NCBI RefSeq assembly: GCF_964019385.1
Contig: NC_088653.1
Span: forward strand, 13,857,154-13,921,153
Source: Sycon ciliatum
Taxonomy: Eukaryota > Porifera > Calcarea > Leucosolenida > Sycettidae
DNA: 64,000 bases
Direction of reading: 5' to 3'
This document shows, piece by piece, positions 1-64,000 of the stretch. Made by a program: the position numbers and the translations under genes. The notes under the pieces are model-generated. The model saw only the letters and a program-made list of their open reading frames with translations. It was not told where the DNA came from and did no database searches. Each line of letters starts with the position of its first letter. Position 1 is the first letter of the stretch.

Positions 1-1403
1 TTTGCCATCCGCCCTCTGTCTATCGTAGAAGTATTCAAGGCACTGTCGACCCTAAGTGTGCGAAAGTCTACAGCTGGCAGTCTTCCTAACAGGATCCTAC
101 GAGAGACAGCAGAAGTGCTCGCCCAATCCCTCACTGCTCTCTTTAACCGCTGCACCACTTACCGATCCCAACCCCTTGAGTGGAAAGTTGCAATCGTTAC
201 CCCAATTTACAAGGGTAAGGGAAGTCGCAATGACCCTGCTAACTACCGGCCGATATCTCTGCTGAATGGTGTGGCAAAATGCTACGAAGCGTTAATCAGC
301 CGCCAGGTGTACGCGTTTGTAGCGAAACACAAACTACTGTCGCCGAAACATTTCGGGTTTCGCCATCACCGAAGCACGGTTGACCAACTTGTGCATATCA
401 CATCAACTGTCAGCTCTGCATTTGATAACCGGGCCCAGTGTGATGCCGTCTTTCTCGATTTCTCGAAGGCATTTGATCGTACCAGCCATCGCCTCCTAGC
501 CTCATGTCTGTCCGGTTGGTGTGCACCTGACTCATTCGCGTGGCTGATGGACTTCCTGGAAGGCCGATCGATGTCTGTGCGGGTCGGAACCTCCTTATCA
601 ACCCATATGTCGCTCACCGCTGGTGTGCGACAAGGCTCCCACCTAGGCTCTCTATTATTCAACCTTTCTATCAACTCCCTTCCCAGCATTCCCCAATCCA
701 GCGATCTGACTCTGTTTGCGGATGATTCCAACATGGTCTGCGTTTCTCCGCCTACTGTCGTACCCGCCGCGCACACTGCCTCCCTGCAAATAGACCTTGA
801 TAGATATGTGAACTGGTCCCATAAAGCTGAAGCAGTTTTCAATGCTAACAAATGTGTCCATGTTCCCTTTTGCAGACCTAAATCAAACCCACCTGATCCC
901 AGGACCGTCACCATGGCCGGTACGTTACTGACCCAGCCCTCTTCCCACCGCCATCTGGGCATCATCCTCACTCCTTCACTCAATCTGTCCCCCCATATTC
1001 AACACATTACCAGCAATTTTCGAGGTCGGGTTTTTCTTTTAACCACATGTCCAACTTCCTTCCTTTTCCTGCTGTGAATCTTTTGTATAAATGTTATGTT
1101 CGTCCCCTCCTTGAATATGCTGTTCCCGTTTGGATGTTTTCTGTTTCAGCCACCATGTCCACAACCCTTGATAAGCTGCAGGCTACTTCTGCTAGAGCAT
1201 ACCTAAATAGTAAACTCAAGCGTCGGCCTGACTGGACGACTTCCAAAGAAGACCTCAATGTTCTGTCCTCTTGGGAATCTTTAGCATGGCGACGGCAGAT
1301 TCTTGGCCTTGTCTATTTCCACCATGTAATCTCCCAATACCCCTCCTTGTTGTCTCACTTCCAGCTACTCTCTTCCCAAAGCAGTCGTCACCCTTTGTGT
1401 ATA
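1..1403 (+). mobile_element. LINE ORF2 reverse transcriptase, 5' end outside window, frameshifted
   Basis: Reverse transcriptase of a non-LTR retrotransposon. The frame is open from base 1, so the element enters from outside the window. Visible RT motifs in order are IYKGKG, NYRPISLL, FLDFSKAFD, GVRQGSHLGSLLF, the catalytic FADD in LTLFADDSN, and HRHLGIIL. A frameshift near 1030-1050 moves the reading into another frame, which continues with CYVRPLLEYAVPVW to base 1403. There it is cut by a hammerhead-bearing insertion, and the same frame resumes at 1992. The clade is CR1/Jockey-like in general appearance, but I cannot assign it firmly. The frameshift and insertion make it non-functional. Confidence 0.88.
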
Positions 1404-1549
1404 AAAAAAGGGTTTACTCCCCACACCGGAGCTCGCGCTATTCCGCCGATTTTACTTGACACTTGACTGACTTACGACTACCATCCAGAGCACACGAGAA
1501 GTCCATCGAACCTTCGACTCGGCAAACCTGCAAGAAAGCACCACTGCCT

Positions 1550-1595
1550 GCTCAATACACAGTGTTTCGGGGGATTCACCCCTCATCAGTTGAGC
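1550..1595 (-). ncRNA. Type I hammerhead self-cleaving ribozyme
   Basis: On the minus strand the order is stem I 5' arm GCTCAA, core CTGATGA, stem II of four G-C pairs with a 6-nt loop, core GAAA, a short stem III CA-CTG-TG, cleavage triplet GTA, and stem I 3' arm TTGAGC. All conserved hammerhead core positions are present. Stem I is perfectly complementary over 6 bp. Cleavage is predicted between plus-strand positions 1556 and 1555. The motif was assigned from sequence and hand-folded pairing only. Confidence 0.88.
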
Positions 1596-1615
1596 TTGAG
1601 TAGGCTGAGGAAGAT

Positions 1616-1658
1616 TGTGCCTGAAGAGCACCACTTATATAGTGCTCTCCAGGCACAA
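1616..1658 (-). promoter_or_regulatory. Long hairpin with TATA-like box upstream of hammerhead
   Basis: TTGTGCCTG and AGAGCAC pair with GTGCTCT and CAGGCACAA, with one internal mismatch and a ~10-nt loop. On the minus strand the loop region reads CACTATATAAGTGG, a good TATA box. It sits about 20 bp 5' of the ribozyme's stem I. It may drive transcription of the element; that role is inferred from position only. Confidence 0.45.
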
Positions 1659-1849
1659 CCATCACCAGGGATACAAACTTACAGAGACGCTCCGTTTTCA
1701 GCGCGACAAACACCTCGTGAGCACCAGATAGCAGCGTGAGTCAGTGTCGCTCCTGGACGGTGAGACAGACGTCGAGGACCCTCGGTCATTCGCAACGCTG
1801 TCACCTCCAAACCAACTAGTCGCAAGCCCGCGCTGGGCACAACAGTACA

Positions 1850-1979
1850 AAGTAGTGGTTGCGACCTCGGCGATGATTTGTAAGAAAAAGGTTTGCTCCC
1901 CACACCGGAGCTCGCGCTATTCCGCCGACTTTACCTGACACTTTCTTACAAATCATCGCCGAGGTCGCAACCACTACTT
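1850..1979. repeat. Perfect 38-bp inverted repeat with 54-bp spacer
   Basis: Bases 1850-1887 are the exact reverse complement of 1942-1979. The spacer (1888-1941) is a near copy of 1410-1465, the other end of the same insertion. The arrangement looks like a fold-back formed during reverse transcription at the 5' edge of the hammerhead element. Confidence 0.85.
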
Positions 1980-1981
1980 AG

Positions 1982-2214
1982 TTTGTGTATATGTCAGTTT
2001 AATATAGTAGTCCGCAATGCTGCTTTTCTAATTCTCAATATGATTAGCATGCAATGTACTACCCGAAATACTGAATTTACTTCTTCTGTACTTTATTATT
2101 CTAATGTATCTTCTACCTCTTCTCCCTTACGAACATACTTTCTCATTTTCCATACTTACTTAGGAGACTCCCTTCGAAAGGGATTTGCCTCTGGAGGATC
2201 CGTGAAATTAAAAA
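1982..2214 (+). mobile_element. LINE ORF2 C-terminus and 3' end with poly(A)
   Basis: Continuation of the LINE from bases 1-1403 after the hammerhead insertion, in the same frame once the 10-bp duplication is removed. Near 2168-2185 there is a small stem (CCCTTTCGAAAGGG-like). The segment ends with an uninterrupted A tract at about 2210-2220, the normal end of a target-primed retrotransposon. Confidence 0.7.
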
Positions 2215-2219
2215 AAAAA

Positions 2220-2465
2220 AGTTCACTCTTTTGTCTGATGATTGGCCATTTTCCAATGAAACCTCTCGTCAAGGGCTACTCTGATTCGTGCCTACCATTC
2301 TGCAGCATTGCATCAGACCTCAGCAGACTAAGCAAATGATTTGTATCGCCCTCCATAGGTTTTGTTTCCAATTCAAAACCCGATGAAACTGCAGAGACTC
2401 GTGAAGATTATGGGAAAAACTGGATCTTGTGACTTAAAATTGTAGTTCTAGATTGACAATAATTC
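2220..2465 (-). pseudogene. Start-codon remnant of the MVNIE family (degenerate)
   Basis: The minus strand at 2465 reads I-V-N-L-E-L-Q-F, matching the family start M-V-N-I-E with the ATG changed to ATT. About 30 codons downstream are family-like (HRVLN resembles QRVLN/QQVLN) but include a stop. The body of the gene is absent. The sequence down to 2220 is shared with 57295-57520 and has no further resemblance to the intact copies. The family 5' flank follows directly upstream (2466-2720). Confidence 0.5.
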
Positions 2466-2531
2466 TCGCGAATTGCTAGGATAAGACAAGCTTCATGCAA
2501 ACTATCCAGGAATTGTGAAGGACTCTTTGAA

Positions 2532-2543
2532 ACCGTCGACGGT
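2532..2543. promoter_or_regulatory. Conserved palindrome ACCGTCGACGGT in family 5' flank
   Basis: A perfect 12-bp palindrome in the 5' flank of the decapitated gene remnant. The same site precedes the intact family genes at nearly constant distance from the ATG. Confidence 0.5.
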
Positions 2544-2752
2544 GACCGACCAGATTACAGCTGCTTTACTCTTTCAAATGAACCTGATGAACACTGCCTG
2601 CTACTCTCTAGAAACCAAGTACTTATAGGTGAAAACAAAGATGATGATTATCTACAATTCTGTGTTAGCTTTTGCGTAGATGATAGGTGACGGCAAAAAC
2701 TTGTTGTACACGCAATCAGGCAAGTATGAGTAAGAATGTCCTCACTTTCGGT

Positions 2753-2814
2753 GTGCAGGTTACTCTAGGCTTGCAGGTTACACTAGGCGTGCAGGTTACT
2801 CTGGGCGTGCGGGT
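2753..2814. repeat. 18-bp minisatellite
   Basis: Three full 18-bp units (consensus GTGCAGGTTACTCTAGGC) and a partial fourth. The paralogous block at 55779-55822 has two full units plus a partial one, so the array has changed copy number since the duplication. Confidence 0.8.
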
Positions 2815-2864
2815 AAATAAACGTTCGATGACTGCGTTGACTACTAAATGCAGGAAAGGTGTCG

Positions 2865-3930
2865 CAATGTGACATTTTTGTGAGAAATTTAGACCTGTGC
2901 TGTACACTGTAGATATTAAATCCAGCCGTACTAATCGCGACCGAGGAATTCCAAGTAAAACCTCATACGCGGCTTCTGGTGGGCGAGAACTGCCAGGCGA
3001 GGGCTTAGAATAGTAGTAGGAATAGAAGCTACATGTAATCCGTCGGTAAGTGGGTGACTGTGGAGTCGGAATGTGCAGCATTTAGTACATAATACAGGTG
3101 AAATGCTGATAATTCGAACCTCAAAATGCCAGCAAAAAACTTCTAATTATCCAGACATTATGATTATACAAACATGAACCCACAACTCAATATGTATGTC
3201 AAAATGCTCTGATGGTCACGCAGAGTTGCGCTACGTACCTCAGACACAAATTTGACGGACACTGAACTGACCGGCAAAGCCTGCTCATGTAAACTGAACT
3301 GGCCAGTACAGAGTACAGTGAACTTCGAATTACACTTTCCTAACACAAATCCCACACATTTCCTATGTTAGCGGAATCTGTGGGACTTCTAATTAACCGA
3401 TCATGTCCAGTTCGAGGTTCGAATTATCAGAAAAAATTATCTGGGTATCGTTTTGATAGAAATCGGCCCTGGAAAAACTTCTATTTAAGCGGTATGTTCG
3501 AATTAAACCATATTCGAATTATCAGGATTCCACCTGTAGCACTGCCCCTCGGTGCCATGAAATTTCTCGGGAATAACAATTCAGTTGAAGCGCGTGTATT
3601 CGCCAAAGATGGTGCTAAGGTGCAAACCGACTCCCACGTTGAATCTGTACAAACCTCTTTGGCGGTACAGCACGTCTAGAGCACGTCTATAGAAAATATT
3701 GTGATCGTCAGCGCTTCAGCCTGTTCCTTGCAGTGTGGTGAGTGGCACCACATGGTTGTATCGAGGGGACGTGAGCGAGGGTTGGCAACAATTTCGAAAT
3801 TGAGCGCTGTGCCCGATCTCAACCAACCACAAAATAACAGCGTGCGGTTGTAGAGTGGTAAAGTGACTTGCAAAAATATTAGGGATGTCCAGAAACAGAA
3901 ACCAGTTATGGCCAGCAGACAGAGACGCGC
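2865..3930. repeat. Spacer block duplicated at 55865-56960
   Basis: Non-coding spacer that is nearly identical to 55865-56960 over about 1 kb. It contains the recurrent block around 3590-3680 (GTGCTAAGGTGCAAACCGAC) found in most array units. I see no convincing gene in it; short open frames here are not conserved as protein between the two copies. Confidence 0.7.
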
Positions 3931-4106
3931 GTTGAAACCCTTGAAACCCTTGCTTGAAGTATATGATTTGAAGGTAGTTGAAGTAGTGATGAGTTTCGGC
4001 TCAAGTGTTCCTTGACCCTGATGGGATGCCTGCGGACATCAGAGCTGCTCGCAGAGCACGCTCGGCGGTCATTGTGTACAACTGAAGCCTGGTCGGAAGG
4101 GGTTGC

Positions 4107-4476
4107 TTAATTAGCGGCTGAAGTTCAGAGTGAGGATGAGACGCTCTTTGATTCCGACATCGATGTCGACAGGGAGACGGAATCGCAGCCGCCATTTCCT
4201 TTTGCGAACCGGCTCAAGGTGGCAGATGGTACGTCGGAGTCGGAACATGAGGAGTCGTGCTATGAGAGAACATTTGTGTCTAAGGCTGGTGATGGCAGCG
4301 ACGTCGTATCTTCAACTTCGGAGGAAGACAAGGAAGATGAGATTGCTGAACGACTCTACGCCGGATGCAGCCGCGAATGTGTTGACCATTCCCTCCCCAA
4401 TCTTCAGACATTCTTTGTTATTCAAGATTCTTATTGCACGATTCCAAAGGTATTCAAGCTGCCCACCCACTTTTAG
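4107..4476 (+). CDS. Unrecognised acidic open frame, possibly an exon or element fragment
   Basis: Open frame after a TAA near 4104. The first in-frame ATG I see is at 4219. The product would be very acidic (SEDETLFDSDIDVD, then STSEEDKEDEIAE), followed by GCSRECVDHS and a hydrophobic tail ending LPTHF. It lies in a ~0.75-kb block (about 3935-4680) that interrupts the spacer and has no other copy in the window. Composition is like N-terminal acidic segments of some transposon-associated proteins, but no domain is recognisable. It could be a captured fragment. Confidence 0.3.
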
Positions 4477-4689
4477 AATGCTGATTATTCATTGCACACA
4501 TACATCGTATACAAACATTGAACCATTTTGGAGTATATCTTGTATATTGGTGGTTATACTCAGTTTGAAGCGGATTGTTTGACTTTTTCTTGGCTAAGGT
4601 CCTTCAGGAAAATTAACATGTTTCAACAAATTTCTGACTCAAAAGGAATTTTGACAATGTTGACCTTAAAGGCGCTGGTTGAGGCCCAT

Positions 4690-5349
4690 CTAGTACTGCC
4701 CTTTAGTGCGACGAACTTGCACGGGAATAACAATTCAGTTGAAACGCGTGTAATCGCCGAGGGTGGTGCTAAGGTGCATACCGACTCTCACGTCGAATCT
4801 CTACAAACATTAGGCGATACAGGACCTCTACTTAAAACTGTCTAATCTTCAGCGCTTCACCCTGACCTTTCAAGTGTGTTGACTAACATAGCATGGTTGT
4901 CTAGTGAATGCATTGACTGACAACATTCATAGTAATGACTACAATTCAGTAAACAGACTGCTCTGTCACTGGCAGTGTAGCAAACCAGACGGCGTCCAAA
5001 ATACATAATGACAAGACAGTGCATGTTGATCTAGAGCCATGATGCGCATAATTTTATTCACAGCGTCCTTGGTATGGCAATCTCTTTTTTGGATAGGCAG
5101 ACCAGTGCATGAATGTAGGATGCCAAATATCAGAAACTGCAACGAATTTCAAAAGCTATTATTATAACGCAACGAAGGATAGTGAAAAGCAAATTAATTA
5201 ATGTAAGCGTTGATTTGAGAAAATATTCTGCGGGCTAAAAAAAGAATTAGATCAATCACCTCAGGTATAAGCTGATTGGAATGGAAGAAAGGTGTTTTAC
5301 TCATGTAAAGATCTGCGGCGATACAAGCGATTGGCGGATATACAGGCGT
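4690..5349. other. Spacer and 3' flank of family copy 1
   Basis: The start (4690-4850) is the recurrent spacer block with GTTGAATCT-like sequence. From about 4860 onward it matches 25250-25769, the 3' flank of copy 5. No gene is seen. On the minus strand an AGTAAA poly(A)-signal variant lies about 55 bp after the stop of copy 1. Confidence 0.6.
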
Positions 5350-6399
5350 TCATGGTTTCGGTGATAAAACTGTTGTAACCACGTTTGCCTTCAAAGATGA
5401 AGCATAATATAATGTTGGAACATTGTTTGCCACCACAGATTCGTCAGATTCGTCAGATTCCTCCTCTGCCCCAGAATACAATCCAGGAAAATATAAACCC
5501 ATTACTGCTTCGTTCCAGTTTACGTCGCTAAGATCAAAAAGCGAAAAGCGGCCATCTTCTTCTAAAACATATTGAAGCGTAATGGATTGAAAGTCAGCAA
5601 GAATATTGAGAAAATATTTGCGAGCGGAAACCACCAAACTTGTGCATAGCTCACAGCCTTCGATAAATATCCGGAACTCTTTAGAGTACTGCCTTGTCTG
5701 AATCAGAAAAGCTAGTACAAAAGCGAACACCTTTCTGAAGTACTGAAGACGTACATCACAATGTGGCTCTATGTCATGGTGTAAGCACTTGAAGTTAAAA
5801 TTAAAACTCAAAGGGTTAAGGCGTTGTTGGGGCCAGGACGGTTCAACTTCGAATTCTAACCTCTCGGTCCTCGTCTCCGCGCCATATAAGCTAAATTCAG
5901 GCCGGCGAACTTCAATTCTGCGGTATTTAGACGAAAAACGTTCCAAACAGCTCAGTAATGATGTTTGGTATAGATAACTGGATGTGAGTGACTGCCATGG
6001 TGGTCCAGTTACCATATTCACTTGTACGCTTTCCCAACTTCCTTTGTAATACAGCGTCCATCGCCAGCTTATAAGCGTCATGACAACTTCAGTTGTCCAA
6101 TGGCTAGGGCAATTGATTACTATCACTGATAAATCATCACGGAAATCTAATCGAAGTCTACGCAATGCATTAACGAAGTTCTCTTCAGCGACACGACCAA
6201 ATTTCCCCAACGAACTACTGCAACGTCCGAGATGTAAGATTAACTTTTCGCATCGGGATAGGTCGAGGGTGGTGTAGCTGAGCAATAGTAAATTAGGACG
6301 AAATTCCAAATGCACAACCTGATTCATCTCAAAGAAATCGTTATGAGGCTCATGATCACCATATACTAAGGACTGAAAATCTACTTCTATATTGACCAT
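5350..6399 (-). CDS. Unrecognised multicopy family protein, copy 1 (intact, 349 aa)
   Basis: Intact single open frame, function unknown. The N-terminus is MVNIEVDF. An aliphatic stretch NLLLLSYTTLDLSRC lies at residues 36-50, VAEENFVNALRRLRL at 70-84, NCPSHW at 96-101, EGCELCTSLVVSARK at 247-261 and LNILADFQS at 264-272. An acidic run EEESDESDES sits at 312-321, and the end is VLSPKP. There is no signal peptide or clear membrane segment. The start was chosen because M(V/I)NIE is conserved in every copy. An upstream in-frame peptide (EAGRILAISWN) is also partly conserved, but copies 5 and 7 have a stop there. The copy is closest to copy 5, including flanks. The hydrophobic repeats could suggest a leucine-rich or alpha/beta fold, but I would not assign one. 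Confidence 0.7.
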   Translation of the reverse strand: MVNIEVDFQSLVYGDHEPHNDFFEMNQVVHLEFRPNLLLLSYTTLDLSRCEKLILHLGRCSSSLGKFGRVAEENFVNALRRLRLDFRDDLSVIVINCPSHWTTEVVMTLISWRWTLYYKGSWESVQVNMVTGPPWQSLTSSYLYQTSLLSCLERFSSKYRRIEVRRPEFSLYGAETRTERLEFEVEPSWPQQRLNPLSFNFNFKCLHHDIEPHCDVRLQYFRKVFAFVLAFLIQTRQYSKEFRIFIEGCELCTSLVVSARKYFLNILADFQSITLQYVLEEDGRFSLFDLSDVNWNEAVMGLYFPGLYSGAEEESDESDESVVANNVPTLYYASSLKANVVTTVLSPKP

Positions 6400-6469
6400 A
6401 TTCCAGCTAATTGCTAGGATACGACCAGCTTCATAAAAACTTGTCAGGATTTATAAAGCACTCTATGAA

Positions 6470-6481
6470 ACCGTCGACGGT
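6470..6481. promoter_or_regulatory. Palindrome ACCGTCGACGGT, 71 bp upstream of copy 1
   Basis: Perfect palindrome upstream of the copy 1 ATG at 6399. A second conserved block farther upstream (about 6540-6580; TATA-like AAGTACTTAAAGGTG on plus) accompanies it in every unit. Confidence 0.5.
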
Positions 6482-6665
6482 GACTAATCAGACTAAAGAG
6501 TTGCTCTCCTCTTTCAAATGAATCTGATGAACACTGCCTGCTACTCTCTAGAAATCAAGTACTTAAAGGTGAAAACAAAGGTGATTGTCTACAACTCAAT
6601 TTTAGCGCTTGCTTACATGATAGGTGATAGTCGGTAATTGTTATACACGCAATCGGGAAAGTGTG

Positions 6666-6815
6666 AGTAGTAGTATTTTTTATTATTTGACTAGGGGAGT
6701 CCCAACAGGCATGGCCTTGTTACAGGGAACCCTAGGTGAATCTTTGTGAGGTAAGCAAAAGTACCAGCAGATTGTGCCTGACGACAGTTTAGAGGAAAAG
6801 TGTTCCACCGACCAG
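6666..6815 (-). mobile_element. 5'-truncated LINE 3' end (same family as 48969-50043)
   Basis: Begins with a short TAG repeat and then the sequence GACTAGGGGAGTCCCAACAG, which is also the minus-strand 3' terminus of the LINE at 48969. About 150 bp are retained. It interrupts the 5' flank of copy 1 relative to copy 5. Confidence 0.7.
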
Positions 6816-8017
6816 TATAATGTGCTTTGTTTCAGTTGTTAGATACATTTCGTTGTCCAGGCTACTTAGCGTCCAATGGCTGTTGAAAATACACAAAGGC
6901 ACACAATGAAAATCTTGGCAAAATAATTCCGTTGTGACTCAGAGTTTCATGGCTGAACCAATCATCAGACAACGAATCAGGCATTGAGCACTCTTGCAGA
7001 ACCGAAGCATAATGCCTCTGTGACTGTTGAGAATAATATTGTACCAAAGCTTGTCGCAATGTGACATGTTTGTGAGAAATTTAGAACAACGCTCTACATA
7101 TTACAAATCAGATCAAGCCGTACCAGTCAAGGCTGAGGAATTCCACGTAAATTCTCACACGAGGCTTCTTGTGGGCAAGAACTACCAGACGAGTGCTTAG
7201 AATAATAGTGGTAAGAGAAGCAACATGTAGTCAGTCGGTAAGGGAGTGATTGTGAACTCGGAATGTGCAGCATTTAGTACGATATGTGCACCAAGGGGCA
7301 CTTTTATAATTGCCAGCCGTGCTGCTACCCACAGTCAACTGGTAATTTGTGGCCAGCCACAACGGCTACATGCAGTCAGCTAATGCGGTCGTTCTGGGCA
7401 CTTGTGCCAGTGGTTGTGAGACTTATCCACTCACCCCCACCGTTACGCTCTGCATCTGCCGCTTGGGTTTACCGGGTGTTGGGGGCCATCGTGAGTTCAC
7501 TTTTACTGCCCCTTGGTGCCACGAAATTGCTCAGCACTAACAATTGAGTCAAAGCGCATATAATCGCCTAGGATGGTGCTAAGGTGCAAACAAGCTCTAA
7601 CGTCGAATTTATGCAAACATCTTTGACGGTATAGGACCTCTATGGAAAACTGTCCGATACTCAACGACTCCGCCTGTCCCTTGAAGCGTGCTTAGTAAGA
7701 CAGCATGGTTTTCGAGAGGGGACGTGGGCTAAGCTTGGCGACAAGCTGAAATTTAAGCACTGTCCCCGATCTATAGCAGTCACCAAAATAACAGCAGTAT
7801 GTACAGTGGTAAAGGGACTTCCTATACTAATAGGGATGTTCGCAAGCAGAAAATATTCATGGCCAGCAAACAGAGACGTGCGTTTGACTGGAACGACTGA
7901 AATGGAATTGAACAGTGCCAACGCAAGTCAGTTGGCGGCCGACCTCCTACTGATCTGGATATGTACAGTAGGAGTAGGATAATGACAAAATTGAAGAAGT
8001 TCAGGAGAATAATTATT
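6816..8017. repeat. Spacer modules between copies 1 and 2
   Basis: Recurrent spacer sequence: the CAATGTGACA block near 7060, the block at 7500-7680 and the ~100-bp block at 7850-7970 that also occurs at 28300 and 50050. Bases about 7303-7510 form an insertion that the corresponding site at 48590 lacks and 27758-27935 shares. No intact gene is seen. Confidence 0.55.
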
Positions 8018-8532
8018 ATCAGAGATTCTGGAAATTCTTCACCTGATTTCAAATCCAATGCAGAGGTACAACCTAAACGAATCGATACTCCGCTACCATT
8101 CGCATGGGCACGGCCCCAATCCCACAGAAGGTTAATCCTATGGAACACATAGCGTGGCATAAAGGAATGAAAATCACCTAGAATATGGAGGCAAAATATG
8201 CGTTCAAAAGCCAGTAATCTTGTGCATAGCTCACAGCCAGCAAACGTGAAACCCTTACACCAACCATTTAGATTTTCCACCAAACAAAGCTATGACATAA
8301 GCGACCAACTTTCTGACATTTTCATATGGGAATCTCGGTATTGAACCTAACGGTACGCAATCGTGTATGCATTCTGTTTCGAAATATGAACGATTTATTG
8401 GAACAATTGAGGGGAGTAAGATGTCATAACGGAAGTATAATTTCTCCGTCCACGGCTCAGTACCAAAGAATCTATAACTAGACCGAAGAGCTGGGTAATT
8501 GGGGTATATTCTGTGGAAACAATTCAGTTATG
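8018..8532 (-). pseudogene. MVNIE family, copy 2, truncated at both ends
   Basis: Encodes only the second half of the family protein, including GCELCTRL and FHSFMPRYVF and the region before it. At 8018 the reading frame runs into unrelated sequence, so the LSPKP end is missing. At 8532 homology stops abruptly next to a ~185-bp segment not otherwise seen in the window (8533-8718). The remaining frame is also broken near 8283. Confidence 0.75.
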
Positions 8533-8719
8533 ACTCCATGATGACGGCAGCCGCTGGGGTGTCCAGCCATACCGTAAGCAAAGTCCATCTCTGAATTCAA
8601 CTTTCGTTGAGTTGAACCCATAGCGACGTAACGACTTACAGGTCAGCAAACTGGAAGCTCCTCTCTCCCTTGCCAGTACTCGACACTGGTCATTGTCTCC
8701 TGTTTTTTTTCCCAATGTC

Positions 8720-9608
8720 AGATTTCAGTGAGCGCAAATGTATTATGTCCTGGCAGCCCTAGTGTCAGGCAATACTGGGATTGTGCCATGTTTCTATTCT
8801 CATAGTTTGACTTTTAACCTGTCTGATTGCCTGCCTACAGTGTCATCTCAGACCACAAGCCAATGCATTCACACTTGACCAAACACACTGTTCACGCGAC
8901 CCCTGTTGTGACTAAGTTTGTAGTGAATGCATTGACGGAAGATATTCAGACCAATGCAGTGTACGCGTGATGCTAATCGTCACGAGCTACAAGAGTGAAA
9001 AATAAGGCAAACAAAAGACAAAGGCTACTGTGTCACGGGAAGTACAACAATCTCAACAGTGTCCCAAATACACATAAGACTCGACAGTGTGTGCTGAGGT
9101 TGAGCGTGGATGCACATCAGTTGCATCACAGCATAACGACAACCGAAATGAGAGTCCTCCGCCTCGGTGGAGTGATCAATTTTCGTTCCGAAAGGTTCGA
9201 ATAGAGCTATCTTACGCACTGCACAGAGCACCAAGCATCGTTCGTTGTAACTACAAGTAATAGTTTCATGCCCAACTGTTCAACCAGTATCAGTTGTCTG
9301 ATGATCGCCTATGGGCAAGAACCTATTAGTTACCACGAACGATGCCTAGTCCGTTGTGCCGTGATTCACAGCCTGATAATAAATTGTCCTGTTCCAGGAA
9401 ATCTCCTTTTTTGATATGATAGTCCTGTGTACGCATATTTATCTGCCAAATATCAGAAACTGCAACGAATCGCATAAGCCGTAGAAGACAACGGGAGAAT
9501 TACAAATGAAAGAAGTTCGTGAGAACAATTATTTGACTACATAAAGAATAAACGCAAATCAAGCACCTTTTTATGAAACCTAGGTTTGATTATTCCAAAA
9601 AGCTGCGT
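8720..9608. repeat. Spacer and 3' flank of copy 3
   Basis: Carries the widespread block with GGCAGCCCTAGTGTCAGGCA at about 8751-8790 (eleven copies in the window), then the block with GCTAGTCGTCACGAGCT near 8970 and the 3' flank common to this subfamily. From about 8990 it matches 53150-53500 and 54230-54480. No gene is seen. Confidence 0.6.
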
Positions 9609-10490
9609 TCATGGTTTCGGGGAGAGAAATGATGTAACATCCTTTGGAATGCTATGGAACATATGGCGTGGCATAAAGGATTGAAAATCGGATAGAATAT
9701 TAAGGCAAAATATGAGTGCAGATACCACTAATCTTGTGCACAGCTCGCAGCCAACAATATTAATCATGAAATCTTTCAACAAATCAATTCGCTTTTCCAC
9801 CAAAAAGGCTATGACATAAACGACCAACTTTCTGACGTTTTCAAGTGGGCATCCCGGTAATGAACCCAACGGTAAACAACCGTGTATGCATTCTAAACCT
9901 AAGTAAATGTGGGGAACAGGTGAGGGGGATCCGACTCCATTAGAGAAGTTTAATTCCTCGGTCCATGCCTCATTGCCAAACACAAGATGACTGGACCACA
10001 GATCTAGATATCCGGGGTCTTTAAATTGGATACAATTCAGTATTGACTCCTGGTACAGCTTAATGGACGTGAGCGTCTCCAATGATGACCCGCTTAATAC
10101 TTTTATAACTAGATCTTCCTCATCTCCTTGACACCCTAGATGTCGCAAGAAACAGAGCTTTTCGACAACAATACCTGCCCAATGGCTAGGACAATCGATA
10201 ACTGTTATCCGCAGAACTTTACGACAACTCAAGTGAAGTCTATCCAGTGCATGGACGAGGTTCTCTTCAGCTACATAATCAAATGGCTTCGACGCACTAC
10301 TGCAACCTCCGAGATTGATGATCATACTTGGCCATCGGCATAGGTCGTCGGTGGTGTAGCTCACCAATAATAAAGGGAGATCAAATTTCAAATTCAAAAC
10401 CCGCTGATTCGGAATAGCTTCGTCATAGTCGTCAAAGCCCTCATAATAACCGTCTATTTTGACCCTAAAAACTAATTCTATATTGACCAT
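9609..10490 (-). CDS. Unrecognised multicopy family protein, copy 3 (intact, 293 aa)
   Basis: Open frame starting MVNIELVFRVKIDGYYEG. The frame extends 13 codons further upstream to another ATG (MCEACFILAIRSN), but I chose MVN by comparison with the other copies. It keeps DCPSHWA, GCELCTRLVVSA and FLSPKP. It lacks about 39 residues present in copy 9 between the FHSI-like position and PKDV, a clean in-frame loss of 117 bp. Its nearest relative is the broken copy 9. The poly(A) signal AATAAA seen after copies 4, 6, 8 and 9 is changed to AATCAA here. Confidence 0.65.
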   Translation of the reverse strand: MVNIELVFRVKIDGYYEGFDDYDEAIPNQRVLNLKFDLPLLLVSYTTDDLCRWPSMIINLGGCSSASKPFDYVAEENLVHALDRLHLSCRKVLRITVIDCPSHWAGIVVEKLCFLRHLGCQGDEEDLVIKVLSGSSLETLTSIKLYQESILNCIQFKDPGYLDLWSSHLVFGNEAWTEELNFSNGVGSPSPVPHIYLGLECIHGCLPLGSLPGCPLENVRKLVVYVIAFLVEKRIDLLKDFMINIVGCELCTRLVVSALIFCLNILSDFQSFMPRHMFHSIPKDVTSFLSPKP

Positions 10491-10565
10491 ATTCGACCTA
10501 ATGGCTAGGATAAAGCAAGCTTCACACAAACTTGCAAGGAGTTGTGAAGGACTCAGTCTCTATAA

Positions 10566-10577
10566 ACCGTCGACGGT
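10566..10577. promoter_or_regulatory. Palindrome ACCGTCGACGGT, 76 bp upstream of copy 3
   Basis: Perfect site. About 85 bp further upstream on the minus strand lies CCTATAAGTACTTGG (plus 10650-10664), a possible TATA box, with the same spacing in other units. Confidence 0.5.
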
Positions 10578-10599
10578 GACCGACCAGAATACAGCTGCT

Positions 10600-12025
10600 C
10601 TGCTCCTTCAAATGAACCTTATGAACACTGACTGCTTCTCTCTAGAAACCAAGTACTTATAGGTGAAAACAAAGGTGATTGATTATGTACAGTTCTGTGT
10701 AAGCCCTTTAGTAGATTATAGGTGATAGCCGAAACTTGTTATACACAAAATCAGGCAAGTGTCAGTAAGAATGTGCTAACGATCGGTGTGCAGGTTACGT
10801 TCGGTGTCCCGGTTGATTAACGTCCAATGACTGTTCTGATTACGAATGCAGAAAGGGTGTCGCAATGTGACATTTTTGTGAGAAATTTAGACCTGCACTG
10901 TACACTGTAGATATTAAATCCAGCCGTACTAATCGCGACCGAGGAATTACAAGTAAATTCTCACACGTGGTTCCTGGTAGGTAAAAGGTGCCAGTCGAGT
11001 GCTTAGAATAATAGCGGGAAAAGAAGCAACATGTAATCAGTCAGTAAGTGGGTGAATGTGGAGACGGAATGTGCAGCATTTATTACAATAATAGTAGTGA
11101 CTAGTGGTGCTAGGAATGTGCTGGGAATAACAGTTCAGTCGAAGCGTGTGTAATCACGGAAGATGGCGCTAAGGTGTATACCGACTGTAACGTTGAATAG
11201 CTTCAAATATCTTTGGCGATGCAGGACTTCTACTGAGAACTTTGTGATCGTCAGCGCTATACATTTTGTAAAGTGGTTGTCTCCCTGTCGCATTTCAGCG
11301 AACTCAACTGTACATATCCGTAATTACAGCTGTATCCCTCCTGGCAGCCCTAGTGTCAGGCAACACTGGTATTGTGCTACGCTGCTACTCCTAGTTTGTG
11401 TTGTCCGACCTTTAGCCTGTGTGCTTGCCTGATTCTGAGCACAGATCAACGCCATTATCGCCATCACAGTTAACGCAAGTCGATGTGGTGAATACATTGA
11501 CTGAAGAAATTCACACTAATGCAGCGTACTAGCAGTGGTGCTATTCGTTAAAGATCAAGTACTGAGATCTGACGTAAACACAAATGCACAGGCTACAGTG
11601 TCACTGGACGTACAGCTATGCCGACAGCGTCTTAACCTGCTGAGGTTAGCGTGGAGGGGCGGGCATCAGTTGCACCACAGCACAACCATACATGTTCTTG
11701 GGCCTGGCAATATATTGTATGGATACGATAGTCCCGTGCATGCAGAGGGACCTGCCAGAATATTATATTAGTAACTGCAACAACTTTCGAAGGCTTTATA
11801 ACGCATCGGAGGAGAATCAATCTGCAGTTCATAAAGGCGCTACAATGGAATCGGAACGTGCAGCAGTTTGTATGATAATATGCACAGTGCAACGCTATGT
11901 GACCGCCTATGGTTTTGCTAAAATGCAAACCTACACTGTCGTTGAAACCGTACAAACTCCTTTTGCGCTACACGCCCTCTGCAGAAATCTGTCTGATCCT
12001 CAGCGCTTCAACTTTTTTTTCGCTG
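10600..12025. repeat. Spacer modules upstream of the ribozyme array
   Basis: Recurrent array spacer: the CAATGTGACA block near 10865, the poly-unit block at 11100-11240, the GGCAGCCCTAGTGTCAGGCA block at 11340, then 11690-12025, which matches about 44460-45320. Short open frames on either strand are not supported as genes. Confidence 0.55.
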
Positions 12026-12276
12026 CTTGTATAATATGGTTGATGAAATATGGTGGTAAAGACACACCTGGCGATATGGCGGTAAACACACGCCTGCCCA
12101 CACACGCTCTCTAAGCTGCACAGTTCTGGTAAAGAGATCTCCTTCTCACCACCACCACCATCAGTTCGCGCCTGGCGCCTCGTCGATGCATGGTTGGCGG
12201 TATCCGACATAGCAGGCTGGTACATACATCAAGTAGCGCATGGCACGGAGAAGATGACACAGCAACGACATAGCTC

Positions 12277-12320
12277 GATTGCGACGCACGTTTCATCCCC
12301 ACTGGACTCATCAGGCAATC
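12277..12320 (-). ncRNA. Type I hammerhead ribozyme, minus-strand unit
   Basis: Minus strand: GATTGC, CTGATGA, stem II GTCC/GGAT (one G-U wobble), GAAA, stem III CG-TG-CG, cleavage triplet GTC, then GCAATC. Stem I pairs perfectly over 6 bp. Predicted cleavage lies between 12283 and 12282. Confidence 0.88.
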
Positions 12321-12596
12321 TTCTTCTTGGATGTCTTCATACGGAGCTTAACTAACATACCGCCAACCATGCACTGACGAGGCGCCAGGCGCGAACTGAT
12401 GGTGGTGGTGGTGAGAAGAAGAGCTCTGTGCCAGAACTGTGCAGCTTAGAGAGCGTGGGTGGGCAGGCGTGTGTTTACCGCCATATTGCCAGGTGTGTCT
12501 TTACTACCATATTTCATCAACCATAAGTACACCTGCAGTGGTGTCTTCAACTTCATTCTCCCGAGTTAGGCTCGGTATGAAGACATCCAAGAAGAA

Positions 12597-12640
12597 AATT
12601 GCCTGATGAGTCCAGCGGGGACGAAACGTACGTCGCAATC
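12597..12640 (+). ncRNA. Type I hammerhead ribozyme, plus unit 1
   Basis: Core CTGATGA at 12603-12609, stem II GTCC/GGAC, GAAA at 12623-12626, stem III CG-TA-CG, and GTC with predicted cleavage after 12634. Stem I is ATTGC/GCAAT (5 bp); the sixth pair is a mismatch here. Confidence 0.88.
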
Positions 12641-12949
12641 GAGCTATGCCGTTGCTGTGTCATCTTCTATGCGCCATGCTCTACTTGATGTACCAGCCTG
12701 CTGTGTCGGATACCGCCAACCATGCATCGACGAGGCGCCAGGCGCGAACTGATGGTGGTGGTGGTGAGAAGGAGAGCGCTGTGCCAGAACTGTGCAGCTT
12801 AGAGAGCGTGTGTGGGCAGGCGTGTGTTTACCGCCATATTGCCAGGTGCGTCTTAACCACCATATTTAATCAACCATAAATACAGCTGCAGTGGTGTCTT
12901 CAACTTCATTCTCCCGAGTTAAGCTCCGTATGAAGACATCCAAGAAGAA

Positions 12950-12993
12950 GATTGCCTGATGAGTCCAGCGGGGACGAAACGTACGTCGCAATC
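12950..12993 (+). ncRNA. Type I hammerhead ribozyme, plus unit 2
   Basis: Core CTGATGA at 12956-12962, stem II GTCC/GGAC, GAAA, stem III CG-TA-CG, GTC with predicted cleavage after 12987. Stem I GATTGC/GCAATC is perfect. Confidence 0.9.
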
Positions 12994-13306
12994 GAGCTAT
13001 GCCGTTGCTATGTCATCTTCTATGTGCCATGCGCTACTTGATGTATGTACTAGCCTGCTATGTCGGATACCGCCAACCATGCATCGACGAGGCCCAAGGC
13101 GCGAACTGATGGTGGTGGTGGTGAGAAGGAGAGCTCTGTGCCAGAACTGTGCAGCTTAGAGAGCGTGTGTGGGCAGGCGTGTGTTTACCGCCATATTGCC
13201 AGGTGTGTCTTTACCACCATATTTCATCAACCATAAGTACAGCTGCAGTGGTGTCTTCAACTTCATTCTCTCGAGTTAAGCTCCGTATGAAGACATCCAA
13301 GAAGAA

Positions 13307-13350
13307 GATTGCCTGATGAGTCCAGCAGGGACGAAACGTTCGTCGCAATC
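13307..13350 (+). ncRNA. Type I hammerhead ribozyme, plus unit 3
   Basis: Same fold as unit 2, with cleavage predicted after 13344. The differences (stem II loop AGCAG, stem III loop TT) fall only in loops, leaving all paired and core positions intact. Confidence 0.9.
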
Positions 13351-13480
13351 GAGCTATGCCGTTGCTGTGTCATCTTCTATGTGCCATGCGCTACTTTTCA
13401 TCGACCATAAGTACAGCTGCAGTGGTGTCTTCAACTTCATTCTCCCGAGTTAAGCTCCGTATTAAGACATCCAAGAAGAA

Positions 13481-13516
13481 GATGAGTCCAGAGGAGACGA
13501 AACGTACGTCGCACTC
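13481..13516 (+). pseudogene. Dead hammerhead (8-bp deletion)
   Basis: The stem I 5' arm and the first part of the CTGATGA core are missing: GAAGAAGAT runs straight into GAGTCC. The deletion lies between two GAT triplets. Stem II and the 3' arm of stem I also carry mismatches. It should not cleave. Confidence 0.8.
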
Positions 13517-13737
13517 GAGCTATGCCGTTGCTGTGTGATCTTCTATGTGCCATGCGCTACACTGTACTTGATGTACCAGCCTGCTATGTCGGATACCGCC
13601 AACCATGCATCGACGAGGCGCCAGGCGCGAACTGATGGTGGTGGTGGTGAGAAGTAGAGCTCTGGGCCAGAGCTGTGCAGCTTAGAGAGCGTGTGTGGGC
13701 AGGCGCGTGTTTACCGCCATATTGCCTTGTATAATAT

Positions 13738-14310
13738 TACAGAATTATTAGGCGGAAGGGGATTGGGGGGGGGGGGGGGAGGGGGGGGCGCTGCATCCAA
13801 TGTAAACGAAGGACGAAGAGAATAGACATTATGGTGAGACGGTGCTGAAGTTACGAGCTACAAAAGTCATACCTTAGAAGTGGGACATTCGTAAACAGAA
13901 ACCATTCATGGACTGTGGACATGCAGGTGCTTAACTGGAATGACTTTGACCGCCGTTGACCAGTCTCATCGCAAATCATCTGCTTGACCAACCTCCCAAA
14001 CTTGATAAGTGCAGAAATGGATGTACTAAAGGTGGCTCCGTTCTTGTAGGGTACGTAATGCTGCTTAGGCACAGGATAATAAGCCATTCAGCACGATGAT
14101 GCCTGGATGTCGCCCCATACCAAAACCTGTAAAAGGCTACTTTTTTCCTATGAAAGCACTACCTGCTCAATGATCGGTAACTTTGCCGTCCCTATGACGA
14201 ATAACACGATCCTCAGCCTCCTTGAAATGTCTTGAAACAAAGAACAAAATAATTGCAAAGTCAGCTCTTAGCGAAATCCAAAGCCCGGGCTACAGTCTGG
14301 CGATCATAAA
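13738..14310. repeat. Spacer after the array, paralogous to 45345-45850
   Basis: Contains an interrupted G tract at 13765-13788 (15 G, A, 8 G) and then sequence that aligns with 45370-45850. No gene is seen. Confidence 0.55.
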
Positions 14311-15353
14311 CTACGCGCTCGAATGACTTGAGCGTGGGAAAGAGGCAAAACCATCAGATGCCACTTCGGTCTCCTAGCTCAAAGTGAGTTAAACATTTGT
14401 TGAGCACTCCCGAGATCCGCCACCATCATTTTTTTCGTGTGGATTAGTCTCTTATATATTGCTCGTGGCCTGGCATGAGTAAACCATGGATGTGCCCAAA
14501 ATTGGGAATGATATCACTTTGGAAGGTGTCTTAAATCATGTCCTACTTTCATAGTATTCTCAGGATTCAAATAATTGGTGTGTCATTATTTAACCAATTT
14601 GTAATATCATCATAAACTGGGGTATTCGGTCATCAATGTTCTGAAGTTGATAGATATCACTTCAAGGACGGCTATTGGATAAAATTAATCTGTCAACAGA
14701 GGAGTTAACTTCATTGGATGCTGCAAAAGCCGTGTTTTTGTATTTGTAACTTGTGGCTGTGTTATACGGTGGATTTGGATAGCCAGCATAGCATCGCAAC
14801 CATTTTGTCGTTCTCACAGAGTTTATTCCGTGACCTACTGTTCTTCATTACTGTCTTTAGTGATGGCAAGATTGCCTGACGTCGTCCAAAGGCCCTGCGG
14901 AAGCAATTCACTGCCTCCTCGTGTATTCAGGGTCCCATTTTACACATTTTACACAAAATGGCAAAGCACCCACCACTAGTTAAACCGACGTGGCAGGGAG
15001 AATTGAATTATATGCACCAAATTTTCTGGTCAATGTTGATCTACAATAAACTGGCTCTCATTTGCCACCACCCATGTTTCGATACAGAATAGCAGAAAAA
15101 CAGCCAGAAGAAAAGAAAACACATTTCTTAAAAATTGCCAAATGTCAAAAAAAGGCAAAATCACCTCGTACGGGCGGGCAATCACAGAAGATGGTAACAC
15201 CGGCCTGACACAACAACTGAAGAAAAAGGAAACACACAATTCACTAATTTGAGGGAAAACCAAAAACGGGAAAAGTCTGAACAAAAATTGATGAACACCA
15301 CCAGTACTCGAACCAGGGACCCTCGCCTTTAGCTGGCGACGCCCTAACCACTA
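14311..15353. other. Unexplained 1-kb insertion relative to the 45.85-kb paralog
   Basis: The paralogous spacer continues directly from its counterpart of 14310 to that of about 15980. The DNA between is therefore extra: this segment plus the adjacent piggyBac-like MITE. I find no coding region; the last ~65 bases are tRNA-like on the minus strand. Confidence 0.5.
15288..15353 (-). repeat. tRNA-derived SINE head, 5' truncated
   Basis: The minus strand reads like the inner part of a tRNA: a box A-like TAGTGGTTAGGGCG, a perfect anticodon stem TCGCC/GGCGA around a 7-nt loop, and a box B-like GGTTCGAGTAC. The acceptor 5' arm is absent, the T stem has two mismatches and position 33 is not T. It is more likely SINE sequence than a working tRNA. 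The TTAA of the neighbouring MITE abuts it. Confidence 0.5.
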
Positions 15354-15357
15354 TTAA

Positions 15358-15970
15358 CCCTTTGGAACTGCACTGATCACACGACGTCAGGAGATGCTGC
15401 AATTGCAAGTATATTCGTTCCAATTTCCATCATAACGCTGGTTCTACTTCACCGATTCTGACGATCTTGGGCTCGTTGGAAAGCTCTTGGAACGAGGATA
15501 ACAGCGAGCCCAAACTCATTCAGGAGAGCGATTGCTGTCTGCTACCGAATGCCAGGAACGCCAGCTGAATACCAAATCCAAAACGGAATAGTCCTTGTCT
15601 CGCCATTTCACTCGTGCTAGCTCAAAATCATTCAAATTTTTTCTAACAGGCTCACAAAAGCCGTGACAAAAAGCGCTGGGAGTGATGTCACACGCTGCGT
15701 GGGCAGGAAGAGGGAAAATCCCACTTTTGAACGAAATTTGCACTTCGCTGACGCATGAGAAATCGAGCGAACTTTCGAGCACTTGCCGCTCTGTTATACT
15801 AGCTCGTATCGACCCCGGAGTTTTTCGAGCCGACAGCTTAGATTCTCTGCTACCTCGTAGGTATTTCGATTGTTGAATTCGGTTGAGATTTGACTGAGTT
15901 GTAACTCGTTGAGTGCACTTGCACACATGACATTGGCATCGTTCGAATTCGAACGATGAGCTCCAAAGGG
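15358..15970. mobile_element. piggyBac-like MITE with TTAA target duplication
   Basis: 613 bp, flanked by TTAA at 15354-15357 and 15971-15974. Both ends start CCCTTTGGA reading inward, then differ at one base before CT. TTAA plus CCC ends are characteristic of piggyBac transposons. No transposase is encoded; the minus-strand open frame across it is not recognisable. Confidence 0.78.
15937..15958. repeat. Perfect 22-bp palindrome in MITE end
   Basis: CATCGTTCGAA followed by its exact reverse complement, 12 bp inside the right end of the piggyBac-like MITE. It could be a subterminal transposase-binding site. Confidence 0.6.
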
Positions 15971-15984
15971 TTAAAGACAAAACA

Positions 15985-16310
15985 TAAAGACATTTTTTTA
16001 AGAAAATTGCATTTGACAAATCTTCTCACCATGGAAAATCTATTCATTGTAGTCTCTGTTAGACCAGTCTGTATCCGTTACACGTGTTAGCTCGTTGCCA
16101 ACAAGCATTGAAATACAATCAAATCATATTCATGCAGAGTTGTGATCGGTGAAGTCTGCCCCTAAAGTGCATACATGTACTTGTCGTCTTTAACATCCTT
16201 GGATACTTACTCCCTGGAAGTCGTACGAGTGAGGCTGGACCTATTCGTGCGCAAGAACAGGGACGTGAAGAAGAGGTCGGTGCGCCTTCCGCGATGCTTG
16301 GGGAATTGTG
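15985..16310. repeat. Spacer paralogous to 45895-46250
   Basis: Contains the conserved block GTTAGACCAGTCTGT and nearby sequence found at 45970-46030. No gene is seen. Confidence 0.5.
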
Positions 16311-16440
16311 TGTTGCTCACTAGGTGGGAGCTCGCGTGTTTCCTGCCGAGATGAATTCTCACTGACTGAATCACGACTGCCATCCAGACCACAGGAGGCG
16401 TCCATCGAACAGTCCACTCCGCAAACCTGCAAAAAGCACC
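16310..16440 (-). repeat. Fragment related to the 1.4-kb hammerhead element, no ribozyme
   Basis: On the minus strand this runs GGTGCTTTTTGCAGGTTTGC, then a stretch with TTCGATGGAC and TCTGGATGGCAGTCGTGA, ending near GAGCTCC. The order and wording match the part of the 1404-1981 element just after the ribozyme cleavage site. The ribozyme itself is absent. Confidence 0.6.
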
Positions 16441-16737
16441 GAATCCGTACTCGAGTCGCTGGCCACCCTGACTCCTTGGCAATGATAGCAGTGCTGATGG
16501 ACGTGCACATATACAAGACACAGGGTCGTAGTCGAGACTAGTCCATGGCTCCAGTTTTTATCCCCTAGTCGGATTTCAGTGAGTGCAACTGTACATAATC
16601 TCTGTATCTCTACCGGCAGCCCTAGTGTCAGGCAATAGTGGGATTGTGCCATGCTTCTATTCTCATAGTTCATCTTGTCCGACTTTCGACCTGTCCACGC
16701 CACTTGCCTGACTATCGTTTCAGCTGTAACCTGAAGT

Positions 16738-16868
16738 CAATCTGCGATAAAATGATCCGCTGTAGCACCGACTCCACTTTTATGTTTATGTATCTATGTC
16801 ATTCGGATCTTCCCAAGTTGTAAAATGTACTGTTGAGATACCGAATTCAAATAAATCAATACCATCAA
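16738..16868 (+). mobile_element. Short LINE 3' tail
   Basis: The sequence GAATTCAAATAAATCAATACC ends with ATACC-type repeats, and an inverted copy occurs at 46043-46122 with a TACC microsatellite. Compared with the uninterrupted spacer at 50440-50460, a short direct repeat (AAGTC) flanks this piece. It is a severely 5'-truncated retrotransposon. Confidence 0.6.
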
Positions 16869-16869
16869 A

Positions 16870-17634
16870 TACCAAGTCGATACCATCACGCCCTGTACAA
16901 AGAAAACGCAACCCATATATTGATAATGCGCATAGTGAGTGCATTGAATGAACGCATTCAAGAGGCATGCACGGCAACATTAGTACTAGTGTTTATGAGT
17001 TCTAACTGTGTTAGAAGTGAGCTGTAAGGCAAACACAAAATAATCACGTGATGTACTATCACTGGACGTACATGTAAAACAATACCTACAGTCTCCATAA
17101 TTATAGTATATAACTCTACAGTGCATTCTGAAGTTCACCATGGATGCGTATCAGTTGCATCTCAGCAAAACTATACATTGTGTAAAGTTTTTCTCCCACT
17201 GTCGGATTTCCAGTAAGCGAAACTGTACATATGTCTGTATTTCTCCTGGCAGCCCTAGTATCAGGCAATACTGGGATTGTGCTATGTTGTTACTCTTAGT
17301 TTGTCTTGTCCGACTTTTAACCTGTCTGTTTGCCTGGCTACAGTGTCATCTCAGACCACTGGTCAATGCATTCACACCTAGCACACCGTCAACCCAAACC
17401 CTGTATTGACTAAGCATGTAGTGATTGCATTGACGGAAGATATTCAGACCAATGCAGCGTAGGAGTGATGCTAGTCGTCACGAGCTTCAAGCGTGAAAAA
17501 TAACGCAAACAAAATGTTACAGGCTAATGTATCATGGGAAGTACAAAAATCTCAACAGTGTCCAAACTGCATATGACTTGACAGTTTGTGCCGAGGTTGA
17601 ACATGCAGGCACATCAGTTGCATCACAGCATAAT
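16870..17634. repeat. Spacer modules
   Basis: Recurrent array spacer with the GGCAGCCCTAGTATCAGGCA block at 17248 and the GTCGTCACGAGCT block near 17475. It closely matches 50460-51190. No gene is seen. Confidence 0.6.
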
Positions 17635-18463
17635 AGATATCCTTAGCTAAAAAAACGCTAACGTAAACGCAAACCTTTCCGTTCTTCGGATCGATCAAGC
17701 TGACTTTTCCCTTAGCACAAAGTACGTTATAGTTGAGACGAAGTAGTCGTGACAACCATGGCGATATGAATTTTCGTGGAAACAGATGCGGGAAATTCAA
17801 AATTTTGAACCAGGGATTAGTTTGCTCTCGTTCCGAAAGAATACCTTGGTGAGGTCTTTTACTCTGGAATAGCAAAAGCACGGCGAAAATGAGTTTTCGC
17901 TGTTCCCAGGTCCTTGGAAACCCTTTCCTAAACGCAGTACCGAAGACTGTAAGGGTTCTCCAGCTCCAGCACGTCTGGGAGAGGCCGATGAATTTCTTCC
18001 TCAGGAGTGCCGTGGAACTGGTCCTTTGTTTCCCAGATGGGATAGAGGGAGAAAGGCACGAAGCAGAGGACGCAGAAATTGTCAACTGAAAGGCAAAACT
18101 CGCCAAAAAAGCTAAATGACTTTATTATGTCACAAGAGGAAGCAATCTCGACTCTCGATCTCATCATCTCGATCTGCACGACGTGCTTTTTATCTCCCGC
18201 CAGTTACAAAACAATGCGAGTTTGTGCATTTTTTGCAGAATTTCCATAACGAACGTCGGCCCGTTATTTTGAGCTCTGTAACGTTTTTCCGTTATCCGAT
18301 AACGTCTTTTGTCACGGCTGGGAGTGAGTACCGTAAAAGTTAGCGTTATCGTACTTTTGCTATTATTATTATTATTATGCTCTATTCGCGTTAGCATCAG
18401 TGAGCTTATAAAGCTCACATATAGCCTTCGCTTAAGCCGCAAGAACTTTTGCTAAGGATGTCT
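17635..18463 (-). mobile_element. DNA transposon with AGAYATCCTTAGC inverted termini
   Basis: 829 bp. The left end reads AGATATCCTTAGC and the reverse complement of the right end reads AGACATCCTTAGC. The flanking AAT (or TAAT) is duplicated, and removing the element restores the spacer sequence CATAATGATG exactly. The minus strand is open from 18106 through 17640, giving a product with WSWRTLTVFGTAFRKGFP and NPWFKILNFPHLFPRKF; I do not recognise it. A TTA microsatellite lies at 18361-18378. The superfamily is uncertain; a 3-bp duplication would fit PIF/Harbinger. Confidence 0.65.
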
Positions 18464-18620
18464 AATGATGAATTTTCCTGTTTCGGGAATTCTCTTTTTT
18501 AGATGCGACATCCTGTGTACGCATTATCTATCTGCCAGATATCAGAAACTGCAACGATTCTCAAAAGTTGTATAACACAACGGGAGATAATTATAAATGG
18601 AAGATGTTCAGAATAATAAT
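18464..18620. repeat. Family 3' flank without its gene
   Basis: Matches the 3' flank of the MVNIE genes (GCCAGATATCAGAAACTGCA at about 18533), but the gene that should follow is replaced by unrelated DNA. Confidence 0.6.
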
Positions 18621-19560
18621 AATTAAAATTTGAGCGAAATCGGAGAGATCCACTTGCACACATACTTTGGTATTCTCAGACATGCTAGGTTCCCTTTGGG
18701 GTTTGGATCGATTGTGCAAAGCTCTTGAAAAGTTTCTGAAGGGAACCTTGAAATTTGCATACCCTCAAAAATGGCCGAAATATCACATTATTTATGGGTC
18801 TAGAAACGAGTCACGCCACAGCGTATCCGAACAAGTTATGAACAAAACTCCATCAAGCCAACATTGCCTCACCTTAGAAGACTTCCTGGAGCAGTACCGC
18901 TTAGCCACGCCAGGATCCCAGAAGACGAGGTCTATCACCCCCTGACGCCACAAATGATCGTCTTGAAAATAGCCAATTTACAAGCGCTGGCAAAACAGCC
19001 AGCTACGTCCTCAATTGGCCAGAACTATACACCGGAAGATGGTAGAACACCTCTTCTAGCGCTGAGGACATGTCCCCCATCTTCCTTTTGAGGTTTTCTT
19101 GAAATAAACAATTTTGAATTTTTCCACTCGACCATGCTGAAATACGGCCAAAATCATACCTGCGCAGGAAAGCTCGCCCCTCCGCGACGTCTCCTCGGCA
19201 ATGTCTACTCGAACACTACTCCCAAGGCCGAAGAACAAAGTTTAGTGTTGACTCTGACAAGGAAAAGCAGCGGTGATCACTTGTCACTCCAAACGACAAG
19301 CTTCTCCTTGCGCCACCAATAATTTTTTGTGCGACTGCTGGTGTAAAAGTGACTGAACAGTCTGAAGTCCTGAGCGTAGTTTTTGAATTTTACTACAAGA
19401 GGCACGGTGAAATCACGTGCCTTGTGACGCAAGAATGCCAAGTCGCGTTGATCACGGCTCACGAGATTTCAGAGTCACCTTCGTAAAGTGCGCTTGTTAC
19501 TGGCCTTGAACGCCCGTTCCGGCGTTGGTCTGGAAGTGATCACACTTGTGTTGTTACTGC
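18621..19560. other. Unassigned single-copy segment
   Basis: About 0.94 kb with no repeat partner that I can see in the window. The plus-strand open frames (18667-18945 and 18864-19091) have no recognisable domain. An AATAAA on the plus strand near 19103 follows them, so a small gene cannot be excluded, but nothing else supports one. Confidence 0.4.
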
Positions 19561-19589
19561 GCTCAAGAACACGCTGACTGGGTTGTAGG

Positions 19590-20867
19590 CCCACCAACTG
19601 ATGCTGATGGACGTGAACATGTACAAGAACAGGGTCATAGTCGAGACTAGTCCATGGCTCCAGTTTTTATCCCCTAGTCGGATTTCACAGAGCGAAACTG
19701 TACATATGTCTGTATTTCTCCGGGCAACCCTAGTATCAAGCAATACTGGGATTGTGCCATGTTTCTATTCTTATAGATTGTCTTGTCCGATTTTAACCTG
19801 TCCTCTTGCCTCGCTTTCGTGTCGTATCCAACTCGCACAAAAACAAGGCAAGCTCTGCATTGATAACGCACATAGTGAATGAGTTGAATCAACAAATGCA
19901 GGGCACAATTAGTTCTATGTGGTGAGGAGTTCTAGAGGTGAGCTTTCAAGCAAACACCAAATCAGCGGCTGCACTGTCACCGCAAGTATATGTACAATAT
20001 AACTGACAACCTCCGTATTGCATATAACTCTACAGTGCATGCTGAAGTTCAGCGTGGGTGCGTATCAGTTGCATCTCGGCATAACGATACATTTTGTAAA
20101 GGTTTTCTCCCACTGTCGGATCTCAGTGAGCGTAACTGTACAAATGTCTGTATTTCTCCTGGCAGTCCTAGTATCAGCCACTACTCGGATTGTGCTATGC
20201 TGCTACTCTTAGTTTGTCTTGTCCGACTTTTAGCCTGTCTGTTTGCCTGGCTACAGTGCCATCTCAGACACAGTAGCCTTTGACTTTTGTTTGCCTTATA
20301 GTTTACTTTTGGAGCTCGTGACGACTAGCACCACTCCCACACTGCAATCTGCTGCATATCGTCCGTCAATGCATTCACACCTAACACACCGTTAACGCAA
20401 ACCCTGTATTGAATAGGTATGTAGTGAATGCATTGACGGAAGATATTCAGACCCATGCAGTGTAGGAGTGGTGCTAGTCGTCACGAGCTCCAAGAGTGAA
20501 AGATAAGGCAAACAAAAAGCCACAGGCTACTGTGTTATGGGAGTACAGCAATATCAACAGAATCCAAACTGAATATGAAACGACAGTGTGTGGTGAGGTT
20601 GGGCGTGAATGCAGTTGCATCAAAGCATAATGAGGATTTGTCCTGTTTAGGACAATCGATATTTTGGGATACGATAGTTCTTTGTGCGCATATTTATCTG
20701 CCAGATATCCGAAACTGCAACGACTCTCATAAGGTGTAAAACACAATGGGAGATAATTTCAAAAGAAAGAGATTCATAAGAATAATTATTCTACTGCATA
20801 AAGAACAAAAGCAAATCAAATATGTTAGATGAAAGCTCGGTTTTATTTCTCCAAAAAGCTGCGTTCA
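19590..20867. repeat. Spacer modules and 3' flank of copy 4
   Basis: Two successive versions of the spacer block: GGCAACCCTAGTATCAAGCA at 19722 and GGCAGTCCTAGTATCAGCCA at 20158. Then the 3' flank with an AATAAA signal (minus, at about 20840-20846). No gene is seen. Confidence 0.6.
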
Positions 20868-21949
20868 TTATGTAGGGGAAAGAAGTGTTGTTACAGCGGT
20901 TGTAAACAGAGATTTTTGAAGTTCTTCACTTGTTTTCGAATCCAATGCAGGAGTGCAACCTGAACCAATCGATACTCCGCTATCATTCGCATGAGCACGG
21001 CCCCAATCGCACGAAAGGTTAATCCTATGGAACACATAGCGTGGCATAAAGAATTGAAAATCAGCTAGAATATTTATTTTAAAAGGCAAAATATGCGTGC
21101 AGAAACCACTGTTCTTGTGCATCGCTCACAGCCAGAAATATAAATCGTGAAATCGTTCCTCCATTCAATTCGCCCTCCCACCAAAAAAGCTATGACATTA
21201 AAGACCTTGGGTTCCCAGTAAAAAGGCAACGCCTGTTGGGACTCCCCTAGTAAATTAATCAAATCTACTACTACTACTACCTACTTTCTGACATTTTCAA
21301 TTGGGAATCTTTGTATTAAACCTAACGATACGGAAGCGTGTATGAATTTTAGATTGAATAATGAACGGATTTTGGGAACGTCTGAAGGGTATAAGCCTCC
21401 ACACCGGAACTTTAATTCCTCGATCAACTGCTCCGTGCCTAACAAATGATAACTGGACCACAGGGCCGGATATCTGGGGATTATAAATCCGATACAATTC
21501 AGCCATGACTCTTGGTAGATATGACTTGGTGTGAGCTTCTCCCATGATGATCCGCTCACTGCTGTTACATCTAAATCTTCGGTATCTCCTTCAAAGCACT
21601 CTGGTGTTCGCCAGACACAAACCTCCTCGACAACATAAGCTGCCCAATGGCTAGGACAATCGATAACGGCTATCCGTAGATCTTCACGACAAGCCAAATG
21701 CAGTCGACCCAGTGCATTCACGAAGTTCTCTTCAACTTAACCATCAAAAGATTGCGACGCACTACTGCAATCTCGGAGATTGATGACTAACCTTTTGCAT
21801 CGGCAGAGGTCGAGGGTGGTGTAGTTCTCCAATAAAAGTAAAGTGGGACCAAATTTCAAATCCAAAAACCTTCAGAATCTGAACAGCCTCGTCACAGTCA
21901 GCATTATAATGATGTTTCGGTCTTGAAAAACAAATTCTATATTGACCAT
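20868..21949 (-). pseudogene. MVNIE family, copy 4, broken and interrupted
   Basis: Start codon context intact at 21949. The N-terminal part is frameshifted near 21740-21900. The middle (21281-21721) reads DCPSHWAAYVVEEV. A ~75-bp LINE tail is inserted at about 21207-21281, and the C-terminal part has a further insertion near 21075 (tandem AAAATATT-like sequence). The LSPKP end is altered to LLSPT. It is of the same subfamily as copies 2, 3, 6, 8 and 9. Confidence 0.85.
21207..21281 (+). mobile_element. LINE 3' tail inserted in copy 4
   Basis: Reads GGTTCCCAGTAAAAAGGCAA, then TGTTGGGACTCCCCTAG, and ends with a CTA repeat. This is the reverse complement of the 3' terminus at 48969-49045, so this copy lies in the opposite orientation. 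Confidence 0.8.
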
Positions 21950-22025
21950 ATTCTAGCCGATTGCTAGGCTAAGATCAGGTTCACGCAAACTTGTCAGGAA
22001 TTGTGAAGGACTCAGTCTTTATGAA

Positions 22026-22037
22026 GCCGTCGACGGT
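22026..22037. promoter_or_regulatory. Family palindrome with one substitution, upstream of copy 4
   Basis: GCCGTCGACGGT, 77 bp upstream of the start codon of the broken copy 4. The outer A-T pair is lost. Confidence 0.4.
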
Positions 22038-23204
22038 GACCGACCAGATCTGCCCTGCTCTTTCAAATGAACCTGATGAACACTGACTGCTACTCTATAG
22101 AAACTTAGTCCTTATAGGTGAAAACAAAGGAGATTGTCTTCAACTCTTTTTTAGTTCTTGCGCTGCTGATCGGTGAGAGTTAAGACTCGCTATTTTCGAA
22201 ATCAGGTAAGTGTGAGAAAGAATGTGCTTACTTTCGGTGTGCAGATTGCGTTCAGGGCCCAGTTTGAAAAACGTCCGTTCACTGTTGTGACTTATATTCC
22301 AAGAAAGTTTTACGCAATGTGACACGTTTGTGAGAAATTTAGACCAGCGCTCTGCACAGAATGTATCAAATCCGGCCGTACCTACCGAGACCGAGAAATT
22401 CCACGCGGCTTCTGCTGGGCGATCACTTATAATAATAATGGGAAGGGAAGCAACATGCAGTCAATCATTAACGGGCTTACTGGCTTACTAGCAGTGGTAG
22501 TAATGGGTAAAGCTCCAGCAGTGAGATCGGAAGCAAACACAAAGTCACAATCTACACGGTCACTGGAAGTGCAAACATTACTTTTTATAACTATGACTCG
22601 ACATTGCATGCTGAGGTCAGCGTACTTGAGAAATTTTCTAGAATAGCAACACTATAACATAAACGAAACTCTTTTCCGATGTGTTGAAGTGGTAATTCCC
22701 CTTTCAATCATTGTCATTGTGTGAACATCTGAGAATGAAATCGACCACATCGGAGGAGAATCAATCTGCAGTTTGTTAAGGGGCTACAATGGTTTCGGAA
22801 CGTGAAGCATTTGGGATTATCACATGGCACCTGATTGTTGCCCATACTCCAGGGAATCAGCACCTTTCGTGCCGCGGGCAAAAAAAGGCGACATTGCCCG
22901 CAAAAAAAGTATTTTATTTCAGTGATCCCGTAAGTACGACAACTCTCTAGACTTTATGTACGACTTTATGCCAAGTCGCATTGTAGCATTGAGACGAAGA
23001 TGGAATTGATTTTGGAGATGGACGTCCAGGCAATGGACAAGGGATCGGACGTCTGCCATGTGGCGCTTACAGGGATCATTTGTTCAGTAATGTTTTGCAG
23101 CGTCCCCTTCGGTAAGCTTTTGGATAAAGACTCAGTTCTGCTCGATGCGGTACTGTGATCACAAAAAATTATTTGGAATAGCACAAATCCAACTCATCAT
23201 CGTG

Positions 23205-23950
23205 CGTTTGCCGAACCTACGATATGCAGATGACACCGGATTGTGTGCACATCCATCAGAAGTGTCCACCCTCACCAATGCTGTTAATGACGGTGGAAGA
23301 GAGAAGGGCCTGTCACTGAATCTGTCCAAAACCAAGATCATGCATATCGGAACCTGAACTGCTGGTGCAAACGATACTGCTCCAACGCCACTTGCGGTCG
23401 ATGGAGAAAGAATTGCAGAGGTGAGGAGATGCAATTATCTCGGATCCTGGAAGACAACAAACGGTGGTTGCAGCCTCGATATTCGATCAAGAATTGCCAT
23501 GGCGAAAGAGCGTATGCTCCAGTTGGAAAGACCACAACATCTCCAGACAGCTGAGAACCCGGATAGTGCATGCTCTTGTGTGGTCTGTCCTGCTGTATGG
23601 AGCTGAGAGTTGGACTCTCCTCCCTCTCGGGGGAGAGTTGGACTCTCCGGAAGCCAGATGAACGACGAATACAGGCAGCAGAAATGAGGTGCTACCGACG
23701 TATCCTAGATGGAGAAGCGCCCGAATGAAAGTAGCCTGGTGAAGTTGGGAGTACAGAGACAGCTGCTAGCCAGGATCTAGATACGCAAACTGACCTATTT
23801 CGAGCAAACCTGCCGCCCGTCTGGCTGCGAGCTTGAACCTGACGTGATGTTTGGTGTCGTGGATGGTGAGAAAAATCGTGGTCGTCCGAAGATTTCCTTT
23901 GCTGACAATATCGTTTCGTGCACTGGTGCACTCGATTTTTTCTCTTTTCA
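23205..23950 (+). pseudogene. RTE-type LINE RT C-terminus fragment
   Basis: Begins at the catalytic box LRYADDTG, then KGLSLNLSKTKIMHIG, YLGSWKTTNG with SLDIRSRIAMAKE, LLYGAESWTL, and ends with a GRPKISFADNI-like motif. This order is typical of the last third of RTE/BovB ORF2. A TGA follows MHIGT at 23355, and several frame changes follow. The 5' end is lost immediately before YADD. Confidence 0.8.
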
Positions 23951-24165
23951 GGCAGTTCACTTCCCAAACTGATCCTTTGAATTTGAAGTTCTCCCAATCA
24001 ATTCAAAAAATTATCACTCTCTTTCATCTCTGGTAGGATCAAGAAGCTGACCGTAAGTGGTCCCCTGGGGGAGGGAGAAAGACCCAAGTGCCATCAGTAT
24101 GTGTGGCACGTGTTGTGAGCTGCCTTTGGAGTGAAAAACTTGTCAGCGCCTTCTAGGTTCAGCCC

Positions 24166-24237
24166 GGTCCCATAGCTCAGTGGTTTAGAGCATTGCTCAT
24201 GACAAGCAAGGTCCCGGATTCGAGTCCTGGTGGGTCT
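24166..24237 (+). tRNA. tRNA-like SINE head 1 (probably not functional)
   Basis: 72 nt that fold as a cloverleaf: acceptor GGTCCCA/TGGGTCT with a mismatch, D stem GCTC/GAGC, anticodon stem TTGCT/AGCAA and a T arm with box B GGATTCGAGTCC. The anticodon loop CATGACA has A at position 33, where tRNAs have U, so I treat it as a SINE head. Confidence 0.45.
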
Positions 24238-24476
24238 GGCGATTTTTTCTCTTTTCACTCAGGCAGGTCACTTCCCCAACGGATCCTCTGAATTGGAAGT
24301 TCTCAAAATCATTTCAAAAAATTATCACTCCCTTTCCCTTCTGGTACGGTCAAGAAACTGACCGTAGGCGGTCACTTGGGGGAGGGAGAAAGACCCAAGT
24401 GCCATCAGTATGTGTGGCACGTGTTGTGAGCTGCCTTTGGAGTGAAAAACTTGTCAGCGCCTTCTAGGTTCAGCCC

Positions 24477-24550
24477 GGTCCCATAGCTCAGTGGTCAGTA
24501 GAGCATTGCTCATGACAAGCAAGGTCCCGGGTTCGAGTCCTGGTGGATCT
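24477..24550 (+). tRNA. tRNA-like SINE head 2 (probably not functional)
   Basis: Second copy, 74 nt, with a longer D loop and a better T stem (CCGGG/CCTGG). The acceptor stem is weaker. The same atypical anticodon loop CATGACA is present. Confidence 0.45.
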
Positions 24551-24669
24551 GGCGATTTATTCTCTTTTCATGCAGTTCACTTCCCAAACTGATCCTTTGA
24601 ATTTGAAGTTCTCCAAATCCTTTGCAAAATTTAGTTTATTTTACTTTTTTTATCTTTTTCGACAACGCA

Positions 24670-24670
<1 letters not shown>

Positions 24671-24702
<32 letters not shown>
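24671..24702. repeat. ATG trinucleotide microsatellite
   Basis: About ten ATG units. The paralogous site at 61691-61710 has about six and a half. Confidence 0.9.
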
Positions 24703-25769
24703 CGTGTGTTCTCAGATCCTCGCAAAGTCACTGCCTGTGTGTGGTCTTCCTGTGCCACGCAAAACTCGTACAAGGCTCATCTGTACTCTGCCTTCACCTT
24801 TGCTTGAACAACAAACACAACAATTCAGGAATGTTTTACAATGAAAAATATACCTATCTGGAGCTAAAAAAAAGAAACATAGTCCTGAGTTTTGCACACC
24901 AGGGAGTCGTCAAAATACAGTACTGTATTTGACAATTACTGATACACATGTAAACATGAAGAAACTCTTTGTGGTAGCACTCTTAATTTATCATCTGAAA
25001 TTATGATTCTGTTGTGCTTTGTTGTGGTTGCCATGTCTATTGCTAAGACGATTTCTGTCTTCTTCCGGCAACCACAGAACATATTATCACTTGCAAGATC
25101 TCTCCTGGAAGGCCTAGTAACAGGCGCTTCTGCTATTGTGTTGTGTTTCTTATCTTAGTTTGACTTGTGTGACGTTGAACCAGTCTGTTTGTCTGGCTGT
25201 ATTGCCATCATGGACGGCAGATCAATACCATAATGGACAGCACATAGTCAACACAAGCCTTGCATTGACTTAGCATCTCGTGAATGCATTGACTGACAAC
25301 ATTCAGAGTAATGACTACAATTTAGTAATGCTAGTCGTCACCCCCTCTAGGTCTGAGATCTAAGGCAAACAAACTGCTCAGTCACTGGAAGTGCAACAAA
25401 CCAGACGGCGTCCAAAATACATAATGACATGACAGTGCATGTTGATCTAGAGTCACGATGCGCATCATTTTATACACAGCGTCCTTGGTTTGGCAATCTT
25501 TTTTTTGGATAGGATAGACCAGTGCATGAATAAAGGATGCCAAATATCAGAAACTGCAACGAATTTCAAAATCTATTATTATAACGCAACGAAGGATAGT
25601 GAAAAGCAAAATTAACTAATGGTAGGCGTTGATTTGAGATAAAAATCATGCGGGCTAAAAAAAGAATTGGATCAATCACCTCAGGTATAAGCTGATTGGA
25701 ATGGAAGAAAGGTGTTTTACTCATGTAAAGATCCGCGGCGATACAAGCGATTGGCGGATATACAGGCGT
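24703..25769. repeat. Spacer and 3' flank of copy 5
   Basis: Matches 61711-62545 up to about 25515, then the 3' flank shared with copy 1. It contains the diverged block CCTAGTAACAGGCGCTTCTG at 25115. No gene is seen. Confidence 0.6.
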
Positions 25770-26813
25770 TCATGGTTTCGGTGATAAAACTGTTGTAACC
25801 ACGTTTGTCTTCAAAGATGAAGCATAATATAATGTTGGAACATTGTTTGCCACCACAGATTCGTCAAATTCGTCAAATTCTTCCTCTGCCCCAGAATACA
25901 ATCCAGGAAAATATAAACCCATTACTTCTCTGTGCGATTCTGCATCGCTAGAATCAAAAAGCGAACAGACGCCAACTTCTTTTAAAACATATTGAAGCGT
26001 AATGGATTGAAAGTCAGCAAGAATATTGAGAAAATATTTGCGAGCGGAAACCGCCAAACTTGTGCAAAGCTCACAGCCTTCGATAAATATGCTGAATTGT
26101 TTAGGGTACTGCCTTTTCCGAATCAGAAAAGCTAGCACAAAAGTGAACACATTTCTGAAGTACTGAAGACGTACATCACAATGTGGCTCTATGGCATGAT
26201 GTAAGCAGTTCAAGTTAAAACTATACCTGAAGGGGCGTTGTTGGGGCCAGGACTTTCCAAATTCGAATTCTAACCTCTCGGTCCTCGTCTCCGCGCCATA
26301 TAAGCTAAAATCAGGCCAGCGAACTTCAATTCTGTCGTATTTAAACCATAAAAGTTCCAAACAGCTCACTAATGATGTTTGGTATAGATAACTGGATGTG
26401 AGTGACTGCCATGGTGATCCAGTTACCATATCCACTTGTACGTTATCCCTTCTTCCGTTGTAATACAGAGCCCATCGCCAGCGTATAAGCGTCATGACAA
26501 CTTCAGTTGTCCAATGGCTAGGGCAATTGATAACTATCACCGACAAATGATCATGGAAAGCTAATCGAAGTCTACGCAAGGCATTCAAGAAGTTCTCTTC
26601 AGCAAAACCACCAAATTTGCCCAACGCACTACTGCGACGTCCGAGATTTAAGATTAACTTTTCGCATCCGGATAGGTCGAGGGTGGTGTAGCTCAGCAAT
26701 AGTAAATTAGGACGAAATTCCAAATGCACAACCTGATTCATCTCAAAGGAATCGTTACGAGGCTCATGATCACCATATTTTAAGGCCGCAAAATCTACTT
26801 CTATATTGACCAT
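25770..26813 (-). CDS. Unrecognised multicopy family protein, copy 5 (intact, 347 aa)
   Basis: Very similar to copy 1 along its whole length, with NCPSHW, EGCELCTSLAVSARK and VLSPKP all present. The acidic run is EEEFDEFDES rather than EEESDESDES. A stop codon (TAA) lies in frame 14 codons upstream of MVN (YEAG is Y-stop-AG here), which fixes the start in this copy. The flanks match copy 1 from about 25250 to 27110. Confidence 0.7.
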   Translation of the reverse strand: MVNIEVDFAALKYGDHEPRNDSFEMNQVVHLEFRPNLLLLSYTTLDLSGCEKLILNLGRRSSALGKFGGFAEENFLNALRRLRLAFHDHLSVIVINCPSHWTTEVVMTLIRWRWALYYNGRRDNVQVDMVTGSPWQSLTSSYLYQTSLVSCLELLWFKYDRIEVRWPDFSLYGAETRTERLEFEFGKSWPQQRPFRYSFNLNCLHHAIEPHCDVRLQYFRNVFTFVLAFLIRKRQYPKQFSIFIEGCELCTSLAVSARKYFLNILADFQSITLQYVLKEVGVCSLFDSSDAESHREVMGLYFPGLYSGAEEEFDEFDESVVANNVPTLYYASSLKTNVVTTVLSPKP

Positions 26814-26889
26814 ATTCTGGCTAATTTCTAGGATAAGACCAGCTTAATACAAACTTGTGAGGAGTTATGAAGGACTCAGTCTCTATGAA

Positions 26890-26901
26890 ACCGTCGACGG
26901 T
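26890..26901. promoter_or_regulatory. Palindrome ACCGTCGACGGT, 77 bp upstream of copy 5
   Basis: Perfect site in the 5' flank of an intact gene. Confidence 0.5.
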
Positions 26902-27322
26902 GACTGACCAGATTAAAGCTGCTCTCCTCTTTCAAATGAACCTGATGAACACTGCCTGCTACTCTCTAGAAATCAAGTACTTAAAGGTGAAAACAAAGGT
27001 GTTTGTCTGCAACTCTGTGTTAGCGTTTGCTTAGATGATAGGTGATAGTCGATAATGTTTCTACACACAATCGGGAAAGTGTGAGTAGGAATGTGTTTAG
27101 TGTCGGTGGTTAGGTTACTTTCGTTGTCCAGGTTGCTTAACATCCATTGAGTGTTGGTAATAATATTGTACGATGTGACACATTTGTGAGACATTTAGAC
27201 CAGCGCTCTTCATATTACGTATCAAATCAAGCCGTACCAATCGAGACCGAGGAATTCCACGTAAATTCTCACACGAGGCTTCTGGTGGGGGAGATCTGCC
27301 AGGCGAGTTCTTAGAATAATAG

Positions 27323-27644
27323 CAAGAGTAGATAAACAAGAGTGTGCAACTCCCGGATCCGCGCGGATGTGTTGGCCCATGGCGGAATTTTTTGATACCG
27401 TAATCTTTTCGACCACCCACGCGCTGCTAGTCTTTTGGAAAGTTTTGCCTCGTGCACTTGGCCGCGCTTACATTACAATGTCGGTGCCCAGCATGTGCTC
27501 TCACACTGCTTTGCGGCAAGAAGCCTGTTTTTTTCTGAAAATAGGTGACGTCAACAAAATATTCCGCCGTGGGCAGGGGAAGGGGGTATCAGGAGATTGT
27601 GCCGGAGAGACCCGGAGTTGCACACTCTTATTTATCTACTCTTG
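27323..27644. mobile_element. hAT-like MITE
   Basis: 322 bp with ~30-bp inverted ends beginning CAAGAGTAGATAAA. One mismatch (C/T) lies within the first 30 bases. It is flanked by ATAATAG at 27316-27322 and 27645-27651. A 7-8 bp duplication with CA...TG ends fits hAT. No transposase frame is present. Confidence 0.75.
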
Positions 27645-28400
27645 ATAATAGTGATAAAAGATGGAACATGCAGTCAGTCGGTAAAGCGATGATTGTGAAC
27701 TGGGAATGTGCAGCATTTAGTGCAATATGCGCACCAGGGGGGCAGTTTTACATTATAGTACTGCCAACCGTGCTGCAACCCACAGTCAACTGGGAAATTG
27801 TGCCCAGGCACAAGGGGTACATGGATGAGGCTAATACCATTATCGGCACTTGTGCCAGTGGTTGTGAGACTTTTACAGGGTGATAGCGGCCGTCGTGAGT
27901 TCCCTTCGGGACCGGACACGATAATTTCTTACTGCCCCTTGGTGCCGCACAATTGCTCAGCACTAACAATTCAGTTGAAGGGCATATAATCGCCGAGGAT
28001 GGTGCTAAGGTGCAAACCGACTCTAACGTCGAATCTCTGCAAACATTTTTGGCAATATAGGACCTCTACGGAAACTGTCTGATACTCAACGCCTCAGCCT
28101 GTCCCTTGCAGTATGTTTAGTCAGACAGCATGCCTATCGAGGGGGGGGGGGGGCGTTTGCGAAGGTTGGCAACAAACTAAAATTTATGCGCTGTCCCCGA
28201 TCTAAACCAGCCACCAAAATATCAGCCGTACAGTGGCACAGTGGTGAAATGAATTGCTATACTAAGGGATGTTTGCAAGCAGAAAACAGTCATGGGCAGC
28301 AGACAGAGACGTGCGTTTGACTGGAACGACCTAGACAGAATTTATCAGTGCCAACGCAAGACAGTTGGCGGCCGACTTCCTACTGATCTTGATATGTACA
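27645..28400. repeat. Spacer modules upstream of copy 5
   Basis: Includes the insertion-like block 27758-27935 shared with 7303-7510, the recurrent block around 27990-28080, a run of 13 G at 28141-28153, and at 28305-28415 a plus-strand stretch that reads RRAFDWNDLDRIYQCQRK and recurs at 50050. Confidence 0.55.
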
Positions 28401-28404
28401 TGGC

Positions 28405-31050
28405 TGAATGCGCTGAATGTTGCTGTGTCAGGGCCCACAGTCCGCAGTTATACAACAGGATAGGCAAAATGAGGGCAGAGAAAATACAAAGTCTGGAGCT
28501 CAGTTTATTACGCTTCCACGAAATGGAGCCAAACGCTCTATTCGCAGCACCTATTCTTGCCTGAATATCCTCTGCGGACCCTAACAAAGAGCCAAGGAGC
28601 TTGACAGATCGCCAAGAGGAGTCGGCTTTAGTTACTGTAATATATTGTGTTTTCTGAATATTTAACATTAGGTTATCTTCTTTGAATTTTTCACTTGATT
28701 TCTCCACAATCTCCTCGACTTCTCGCCTCTCCGTGTCATGGATTGCTGTGTCGTCTGCATATTCGGTGGTTGGTGCTGGTAAAGATAAGTGCGATAGTAT
28801 AGGATCAAGGTGGTGCATGGCTTCCTCAGCATACTTATTGTACATGATGGGAGAGACCGGATCCCCCTGCACTACTCCGATATTTGTAGCAAACGCTTTG
28901 TCTAAATGAGAACTGAGTCTCACTCTCACCGTCGTGTCCGAGATCAGAGTGGCAACGACATCAGTGGCAGCTCCAGAGTCTGAAAATCGCGCCAACGCCT
29001 TCTCACGGACAATGGTATCAAATGCTCCGCTGAAGTCTAATAGTGCGGCAGAGTATTTCCAGTCACCGAGTAGTGCACGTTCGCACATGACACGCGTATA
29101 GAAAACTCCGTCAGCCGTGGAGCGTCCGGGTGTAAAGCCTGCCTGAATTTCACGTACATATGAGGTGGTAGATTGTTGTGAACGCATGGTGATGATGCGG
29201 GTCAGCACCTTGCGAACAACTGATAGCAGCATGACCGGTCTATAACTTTTCGGTGCACCCATAGGTTTTTCTCGTTTGTATACTGGCACCAGAAGGCCAC
29301 ATCTAAGGCCAGGTGGGCAATAGTGGAGTTCCTTAATGGAGTTGAATAGGGTAGTCAGCCATGGAGTAATGACAGTCGAAGCCGTACGTAGCAGTGCCGC
29401 ACTGATCCCATCACATCCAACAGCGCCTCCGATTTTCTGGTGCATGATGGCCTTCCTAATCTCTTCAGAGGTAAATGGTTCGTCTTCTGCCTTACTGTTA
29501 GTTTGTGCTGGGGAAAGCGTTCGCTGGTCGCTCCGGTAAAACACTGATGCGAAATACTTGCTGAATTCCTCCAAATTCCAATTTACATTTGTGACATTTT
29601 CACCACTATCCTTTGCGAGTCGTACTGGGGAAGGTTTGTCAGGATTTCGAAGTGCTTTTAGCTGTTTGATGGCATTGAAGTACGATCTTGCATCCGGGCG
29701 TAATGCGTCCACCGCCTCCGCTTTGTGCTGCCAATATAAGTCACCTTCGTTTCTGAGTAATGCTCGGATACGGTGAAGGATCTTGTTTCTACTTTGTGTT
29801 AGTTCTTTCCGCTTGTTCGGATCTTTTTCCATATGTATCCGGCTGTGGATTTCTTTTTGTTGAGTTGATAGCTGAATAACAGCAGGGCTCGTACTTCTAG
29901 CAATCCTCTTCTGTGGTTTCTTTCTTCCAAATGCCTTTTCCGCTGCTGCATGGGTAGATGACACAAATCTCTCCCAGGTTTGGTCTAGCGTGGAAATATC
30001 TTCAGGCAGGGTGTTTATGTCTGGCAACGTGCTTGCATTTTTGAAACTTTCAGCAGAGTCTTGTGTGGGTTCGTTATACGTGATGAAACAGCGGTCGTTG
30101 GTTGCTTTAGATGTTGTACACCGCCAGAATGTTAGTCGAAAATCTGCAATAACCGGATGGTGATCGGATCTTGTTCTGAATCCACCGTATGATCTGGCAT
30201 TTACAACGCGCACTGTGTTTGATCTTCGCATTATCACAAAATCAATCATGTTTCGAACAGGTTGGCCATCCCTGTGTACGAGCCCATCCGAGAACCATGT
30301 CGAACGATGCTGCATACGATGGTTGAACATGGTGTTGCATAAAATCAGATTTTGCTCCTCACACAGCTCAATCAGTCTCTCACCGTTCGCGTTGCTTGAT
30401 ACGTGCTTGGAGAAACATCCCACTGCACCTCCTGAAGCAGGTCGGGCGCTCCCTATTTTTGCATTCAGGTCTCCCAATATCATAAAAATTAATCATCTCT
30501 TCTACTGACCTCCCGGGCAATACCTCGTAGTGCGGAGTAGAAGTCATCTGTTTCCTGAGGATGTGATGTCGAGCGTTGCAGCGTCGGAGCGTAGCAGCAG
30601 ATCACCATGAGGGAGTTGCTGTCAGGTCGAGGTCCATCTCGGAGACGAACTTATATAATCCGTTCGGAGATAAATTTGTACGACTCCACATTATTTATTA
30701 GTTTCTTGTTGATGAGAAGGCCAACTCCAGCTCTGGACGACGAGCCACCCGAACGATACAGAACATGTCCGTTGTCGTACGTGTCTACACCGGCTCCGTT
30801 CAGCCAGGTCTCCGTCAGTCCGAGGATGGCAAGCCTGTATTGTTCGAAATCTTGTATTATTGTAATTTTCTTGATGTTGCTTTTCAAGGAACGAGCGTTG
30901 AACGTTCCTGCTCTGTGGGACGAGTCATTCTTACTGCGCTCCGTAAATATAGTTGCCTTCGGCATATTCAAGCAACTCATCTAGTAGCAACTTATCTGTC
31001 TGGAAACATTATCAAGGAACAAAAGTCTCTCGCAAGAGCGAGAGCTGCCG
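28405..31050 (-). mobile_element. RTE-type LINE, endonuclease plus reverse transcriptase, nearly full length
   Basis: Minus strand. The endonuclease N-terminus (30651-30980) reads GTFNARSLKSN, LGLTETWLNG and AGVGLLINKK. After two small frame changes (30484-30650) the main frame (28345-30483) gives ILGDLNAKIGS, MIDFVIMRRS and SDHHPVIADF. RT follows: PVYKREKPMGAPKSYRPVML, LLDFSGAFDT, VVQGDPVSPIMYN, and the catalytic EYADDTA. The combined endonuclease and RT style is that of the RTE clade. It entered the array spacer: both flanks are array modules, and the last ~18 codons of the open frame are spacer. The frame changes suggest it is inactive but relatively young. Confidence 0.85.
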
Positions 31051-31750
31051 GGAGCTCAACTCGACAAATCAAAGTTATGAGCTCTAAGGCAAACACAAAA
31101 TAATCACGTGATGTACTGTCACTGGACGTACATGTAAAACAATACCTACAGTCTCCATAATTATAGTATATAACTCTACAGTGCATGTTGAAGTTCAGCA
31201 TGAAAGCCGCTCAGTTGCGCCTCAGCATAACGATACATTTTTTTTCTCCCACTGTCGGATCTCAGTGAGTGCAACTGTACGTATGCCTGTATTTGTCTTG
31301 GCAGTCCTAGCGTCAGACAATACTGTGATTGTGCCATGTTCCTACTTCAGTACTTTTAGTTTGTCTTATCTGACTTTTAACCCACAAGCATGCATGCATA
31401 CACACAATAACACTTAAAACAAACAAAACATGAATATGCACATTTATCCAGACACGCTCTCACGCACACACCCATGTGTATGTCAAACGTACACAACGTG
31501 GACACATGTACACCAAGCAGATAAAATACAAGGAAGTGGGGTTTGCCATAGTTTTTTTTTCTTTCAATTTTGTCTGATAAATATTTTCGAGATTTTGCAT
31601 CTCCGTGGATAACATTGAGCCAAGAATTATGCAATAAACCAGAAGAGATATCTCTTCACAAGTAGGCAAATAAATGCGTAGGTGCCCGGCAACAGCAATC
31701 GGGCGAGTCACAGCAATGTACGTATTGCAACTTCAATGATACACATACAC
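31051..31750. repeat. Spacer modules
   Basis: Array spacer with the GGCAGTCCTAGCGTCAGACA block at 31299, then CA-rich sequence at 31390-31520. No gene is seen. Confidence 0.5.
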
Positions 31751-31876
31751 GGTTGACCACCCATGTCTCAAACCGGCGGGTCAACCACATTGTGGCCCGG
31801 CAACTTCAAACGGGAACACACCGATACAACAGACACAGTTGACCACCCATGCCTCAAACCGGCGGGTCAACCACAC
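31751..31876. repeat. Two tandem hairpin-forming repeats
   Basis: Two near-identical ~37-bp elements 86 bp apart. Each begins GGTTGACC or AGTTGACC and ends GGGTCAACCA, so each can fold into a hairpin with an ~8-bp stem. They lie on the 3' side of the DIRS remnant and may be its terminal sequence. Confidence 0.6.
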
Positions 31877-32100
31877 AACAACATACAGGTGTCACAACAC
31901 TGAGACAGTACAGCACAACACTAAGAGGCAAATGTATTTGACCCTCCCAAAATACAGTGTTCACGACCAAGCATTTCTCACGGCATCGCTCATTAGCATA
32001 ACTTCCTACAAATAACCATGGCAAACCCCTAAGTGATACCCACAGAGCCACACCGGCACAAGGACTGAACAACAAGCGGACGGCACGACACTGTACAACA

Positions 32101-32448
32101 CTACAAATGTACCTCACCTCTGTTCTCAACACCACATGGGCGTGGGCTGTTCCAGTCTTTGCTGCTAGCCATTGCACAGAGGGCATGCCGGCTGCACGCC
32201 TGACACAGTGCACGGCACATGGCTGCTTCATACACACTTGTACTCTGGTGAGCCATGAGTGTGGCCCCGCCAATGCGCACAGAATGGGAGCTCACCTGGT
32301 TGCAGTTGAGGATCTTAGTCGAGCAAACTCGGGAGAAGTAGCTGCCGTCGACGAACACAAACACTGGCCGTGAGCTGCCAGCAGTAGCAGTCAGGGACCG
32401 GAACTCGGCCATAGCCGAAACTGGGTACATCAGATTATGTGTGCGCAA
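32101..32448 (-). pseudogene. DIRS-type tyrosine recombinase C-terminus
   Basis: Contains SSHSVRIGGATLMAHQ, which corresponds to the H-x-x-R box (HSFRIGAAT) of tyrosine recombinases carried by DIRS/Ngaro retroelements. It lies downstream, on the same strand, of the RT-RNase H remnant, the expected order. The open frame starts in unrelated sequence, and the catalytic tyrosine region after the box is not recognisable. Confidence 0.65.
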
Positions 32449-32498
32449 ATACCGAGCTTAAAGGCATGAGTCGCTCATGAGATCATTGCTGGCAGCAA

Positions 32499-33010
32499 TC
32501 AGAGCGGCGAGTTCAGAGGAGGAGTTGGCACCAGGCATTGGTTGGCTGTGGAAGCCAGTTCTCGGAAGCGAGTAATCACAATAGGTTCATGCTGCATCTC
32601 AGCGGCCCATTGCCCCAAAAACGATTGTCCTTGATAGAAACCGAAGAAGCCAACATCAGAGGCATCCGTGAATAGCTCAAGGTCAGGGGACTTTGAACAC
32701 TCGACATCGTAGAAGAAGGATTGGCCATTCCAGTTTGCGGCAAAGGAGCGTGACCATTCGATATCCAAGTGAGCTTCTGTGTCGATGTGGACTACTGGCT
32801 GAAAAGACAGAGTTGTCCAGCTAAGATACAGGAGTTGACGGATGAAGGTCCTGCCAGGAGGAACCACCTTTGCGGCAAGGACAAGGTTCCGATCAGCGAC
32901 AGCAGTTCCCGCGTTGTGTAGCTAGTGCGCGTGGACTACTCACTCAAAGCCGCTAGAAAGGCAAATAACTTCTGGTCAGGTAGCCCCATCACCTGCTCCA
33001 CGCTGTCGAC
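32499..33010 (-). pseudogene. DIRS-type RT end and RNase H fragment
   Basis: From 33010 down, the minus strand reads LPDQKLFAFLAALSE, a stop, then ELLSLIGTL. After a frame change it reads VVPPGRTFIRQLLYLS, a typical RT-RNase H link, then NWNGQSFF and LELFTDASDVG, the RNase H first-aspartate motif. Stops and frame changes show it is dead. Confidence 0.75.
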
Positions 33011-34303
33011 TTTTATGCCAAGTACCGTCACCATTGTTGCTGGGCCGACCACCTTGCTGAGGTTGTCGAAGACCTGCCGAACCGTTGCTTTCAGTTGAAC
33101 TCATTCCATTGACCATCAAGCACACGAACATAAGCACCTTGTATAGTGCAGCATACTGGTTGTTGTGCTGGCCTGCACAGCTATCAGGAATAGTTTTACC
33201 CAGAATGACTGGGTTGATGATTTCTCTCTGAGATAGGGTAATGCCACGTGCACAGCAGATGTGGTGCATAACGAACGCACAGTGAGCATAAAATCTTCAT
33301 ATCCACATCAAAGGCCACAAGCGTTTCACAACCACACCTGATACGTAGATGATCAACGATCGTCCCCGCACTCAACGTCGCTCCACCAGTAGTAGCATGT
33401 TACAAACCACCATCGTACGTTGTCCATGTAAATGCCTCTGCTCCTTGTCTACTTCTTTGGCTAGGTATTTTGACAGGTAATCACAGCCATTTCTGAGTTG
33501 GCGTCAACGCCACTCGCCATGTCAAGGCTTATAACTGAAGGAACACAACCTTGGGTCACTTTGACTAACTCGATGACAGAAATTGTTGACAAGGAAGTTG
33601 CTATGCTGACACGAGGCAGGGCAAAGCGGCCACGCAAGATTTATTTTTTCATCCACCATTTTTGGAAAAAATATTGTTTATTCAAGTACCGGGTGATGAA
33701 CCCGTGACAAAACACGTGCATGCGTGGGCTAACTTGGCTTTGCTGCTCAAAGCCGTCATTTAACCTCTCTGCCTGCCTGGCTTTAGTGCCAACTCACTAC
33801 AGGTTAATGCATTCACATCTAACACACCGTCAACGCAAACCCTATATTGACTACGTATATAGTGAATGCATTGACGGAAGATATTCAGACCAATGCAGCG
33901 TAGGAGTGATGCTAGTCGTCACGAGCTCCAAGAGTGAAAGATAAGGCAAAAAAGTCACAGGCTAATGTATCAAGGGATTTACAACAACCTCAACAGTGCC
34001 CTAACTGCATATGACTCGACAGTGTGTGCTGAGGTTGAACGTGCATGCACATCAGTTGCATCACACCATAATGATAAATTGTCCAGTTTCGGGCAACCTC
34101 TTTTTTGGACGCGATAATCCTGTGTACGCATATTTATCTGCTAGATATCAGAAACTGCAACGATTCTCAAAAGGTTTATAACACAACGGGAGATATTTAA
34201 AAATGAAAGAAGTTCATGAGAATAATTTTTCTACTGCATAAGAGTAAAAGCAAATCAATCACCTTAGATGAAAGCTCGGTTTTATTGTTCCAAAAATCTG
34301 TGA
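33011..34303. other. Unassigned DIRS-flanking DNA, then spacer and 3' flank of copy 6
   Basis: 33011-33720 may hold decayed DIRS sequence upstream of the RT (minus), but I cannot identify a domain. From about 33740 it is array spacer matching 50930-51415, ending with an AATAAA (minus) about 25 bp past the copy 6 stop. Confidence 0.45.
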
Positions 34304-35287
34304 TCATGGTTTGGGGGAAAGACATGTTGTACCATAGTTGGCAATCAGAGATTCTCGAAATTCTTCATCTGATGTCAAATACCAAGTAGGAGGACAAACT
34401 ACATCAATCGATAATCCGCTTCCATTCGCATGGGAATGGCTCCAATTCCACAAAAGGTTAATCCTGTAGAACATGAAGTGTGGCATAAAGGATTGAAAGT
34501 CAGCTATAATATTAAGGCAAAATACGCGTGCAGAAACCACTAATCTTGTGCATAGCTCACATCCAGCAATATCTATCGTAAACTCTTTACACCAACCATT
34601 TCGCTTTTCTATCAGAAAGGCTATGACATAAACGACAAACTTTCTGACATTTTCAATTGGGAATCTCGAACTCGAGCCTAACAGTACGCAATCGTGTATG
34701 CACTTTATATTGAAACATGAAATAATGCTTGGGTAGCAGACTTCACTACTGAAGTATAATTCCTCACTGCTCCATCCAGAACCAACCCAGCTATAAGTGC
34801 ACCTCCTAGCTTGATTTTCGGGGTATATTCTGTGAATACAATTCAGTAATGACTCCTGGTACAGATGACTGGGTGTGATCGTCTCCAATGATGATCCGCT
34901 TACTACTTTGACATCAATAATCTCTCTAGATCCTTTGACATCTGGTGTTCGCCAGAAACAAAGCTTCTCGACAACTTTAGCCGCCCAATGGCTAGGACAA
35001 TCGATAACTGTTATCCAGAGATCTTCATGACAAGCTAAATGAAGACTATCCAGTGCACGCACGAAGTTCTCTTCAGCTACACCATCAAATGGCTGCGAAG
35101 CACTGCTGCAATCTCCGATATTGATGACTATACACGGGCAACGGCATCGGTCGTGAGTGGTATAGCTCTCCAATAGTAAAGTGGGACCTAATTTCAAATT
35201 CAAAACTTGCTGAATCGGAACATTCTCGTCATAATCATGATAAGAAGCGTGTTTTTCGACAGTAAAATCTATTTCTATATTGATCAT
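34304..35287 (-). CDS. Unrecognised multicopy family protein, copy 6 (intact, 327 aa)
   Basis: The start is MINIEIDF (V to I), then LLLESYTTHDRCRC, VAEENFVRALDSLHL, IDCPSHWAAKVVEKL, AGCELCTRLVVSARVF, DFQSFMPHFMF and CLSPKP. It is the intact sister of the broken copy 8. The upstream palindrome has decayed here (TCCTTCGAACGT at 35364-35375), so either the site is dispensable or this copy is poorly expressed. A canonical AATAAA follows the stop on the minus strand. Confidence 0.7.
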   Translation of the reverse strand: MINIEIDFTVEKHASYHDYDENVPIQQVLNLKLGPTLLLESYTTHDRCRCPCIVINIGDCSSASQPFDGVAEENFVRALDSLHLACHEDLWITVIDCPSHWAAKVVEKLCFWRTPDVKGSREIIDVKVVSGSSLETITPSHLYQESLLNCIHRIYPENQARRCTYSWVGSGWSSEELYFSSEVCYPSIISCFNIKCIHDCVLLGSSSRFPIENVRKFVVYVIAFLIEKRNGWCKEFTIDIAGCELCTRLVVSARVFCLNIIADFQSFMPHFMFYRINLLWNWSHSHANGSGLSIDVVCPPTWYLTSDEEFRESLIANYGTTCLSPKP

Positions 35288-35399
35288 ATTCTCGCTAATT
35301 GCTAGGATAACACCAGCTTCATAAAAACTTGTCAGGGGTTGTGATGGACTCAGTTTCTATGAATCCTTCGAACGTGACCGACCAGATTTCAGCTGCTCT

Positions 35400-36782
35400 G
35401 CTCTTTCAAATGAACCTGATGAACACTGACTGCTACTCTTTAGAAACCAAGTACTTATCGGTGAAAACAAAGATGATTGATTATCTACAACTCTGTCTTA
35501 GCTCTTGTTTAGATTAAATGTGATAGCTAAAACTTGTTATACGCGAAATCAGGCAAGTGCGAGTAAAAATGCTTACTTTCGGTGTCCAGGTTACGTTCGG
35601 TGTTCAGGTTGATTAATGTTCAATGCCTGTTGTGACAAATCTTGTAGGAAAGATTGTCGCAAAGTAACAAACTTGTGAGAAATTTAGCCATACGCTCTAC
35701 ACCGAAGATATCAAATCCAGCCGCACCAGTCGAAACCGTGAAAATTTCACGCCGTCTCTGCGGGGCGAGTGCTGGGGGATGATTGCTTACAATTGTAATG
35801 GGAAGAGAAACAACTCGTCGTTAGTCGATAAGGAGGTGGTTGTGGAGTCGGAACGTGCATCATTTAGTATCATCTAGTACTGCTCAGTGGTGCTACGAAT
35901 TTTCTCGGGAATAAAAATTCAGTTGAAGCGCGTGTATTCGCCGAAGATGGTGCTAAGGTGCAAACCGACTCCCACGTTGAATCTCTACAAACCTCTTTGG
36001 CGGTACAGCACGTCTAGAGCACGTCTAGAGAAAATGATGTGATCGTCAGCGCTTCAGCCTGTTCCTTGCAGTGTGGTGAGTGGCAAAACGTGGTTGTATC
36101 GAGGGGACGTGAGTGAGGGTTGGCGACAAACTCGAAATTAAGCGCTGTGCCCGATCTCAACCAGCCACAAAATAACAGCGTACGGTGGTAGAGTGGTAAA
36201 GTGACTTGCTAAAATATAAGTGATGTCCAGAAACAGAAACAGAAACCAGTTATGGCCAGCAGACAGAGACGCGCGTTGACTGGAACGTCTGAGACGGAAT
36301 TTATCAGTGCCAATGCAAGGCAGTCGGCTGCCGACTCCCTACCTAGGAGCATAGGCGGGGTGGGAGTGTTTTGGGTGCCAAAGCTCCCTTTACTTGCTCG
36401 GGAATAACAATTCAGTTGAAGCGCGTGTATTCGCCGAAGATGTTGCTAAGGTGCAAACCGACTCCCACGTTGAATCTCTACAAACCTTTTTGGCGATACA
36501 GCACCTCTAGAGAAAACGGTGTGATGGTCAGCGCTGCAGCCTGTCCTTTGCAGTGTGGTGAGTAACACCTTAAGGTTTTAGCGAGGGAACATGGGCGAGG
36601 GTTCGCGACAAACTCCAATTTAACCCTCATTCCATGTTGACTTTTCCTCCATTCCCAGTATAGTGGGATCCTTTTGCACTCCAGGAACGTTTTGGGTGGT
36701 ATTCCTGCAAGCTCTCCGTTTTCGGTATTTTTTGCTTTGTTCCCTTCCCATGTGAAAAGAATTCGGGTGGACACACCCATTC
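35400..36782. repeat. 5' flank of copy 6 and partially duplicated spacer
   Basis: The family 5' flank, then the spacer block GGAATAA.AATTCAGTTGAAG twice in tandem (35905-36340 and 36395-36605). The PLE-LINE-DIRS block begins after this. Bases 36610-36782 precede the left PLE repeat and have no identified relative. Confidence 0.5.
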
Positions 36783-36816
36783 CCATAGCGCTGCACATCA
36801 CATCCGAACCAGTTCC

Positions 36817-36862
36817 GTTATTTTTACAACGTTTCGGCACTTGGCCATCGTCAGGTAATAAC
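36817..36862 (-). ncRNA. Candidate hammerhead ribozyme in left PLE repeat
   Basis: Minus strand: GTTATT, AC, core CTGACGA, short stem II GGC/GCC with one extra U, GAAA, a one-pair stem III, triplet GTA, then AATAAC closing stem I. Core bases are right, but stem III is minimal and stem I has two unpaired bases next to the core. Minimal hammerheads of this kind are known from PLE repeats. Confidence 0.55.
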
Positions 36863-37021
36863 AATGAATACCGTGGAAGCCACACAAGAGCAGTATATTC
36901 GCAGAGTGTAGCGCCAAAAAAGATGCGAATTATGTCACCTAGTATGCAGAAGGGGGGACAGAGAGAGAGAAAAGGCGCAACTAGCACATCACCAAGGAGA
37001 AGCAGCAGAAGGTAGCGCATT

Positions 37022-37571
37022 GTGCTCTCGCCTCGCGCCTCAATCGATAAAGTACATCAAGCAGTGAATAAAGCAATCAGAAAGTATAAAATCCCGGTTA
37101 GAGTCGTATATGAGCACACTGGTAGCCTGAGGCGCACATTGTGTCGCTCCGCCCTCGTTCCTACTCTATGTGTCAAGGCTGCAAATCCGCTACAACCGAA
37201 AAAGAGAGGTCGCCCAAAGGGGCCGTGTATCTCGTGTATATCCGGGGCACAGGATGCAGAAGAATGTTGTATATCAGCTGAAGTGCAAAGAATGTCCGGA
37301 ACAATATGTTGGTGAGACTTGCCGCTTTCTGGAAACTCGCCTGGAAGAACATAATGGTGAGGAAAGACGCCAGGAACTCGGCAAGCCATGGGGCCAACAT
37401 TTTCGTACCACTCACCCTGGATGTAAACTTAACTATGGGCAAAGTACATTCTCTGCAGTTGAAGTAATAGGAAGAGAGCCTGATCGAGCCCGTCGCAAAT
37501 TGCGCGAGGCGATTGAGATTCGTGATGCCAAGCCCCATGTGAATATAAGCACCGGATGGGATTTGTTGTGA
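37022..37571 (+). pseudogene. Penelope-like GIY-YIG endonuclease domain
   Basis: The first part, in one frame, reads KIPVRVVYEHTGSLRRTL. After a frameshift the main frame (37170-37571) reads NVVYQLKCKECPEQYVGET, CRFLETRLEEH, then WGQHFRTTHPGC, RKLREAIEIRDAKPHVNI and ends GWDLL. VVY and YVG are the GIY and YIG strands, followed by the catalytic arginine region and a downstream glutamate. The REAIEIR...N ending is typical of PLE endonucleases. The reverse transcriptase that should precede it is missing. Confidence 0.82.
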
Positions 37572-38096
37572 ATTCTCTCAGCTTCCCCTGCTGCTACTTC
37601 AATATCACTGAATAATTATAATATGAGGCGGGTCACTCAAATCCATTCTGTTCATGATGCCTCGTCGCGTCCCTGGTGGTAACAGTTTGGCATGGAAGTT
37701 TAACCTCATAGTGCATTGACTCATGGGGCTCCGTGCTCCCCTGCTGTGCTAGAATTAACACCATAATTATTTGGCATGTGCCCTCACTTCGTAGAGCACA
37801 ACGGCGCGCTCTTCTTCTCCGTGATGTGCACAGTTGCACCTTCTCTCTCCCCCCCCCCCTCTCTGTATAGAGGTGACATAGCTCGCATCATTTTTTTTTG
37901 GCGCTACACTCTGCGTAACGCCATTCACAGAGCACAATGCGCGCTACCTTCTGCTGCTTCTCCTTCGTGATGTGCTAGTTGCGCCTTTTCTTTCTCTCTG
38001 TCCCCCCTTCTGCATACTAGGTGACATAATTCGCATCTTTTTTGGCGCTACACTCTGCGTATATACTGCTCTTGTGTGGCTTCCACGGTATTCATT

Positions 38097-38142
38097 GTTA
38101 TTACCTGACGATGGCCACGTGCCGAAACGTTGTAAAAATAAC
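38097..38142 (+). ncRNA. Candidate hammerhead ribozyme in right PLE repeat
   Basis: The inverted partner of the left copy: GTTATT at 38097-38102, CTGACGA at 38105-38111, GAAA at 38124-38127, GTA ending at 38134, AATAAC at 38137-38142. It differs from the left copy at one base in the stem II loop (CAC versus CAA). Confidence 0.55.
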
Positions 38143-38173
38143 GGAACTGGTTCGGATGTGATGTGCAGCGCTA

Positions 38174-41100
38174 TGGAGCCAGACTCATTCTATGACATTC
38201 CAGATTACACACTCTACAGACAGGACAGAACAGAAACGATGGGTGGAGGTGTTGCTTTATACATACATGCCCCTACCTGCCACAAACGCCTAACAACAGT
38301 CGTCATGCCAAGCTTTCAGTCACTGTGGGTAGAGCTTACACTCTCAGATCGTACAGTCACCGTGGGATGCACGTATCGACCACCAAACTCTGATCCGAAT
38401 TTATTCTGCCGCGAACTTGAATTGTGTCTCGGGAAATGTAACACCACAGCGCCATTCATCCTCCTCGGCGACCTAAATTCCAAGAACAGCTCTTGGTTGC
38501 ATTTTGATGTCACAGACAGAGCTGGTGACGCACTTAGCTATCTTATCGATGCATATGGTTTCCATCAGCATGTAAACTTTGCCACCCACATCTGCCGAGG
38601 CTATCTAAATTCGTGCCTCGATCTAGTCATCTCCAATCTCCCTCCGGAGGAGGTCACACTTTCTTCCAGAGCACCGCTTGGGTGTTCAGATCACGTAGCA
38701 ATCCAGGGAACTATCTCCATGCAGCCACCAGCAGATGAGCGTGGCAGACGTAACCTGCCACTTTGGACCTGGAACTGGAATTCAGAGAACGTTGGCGCCC
38801 TGAGAGAAGCGCTAGCGTATACTCAACTCTTGCCACCCGACATTGACTTGCCGTCATATTCGCTGACCGAACTGTGGTCGCTCTGCGGTGACACTCTGCT
38901 TCGCACCGCACACCAGTTCTGAACTCAACTCCGGTTGACTAGATCATCTGCAGTGTCTCAAAAACGCCCATGGATGACGCCTGATCTGCTAAATAATATC
39001 CGTACAAAGCACAGGTTATACAGGAAATACCTCCGGACACGGACGGCTGAAGACTGGGACCAGTTCACAACTCAGCGAAACAAGACAACAACTCTTCTCC
39101 GCAGCGCCAAGTCCAAATTCGTTCATAAATCAGCCAATGCCGACAACCACTGTGACCAAACCCATACCAACCGCCCAAACCTCTACAAACTTATGAAGAC
39201 CCTTCGAATTTCACCAAGAAAGGAAATGCCAGCTTTGAACCATGATGGCAGGAAGCTCACATCGAACTTAGAGCAGGCAGAAGCATTCAACAGCTTCTTC
39301 ATTTCAGAAAGCAAGAAGTCCGTCTCAGTTGACAACGAGCCAGTCCCCGACATCCTTCTACCAACATCCGGCGAGAGAGAGCTTGCCCAAATCACCACCA
39401 CACCCGCCGAGGTAGAACAGCTCCTAGGAGCCCATAATCCTTGCAAAGCCCCTGGGTTTGACGACATCCCAACAACACTCCTCAAGACCACGGCGCGTGA
39501 GCTGTCGCCGTCACTCTCCCGACTTTTCAATGAGTCATTTCGGAGAGGTGAACAACCACAGGACTGGCGTGATGCCACTGTGAGCCCACTATACATGAAA
39601 GCCGAACGGTCATTGGTAACAAACTACCTATATCACTTCTCAGCGTTATCAGTAAAGTGCAGGAGAGGATCGTCCACAAGCGACTCTACAAGCACGTCAC
39701 ACCCTTCCTCCCAGTGGATCAATCCGGTTTTCGTGCCAATGATATCACCGAACTCCAGCTCGCCAGACTCGTGCACGAGGTTTCCGAGAGCCGAGATAAA
39801 GGTCTTTCCGTCACAGCTTGCTTTTTTGATCTCTCGAAGGCTTTCGACAGAGTCTGGCACGCCGGTCTCCTCAAGAAACTGCAACACCTCGGCCTGAAAG
39901 ATACCGCCCTGCAATGGATGGTCAGCTACCTCACCCATCGCCGTCAACGTGTTCGTGTCGGCGACGCCTTCAGTGAATGGCAAGCCATACCAGCAGGGGT
40001 GCCCCAAGGATCCGTTCTAGGCCCCCTGCTGTTCTTGATCTACACCATTGACCTGCCCTCTGCCTGCACCAACTCGAACACAAAGTGCAGCCAATTTGCA
40101 GATGACACGGCGCTCATCGCAACACACCAGAGCCGTTTGACATCGGAGTTGTCCCTGCAGTCAGCCGTTTCAGCTGCCTCAACCTGGCTGCGCAGATGGC
40201 ACCTCCTCGTCAATGCCTCAAAGACCGTTACCTTGTCGTTCACACCAAACAACCAACTCAACATCACTCTTAATGGCACACCCCTAAAGCAAGTCAAAGA
40301 ACACCGTCACCTTGGAATCATACTACAAAACAACCTCGAATGGAACTCACATGTCACGCACATAATAAACAAATCCAAAAAACTCCTTCACCAACTTCGT
40401 AAAACACGAGGCCAACTTAACACCCCCAGTCTGCTCGCAATCTACACCGCCTACATTCGCCCGGTTATAGAGTACGGCAATCTCGTGTTATCCAACACCA
40501 CCCGCACACAGAAGGACCAATTAGAACGCCTTCAGAGACGAGCAGCCCGTATCTGCCTGCGGATCCCCCTTTTTGCACCAGTCCATCACAGCTCACTTCT
40601 TCATCATCTCCAACTCCCCACATTAGTCTCCCGGCTACTCTTACGACAGGTTACTCTTGCCCACAACATCAAGTCCATCCGCGCTCCCCTTCACCTGCAA
40701 CAGCCTCACCTTGCACGACCAATCACAGAGCAGCCATATGCACTACGACACATGAGAACATACACATTGAGAACATCACACACATACCGACACACCAACT
40801 CACCCATCAACATAAAAAAATAAAAAAAAATAAAATAAATTTCACGGTTCGCGTGAGACTCGGCTTGAAGCCGAGTTTTCCGCATCCGCCGTGGGAACGC
40901 CACCACCCTCTAGGATCAAAGGCGCAGATGCAGCGCCTAAACGGTGGGAGGTGAGTAGATCAGACCCACCACCAAGTGGTCAAAGACCGAAATCCCATTA
41001 GCTGCATCCATGAACCCATCAACATATCCCTTCACAATTTCAACCAACTACCCCCCGACCTGCGTGAAACAAATAGCAAGCATGCGTTTAAATCAATGGC

Positions 41101-41290
41101 GTCTAGCCTCATTCTATCATCCATATGCTCCTGTAGTAGCTCACACTGTACCCCATCGTGACCCCATCCCCCTGCAATGTGTTGGTTTCCTTACTTGCTA
41201 GACTGATTTTATATGATTCTGGACTGATTTGAATCATATTATCTTCCTTATTGGCCATGGGCCATCGTGGAAATAAAGAATAACAATAAC
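38174..41290 (+). mobile_element. LINE with endonuclease and RT, 5' truncated, interrupted
   Basis: Starts in mid-endonuclease (YTLYRQDRTETMGGGVALY), then ILLGDLNSKN and GCSDHVAIQG, an in-frame TGA at 38920-38922, then PWMTPDLLNN and NPCKAPGFDDIPTTLL. A frameshift occurs near 39620. RT continues with FFDLSKAFDRVWHAGLL, GVPQGSVLGPLLFLIY, the catalytic FADDTAL, and EHRHLGIILQNNLEWN. The C-terminus resumes after a 199-bp insertion (40815-41013) with NQLPPDLRETNSKHAFKSM. The 3' end has AATAAA and an AATAAC repeat tail at 41272-41295. It is CR1/Jockey-like in style. Confidence 0.85.
40815..41013. mobile_element. 199-bp structured insertion with 13-bp target duplication
   Basis: Flanked by ACCCATCAACATA at 40802-40814 and 41014-41026; its removal rejoins the LINE frame. 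It begins with an A-rich run and contains three hairpins: TCACG/CGTGA (40842-40856), ACTCGGCTT/AAGCCGAGT (40858-40876) and GGCGC/GCGCC (40921-40937). There is no coding capacity and no hammerhead core. The A-rich end is on the left of the plus strand, odd for a SINE in either orientation. Confidence 0.72.
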
Positions 41291-41294
41291 AACT

Positions 41295-42325
41295 CTGCTG
41301 CTTTGGCTGCAGCTCCCGCGATTGTACATATTTCTCCCTGCACTTCACGTTCTACTGATTTCACAAGCGCATGTCCTGCTGCCCACACACCCCTCTCTGT
41401 TTCTCGCTTCGAATCACTGCTCCGTAACCACCCTGACAGTTCATTGGCTTCGTATGTTATTAACGGCCTCCACTGCGGCTTTGACATTGGCTTTACCGGC
41501 AACCGCATAACTAACCAGCACTCGTCCAACCTCTCATCAACATTCCAGCACTCTGCATTTGTGTCTGCACAGCTCACCGCTTCCTGCAACGCCGGCTACA
41601 CGGCTGGCCCATTTGATTCGCCCCCATTCCCATTCATGTACTGCTCTGGCATTGGCGCCGTTCCGAAAAAGAATGGCAAGCTACGCTTGATACACCACCT
41701 GTCCAGCCCTGCCGGCTCCAGCGTTAACGACGGGATCCCTGCCGAGCCTTTCTCTTTGCAGTACATCAGCATTGATGAAGCCATTAACATCATTATGTCC
41801 TCCCCGTCTCCTGTCTATCTCTCTAAATTCGATGTGAAGAGCGCTTTTCGTCAGCCCACAGGATTGGCATCTTCTCGGCATCCTGTGGCAGGGGAAGTAC
41901 TACTACGACCGTGTCTTGCCATTTGCCCTAATTTGCTGCATTTCCTGGACGACTACTTGTGCGTGAGCGTGGGCCAGGCAGTGGCGAATCGGCAGCTGGC
42001 CATTCTTCTCCGTGCATTCTCATACCTCGGAGTCCCGCTCGCGCCTGCGAAGGTGGAAGGCCCGTCTCGTACCCTGACATTCCTGGGCATTATCCTGGAT
42101 TGTGAGAAGATGGAAGCCCGGCTCCCTGATGACAAATTGGCTGACATCAAGTGCCTGTTGACTGCAGCGAGCATCAACCCCACCATGTCTAAACACGAAC
42201 TCGAATCTCTTCTGGGGAAACTCTATACTTCGCTGCAAGAGTCATCGTACCCGGCCGGACATTTATGCGGCGCCTGTGGTCTATTTGCAGTCGCTACCAG
42301 CAGCCTCACTACCGCATCAGTCTGA
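41295..42325 (+). pseudogene. DIRS-type reverse transcriptase, frameshifted
   Basis: Reads HCGFDIGFTGNR, GPFDSPPFPFMYCSGIGAVP, KKNGKLRLIHHLSSPAGSSV and YLSKFDVKSAFRQ. Then a frameshifted stretch follows whose alternative frame gives DWHLLGILWQGKYYYDRVLP. After that comes the catalytic FLDDYLCV, FLGIILDCEKMEARLP and ELESLLGKL. The order is that of DIRS-group RT. The segment between the frameshift and FLDD is shorter than usual, so an internal deletion is likely. Confidence 0.8.
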
Positions 42326-42864
42326 CTACCGAGTGCCAGGAAGATATCCAATGGTGGCTACGGATCCTGGAACAATGGAACGGAAAATCATTCTTCCTGT
42401 TCCCAGATTGGACACCATCTCCAGACTGGGAGCTGTTCACTGATGCCATTGGCACCCTGGGCTGGGGCGCATTCAACAGCGGCCGCGGGCTTCAAGGGAC
42501 CTGGTCGCCTGAGAAACTCGCTCACAGCATTGAGTGGAAGGAGCTATACACGTTAGTCACAGCGTGCTGCACGTGGGACAAGGAATGGCGCCAGCTTCGT
42601 ATCACAGTGCACTGTGACAACAAGGCGGTGGTAGATTGCATCCGCTCCGGCACATCCAAGTCACCGCCAGTGATGACCCTGATCAGGGAGCTGTTCTTTG
42701 TGTGCGCCCGCTTCAATTTCACCGTCGCTGCTGCTCACATTGCTGGCCAGTCGAACTGCATTTCCTATTCGCTGTCTCGTTTCCGCATGGAGGAATTCCG
42801 GCGTCTCGCCCCAGCTGCTCAAGCACAACCAGACCGAGCAGTGCTGCCATTCCAGCCGAAGTAA
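42265..42864 (+). pseudogene. DIRS-type RNase H domain
   Basis: Overlaps the RT frame. Reads QWWLRILEQWNGKSFF, WELFTDAIGTLGWGAF, HSIEWKELYTLV, VHCDNKAVVDCIRSGTSKS and AAAHIAGQSNCISYSLSRF. The last motif is normally ADALSRF, so the final catalytic aspartate appears lost. No tyrosine recombinase follows before the terminal repeats. Confidence 0.75.
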
Positions 42865-43040
42865 TATAGCCTTGACATACAGGTACCGATTGTCATTGCT
42901 AAATTGCCGTATTGAGAACCTGCGGAGGATTTCATCCATCTGCATGCCTACCTTTATCCATCTCGTGCCTTAATCACTTGTTCTTAGCTCTCGTGCATTG
43001 GTGGTGAACGCTTGCTGGGGTGCCGTGTGCTGGTTTTCTG

Positions 43041-43490
43041 GGAACAGCTTCCTTCAACTGGTTGCTTTGCTGCTACTATCTCTGCTTAAAACTGCATACT
43101 ATTCGTCGCTGTTTGCGACGCCAATCAGTAGTCATTGCACCCGGTTGCGGGTACTATTGCCGCTCAAGCATGAGCGATTGCTTTGGCCGTTTGCAACGCC
43201 AATTGCTTCACCCTGGTTGGCTGTTTGCAACGTCGATCAGGGAACTTTGCACCCGGTCGCGGGTACTGCTTCGGCTCAGTCGTGAGCGATCACTTTGGCT
43301 GTTTGCAACGCCAATCGCTTCACCAGTTGATCGAAACCAGCACACTGGTGTACCCCAATCATCCTTGTGCGGCGTTGTGAGAATACGAGGGTATTCATGC
43401 AGCTTTGCTCTGTGACTTTCCATTGCATGTAGTCACTTGGCTCTCCCATTTCCTATACACTGCTCTGATGCATTTGGGTGCAAGCGCTAA
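43041..43490 (+). repeat. Terminal direct repeat of DIRS element, first copy
   Basis: About 450 bp, repeated at 43734-44184 with a period of 693 bp. The copies differ by scattered substitutions. With the ~243-bp unique spacer (43491-43733) this makes a B1-A2-B2 layout, as in PAT/Ngaro-type split direct repeats. The spacer starts with a TTAGCTTTGGGGCTAA-like palindrome. Confidence 0.75.
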
Positions 43491-43733
43491 ATGTTGGGTT
43501 AGCTTTGGGGCTAACCCTAGTTAGCGATAAGACCGATGCGCTGCTCTCTATCTCGTGCTAGCTGCGACTGAGCTGGCTTAACACGTGCAGTCAACTGCTG
43601 CGCATGCGCGCCCAAATCGCCTTGGGTAGCTCTTGCTGTGCTGACTTTGGCTTGCGCTTTCCTTTGCAGTGTCACTGAGCAGCAACCGGAATTTGTTTGC
43701 CACCCACCCTCCCATTCCCACATTATCTAGGTG

Positions 43734-44184
43734 GAAACAGCTTCCTTCAACTGGTTGCTTTGCTGCTACTATCTCTGGTTAAAATTGCATACTATTGGTC
43801 GGCTGTTTGCGACGCCAATCAGTAGTCATGGCACCCGATCGCGGGTACTATCGCCGCTCAAGCATGAGCGATTGCTTTGGCCGTTTGCAACGCCAATTGC
43901 TTCACCCTGGTTGACTGTTTGCAACGTCGATCAGGGAACTTTGCACCCGGTCGCGGGTAATGCTGCGGCTCAGTCGTGAGCGATCACTTTGGCTGTTTGC
44001 ACCGCCAATTGCTTCACCAGTTGATCAAAACCAGCACACTGGTGTACCCCAATCATCCTTGTTCGGTGTTGTGAGAATACGAGGGTACGCATGCAGTTTT
44101 GCTCTGTGACTTTCTATTGCATGTAGTCACTTGGCTCTCCCATTTCCTATACACTGCTCTGATGCATTCGGGTGCAGGCGCTAA
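43734..44184 (+). repeat. Terminal direct repeat of DIRS element, second copy
   Basis: Second copy of the ~450-bp repeat. Array spacer resumes at once after it, so 44184 is probably the right end of the element. Confidence 0.75.
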
Positions 44185-44640
44185 TTATTATTACCGCATA
44201 TCTTCATTGTCAAATCAGACCACACTTCTATGCCCTTATCCCCATCACAGAGTCAACTCAAACCATGTACTGAATGTATCGAGTGAAGAAATTCAGAGTA
44301 GCACTGGTGCTGCTTGTCGTTACGATCTCCAAGTGTGAGCTCTAAGACAAACACAAAGTCACAGGCTGCACAGGCACTGGAAATACCACAATCCCTCCAG
44401 GTTCTAAAATTTCATATGACTCCACAGTGCATGCTGAGTTTAGCGTGGATGCACATCAGTTGGATCAGAGCGAAACCACACATTTTCCTGTGTCTGGCAA
44501 TCCTTTGGATGGACACGATGGCCCCGTGCAGATTGAATAACAAATTAAAAACATTTAGGTGAAGGACTATTCTACTGGCAGAAATGTATACTCGTCAGCC
44601 AATCAATCGCCTTAGATGAAAGGAAATTTGGATGAGAAGG
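44185..44640. repeat. Spacer modules
   Basis: Array spacer resumes in mid-module after the nested transposon block. It matches 11430-11760 and the 3' flank of family genes. No gene is seen. Confidence 0.5.
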
Positions 44641-45060
44641 TGGTGTTTTTGTTCATGAATCTGCTTTCAAGATCCATGTGAAAGAAATGTTTGCAAATCG
44701 TTTGCCAGCAGAGATTCTTCACATTCTTCATCGCACTCACAACACTAAGACGACAATCCAGGAGAACATACAGACACAAAATATTATGATAACTTATCAT
44801 TTCCATGACTACACCAGGAAGATAAACAAAGGCCATCCCTTTCGATCAAATATGCTGGCGTACAGGCTTGAAAGTCAGCGATATTATTAAGGCTCGATTC
44901 TCGGGCAGAAACCACCAATCTTGTGCAGCTCACAGCCTTCGAAAAAATGATAAATGTTTAAAAATATAGTGTCTGGATCAGAAACCCTCTGAGGTATTGA
45001 AGGGGTAATTCCTCTTTTGAATCGATATCATGGTATAAGCATCTGATTTTGAAATCCGAG
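44640..45060 (-). pseudogene. MVNIE family, heavily decayed C-terminal half
   Basis: On the plus strand, CTTGAAAGTCAGC, then GCAGAAACCACCAATCTTGTGC and CTCACAGCC at about 44868-44937 match the GCELCTRLVVSARxF region of the intact copies. ATCATGGTATAAGCA near 45030 matches the preceding region. The frame is destroyed and the ends have no clear homology. Confidence 0.6.
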
Positions 45061-46042
45061 ACATCGGATTAGAAGAATTCTGCAGTTCGTAAAGAGGTTA
45101 TAATGAAGTCGGAACGAGCAGCATTTGGTTTAGCAATTTGTACTGACCAATCGTTCTTGTTGCGAATATAATGTCGGTTGAAACCTATGTGAAAGTCTAT
45201 GATGGTGCTAAGCTGAAAACCTACACTGCCGTTGATGCCGTAGTATCCCCTTTGGCGCTACATGCCCTCTGCAGAAATCTGTCTGATCATCAGTGGTCGA
45301 AAATATCCTCCGCTTCTTTGTTGTATAATAATACAGTATTATTGGTCGGGAGGGGTGGGGGGGGGGGACAAACGCCAATGTAGCGCTGCACCCGATGTAA
45401 ACGAAGCACGAAAACAATAGATATATTGGTGATACGGCACTGACGTCACCTGCTGCGAAAGTAAGATCTGAGGATAATCTCGAACAGAAACCATTCATAC
45501 GCTGTAGACATACAGGAGTTTGACTGGAATGACATTGACCCGGCATTGACCTATGAACTAATGATGGCCCTTTTCCTTCAGACACGGTTATGCTGCTTAG
45601 GCACAGGACAATAGCCCTTTCAGCAAGATGCTACCTGGATGTCTCCTCACGTCAACACTTGTGAAAGTCGAATTTTTCCCATGAAAGTACTACCTATTGA
45701 AGGATCGATACCTTTACCTTCCCTTGGACAAATTCCCCGATCTTCAGCTTCCTCGAGAGGTCTTGAAACGAGGAACAAAATAATTGAAAACTCAGCTCGG
45801 CGCGAATCCCAAAGACAGTGCTACAGTCTGGCAAAATTCCCCCACATCACTGGCGTGACACAACAACTAAATATAAATGCAAACCAATTGCGTATTACAA
45901 AATGTTCTTTAGAAAATGAAAATTGAACTTGACAATCTCCACACAATGCCCAATCCGTTCATGATAGTCTCTGTTAGATCAGTCTGTGTCCGTTACCCGT
46001 GTTAGCTAGGTACCAACAAGCATTAACGTACATGCGCAAACA
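45061..46042. repeat. Spacer paralogous to 11870-14310 without the retrozyme array
   Basis: Aligns with the flanks of the ribozyme array. The empty site lies at about 45316-45340 (CTTTGTTGTATAATAATACAG). A run of 11 G is at 45357-45367. No gene is seen. Confidence 0.6.
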
Positions 46043-46122
46043 GAAGTAGGTAGGTAGGTATTGATTTATTTGAATTCGGTATCTCAACAGTACAATGTAC
46101 AACTTGGAAAGATCCGAAGTTG
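46043..46122 (-). mobile_element. Short LINE 3' tail with TACC microsatellite
   Basis: Starts with a GTAG/TAGG repeat on plus (TACC on minus) and then TTGATTTATTTGAATTCGGT, the inverted counterpart of 16800-16868. Confidence 0.6.
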
Positions 46123-46975
46123 TGCTCGTTGAACCCAGCCCCAGGCGTGCATACTTGTCGTCCTAAACGTACATTGCCCTTGCCTCAGTGGAAGTGGTAC
46201 TAGTGCGGCTGGACGTGTTAGTGTGCTGAAACAGGACGTAAAGGTTGGTGCGAAACTATGGAGGCAGAAATTGTTCATGATGCCAGTTGTGCTCCTTTTG
46301 TTGGATTTCAGTGAGCTCAACTATACATGAAGATGGATCTCTACTGGCAGCCCTAGTGTCAGGCACTTCTCTGGGGTTGTGTTGTTTTTCTATTCTTAGT
46401 TATGCTTGTGTGACGTTGAACCAGTCTGTTTGTCAGGCTGTATTGACATCATGGACGGCAGATCAATACCATACTGGCCAGAACATAGTAAACACAAGCC
46501 CTGCATTGACTTAGCACCTAGTGAATGCATTGACTGACAATATTCAGAGTAATGACTTCAATGTAGTTATGTTAGTCGTCTTCCCCTCTAGGTCTGAGAT
46601 CTTAGGTTAACAGACTGCTCTGTCACTGGCAGTATAGGAAACCAGACGCCGTCCAAAATGTAAAATGACAAGACAGTGCATGTTGAGGTTGAGCCAGGAT
46701 GCGCATCATTTGTTTCACAGCGTCCTGGGTTTGGCCATCTTTTAGTTGGTTATGATAGCCCAGTGCATGATTATTGATTGGCAAATATCAGAAACTGCAA
46801 CGAATTCCAAATAGCTATGATTATAACGCAACGGAGGATAGTGAAAGGCAAAATTAAATAATGGTAAACGATGATTTGAGAAAGGATTTTGCTGGCTAAG
46901 AAAAGAAAAGAAAATCAATCACGTCAGGTATAAGCTAATTGGAATGAAAGGAATGTGTTTTACTCCTACAGGCGT
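46123..46975. repeat. Spacer and 3' flank of copy 7
   Basis: Array spacer with the GGCAGCCCTAGTGTCAGGCA block at 46343, then the 3' flank of the copy 1/5/7 subfamily. No gene is seen. Confidence 0.55.
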
Positions 46976-47971
46976 TCATGGTTTTGGTGATAGAAATGTT
47001 GTAACAACGTTTGTCATCACAGATTCTTCAGATACTTCATCCGACCTACAAAATATAAACAATGGGTCTTGTCTTCCGCTCACACGCCTTAGCACTACCG
47101 GGTTCAAATTTGGCTGGCTACGATCAAAAGAAGAAAAGCGGCCTTCATTTGTGAAAAATAATTGAAGCGTAAAGGGTTGAAAGTCAGCGAGAATATTGAG
47201 AACATATTTGCGAGCGGAAAACACCAAACTTGCGCATAGCCCACAGCCTTCGATAACCATCCTGAACTCTTTAGAGTACTGAGTTGTTTGAATCAGGAAA
47301 GCTAGGACAAAAGGGAACACCTTTCTGACGTACTGAAGTGGTATATCAAAATCTGACCCTATTTCATGGTGTAAGCAGTAGGATCTAAAATGAAGCGTCA
47401 ACGGGTTGAGGCTTTGGTGGGGCCAGGACGGTGCAAATACGAATGATAACCTCTCGGTCCTGGTCTCCGTCACATACAAGCTAAATTGAGACCAGGGAAT
47501 TTCAGAGTTGCTGTATTTAGACGACACACATTCCATGAAGTTCAGTAATGATGTTTGGTAGAGATAACTGGGTGTGATTGACTGCCATGGTGATCCAGTT
47601 ACTATATCCACTTTTAGGCTATCCTCACGTCCTTTGCAGCACAGCGAACATCGCCAGTTTATAAGCGTATCGACAACTTTAGTGGTCCAATGGCTAGGAC
47701 AATCGATAACTGTTATCGACAAATCATCATGGAAAGCTAATCGAAGTCTACGCAAGGCATTCACGAAGTTCTCTTCAGCGACACCATTAAATCTCCGCGA
47801 TGCACTACTGCAACGTCCGAGTTGTAAGATTAATTTTTCGCATCGGGATAGGTCGAGGGTAGTGTAGCTCAGCAATAGTAAATTAGGACGAAATTCCAAA
47901 TTCACAACCTCGTTATGAGGCTCACGATAACCATGTCCAAAGGCCCGAATAGTTACTTCGATATTGACCAT
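46976..47971 (-). CDS. Unrecognised multicopy family protein, copy 7 (intact, 331 aa)
   Basis: Third member of the copy 1/5 subfamily. It lacks about nine residues near position 20 (REPHNEVVNLEF versus HEPHNDFFEMNQVVHLEF). It keeps IDCPSHWTTKVV, EGCGLCASLVFSARK (two changes in the otherwise conserved GCELCT) and FLSPKP. The acidic run before the end is reduced. An in-frame TAA upstream of MVN fixes the start. Confidence 0.68.
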   Translation of the reverse strand: MVNIEVTIRAFGHGYREPHNEVVNLEFRPNLLLLSYTTLDLSRCEKLILQLGRCSSASRRFNGVAEENFVNALRRLRLAFHDDLSITVIDCPSHWTTKVVDTLINWRCSLCCKGREDSLKVDIVTGSPWQSITPSYLYQTSLLNFMECVSSKYSNSEIPWSQFSLYVTETRTERLSFVFAPSWPHQSLNPLTLHFRSYCLHHEIGSDFDIPLQYVRKVFPFVLAFLIQTTQYSKEFRMVIEGCGLCASLVFSARKYVLNILADFQPFTLQLFFTNEGRFSSFDRSQPNLNPVVLRRVSGRQDPLFIFCRSDEVSEESVMTNVVTTFLSPKP

Positions 47972-48047
47972 ATTCTAGCTAATTGCTAGGATAAGACCAG
48001 CTTAATACAAACTTGTCAGGAGTTATGAAGGATTCAGTCTCTATGAA

Positions 48048-48059
48048 ACCGTCAACGGT
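48048..48059. promoter_or_regulatory. Family palindrome variant ACCGTCAACGGT, 77 bp upstream of copy 7
   Basis: One central substitution in an otherwise perfect site. Confidence 0.45.
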
Positions 48060-48069
48060 GACTGACCAG

Positions 48070-48968
48070 ATTAAAGCTGCTCTGCTCTTTCAAATGAACC
48101 TGATTACCACTGCCTGCTACTCTCTAGAAATCAAGTACTTAAAGGTGAAAACAAAGGTGATTGTCTACAACTCAGTTTTAGCGCTTGCTTAGATGATAGG
48201 TGATAATCGATAATTGTTATACACACAATCGGGCAAGTGTGAGTATGAATGTGGTGTCGGTGGTTAGGTTACTTTCGTTGTCCAGGTTGCTCAATGTCCA
48301 TTGACTGTTGAGAATAATATTGTACCAAAGCCTGTCGCAATGTGACATGTTTGTGAGAAATATAGACCAACGCTCTAAATAATACATATCAAATCAAGCC
48401 GTACGAATCGCGACCAAGGATTTCCAAATAAATTATCACACGTGGATTCTGGTTGGGCGAGAACTGCCAGGGGAGTGCTTAGAATAATAGTGGTAAGAGA
48501 TTTAACATGTAGTCGGTCGGTAAGGCGGTGACTGTTGAGACAGAATGTGCAGCATTTAGTAAAATATGTGCACCAAGGGGCAATTATTTATTATAGTACT
48601 GCCCCTTGGTGCTACGAAATTGTTCAGAACTAACAATTCAGTTGAAGAGCATATAATCGCCGAGGATGGTGCTAAGGTGCAAACCGACTCTAACGTCGAA
48701 TCTCTGCAAAAAAAATTGGCAGTATAGGACCTCTACGGAAACTGTCTGATACTCAACGCCTCAGCCTGTCCCCTTCAGTATGTTTAGTAAGACAGCATGC
48801 CTATCGAGGGGGACGTGGGCGAAGCTTGGCAACAAACTAAAATTTAAGCACTGTTCCCGATCTAAACCAGCCACCAAAATAACAGCCGTACAGTGGTACA
48901 GTGGTGAAATGAATTGCTATACTAAGGGATGTTTGCAAGCAAAAAACAGTCATGGGTAGCAGAAAGAG
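48070..48968. repeat. 5' flank of copy 7 and spacer
   Basis: Family 5' flank, the CAATGTGACA block near 48338, and the block at 48590-48730 in its short form, without the insertion found at 7303 and 27758. No gene is seen. Confidence 0.55.
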
Positions 48969-50043
48969 TAGTAGTAGTAGTAGTAGATTTTATTATTTTA
49001 CTAGGGGAGTCCCAACAGGCGTTGCCTTTTTACTGGGAACCCTAGGTGAATTTTTACCATGTTTACATACAGAGTAAGAGACGGGGCCTGACGGCAGTCA
49101 GTGGGAAGAGCATTCCATCTGTCTGCCGCCAGGAAAGAAATAGAACGCATGCCATATTGCGTAGAAACAGGCGGAAGAACTAATGCGCGCTGTGCCTGGC
49201 CGCGCGTGCGAGCCTGGTGTCCAGGCACAGCAGCCCTAAGCTGGAACAAGGATTGGAGAAGGGGACTAGCAAGATGTGGGGTCAAGCAGCGGTACACGAA
49301 AACATAGAGTTTAAGATTTGTGCGCTGTTCAAAAGAATAGAGATGATATTTGCGGAGAACAATTTCAGTAGACATCATACGGTCAAACCCAAAAACTTTC
49401 TTCATTGCTATGTGACTGACCGTCACGATTTTATTGAACAGGGTGGCGCTGAGACAGTGCAGATAAGCGTTACTGGCATAGTCGAGAGTCGATTGCACAA
49501 TGGATAAATAGAACGTCCTCTTCGCTTCAGGTGTTAGGTTTTTTCGGCCATGTCTGAAGGCGGCAATCTTGCCGAACACCGCACCGCAGACCTTCTCGAC
49601 TTGCGGCTGGAAGGTGAGATGCTCGTCGATGAGTAGTCCGAGATACTTCACGGTGGCTGCAGGGGTGAGGGGCTTGCCTTTACAAACTAGGGGGATTGGT
49701 AGATGCGGCACAGGTTGGCGTGGGCGCCGAAGGACCAGGAACTGCGTCTTGTCAGGGTTCATGAGAAGTCCTTTGTCATCAAGGTAGAGCTCCAGAGCGC
49801 TAAGGTCATCCTGAAGCTTTCGCAGCATGACAGAGAGGTCCGTTCCAATGACGAAAAAGGCGATGTCATCGGCATAGAGCTGAGAAATACTGTTCCGAAC
49901 AATCTGTGGAACCTTGCGGATGTAGACGCAAAAGAGGAGGGGGCCAAGGACGGACCCTTGCGGAACTCCCCTGGTGCAGGGCACAGTCCCACCACGCTCC
50001 CCATTGACCACGACTTGTTGACTTCTGGAGGACAGATAGTCCC
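48969..50043 (-). mobile_element. LINE, 5' truncated, RT C-terminal half
   Basis: The open frame 49001-50011 begins in the RT palm: GVPQGSVLGPLLFCVYI, catalytic LYADDIAFF, NPDKTQFLVLRR, VKYLGLLIDEHLTF, and ends RWNALPTDCRQAPSL...FPVKRQ. The minus-strand 3' end has a CTA repeat (TAG on plus, 48969-48986). The flanking AAAGAG at 48963-48968 and 50044-50049 is a probable target duplication. The frame is undamaged, so the insertion may be recent. Confidence 0.85.
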
Positions 50044-50049
50044 AAAGAG

Positions 50050-50236
50050 ACGTGCGTTTGACTGGAACAACCTAGACAGAATTTATCAGTGCCAACGCAA
50101 GACAGTTGGCGGCCGACTTCTTACTGATCTGGATAAGTACAGGACAGAATGCACTGAAGATGACATAAAAATTGAAGTTTATAATCTCCTGGTCGGGCAC
50201 AGGAGATTCCAATACAGGCACAGATATGCTCAGTGA
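50050..50236 (+). other. Coding-like spacer module
   Basis: Open on the plus strand: RRAFDWNNLDRIYQCQRK, GGRLLTDLDKY, DDIKIEVYNLLVGHRR, then QYRHRYAQ and a stop. Versions occur at 7870-7975 (with a stop), 28305-28415 (open until the RTE insertion), 36260-36350 and 56910-56990 (decayed). It could be an exon of an ancestral partner gene or an old repeat. Confidence 0.3.
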
Positions 50237-50239
50237 AAT

Positions 50240-51417
50240 CTGCCACGAGGTCCGCACTCGAGTTGTGGCCCACCCTGACGCACTAGAAATGATACCAGTG
50301 CTGATGGACGTGCACATGTACAAGAACAGGGTCGTGGTCGAGAGTAGTCCATGAGTCCCGTCTTTATTCCCATGTCGGATTTCAGTGAGCGCAACTGTAC
50401 ATAATTTTGACCACTTGCCTGGCTATCGTGTCGGCTTCGACCTGAAGTCGATACTATCACGCCCTGCACAACGTCTACGCAAGCCCTGTAATGATAATGC
50501 AAATAGTGAATGCGTTAAATGCACGCATTCAAGAGGAATGCAGGGCAACATTAGCACTAGTATTTAGGAGTTCTAGAAGTGAGCTCTAAGGCAAACACAA
50601 AAATTTAATAATCACGTGATGTACTGTCAAAGAAAGTACATGACTGTAGAACAATACCTACAGTCTCCATAATTATAGTATATAACTCTACAGTGTATTC
50701 TGAAGTTCAGCATGGATGCGTATCAGTTGCATCTCAGCAAAACTATACATTGTGTAAAGTATTTCTCCTACTGTCGGATCTGAGGGAGCGAAATTGTACA
50801 TGTGTCTGTATTTCTCCTGGCAACCCTAGTATCAGGCAATAATGGGATTGTGCTATGTTGTTACTCTTAGTTTGTCTTGTCCGACTTTTAACCTGTCTGC
50901 TTTCCTGGCTACAGTGTCATCTTAGACCCCAGGTCAATGCATTCACACCTAATACACCGTCAACGCGATGACGGTCGATATTCAGAGCAATGCAGCGTAG
51001 GAAGGGTGCTAGTCGTCACGAGCTAGAAGAGTGAAAAAATTAGGAAATATAAGCCAAACAAAAGTCACAGGCTACTGCGGAACGTGAAGTACAACAATAG
51101 CAACAGCGTCCAAACTGCACATATGACTCGACATTGCGTGCGGAGGTTGAGCGTGGAAGCACATCAGTTGCATGAAAGCATAATGCTTATTATTGTCCTG
51201 TTTCGGGTAATAACATTTTTGGATACGACAGTCCTGTGTACACATAGGTATATGTCAGATATCAGAAACTGAAACGAATCTCATAAGCTGTATTACAAAA
51301 CAGGACATAATTATAAATGGAAGAAGTTCGTGAGAATAATTATTCTACTGCATAAAGAGTAAAAGCAAATCACTCAACTTAGATGAAAGCTCGGTTTTAT
51401 TGATCCAAAAATCTGTA
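50240..51417. repeat. Spacer and 3' flank of copy 8
   Basis: Array spacer matching 16450-17630 and 33740-34300, including the GGCAACCCTAGTATCAGGCA block at 50817. An AATAAA (minus) follows the copy 8 end. No gene is seen. Confidence 0.55.
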
Positions 51418-52409
51418 ATCATGGTTTGGGGGAAAGACATGTTGTACCATAGTTTGCAATCAGAGATTTTCGAAATTCTTCATTTGATGTCAAATACCAA
51501 GTACGAGGACAAACTACATCAATCGATAATCCGCATTCATTCGCATGGGAATGGCTCCAATCCCACAAAAGGTTAATCCTTTAGAACAAATAGCGTGGCA
51601 TAAAGGATTGAAAGTCAGCTAAAATATTAAGGCAAAATACGCGTGCAGAAACCACTAATCTTGTGCAAAGCTCACAGCCAGCAATTTCTATCGTAAACTC
51701 TTTACACCACCCATTTCGCTTTTCCATTAGAAAGGCTATGACATAAACGACAAACCTTCTGACATTTTCAATTGGGAATCTCGAACTTGAGCCTAACAGT
51801 ACGCAATCCTGTATGCACTTTATAATGAAACATGAAAATACTAATGTTTGTGTAGCAGACTTCACTACTGAAGTATAATTCCTCACTGCTCCATTCAGAA
51901 ACAAGCCAGCTATACCTGCACCTCCCAGCTTGATTTTCGGGGTATATTCTGTGAATACAATTCAGTAATGACTCCTGGTACAGATGACTGGGTGTGATCG
52001 TCTCCAATGATGATCCGCTTACTACTTTGACATCGATAATTTCCCTAGATCCTTTGACGTACTCTTGTGTTCGCCAGAAACAAAGCTTCTGGACAACTTA
52101 AGCCGCCCAATGGCTAGGACAATCGATAAATTTTATCCACAGATCTTCACGACAAGCTAAATGAAGACTATCCAGTGCACGCACGAAGTTCTCTTCAGCT
52201 ACACCATCAAATGGGTGCGAAGCACTGCTGCAATCTCCGATATTGATGACTAAACTCGGGCAACGGCATCGGTCGTGAGTGGTATAGCTCTCCAATAATA
52301 AAGTGGCACCTAAGTTCAAATTCAAAACCTGCAGAATCGGAACACTCTCGTCATAATCATGATAAGAAGCGTGTTTTGCGACAGTAAAATCTATTTCTAT
52401 ATTGACCAT
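51418..52409 (-). pseudogene. MVNIE family, copy 8, nonsense and frameshift mutations
   Basis: Full-length counterpart of copy 6 with at least three lesions. A TAA at 52098-52100 stands where copy 6 has AAA (after CPSHWAA). A net 4-bp gain near 51835 shifts the frame. A second TAA near 51581 replaces a TAC. Start codon, GCELCTRLVVSARVF and the 3' end are otherwise preserved, so inactivation looks recent. Confidence 0.88.
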
Positions 52410-52704
52410 ATTCTAGCTAATTGCTAGGATGAGACCAGCTTCCCACAAACTTGTCAGGATTTGTGATGGACTCAGTATCTATGAACCCATCCACTCTAAC
52501 AGACCAGATTCCAGCTGCACCGCTCTTTCAAATGAATCTGATGATCACTGACTGCTAATCTTTAGAAACCAAGGTCGTATAAGTGAAAACAAAGATGACT
52601 ATCTACAAATCCTTTATAGCCCTTGCGTAGATTACAGGTGATACTCGAAACTTGTTATACACGAAATCAGGCAAGTGCGACTAAATATTGTCTCAATGTG
52701 ACAT

Positions 52705-52929
52705 ATAGCTCTGAATAGGATGAAGGCCGCAGACATCACGCAACTACGTTACTTGTTTGACATGAATTACTGTGTATTTTATAACAAACATATTATGGGT
52801 TTTGGGTTTTCAATAATATTTTTGTTATAAAATACACAGTAATACATGTCAAACAAGTAGCGTATTTGCGTGATGTCTGCGGCCTTCATCCTATTCATAG
52901 CTATATTAAAATTATTATCTCCACGTAGG
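52705..52929. mobile_element. Foldback element with 91-bp arms and 12-bp target duplication
   Basis: The arms 52705-52795 and 52814-52904 are inverted copies with only a few mismatches, separated by an 18-nt loop. A 25-nt tail follows (52905-52929). TCAATGTGACAT flanks it at 52693-52704 and 52930-52941, and the spacer elsewhere has this once. A transcript would form a long hairpin. Confidence 0.78.
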
Positions 52930-53057
52930 TCAATGTGACATGTTTGTGATAAATCTCGACCATTGCTCTACACGAAAGATATCAAATCCAGTTGTACCAA
53001 GGAATTCTAAGTAAATTCTCACACATGCCAGACAAGCGATTAGAGTAATAGCAGGGA

Positions 53058-53150
53058 GTGGTGCTTTCTTGCAGGTTTGCCGATTGGAATGTGCGAAGTA
53101 CTCCTCGTGTGCTCCGGATGCCAGTCGTGAGTCAGTCGAGTGTCAAGGCA
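53058..53150 (+). repeat. Fragment related to the 1.4-kb hammerhead element, no ribozyme
   Basis: Reads GTGGTGCTTTCTTGCAGGTT on plus, then CTCGTGTGCTCCGGATG and GTCGTGAGTCAGTCGAGTGT. This is the same order as the minus strand of 1540-1460, but with the ribozyme absent. Confidence 0.65.
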
Positions 53151-53514
53151 AGAAGCTTGTGTTCCTCAAAGTCATAGGCTACTGTGTCACGGGAAGAACA
53201 ACAATCCCAATAGCGTCCAAACTACATATGACTCGACAGTGTGTGCTGAGTGTGAGAGTGGATGCACATCAGTTGTGTCACAGCATAATGACAACAAATG
53301 AGAGTCCTCCGGCTCGGTATAGTGCTCAATATTCGTTCCGAAAGGCTCGAATAGATTTATCTTACGCACTGCACAGAGCACCAAGCATCGTTCGTTGTAA
53401 CTACAAGTAAAAGTTTCATGCCCAACTGTTAAACCAGTATCAATTGTCTGATGATTGCCTATGGGCAAGAAACTATTAGTTACAACGAACGATGCGAAGT
53501 GCTTTGTGTCGTGT

Positions 53515-54226
53515 GTAGCCCTTTCTCAAAGGTGCTGGCCATTTTTTGCGCTTTTTTTGGCCCTTTTGGGAAAAGCCCGTTTCTTTCACCCTTTATTGCG
53601 TTTTTTTGGTGAATATCGCCCTTTCTGTGCTTTTTTACCTGAAAAAGTGCTAAAATCTGTTTGCTCATGCATGCGATCACTGTTTCCGAGTGCACCATGG
53701 TCCTTGGCACGCCGCTTTTCTGGGGGGGGGGGGGGGGGGGGGCAACAAGTAGTGTACCCGGTGTACACAATGCTGTAAAAAGTGGATTTCTTGAACTTTA
53801 CTTTCTGTTTTGCCTTTCGAGGACCCATGACTGGAAGAGCGCGTATTCATTTCTCAGCTTGTGTTCATATCTGAGTATGCATCATTGCTATGCTTCACTG
53901 AAAAAAGAGGTTTTGCCTATTTTCACTGAAAAAGAGCACCTTTGGCCTTTTTTCGCTGAAAAAATAGCACTTTTTGCCTGTTTTCACTGAAAAAAGAGCA
54001 CTTTTGCCTGTTTTAACTGAAAAAAGAGCATTTTTGCCTGGTTTCAGTAAAAAAAGGAGCACCTGTTGCCAGTTTTCACTGAAAAAGAGCACTTTTTGCC
54101 TGTTTTCACTGAAAAAAGAGCACTTTTTGCCTGTTTTCACTGAAAAAGAGCACTTTTCAGCATATTACGAGGGGCGCGAAAAGCACGAAGTGCGAATTAA
54201 CAGAGGACCTTTGGGAAAGGGCTAGC
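53515..54226. mobile_element. Element with 18-bp inverted ends and internal minisatellite
   Basis: The ends TAGCCCTTTCTCAAAGGT (53516-53533) and its inverted partner (54207-54224) differ at one base. A CGTGT duplication (53510-53514, 54227-54231) is likely, and removing the element gives the spacer seen at 9355-9375. No transposase is encoded. 53722-53742 is a run of 21 G. Confidence 0.68.
53893..54160. repeat. ~30-bp minisatellite
   Basis: About nine imperfect units of TTTTCACTGAAAAAAGAGCA followed by CTTTTTGCCTG, lying inside the inverted-end element. Open frames across it are products of the repeat. Confidence 0.85.
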
Positions 54227-54483
54227 CGTGTCTCACAGCCTGATGATAAATTGTCCTGTTTCAGGAAATCTCCATTTTAATTATGATAGTCCTGTGTACA
54301 CGTATGTATCTGCCAAATATCAGAAACTGCAACGAATCGCATAAGCCGTAGAACACAACGGGAGAATTACAAAATTATGGAAGAAGTTCGTGAGAACAAT
54401 TATTTGACTACATATTAAAAGAATAAACGCAAATCAAGCACTTTTGCATGAAACCTAGGTTTTATTATTCCAAAAAGATGCGT

Positions 54484-55480
54484 TCATGGTTTCGGGGAGA
54501 GTATTGTTGTAACATCCTTTGGAATCAGAGATTCTCGAACATTTTCTTTTGATTTCAAATTCATTGCAGTGTTACAGCCGAAACCAATCGATAGTCGGCT
54601 TTCATTCTTACGGGCACTGCCCCAATCATACAAAAGTTTAATCCTACTTAACATAGAGTGTGGCATAAAGGATTGAAAATCAGCTAGAATATTAAGGGAA
54701 AAAATGCTTGCAGAATCCACTAATCTTGTGCACAGCTCACAGCCAGCAATATCAATCGTCAAATCCTTCCACCAATCAATTTGATTTCCCACCAAAAAAG
54801 CTATGACATAAATGACCAACTTTCTGACATTTTCAAGCGGAAATACGGGTATTGAACCCATCTGTAAGCAATCGTGTATGCATATTATGTAGAAACATAA
54901 ACGAATGTGGGGGAAAGGTGAGGGGTGTACGACTCCATATAAGATGTTTAATTCATCGGTCCACGCCTCACTGCCAAACAAACGGTAACTGGACCACAAA
55001 TTTGTATACCCGGGGTATATAAATTGGATACAGTTGAGTATTGATTCTTGGCACAGCTTAGTGGGCGTGAGCGTCTCCCATGATGATCCGCTTTCTACTT
55101 TTATAACTAAATCTTCCTGATCTCCTTGAAAGTACACTGGATTTCGCCAGAAATAAAGTTTTTGACAACATTTGCAGCCCAATGGCTAGGACAATCGATA
55201 ACTGTTATCCGCAGATCTTTACGACAACCCAAGTGAAGTCTATCCAGTGCATGAACGAAGTTCTCTTCAGCTACATCATCAAATGGCTTCGACACATTAC
55301 TGCAACCTCCGAGATTGAAGATTATACTGGGGCATCTGCATAGGTCGTGGGTGGTCTAGCTCTCCAATAGTAAAGGGGAACAAATTTCAAATTCAAAACC
55401 TTTTGCATCGGAATAGCTTCGTCAAAGTCCTCATAATAACCGTGTATTTTGACCCGAAACATTAATTCTATATTGACCAT
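54484..55480 (-). pseudogene. MVNIE family, copy 9, frameshifted
   Basis: The start codon is at 55480 (MVNIELMFRVKIHGYYED). Frame changes near 55370 and 55165 divide it into three frames. The last (54484-55182) covers the whole C-terminal two-thirds with AGCELCTRLVDSASIF and ILSPKP. It has the 39-residue segment that copy 3 lacks. AATAAA lies just past the stop. Confidence 0.88.
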
Positions 55481-55778
55481 ATTCGACCTAATTGCTAGGA
55501 TAAAGCCAGCTTCAAACAAACTTGCAAGGTGTTGTGAAGGACACAGTCTGTATGAAACCGTCGATGTCGAAAGACCAGATTGTAGCTGCTCTGCTCTTTC
55601 AAATGAACCTGATTAACACTGACTTCTACTCTCTAGAAACCAAGTACTTATAGGTGAAAACAAAGGTGATTGATTATCTACAATTCTGTGTTAGCTTTTG
55701 CGTAGAAGATAGGTGACGGCTAAAACTTGTTGTACACGCAATCAGGCAAGTATGAGTAAGAATGTCCTCACATTCGGT

Positions 55779-55822
55779 GTGCAGGTTACTCTAGGCTTGC
55801 AGGTTACTCTAGGCGTGCGGGT
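55779..55822. repeat. 18-bp minisatellite, short allele
   Basis: Two full units and a partial one, paralogous to 2753-2814. Confidence 0.75.
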
Positions 55823-55864
55823 AAATAAACGTGCGTTGACAGCGTTGACTACTGAATGCAGGAA

Positions 55865-56960
55865 GGGTGTCGCAATGTGACATTTTTCTGAGAAATTTAG
55901 ACCTGCGCTGTACACTGTAGATATGAAATCCAGCCGTACTAATCGCGACAGAGGTATTCCAAGTAAAACCTCATACGCGGCTTCTGGTGGGCGAGAACTG
56001 CCAGGCGAGGGCTTAGAATAGTAGTAGAAATAGAAGCTACATGTAATCAGTCGGTAAGTGGGTGACTGTGGAGTCGGAATGTGCAGCATTTAGTACATAA
56101 TACAGGTGAAATGCTGATAATTCGAACCTCAAAATGCCAGCAAAAAACTTCTAATTATCCAGACATTATGATTATACAAACATGAACCCACAACTCAATA
56201 TGTATGTCAAAATGCTCTGATGGTCACGCAGAGTTGCGCTACGGACCTCAGACACAAATTTGACGGACACTGAACTAACCGGCACAGCCTGCTCATGTAA
56301 ACTGAACTGGCCAGTACAGTGTACAGTGAACTTCGAATTACACTTTCCTAACACAAATCTCACACATTTCCTATGTAAGTGGAATCTGTGGGACTTCTAA
56401 TTAACCGATCATGTCCAGTTCGAGGTTCGAATTATCAGAAAAAAATTATCTGGGTATCGTATTTACAGAAATCGGCCCTGGAAAAACTTCTATTTAAGCG
56501 GTATGTTCGAATTAAACCATATTCGAATTATCAGGATTCCACCTGTAGCACTGCCCCTCGGTGCCATGAAATTTCTCGGGAATAACAATTCAGTTGAAGC
56601 GCGTGTATTCGCCAAAGATGGTGCTAAGGTGCAAACCGACTCCCGCGTTGAATCTCTACAAACCTCTTTGGTGGTACAGCACGGCTATAGAAAATAATGT
56701 GATCGTCAGCGCTTCAGCCTGTTCCTTGCAGTGTGGTGAGTGGCACCACATGGTTGTATCGAGGGGACGTGAGGGAGGGTTGGCGACAAACTCGAAATTG
56801 AGCGCTGTGCCCGATCTCAACCAGCCACAAAATAACAGCGTACGGTGGTAAAGTGACTTGCTAAAATATTAGGGATGTCCAGAAACAGAAACCAGTTAGG
56901 GCCAGCAGACAGAGACGCTCGTTGACCGGACCGTCTGAGACGGAATTTATCAGTGCCAAT
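55865..56960. repeat. Spacer block duplicated at 2865-3930
   Basis: Near-identical to the block near the window start. No gene is seen. Confidence 0.7.
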
Positions 56961-57294
56961 GCAAGGCAGTCGGCTGCCGACTTCCTACCTATGGGCATAG
57001 GCGGGGGAGGGATGTTTTTCGGTGCCAAAGCACCCCCTCAAAAGTTTCAATCTCTGTTCGTGGCTGGTTCGAGAGAGACCGTAAACCGCGGACCGATGAT
57101 CACATGAGCAAATTTGCACATCGCGCACAGTAGCAAACCTTTATCAGATCAGGAAGTAGTAGGTAGATCTTTTGCAATTACTTTTCTTTCTTTTTATCAT
57201 AATTAAATTATGATTGGGTTGGATTAGACCCCATAAAATTGTTATGGGGTCTATCAAAACACGCTTCCGATTAGGACGTATTGTGCTACTGCAG
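56961..57294. other. Unassigned segment with hairpins
   Basis: Bases 57226-57252 form a perfect 11-bp stem AGACCCCATAA/TTATGGGGTCT with a 5-nt loop. Just before it is ATCATAAT-TAA-ATTATGAT. No gene is seen. It may be the end of an unidentified element. Confidence 0.4.
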
Positions 57295-57530
57295 TTCAAT
57301 TTTTTGTCTGATGATTGGACATTTAGCAATGAGACTTCTAGTCAAGGGCTACTCTGATTCGTGCCCACCATTCTCCAGCATTACGTGAGACCTCAGCAGA
57401 CTAAGCACATGATTTGTATCGCCCTCCACAGGTTTTGTTTCAAAATCAAATACGATGAAACTGCAGAGACTCGTGAAGGTTATGGGATAAACTGGATCTT
57501 GTGACTTTAAATTGTAGTTCTAGATTGACC
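57295..57530 (-). pseudogene. Start-codon remnant of the MVNIE family
   Basis: The minus strand at about 57530 reads M-V-N-L-E-L-Q-F-K-V-T, then diverges and stops after about 35 codons. It is paralogous to the remnant at 2220-2465. The family 5' flank with a perfect palindrome is upstream. Confidence 0.5.
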
Positions 57531-57603
57531 ATAATTCTCCGGAATTGCTAAGATAAGACAAGCTTCATGCAAACTACCCAGGAATTGTGAAGGACTCTTT
57601 GAA

Positions 57604-57615
57604 ACCGTCGACGGT
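57604..57615. promoter_or_regulatory. Palindrome ACCGTCGACGGT upstream of a gene remnant
   Basis: Perfect site preserved although the gene body downstream is gone. Confidence 0.45.
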
Positions 57616-57899
57616 GACCGACCAGATTTCAGTAGCTCTGCTCTTTCAAGTGAACCTGGTGAACACTGACTGCTTCTCTCTAGAAACCAAGTACTTATAG
57701 GTGAAAACAACAAAGGTGATGATTGTCTACTACTCTGTGTCAGCTCCTGCGTAGATAATAGGTGATAGATAGTCAAGACGTGATAGACACGCAATCGGTT
57801 AAGTATGACCGGGTAATTCATGTCCAATGCCTCTGATGACTACTAGAGCAGGAAGGCTGGTTGCAATGTAACATGTATGTTAGCACTATAGAATCTCTA

Positions 57900-58080
57900 C
57901 ACAGAATCTTTTATTTCATTTTCATTTTCATTTAACTTGTCATATTTTGCGTGTGCATTTGTGCCTTCTTGTTCTTTTATTCCATGGCTGGAAGCCCTCA
58001 TTCATAATTTGGTTGACACCATGCCATCCATGAATTGAGAATAATAATAATGATAATGAGAGGTTTATTCTAGCGGTGCC
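57900..58080 (+). mobile_element. Probable retroposon 3' end with AATAAT tail
   Basis: A short interruption of the spacer that ends with CCATGAATTGAGAATAATAA and an ATAATGATAATGAG run. Without an internal promoter or ORF its family cannot be named. Confidence 0.4.
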
Positions 58081-58504
58081 AATGGAGAACAAAACAAGTA
58101 AATTCTGACACGCGGCTTCTGTTGGGTAAGTGTCTAGTTTTGAAATAGACTTTTGAAGTGAAAAATCCTGTCGTCGATAAGGAGTTGAAAATGGATCCGG
58201 AAAGTGCAGAGTTTAGAACAATATATCTCCTTGTAATTCTTGGTTCGAACTCTTCATGTGATCAAAATTCAATTGATGGCCAAGTCACCGTCTGAAAGGA
58301 GCACACTCACGTTGAACATTTACAACATTTTTTGGTGCTTCTGTCCGATCAGCAGCGCTCCAACCTATCCTTGCCTATTTGTTATATAAGAAAACAGCAT
58401 GGTTGGCCTGGGCACGCGCGGGGGGGGGGGGTGGTAGATTGGAGACAGGCCCCAATTAGAGCTGTGCGGTATATAACCGGGTTATGAAACCAATAGACCT
58501 ATGG

Positions 58505-59261
58505 TGTTGTGTAACGCAAGCACAACAATTATTCACCACTACTAGTACTCCGCACATGCACAGAGCACTCACAACGGCGGACTCCGACAGTGGTGTAAAT
58601 AAAAGGACTGATACTTGGAAATGAATTAGTTAGGTAAGGATATAGAAAACAACAACACAATCTTGGGAGAGCTAATCAACCAGGAGAAATAAAACCGGAA
58701 CTCCACGGAACCGGCGGGGGCGGGGCAAGGCGACTTGGAGAAGCCCGGCTGACGTGTGCGAGTACGCACGCGGCGCGGTCAATGGGGCTTCGGCCAGCAA
58801 GCGTGGGGACGCTAACCTTTGCAGCAAGCGCAGCATGCAGATAAGGCAGAAGGCAAAAGCAATGCGCATGCTCGCAATAAAGACGCGTAGCTGAAAGCGC
58901 ATGACGTCAACATAACTCGTGAAAATGCCTACGCAAAAATGTGTTCGAAAAGTAACCGTGAGCTACGATGCAGGAAACGATCTCTGCGATCTGGCAGACG
59001 ATGAAACAATTTGAAACTAGACAAATTGACAGTCAGTGTGAGTCAGCGAAGGAAGGAAACATGAGAATAGAAAGAGAAGAAATGAACAGAGCAGGCGCGG
59101 AGAATGCAGAGTATGGATAACAGAACAGAACGGTAAGCAAAGTCTCAAAACGAAGAACACGACGTACAAATTCAAAATCTATAACTTGAAGCAATAAATA
59201 AACGTGCAGTATGGTATCAAATACTTGTGTAGAGGGGTGAGAGGCGAACTATTCTACTTCA
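58505..59261 (-). mobile_element. Gypsy-type LTR (3' LTR, approximate edges)
   Basis: On the minus strand a purine-rich tract (TATCAGGGGGAGAGG) directly follows the pol fragment. It is followed by TGAAGTAGAATAG, the expected LTR start. A TGTTGTG at 58505 on plus would be the matching ...CAACA end, giving about 757 bp. Array spacer resumes to the left of it. The left edge is uncertain because the 5' LTR is absent. Confidence 0.55.
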
Positions 59262-59288
59262 CCTCTCCCCCTGATACCATAGTCATAC

Positions 59289-59645
59289 TCACCCACGGTA
59301 ACGTGCTGGCGCCTGGAGCTTGACACGAGGTCGTAGCGCATATCCGCCAGTTGGAGCAACATCAATGGAGACACCAATACCATTGTCATCTTGCTCGTCA
59401 CTATTCAGGCTAGCCTCTGTGGCAGCTGCATCGGGAAGATCCTTCGTCAACAAGGCAATGTTGATAACCTTCTTGGACACTCGGCGGTTGTCCGGACTTG
59501 GCTTTTCAATCACCACAGTCGTTGGACTTACGATTGCTTTCACTTTCCCGCCACGCTCATAGGGTGCAAGGCGCTTCTGATGGCGATCTGGGCGCTGCAA
59601 CATCACGTGATCACCAACAGCATAGGGACAGTGTGACTCTTCCTC
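59289..59645 (-). pseudogene. Gypsy-type Pol C-terminal tail
   Basis: Reads CPYAVGDHVMLQRPDRH, RLAPYERGGKVKAIVSPTTV and near the end YALRPRVKLQAPARYRG. This is the post-integrase tail of a Ty3/Gypsy polyprotein. Everything upstream is replaced at 59645 by the paralogous block, so the element lost its 5' part when that block joined. Confidence 0.75.
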
Positions 59646-62545
59646 GCTATTTTCGAAATCAGGAAAGTGTGAGAAAGAATGTGCTGAATTTCGGTGTGCA
59701 GATGACATTCAGTGTCCAGTTTGAAAAACGTCCATGCACTGTTGTGACTAATATTCCAAGAAAGTACGCAATGTGACACGTTTGTGAGAAATTTAGACCA
59801 GCGCTCTACACAGAAGATATCAAATCCGGCCGTACCCTTGGAGACCGAGACATTCCACGCTGCTTCTGCTGGGCGAGCACTTACAATAATAATGGGAGGG
59901 GAAGCAACATGCAGTCATTCATTAACGGGCTTACTAGCTTACTAGCAGTGGTAGTAATGGGTAAAGCTCTAGCAGTGAGATCGGAAGCAAACACAAAGTC
60001 ACAATCTACACTGTCACTGGAAGTACAAACATTACTTTTCATAACTATGACTCCACATTGCATGCTGAGGTCGGCGTATTTGAGAAATTTTCTGGAAGAG
60101 CAACACTATAACATAAACGAAACTCTTTTTCGATGTGTTGAAGTGGTAATTCCCCTTTCAATCATTGTCATTGTGTGAACATCTGAGATTGAAATCGACG
60201 ACATCGGAGGAGAATCAATTTGCAGTTTGTTAAGGGGCTACAATGGTTTCTGATCATGAAGCATTTGGGATTATCACATGGCCAGTGATCGTTGGCCATA
60301 CTCCAGGGAATCAGCACCTTTCGCGCCGCGGGCAATAAACGGCGACATTGCCCGCAAAAAATATTTTATTTCAGTGATCGCGTAAGTACGACGACTCTCT
60401 AGACTTTATGTACGACTTTATGCCAAGTCGCACTGTAGCATTGAGACGAAGATGGAATTCCTTTTGGAGATGGACGTCCGGGAAATGGACAAGGGCTCGG
60501 ACGTCTGCCATGTGGCCCTTACAGGGATCATTTGTTCAGTAATGTCTTGCAGCGTTCCCTTCGATAAGCTTTTGGATAAAGATTCAGTTCTGCTCGATGC
60601 GGTACTGTGATCACAAACAATTATTTGGAATAGCACAACTTCAACTCATCATCGTGCTTTTGCTGAACCTACGATATGCAGATGACACAGGATTGTGTGC
60701 ATATCCATCAGAAGTGTTCACCCTCACCAATGCTGTTATTGACACTGGAAGAGAGAAGGGCCTGTCACTGAATCTGTCCAAAACCAAGATCATGCATATC
60801 GGAACCTGAACTGCTGGTGCAAACGATACTGCTCCAACGCCACTTGTGGTCGATGGAGAACGAATTGCAGAGGTGAGCAGTTTCAATTATCTCGGATCCT
60901 GGAAGACAACTAACGGTGATTGCAGCCTCGATATTCGATCAAGAATTGCCATGGCGAAAGAGCGTATGCTCCAGTTGGAAAGACCACAACACCTCCAGAC
61001 AGCTGAGAATCCGGATAATGCATGCTCTTGTGTGGTCTGTCCTGCTGTATGGAGCTGAGAGTTGGACTCTCCGGAAGACAGATGAACGACGAATACAGCC
61101 AGCAGAAATGAGGTGCTACCAACGTCTGCTCGGAGTATTCTAGTTGGAGAAGCACCCGAATGAAAGTATCCTGGTGAAGTTGGGAGTACAGAAACAGCTG
61201 CAAGCCAGGATCTCGATACCCAAACGGACCTATTTCGGGCAAACCTGCCGCCCGTCTGGCTTGGAGCTTGAACCTGACATGATGTTTGGGTTCGTGGATG
61301 GTAAGAGAAAGCGTGGTCGTCCGAAGATTTCCTTTGCTGACAATATCGTTTTGTGCACTGGTGCACTCGATGTTTTTTTCTCTTTTCAGACAGTTCACTT
61401 CCCCAACTGATTCTTTGAATTTGAAGTTCTCCCAATCCTTTCAAAACTTTATCACTCTCTTTCACTTCTGGTAGGGTCAAGAAACTGACCATAGGTGGTC
61501 TCCTGGGGGAGGGAGAAAGACCCAAGTGCCATTAGTATGTGTGGGATGTTTTGTGAGCTGCCTTTGGAGTCTGGGGATTTTTTCTCTTTTCATGAAGTTC
61601 ACTTCCCAAACTGATCCTTTGAATTTGAAATTTTCCCAATCCTTTGAAAAATTTATTTATTTTACTTTTATAATTTTTTCGACAACGCAGATGATGATGA
61701 TGATGATGATCGTGTGTTCTCAGATCCTCGCAAAGTCACTGCCTGTGTGTGGTCTTCCTGTGCAACGCAAAACTCGTACAAGGCTCATCTGTACTCTGCC
61801 CTCACCTTTGCTTGAACAACAAACACAACAATTCGTGAATGTTTTACAATGAAAAATATAGCTATCTGGAGCTGAAAACAAAGAAACATTGTCCTGAGAA
61901 TTGCACACCAGGGAGTCGTCAAAATGCAGTACTGTATTTGACAATTACTGATACACATGTAAACATGAAGAAACTCTTTGTGGTAGCACTCTTAATTTAT
62001 CATCTGAAATTATGATTCTGCTGCGTATTGTTGTGGTTGCCATGTATATTGCAATGACGAATTCTGTCTTCTTCCGGCAACCACAGAACATATTATCACT
62101 TGCCGGATCTCTCCTGGCAGCCCTAGTAATAGGCGCTTCTGCTATTGTGTTGTGTTTCTATTCTTAGTTTTACTTGTGTGACGGTGAACCAGTCTGTTTG
62201 TCTGGCTGTATTGCCATCATGGACGGAAGATCAATACCATAATGGACAGCACATAGTCGATACAAGCCTTGCATTGACTTAGCATCTAGTGAATGCATTG
62301 ACTGACAACATTCAGAGTAATGACTACTATTTAGTAATGCTAGTCGTCACCCCATCTAGGTCTGAGATCTAAGGCAAACAGACTGCTCTGTCACTGGAAG
62401 TGCAACAAACCAGACGGCGTCCAAAATACATAATGACAAGACAGTGCATGTTGATCTAGAGCCACGATACGCATCATTTTATTCACAGCGTCCTCGGTAT
62501 TGCAAACTCTTTTTTGGATAGGATAGACCAGTGCATGAATAGAGG
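59645..62545. repeat. Large paralogous block, duplicate of 22150-25515
   Basis: Contains the same 5'-flank sequence, RTE fragment, microsatellite and spacer, but lacks the tRNA-SINE units. It is bounded by Gypsy sequence on the left and the THAP transposon on the right. Confidence 0.8.
60655..61410 (+). pseudogene. RTE-type LINE RT C-terminus fragment (paralog of 23205)
   Basis: LRYADDTGLCAYPSE, KGLSLNLSKTKIMHIG, a TGA at the same place as in its paralog, FNYLGSWKTTNG, then SWTLRKTDERRIQPAEMRCY and finally GKRKRGRPKISFADNIV. It is better preserved than the 23.2-kb copy, which has an extra insertion near 23620. Confidence 0.8.
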
Positions 62546-64000
62546 TTATGCGAATGACGTCACGAGGAGCGCCAAGGCGGCTGCGAGTGGCAGGGGTGGC
62601 AAAATGAAGTCGTTTCTGCTTGAACTATTTTTTACTAGTCTTTGAGAGGAAAAGTAAAATTTGTTGTTGGTTGTCGACATATCGTTCCTCACTTTTATTT
62701 TGATTTCCGCTGGTGTCTCGCTTGCTGAAGTTTTTAGCCTTCAACATGCCGAAGAGTTGTGCAGCCGTCGGATGTAGCAATCGTGCCGATCCTGGAACGG
62801 CTGTGAAGTTTTACAAGTTTCCTGTAGCGGACGAGCGGCGCAAACTATGGGTTGCGGCTATGAGACGAGAGAATTGGAAGCCAACTGACAGTAGCAGGAT
62901 CTGTTCAGACCATTTCGTAGGCGCAGAGAAGAGCAACGATCCACTATCTCCCGCTTACGTTCCGAAACTTTTTGAACATGTCAGGACTCCTGTAAAGCGT
63001 AAAGCGGAGAGGGATTTGGTGGCACATGAACGCCGAGCGAAGCGGAAGCTGACGTTCGAGGAGAGCAAGACGCAGACACCAGTGAAAGTGGACGCCTCCG
63101 GGAATGACTTCACAGAGGCAATGGCAGATTTGCCTGGTGCCTATGGTGCAGAGGTAGAGTCTGATCCTGTAGCAGTCTCCAGTGTCTCATCGCAGACTGA
63201 CATGGATATGGAGCACTTGACGCGGCTGGAGGAGACAAACAACTGTTTGGTCCTGGAAAGCAAACGGATGCCACACGCTCCAGGACAAGGTGACACCTTG
63301 TCAATCGAGTCGTTTGAGAAAGACAACGCGAAGGTGCTCTTCTACACTGGTTTGCAGTCTTTTGGGACCATGATGGGCATATTTGAACACGTGAGGAAGA
63401 GAGTTCCACAGCACCACCGCCACACGCTCTCTCTCTTCCAGCAGTTCTTGATTGTTCTCATGAAGCTTCGGCTGAATTGTCGGGACCAAGACTTGGCGTA
63501 CAGATTCGGCATTCACCAGTCGACCGTGTGCCGGATTTTCCAGCGCTGGATCCGGGTGATGCATGTGATGCTGGGACCACTTGTCAAATGGCCGGAAAGG
63601 GACGAACTACGCAAAACTCTGCCACTTGAATTTCGTAAGCATTTCCCGGGCTGTGCTGTCATTATTGACTGCTTTGAAGTTTTTTGTGAACGACCTTCTG
63701 ATCTGATGGCAAGAGCTCAAACGTACTCTCACTATAAAAGCCATAACACTGCAAAGTTTTTGATTGGCGTAGCGCCACAAGGTGTCATTACATTTATTTC
63801 GCATGCATGGGGCGGGAGAGCCTCAGACAAGTTCATCACAGAGCACTGCGGTCTGCTTAGTCACCTAAATCCGGGTGACCAGGTGCTGGCTGACCGTGGT
63901 TTCACTGTTGAAGACAGCGTTGGCATGTTCTGCGCAGAGTTGGTGATGCCCCCATTTACGAAGGGGAAGAAGCAACTCTCCAGGCTGAAATTGGACAGTG
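62546..64000 (+). mobile_element. THAP/DDE DNA transposon, right end outside window
   Basis: Array spacer matching 25505 breaks at about 62545, and unrelated DNA with a TGACGTCA site at 62557-62564 begins. The transposase starts 200 bp in. The far terminus and target duplication lie outside the window. Confidence 0.75.
62746..64000 (+). CDS. THAP-domain DDE transposase, intact, runs off window
   Basis: 418 codons from ATG at 62746 with no stop before the window end. A THAP zinc finger occupies residues 1-75: C5, C10, W35, C53 and H56 in ICSDHF, and AYVPKLF near its end. A basic linker and acidic segment follow. From about residue 220 there is an HTH-like segment ([17 protein letters not shown]) and a DDE_Tnp_4-type catalytic core: [15 protein letters not shown] with the first Asp, [30 protein letters not shown] and VLADRGF with the second Asp. 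The final acidic residue should lie beyond the window. THAP plus this core suggests the ISL2EU/Harbinger-like group. The frame is undamaged, so the element may be active or recently so. Confidence 0.85.

Follow-up and report, generated by a model that had tools for sequence, protein, structure and literature searches.

At positions 12026–13737 of the 64,000-nucleotide stretch of DNA analysed in this work (hereafter, the window), non-coding hammerhead units of about 355 nt each form a 1.69-kb insertion bounded by 12-bp target duplications. As claimed in the preliminary description of this DNA, the whole array lies between duplicate copies of its target; indeed, sequence comparison places CTTGTATAATAT both at the left end (12026–12037) and at the right end (13726–13737). 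An inverted arm of 0.9 unit (319 nt; 12035–12353, minus strand), whose first 3 bases are also part of the left duplication, is followed by a junction of 3 nt unlike either arm (12354–12356) and by a direct tandem array (12357–13726, plus strand), whose first unit is 5'-truncated and one of whose units carries a large internal deletion near 13394. The two arms, a minus unit and a plus array, are joined head-to-head, a feature absent from the preliminary description, and the 3' ends of both point to the target, at different unit positions: about 240 (site A, see below) for the inverted arm and 208 for the plus array. The window insertion is not a plain tandem multimer.

The retrozyme sits inside a tandem cluster of paralogous reading frames of ~230–370 aa ending in LSPKP, all of them on the minus strand (5350–6450, 9609–10559, 25770–26843, 34304–35356, 46976–47974, and 54484–55185); the three frames scanned with Pfam (those at 5350, 25770, and 34304) gave no match. 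One paralogous spacer (about 45256–45403) contains both flanks and, as previously proposed, the undivided target site: the alignment through the joined flanks revealed a single copy of the site near 45320, with an extra TTTG and, close by, a T-to-A substitution. The junctions and flanks of the window copy recur at L011 and L013, also on this contig (88–91% identity), which implies that the window copy was duplicated along with the gene cluster. It is also an old copy, its two full units having 16 differences. The window also includes reverse transcriptase frames, LINE-like apart from one that is DIRS-like by eye (28345–30492, minus strand; 37882–40823 and 41228–42864, plus strand; 49001–50071, minus strand), a tandem array of 8.7 copies of a 30/61-bp unit (53894–54157), and two tRNA-Ser-like matches 311 bp apart (24166–24238 and 24477–24551); the tRNA-like matches, which are also found in repeats beside the retrozymes of L014 and L018, may belong to a tRNA-derived SINE.

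The search with the Rfam covariance model Hammerhead_1 (RF00163, gathering score 34) bore out the hammerheads of the preliminary description, matching four of the five window units. Three type I motifs are on the plus strand, at 12950–12993 (cleavage after 12987; 35.4 bits), 13307–13350 (cleavage after 13344; 33.1 bits), and 12598–12639 (cleavage after 12634; 30.8 bits), and one is on the minus strand, at 12277–12320 (cleavage after base 12283; 30.6 bits). The first one exceeds the gathering score and the other three lie just under it, with E values of 1e-5 to 7e-5 in the local scan. The fifth motif (13475–13516, plus strand), which gave no Rfam match, is dead, as already described, since it carries an 8-nt deletion, to which the helix I 5' strand and the first bases of the CUGAUGA core are lost. 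The plus-strand cleavage points are spaced by 353 and 357 nt, in agreement with the unit of ~355 bp previously recognized; genome-wide, the unit length ranges from 351 to 357 nt (66 units), the commonest value being 352 nt (38/66). A MIR898 match, below its gathering score, corresponds to the fold-back of the minus arm with the first plus unit and was discarded.

The coding potential of the unit is minimal: the longest stop-to-stop frames in four joined unit copies are of 89 and 78 aa, and the ORFs of the array, of only 60–85 aa, encode neither a reverse transcriptase nor a GIY-YIG endonuclease. Since no protein is encoded by the unit, the retrozyme itself is not a PLE. The GC content is 52.1% for the array and 52.7 and 50.7% for two units. 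The helix III strand, ACGUACGU, is palindromic; the lone motif is predicted to misfold at −10.5 kcal/mol, and two copies to co-fold as a double hammerhead at −30.0 kcal/mol, which agrees with the description of amphibian retrozyme hammerheads as dimers in the sections of the literature considered here. The hammerhead fold was not clear in the minimum free energy prediction for a circular unit. If these predictions are correct, folding as a dimer only would permit the cutting of multimers and would leave single circles closed.

The genome from which the window comes (538 Mb, 313 contigs) was then searched with the unit, giving at least 213 matches among the best candidates, those that were scored and listed; these are dispersed over many contigs, as expected for the retrozyme family of this genome that had been suggested from the window. 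Thirty-nine loci from the match list, chosen by their similarity to the window unit and independently of their arrangement, were mapped together with the window copy on a 352-nt unit whose position numbers start at the cleavage point. RF00163 matches were present in all of the 20 further loci scanned (74 matches above the gathering score). Forty-one insertions were mapped, and 32 non-redundant ones were kept after dropping nine duplicate rows (L022, L023, L040, L034, L035, L038, L047, L011, and L013); L022 and L023 have the right flank alone in common with L021, and their left end lies at site B, not A. One insertion cut by the edge of the sequence taken (L015, 1–729) was left out of the end counts, which refer to 31 insertions; all the results on end geometry come from this one genome. 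The insertions comprise from 1.5 to 17.9 units, and 20 of the 32 are flanked by target duplications; hence, the idea of insertion as a multimer holds well beyond the window, and the family does not consist of satellite arrays without duplications, the finding that would have spoken against it. The longest insertion (L044, 791–7098; 17.9 units) contains a variant unit pair that recurs every five units, perhaps because of unequal exchange or of the assembly.

The analysis of the arms revealed a very regular geometry. Twenty-one of the 32 insertions are head-to-head, none is tail-to-tail, and 11 are one-stranded. In the 31 insertions with usable ends, 46 of the 51 outer 3' ends fall at one of two sites, A (231–247) or B (264–285), against 5.7 expected, the two intervals having been drawn after inspecting the end positions. 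Both sites (A at ~239 and B at ~277) are internal to the unit and about 38 nt apart. The 5' ends of the same arms, which represent an internal control for this clustering, are evenly spread (8/51 in the A and B intervals; KS p 0.80). Where both 3' ends are on-site, one A is paired with one B in 15 insertions out of 15, with offsets of 28–44 nt, mostly 37–43. Five insertions not cut by an edge have one off-site end, namely the window copy (208), L016 (176), L021 (149), L030 (24), and L039 (202); the window copy, with only one end on-site (A), is thus an outlier. In the one-stranded L029, the 8 bases preceding the duplication look, by eye, like a very short plus-strand piece whose end is at B. 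A separate observation concerns unit positions 183–227, where two 26-bp sub-repeats contain potential hairpins (GGCG..CGCC and GGTG..CACC) with a paired change between them; site A lies 13 nt past the second sub-repeat, and the odd end of the window copy ~11 nt past the first.

The position of the ends relative to the hammerhead is also informative. None of the 51 3' ends is within 8 nt of the cleavage point; thus, priming from the 3' end of the self-cut RNA is not the rule. The 5' ends are not enriched there either (3/51 within 8 nt, with 2.3 expected), so that there is no sign of a linear self-cut RNA as the usual template, and a template stopping at the cleavage point was rejected. At the arm junctions, the gap between the two 5' ends ranges from −4 to 8 nt. 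The target duplications are 9–15 bp long (mode 12) with 69% A+T in the 20 insertions mentioned above, and in the remaining 12 no duplication of at least 9 bp was found. In the control with mispaired flanks, matches were mostly of 4–6 bases and reached at least 9 in 36 cases out of 1640, many of which correspond to duplicated or simple-repeat flanks.

A GIY-YIG search of the same genome gave 13 matches. The six reading frames compared with Pfam all contain GIY-YIG, and one also matched RVT_1, at 27.4 against a cut-off of 29.6. Eight PLE loci carry minimal hammerheads, five of them with inverted repeats around them. In one PLE family, some copies stop at ...TTCG and others 38 nt beyond, after ...CTTCGTT. 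Eight head-to-head pairs of a PLE family were analysed, which had been selected for matches in both orientations, so that their head-to-head state is not an independent count; in six of them the offset is 32–40 nt, and six have duplications of 11–13 bp. The seventh pair (L071), which is among the six with duplications, has a long and a short end and a deletion inside the tail, and the eighth (L073/L074) has two short ends and no duplication; in the pair L069/L070 the duplication match falls in a simple repeat. Two further PLE families show, by eye, one long and one short end, at one locus each.

Three comparisons revealed no significant sequence sharing between the retrozyme and the PLEs. When the unit was compared by blastn with the eight PLE loci, no match appeared at E 1; local alignment of the start regions, made for three PLE families, gave scores equalled by 739, 577, and 538 of 2000 shuffles; and in the anchored comparison site A ranked 249th of 352, with the PLE tail motif fitting best at the hammerhead. 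The motif AGCTGC, of which the unit has a single copy (tail position 9) and which three PLE families carry at positions 8–9 of the tail, is a weak, after-the-fact lead. At the locus L031 (408–2695), a retrozyme array of ~2.9 units lies between an inverted PLE end (408–801) and PLE coding sequence (from 1861); we did not count it as proof of template switching, as a nested insertion with target loss fits equally.

On the basis of the head-to-head arms, of the two fixed 3' ends, one of each per insertion, and of a PLE in this genome that has a matching geometry, the retrozyme was very probably moved by PLE machinery. The connection with PLEs, which the preliminary description had given as background knowledge, gains in this way a support of its own, and the match in geometry points to a PLE protein as the probable enzyme. 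We consider it highly probable that the window array represents one insertion of an animal-type (non-LTR) retrozyme that used a PLE reverse transcriptase-endonuclease through the following cycle. Multi-unit transcripts would cut themselves at the hammerhead, possibly in the predicted dimer fold, and a host ligase would close the monomers into circles, as for published retrozymes. A PLE protein, probably a dimer, would make a nick in each strand of an AT-rich target, with a stagger of about 12 bp, and reverse transcription would begin at the internal sites A (~239) and B (~277), one per nick; the insertions show the staggered cuts, the copying from both of them, and the start sites with their A/B pairing. 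Each reverse transcriptase would run through the cleavage site and copy several units, a step visible in the insertions, where copying past that site extends for up to about 18 units, and that might be easiest on a circle. The two 5' ends, located at random positions, would finally be joined, giving the head-to-head arms between target duplications that the insertions display.

Different explanations might be proposed for the same array. Mobilization by a LINE, with the inverted arm deriving from LINE-type twin priming, is unlikely in our opinion, even though twin priming likewise yields a 5' inversion, 3' sides facing outward, and duplications, and LINE-type reverse transcriptase frames are present in the window. 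Twin priming leaves the inverted part with an outer end at a variable internal position and places the other end at the 3' end of the RNA, whereas here both outer ends fall at fixed sites inside the unit, one at A and one at B in 15/15 insertions, an arrangement also seen in a PLE of this genome. It has also to be considered that a small non-coding unit with a hammerhead recalls a viroid-like circular RNA able to replicate by itself and reverse-transcribed only occasionally, and RNA-to-RNA copying of retrozymes has been raised in the sections of a review devoted to them (PMC7761336). However, the genomic insertions are frequent and regular, unlike what rare capture would lead one to expect, and the hammerheads recorded here are on one strand of the unit, apart from the inverted DNA arms; hence, this origin appears very improbable. 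Least credible of all is ordinary satellite DNA, generated by unequal crossing-over and inversion and carrying a hammerhead by descent. The tandem units, the copying of the window array and of L011/L013 with their flanks within a local gene cluster, and the five-unit repeat of variants in L044 would all fit it, but the dispersal over many contigs, the duplications in 20/32 insertions, the fixed ends, and the empty paralogous site do not; given the duplications and the empty site, satellite dynamics are refuted as the main cause and retained only for later changes within the arrays.

A more serious alternative retains the PLE machinery and changes its template, which would be a linear multi-unit transcript, the hammerhead serving another step or the trimming of the ends. 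A multi-unit RNA would by itself account for multi-unit inserts, and in the parts of the work on the anole PLE considered here (PMC11167929) insertion was unchanged in hammerhead mutants, the main substrate being unprocessed RNA. The mixed units of some insertions (a median of 7.5 differences in L043 and up to 9 in L030) also speak in its favor. Nevertheless, the median difference between units of the same insertion is 0 in 5/11 insertions and at most 1 in 7/11, compared with a median of 7 for units from different insertions; the nearest unit lies in the same insertion for 46/55 units, and L041 and L044 consist of one major unit type with private changes. We hold the linear template to be a possibility worth keeping, albeit a somewhat doubtful one. 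The near-identity of the units suggests, at the level of sequence, a circular RNA template; the circularity of the template is less certain than the involvement of a PLE. The mixed units of L043, L030, and the window copy possibly reflect age or a mixed template.

The insertion geometry represents direct evidence tying this retrozyme family to PLEs. In the sections considered of Cervera and de la Pena 2020 (PMC7229834), PLEs are named only as strong candidates for the mobilization of animal retrozymes, and the parts of a 2020 review (PMC7761336) concerning metazoan retrozymes describe them as devoid of any conserved motif that would reveal their autonomous partner. A link between retrozymes and PLEs based on insertion geometry was not found in a search of the open-access literature, and the paired, head-to-head form of insertion is absent from the retrozyme text consulted in PMC7229834. 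Moreover, our data define two exact candidate start sites on the RNA, which are open to assay with the purified protein, and a very short natural RNA template, which illuminates the poorly known reaction of PLEs, i.e., the paired starts and the joining of the arms.

The comparison with other hammerhead elements helps in placing this one. Plant LTR retrozymes, described also in sections of PMC7229834, are likewise non-coding hammerhead elements with a circular RNA as the presumed intermediate, and they differ in having type III hammerheads, an LTR, a PBS, a PPT, and 4-bp duplications. In the same genome, an Rfam search, in which 74 of 76236 first-look candidates were scored, revealed other hammerheads, among them seven loci of a second family with a 226-nt unit (L089–L095; G000 C12, C13, C14, C2, C7, and C1). 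It shares with the retrozyme the type I hammerhead and, in 3/7 copies, the tandem units, whereas its sequence is different, its 3' end is immediately past the hammerhead, and none of the seven copies is head-to-head. Clear duplications flank L091 (13 bp) and L092 (16 bp, around a 50-nt solo ribozyme fragment), and this family may use other machinery, an indication resting on 7 loci. We give about even chances to the more general idea that animal retrozymes of this kind are SINE-like partners of PLEs, multiplied by paired rolling-circle reverse transcription, in which the ribozyme would produce the circular RNA, a PLE dimer would use two fixed starts on this circle, and two reverse transcriptases would each run several rounds, so as to yield head-to-head concatemers within a single insertion, the second family being moved in another way.

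As for the PLEs themselves, the available sections of PMC3846280 describe in a rotifer PLE inverted head-to-head pLTRs, 8–9-bp duplications, and an optional 31-bp tail, and those of PMC11167929 (2024) an anole PLE that cuts and extends both strands of an AT-rich target, with a tail that is as long as the interval separating its two internal starts and that is termed unique to PLEs. With such Penelope/Poseidon-type elements (PMC3846280 and PMC11167929, in the parts cited; L061–L068 in this genome), the retrozyme shares head-to-head and tandem copies, a hammerhead, ~12-bp AT-rich target duplications, and a tail of 30–40 nt at one end only. Unlike them, it encodes no protein, is built from 352-nt units, and shows no detectable similarity to the eight PLE loci, and its hammerhead possesses helix III residues that are missing from the PLE motifs of this genome.

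A further close parallel is offered by metazoan non-LTR retrozymes as described in sections of PMC7229834; like the retrozyme of this genome, they consist of tandem non-coding units a few hundred bp long, each with its type I hammerhead, and have multimeric insertions and target duplications of more than 4 bp; the unit length also fits the metazoan range of 150–450 bp. Some differences exist: the sections of PMC7229834 describe direct tandem repeats, and the word "inverted" is absent from its main text, whereas the insertions of this genome are mostly head-to-head and have two paired internal 3' ends; the GC content is 52%, against less than 50% in the part of PMC7229834 that reports it, a value that we take as a reported property and not as a definition. 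On the whole, the element agrees with metazoan non-LTR retrozymes in its main features and in its way of working.
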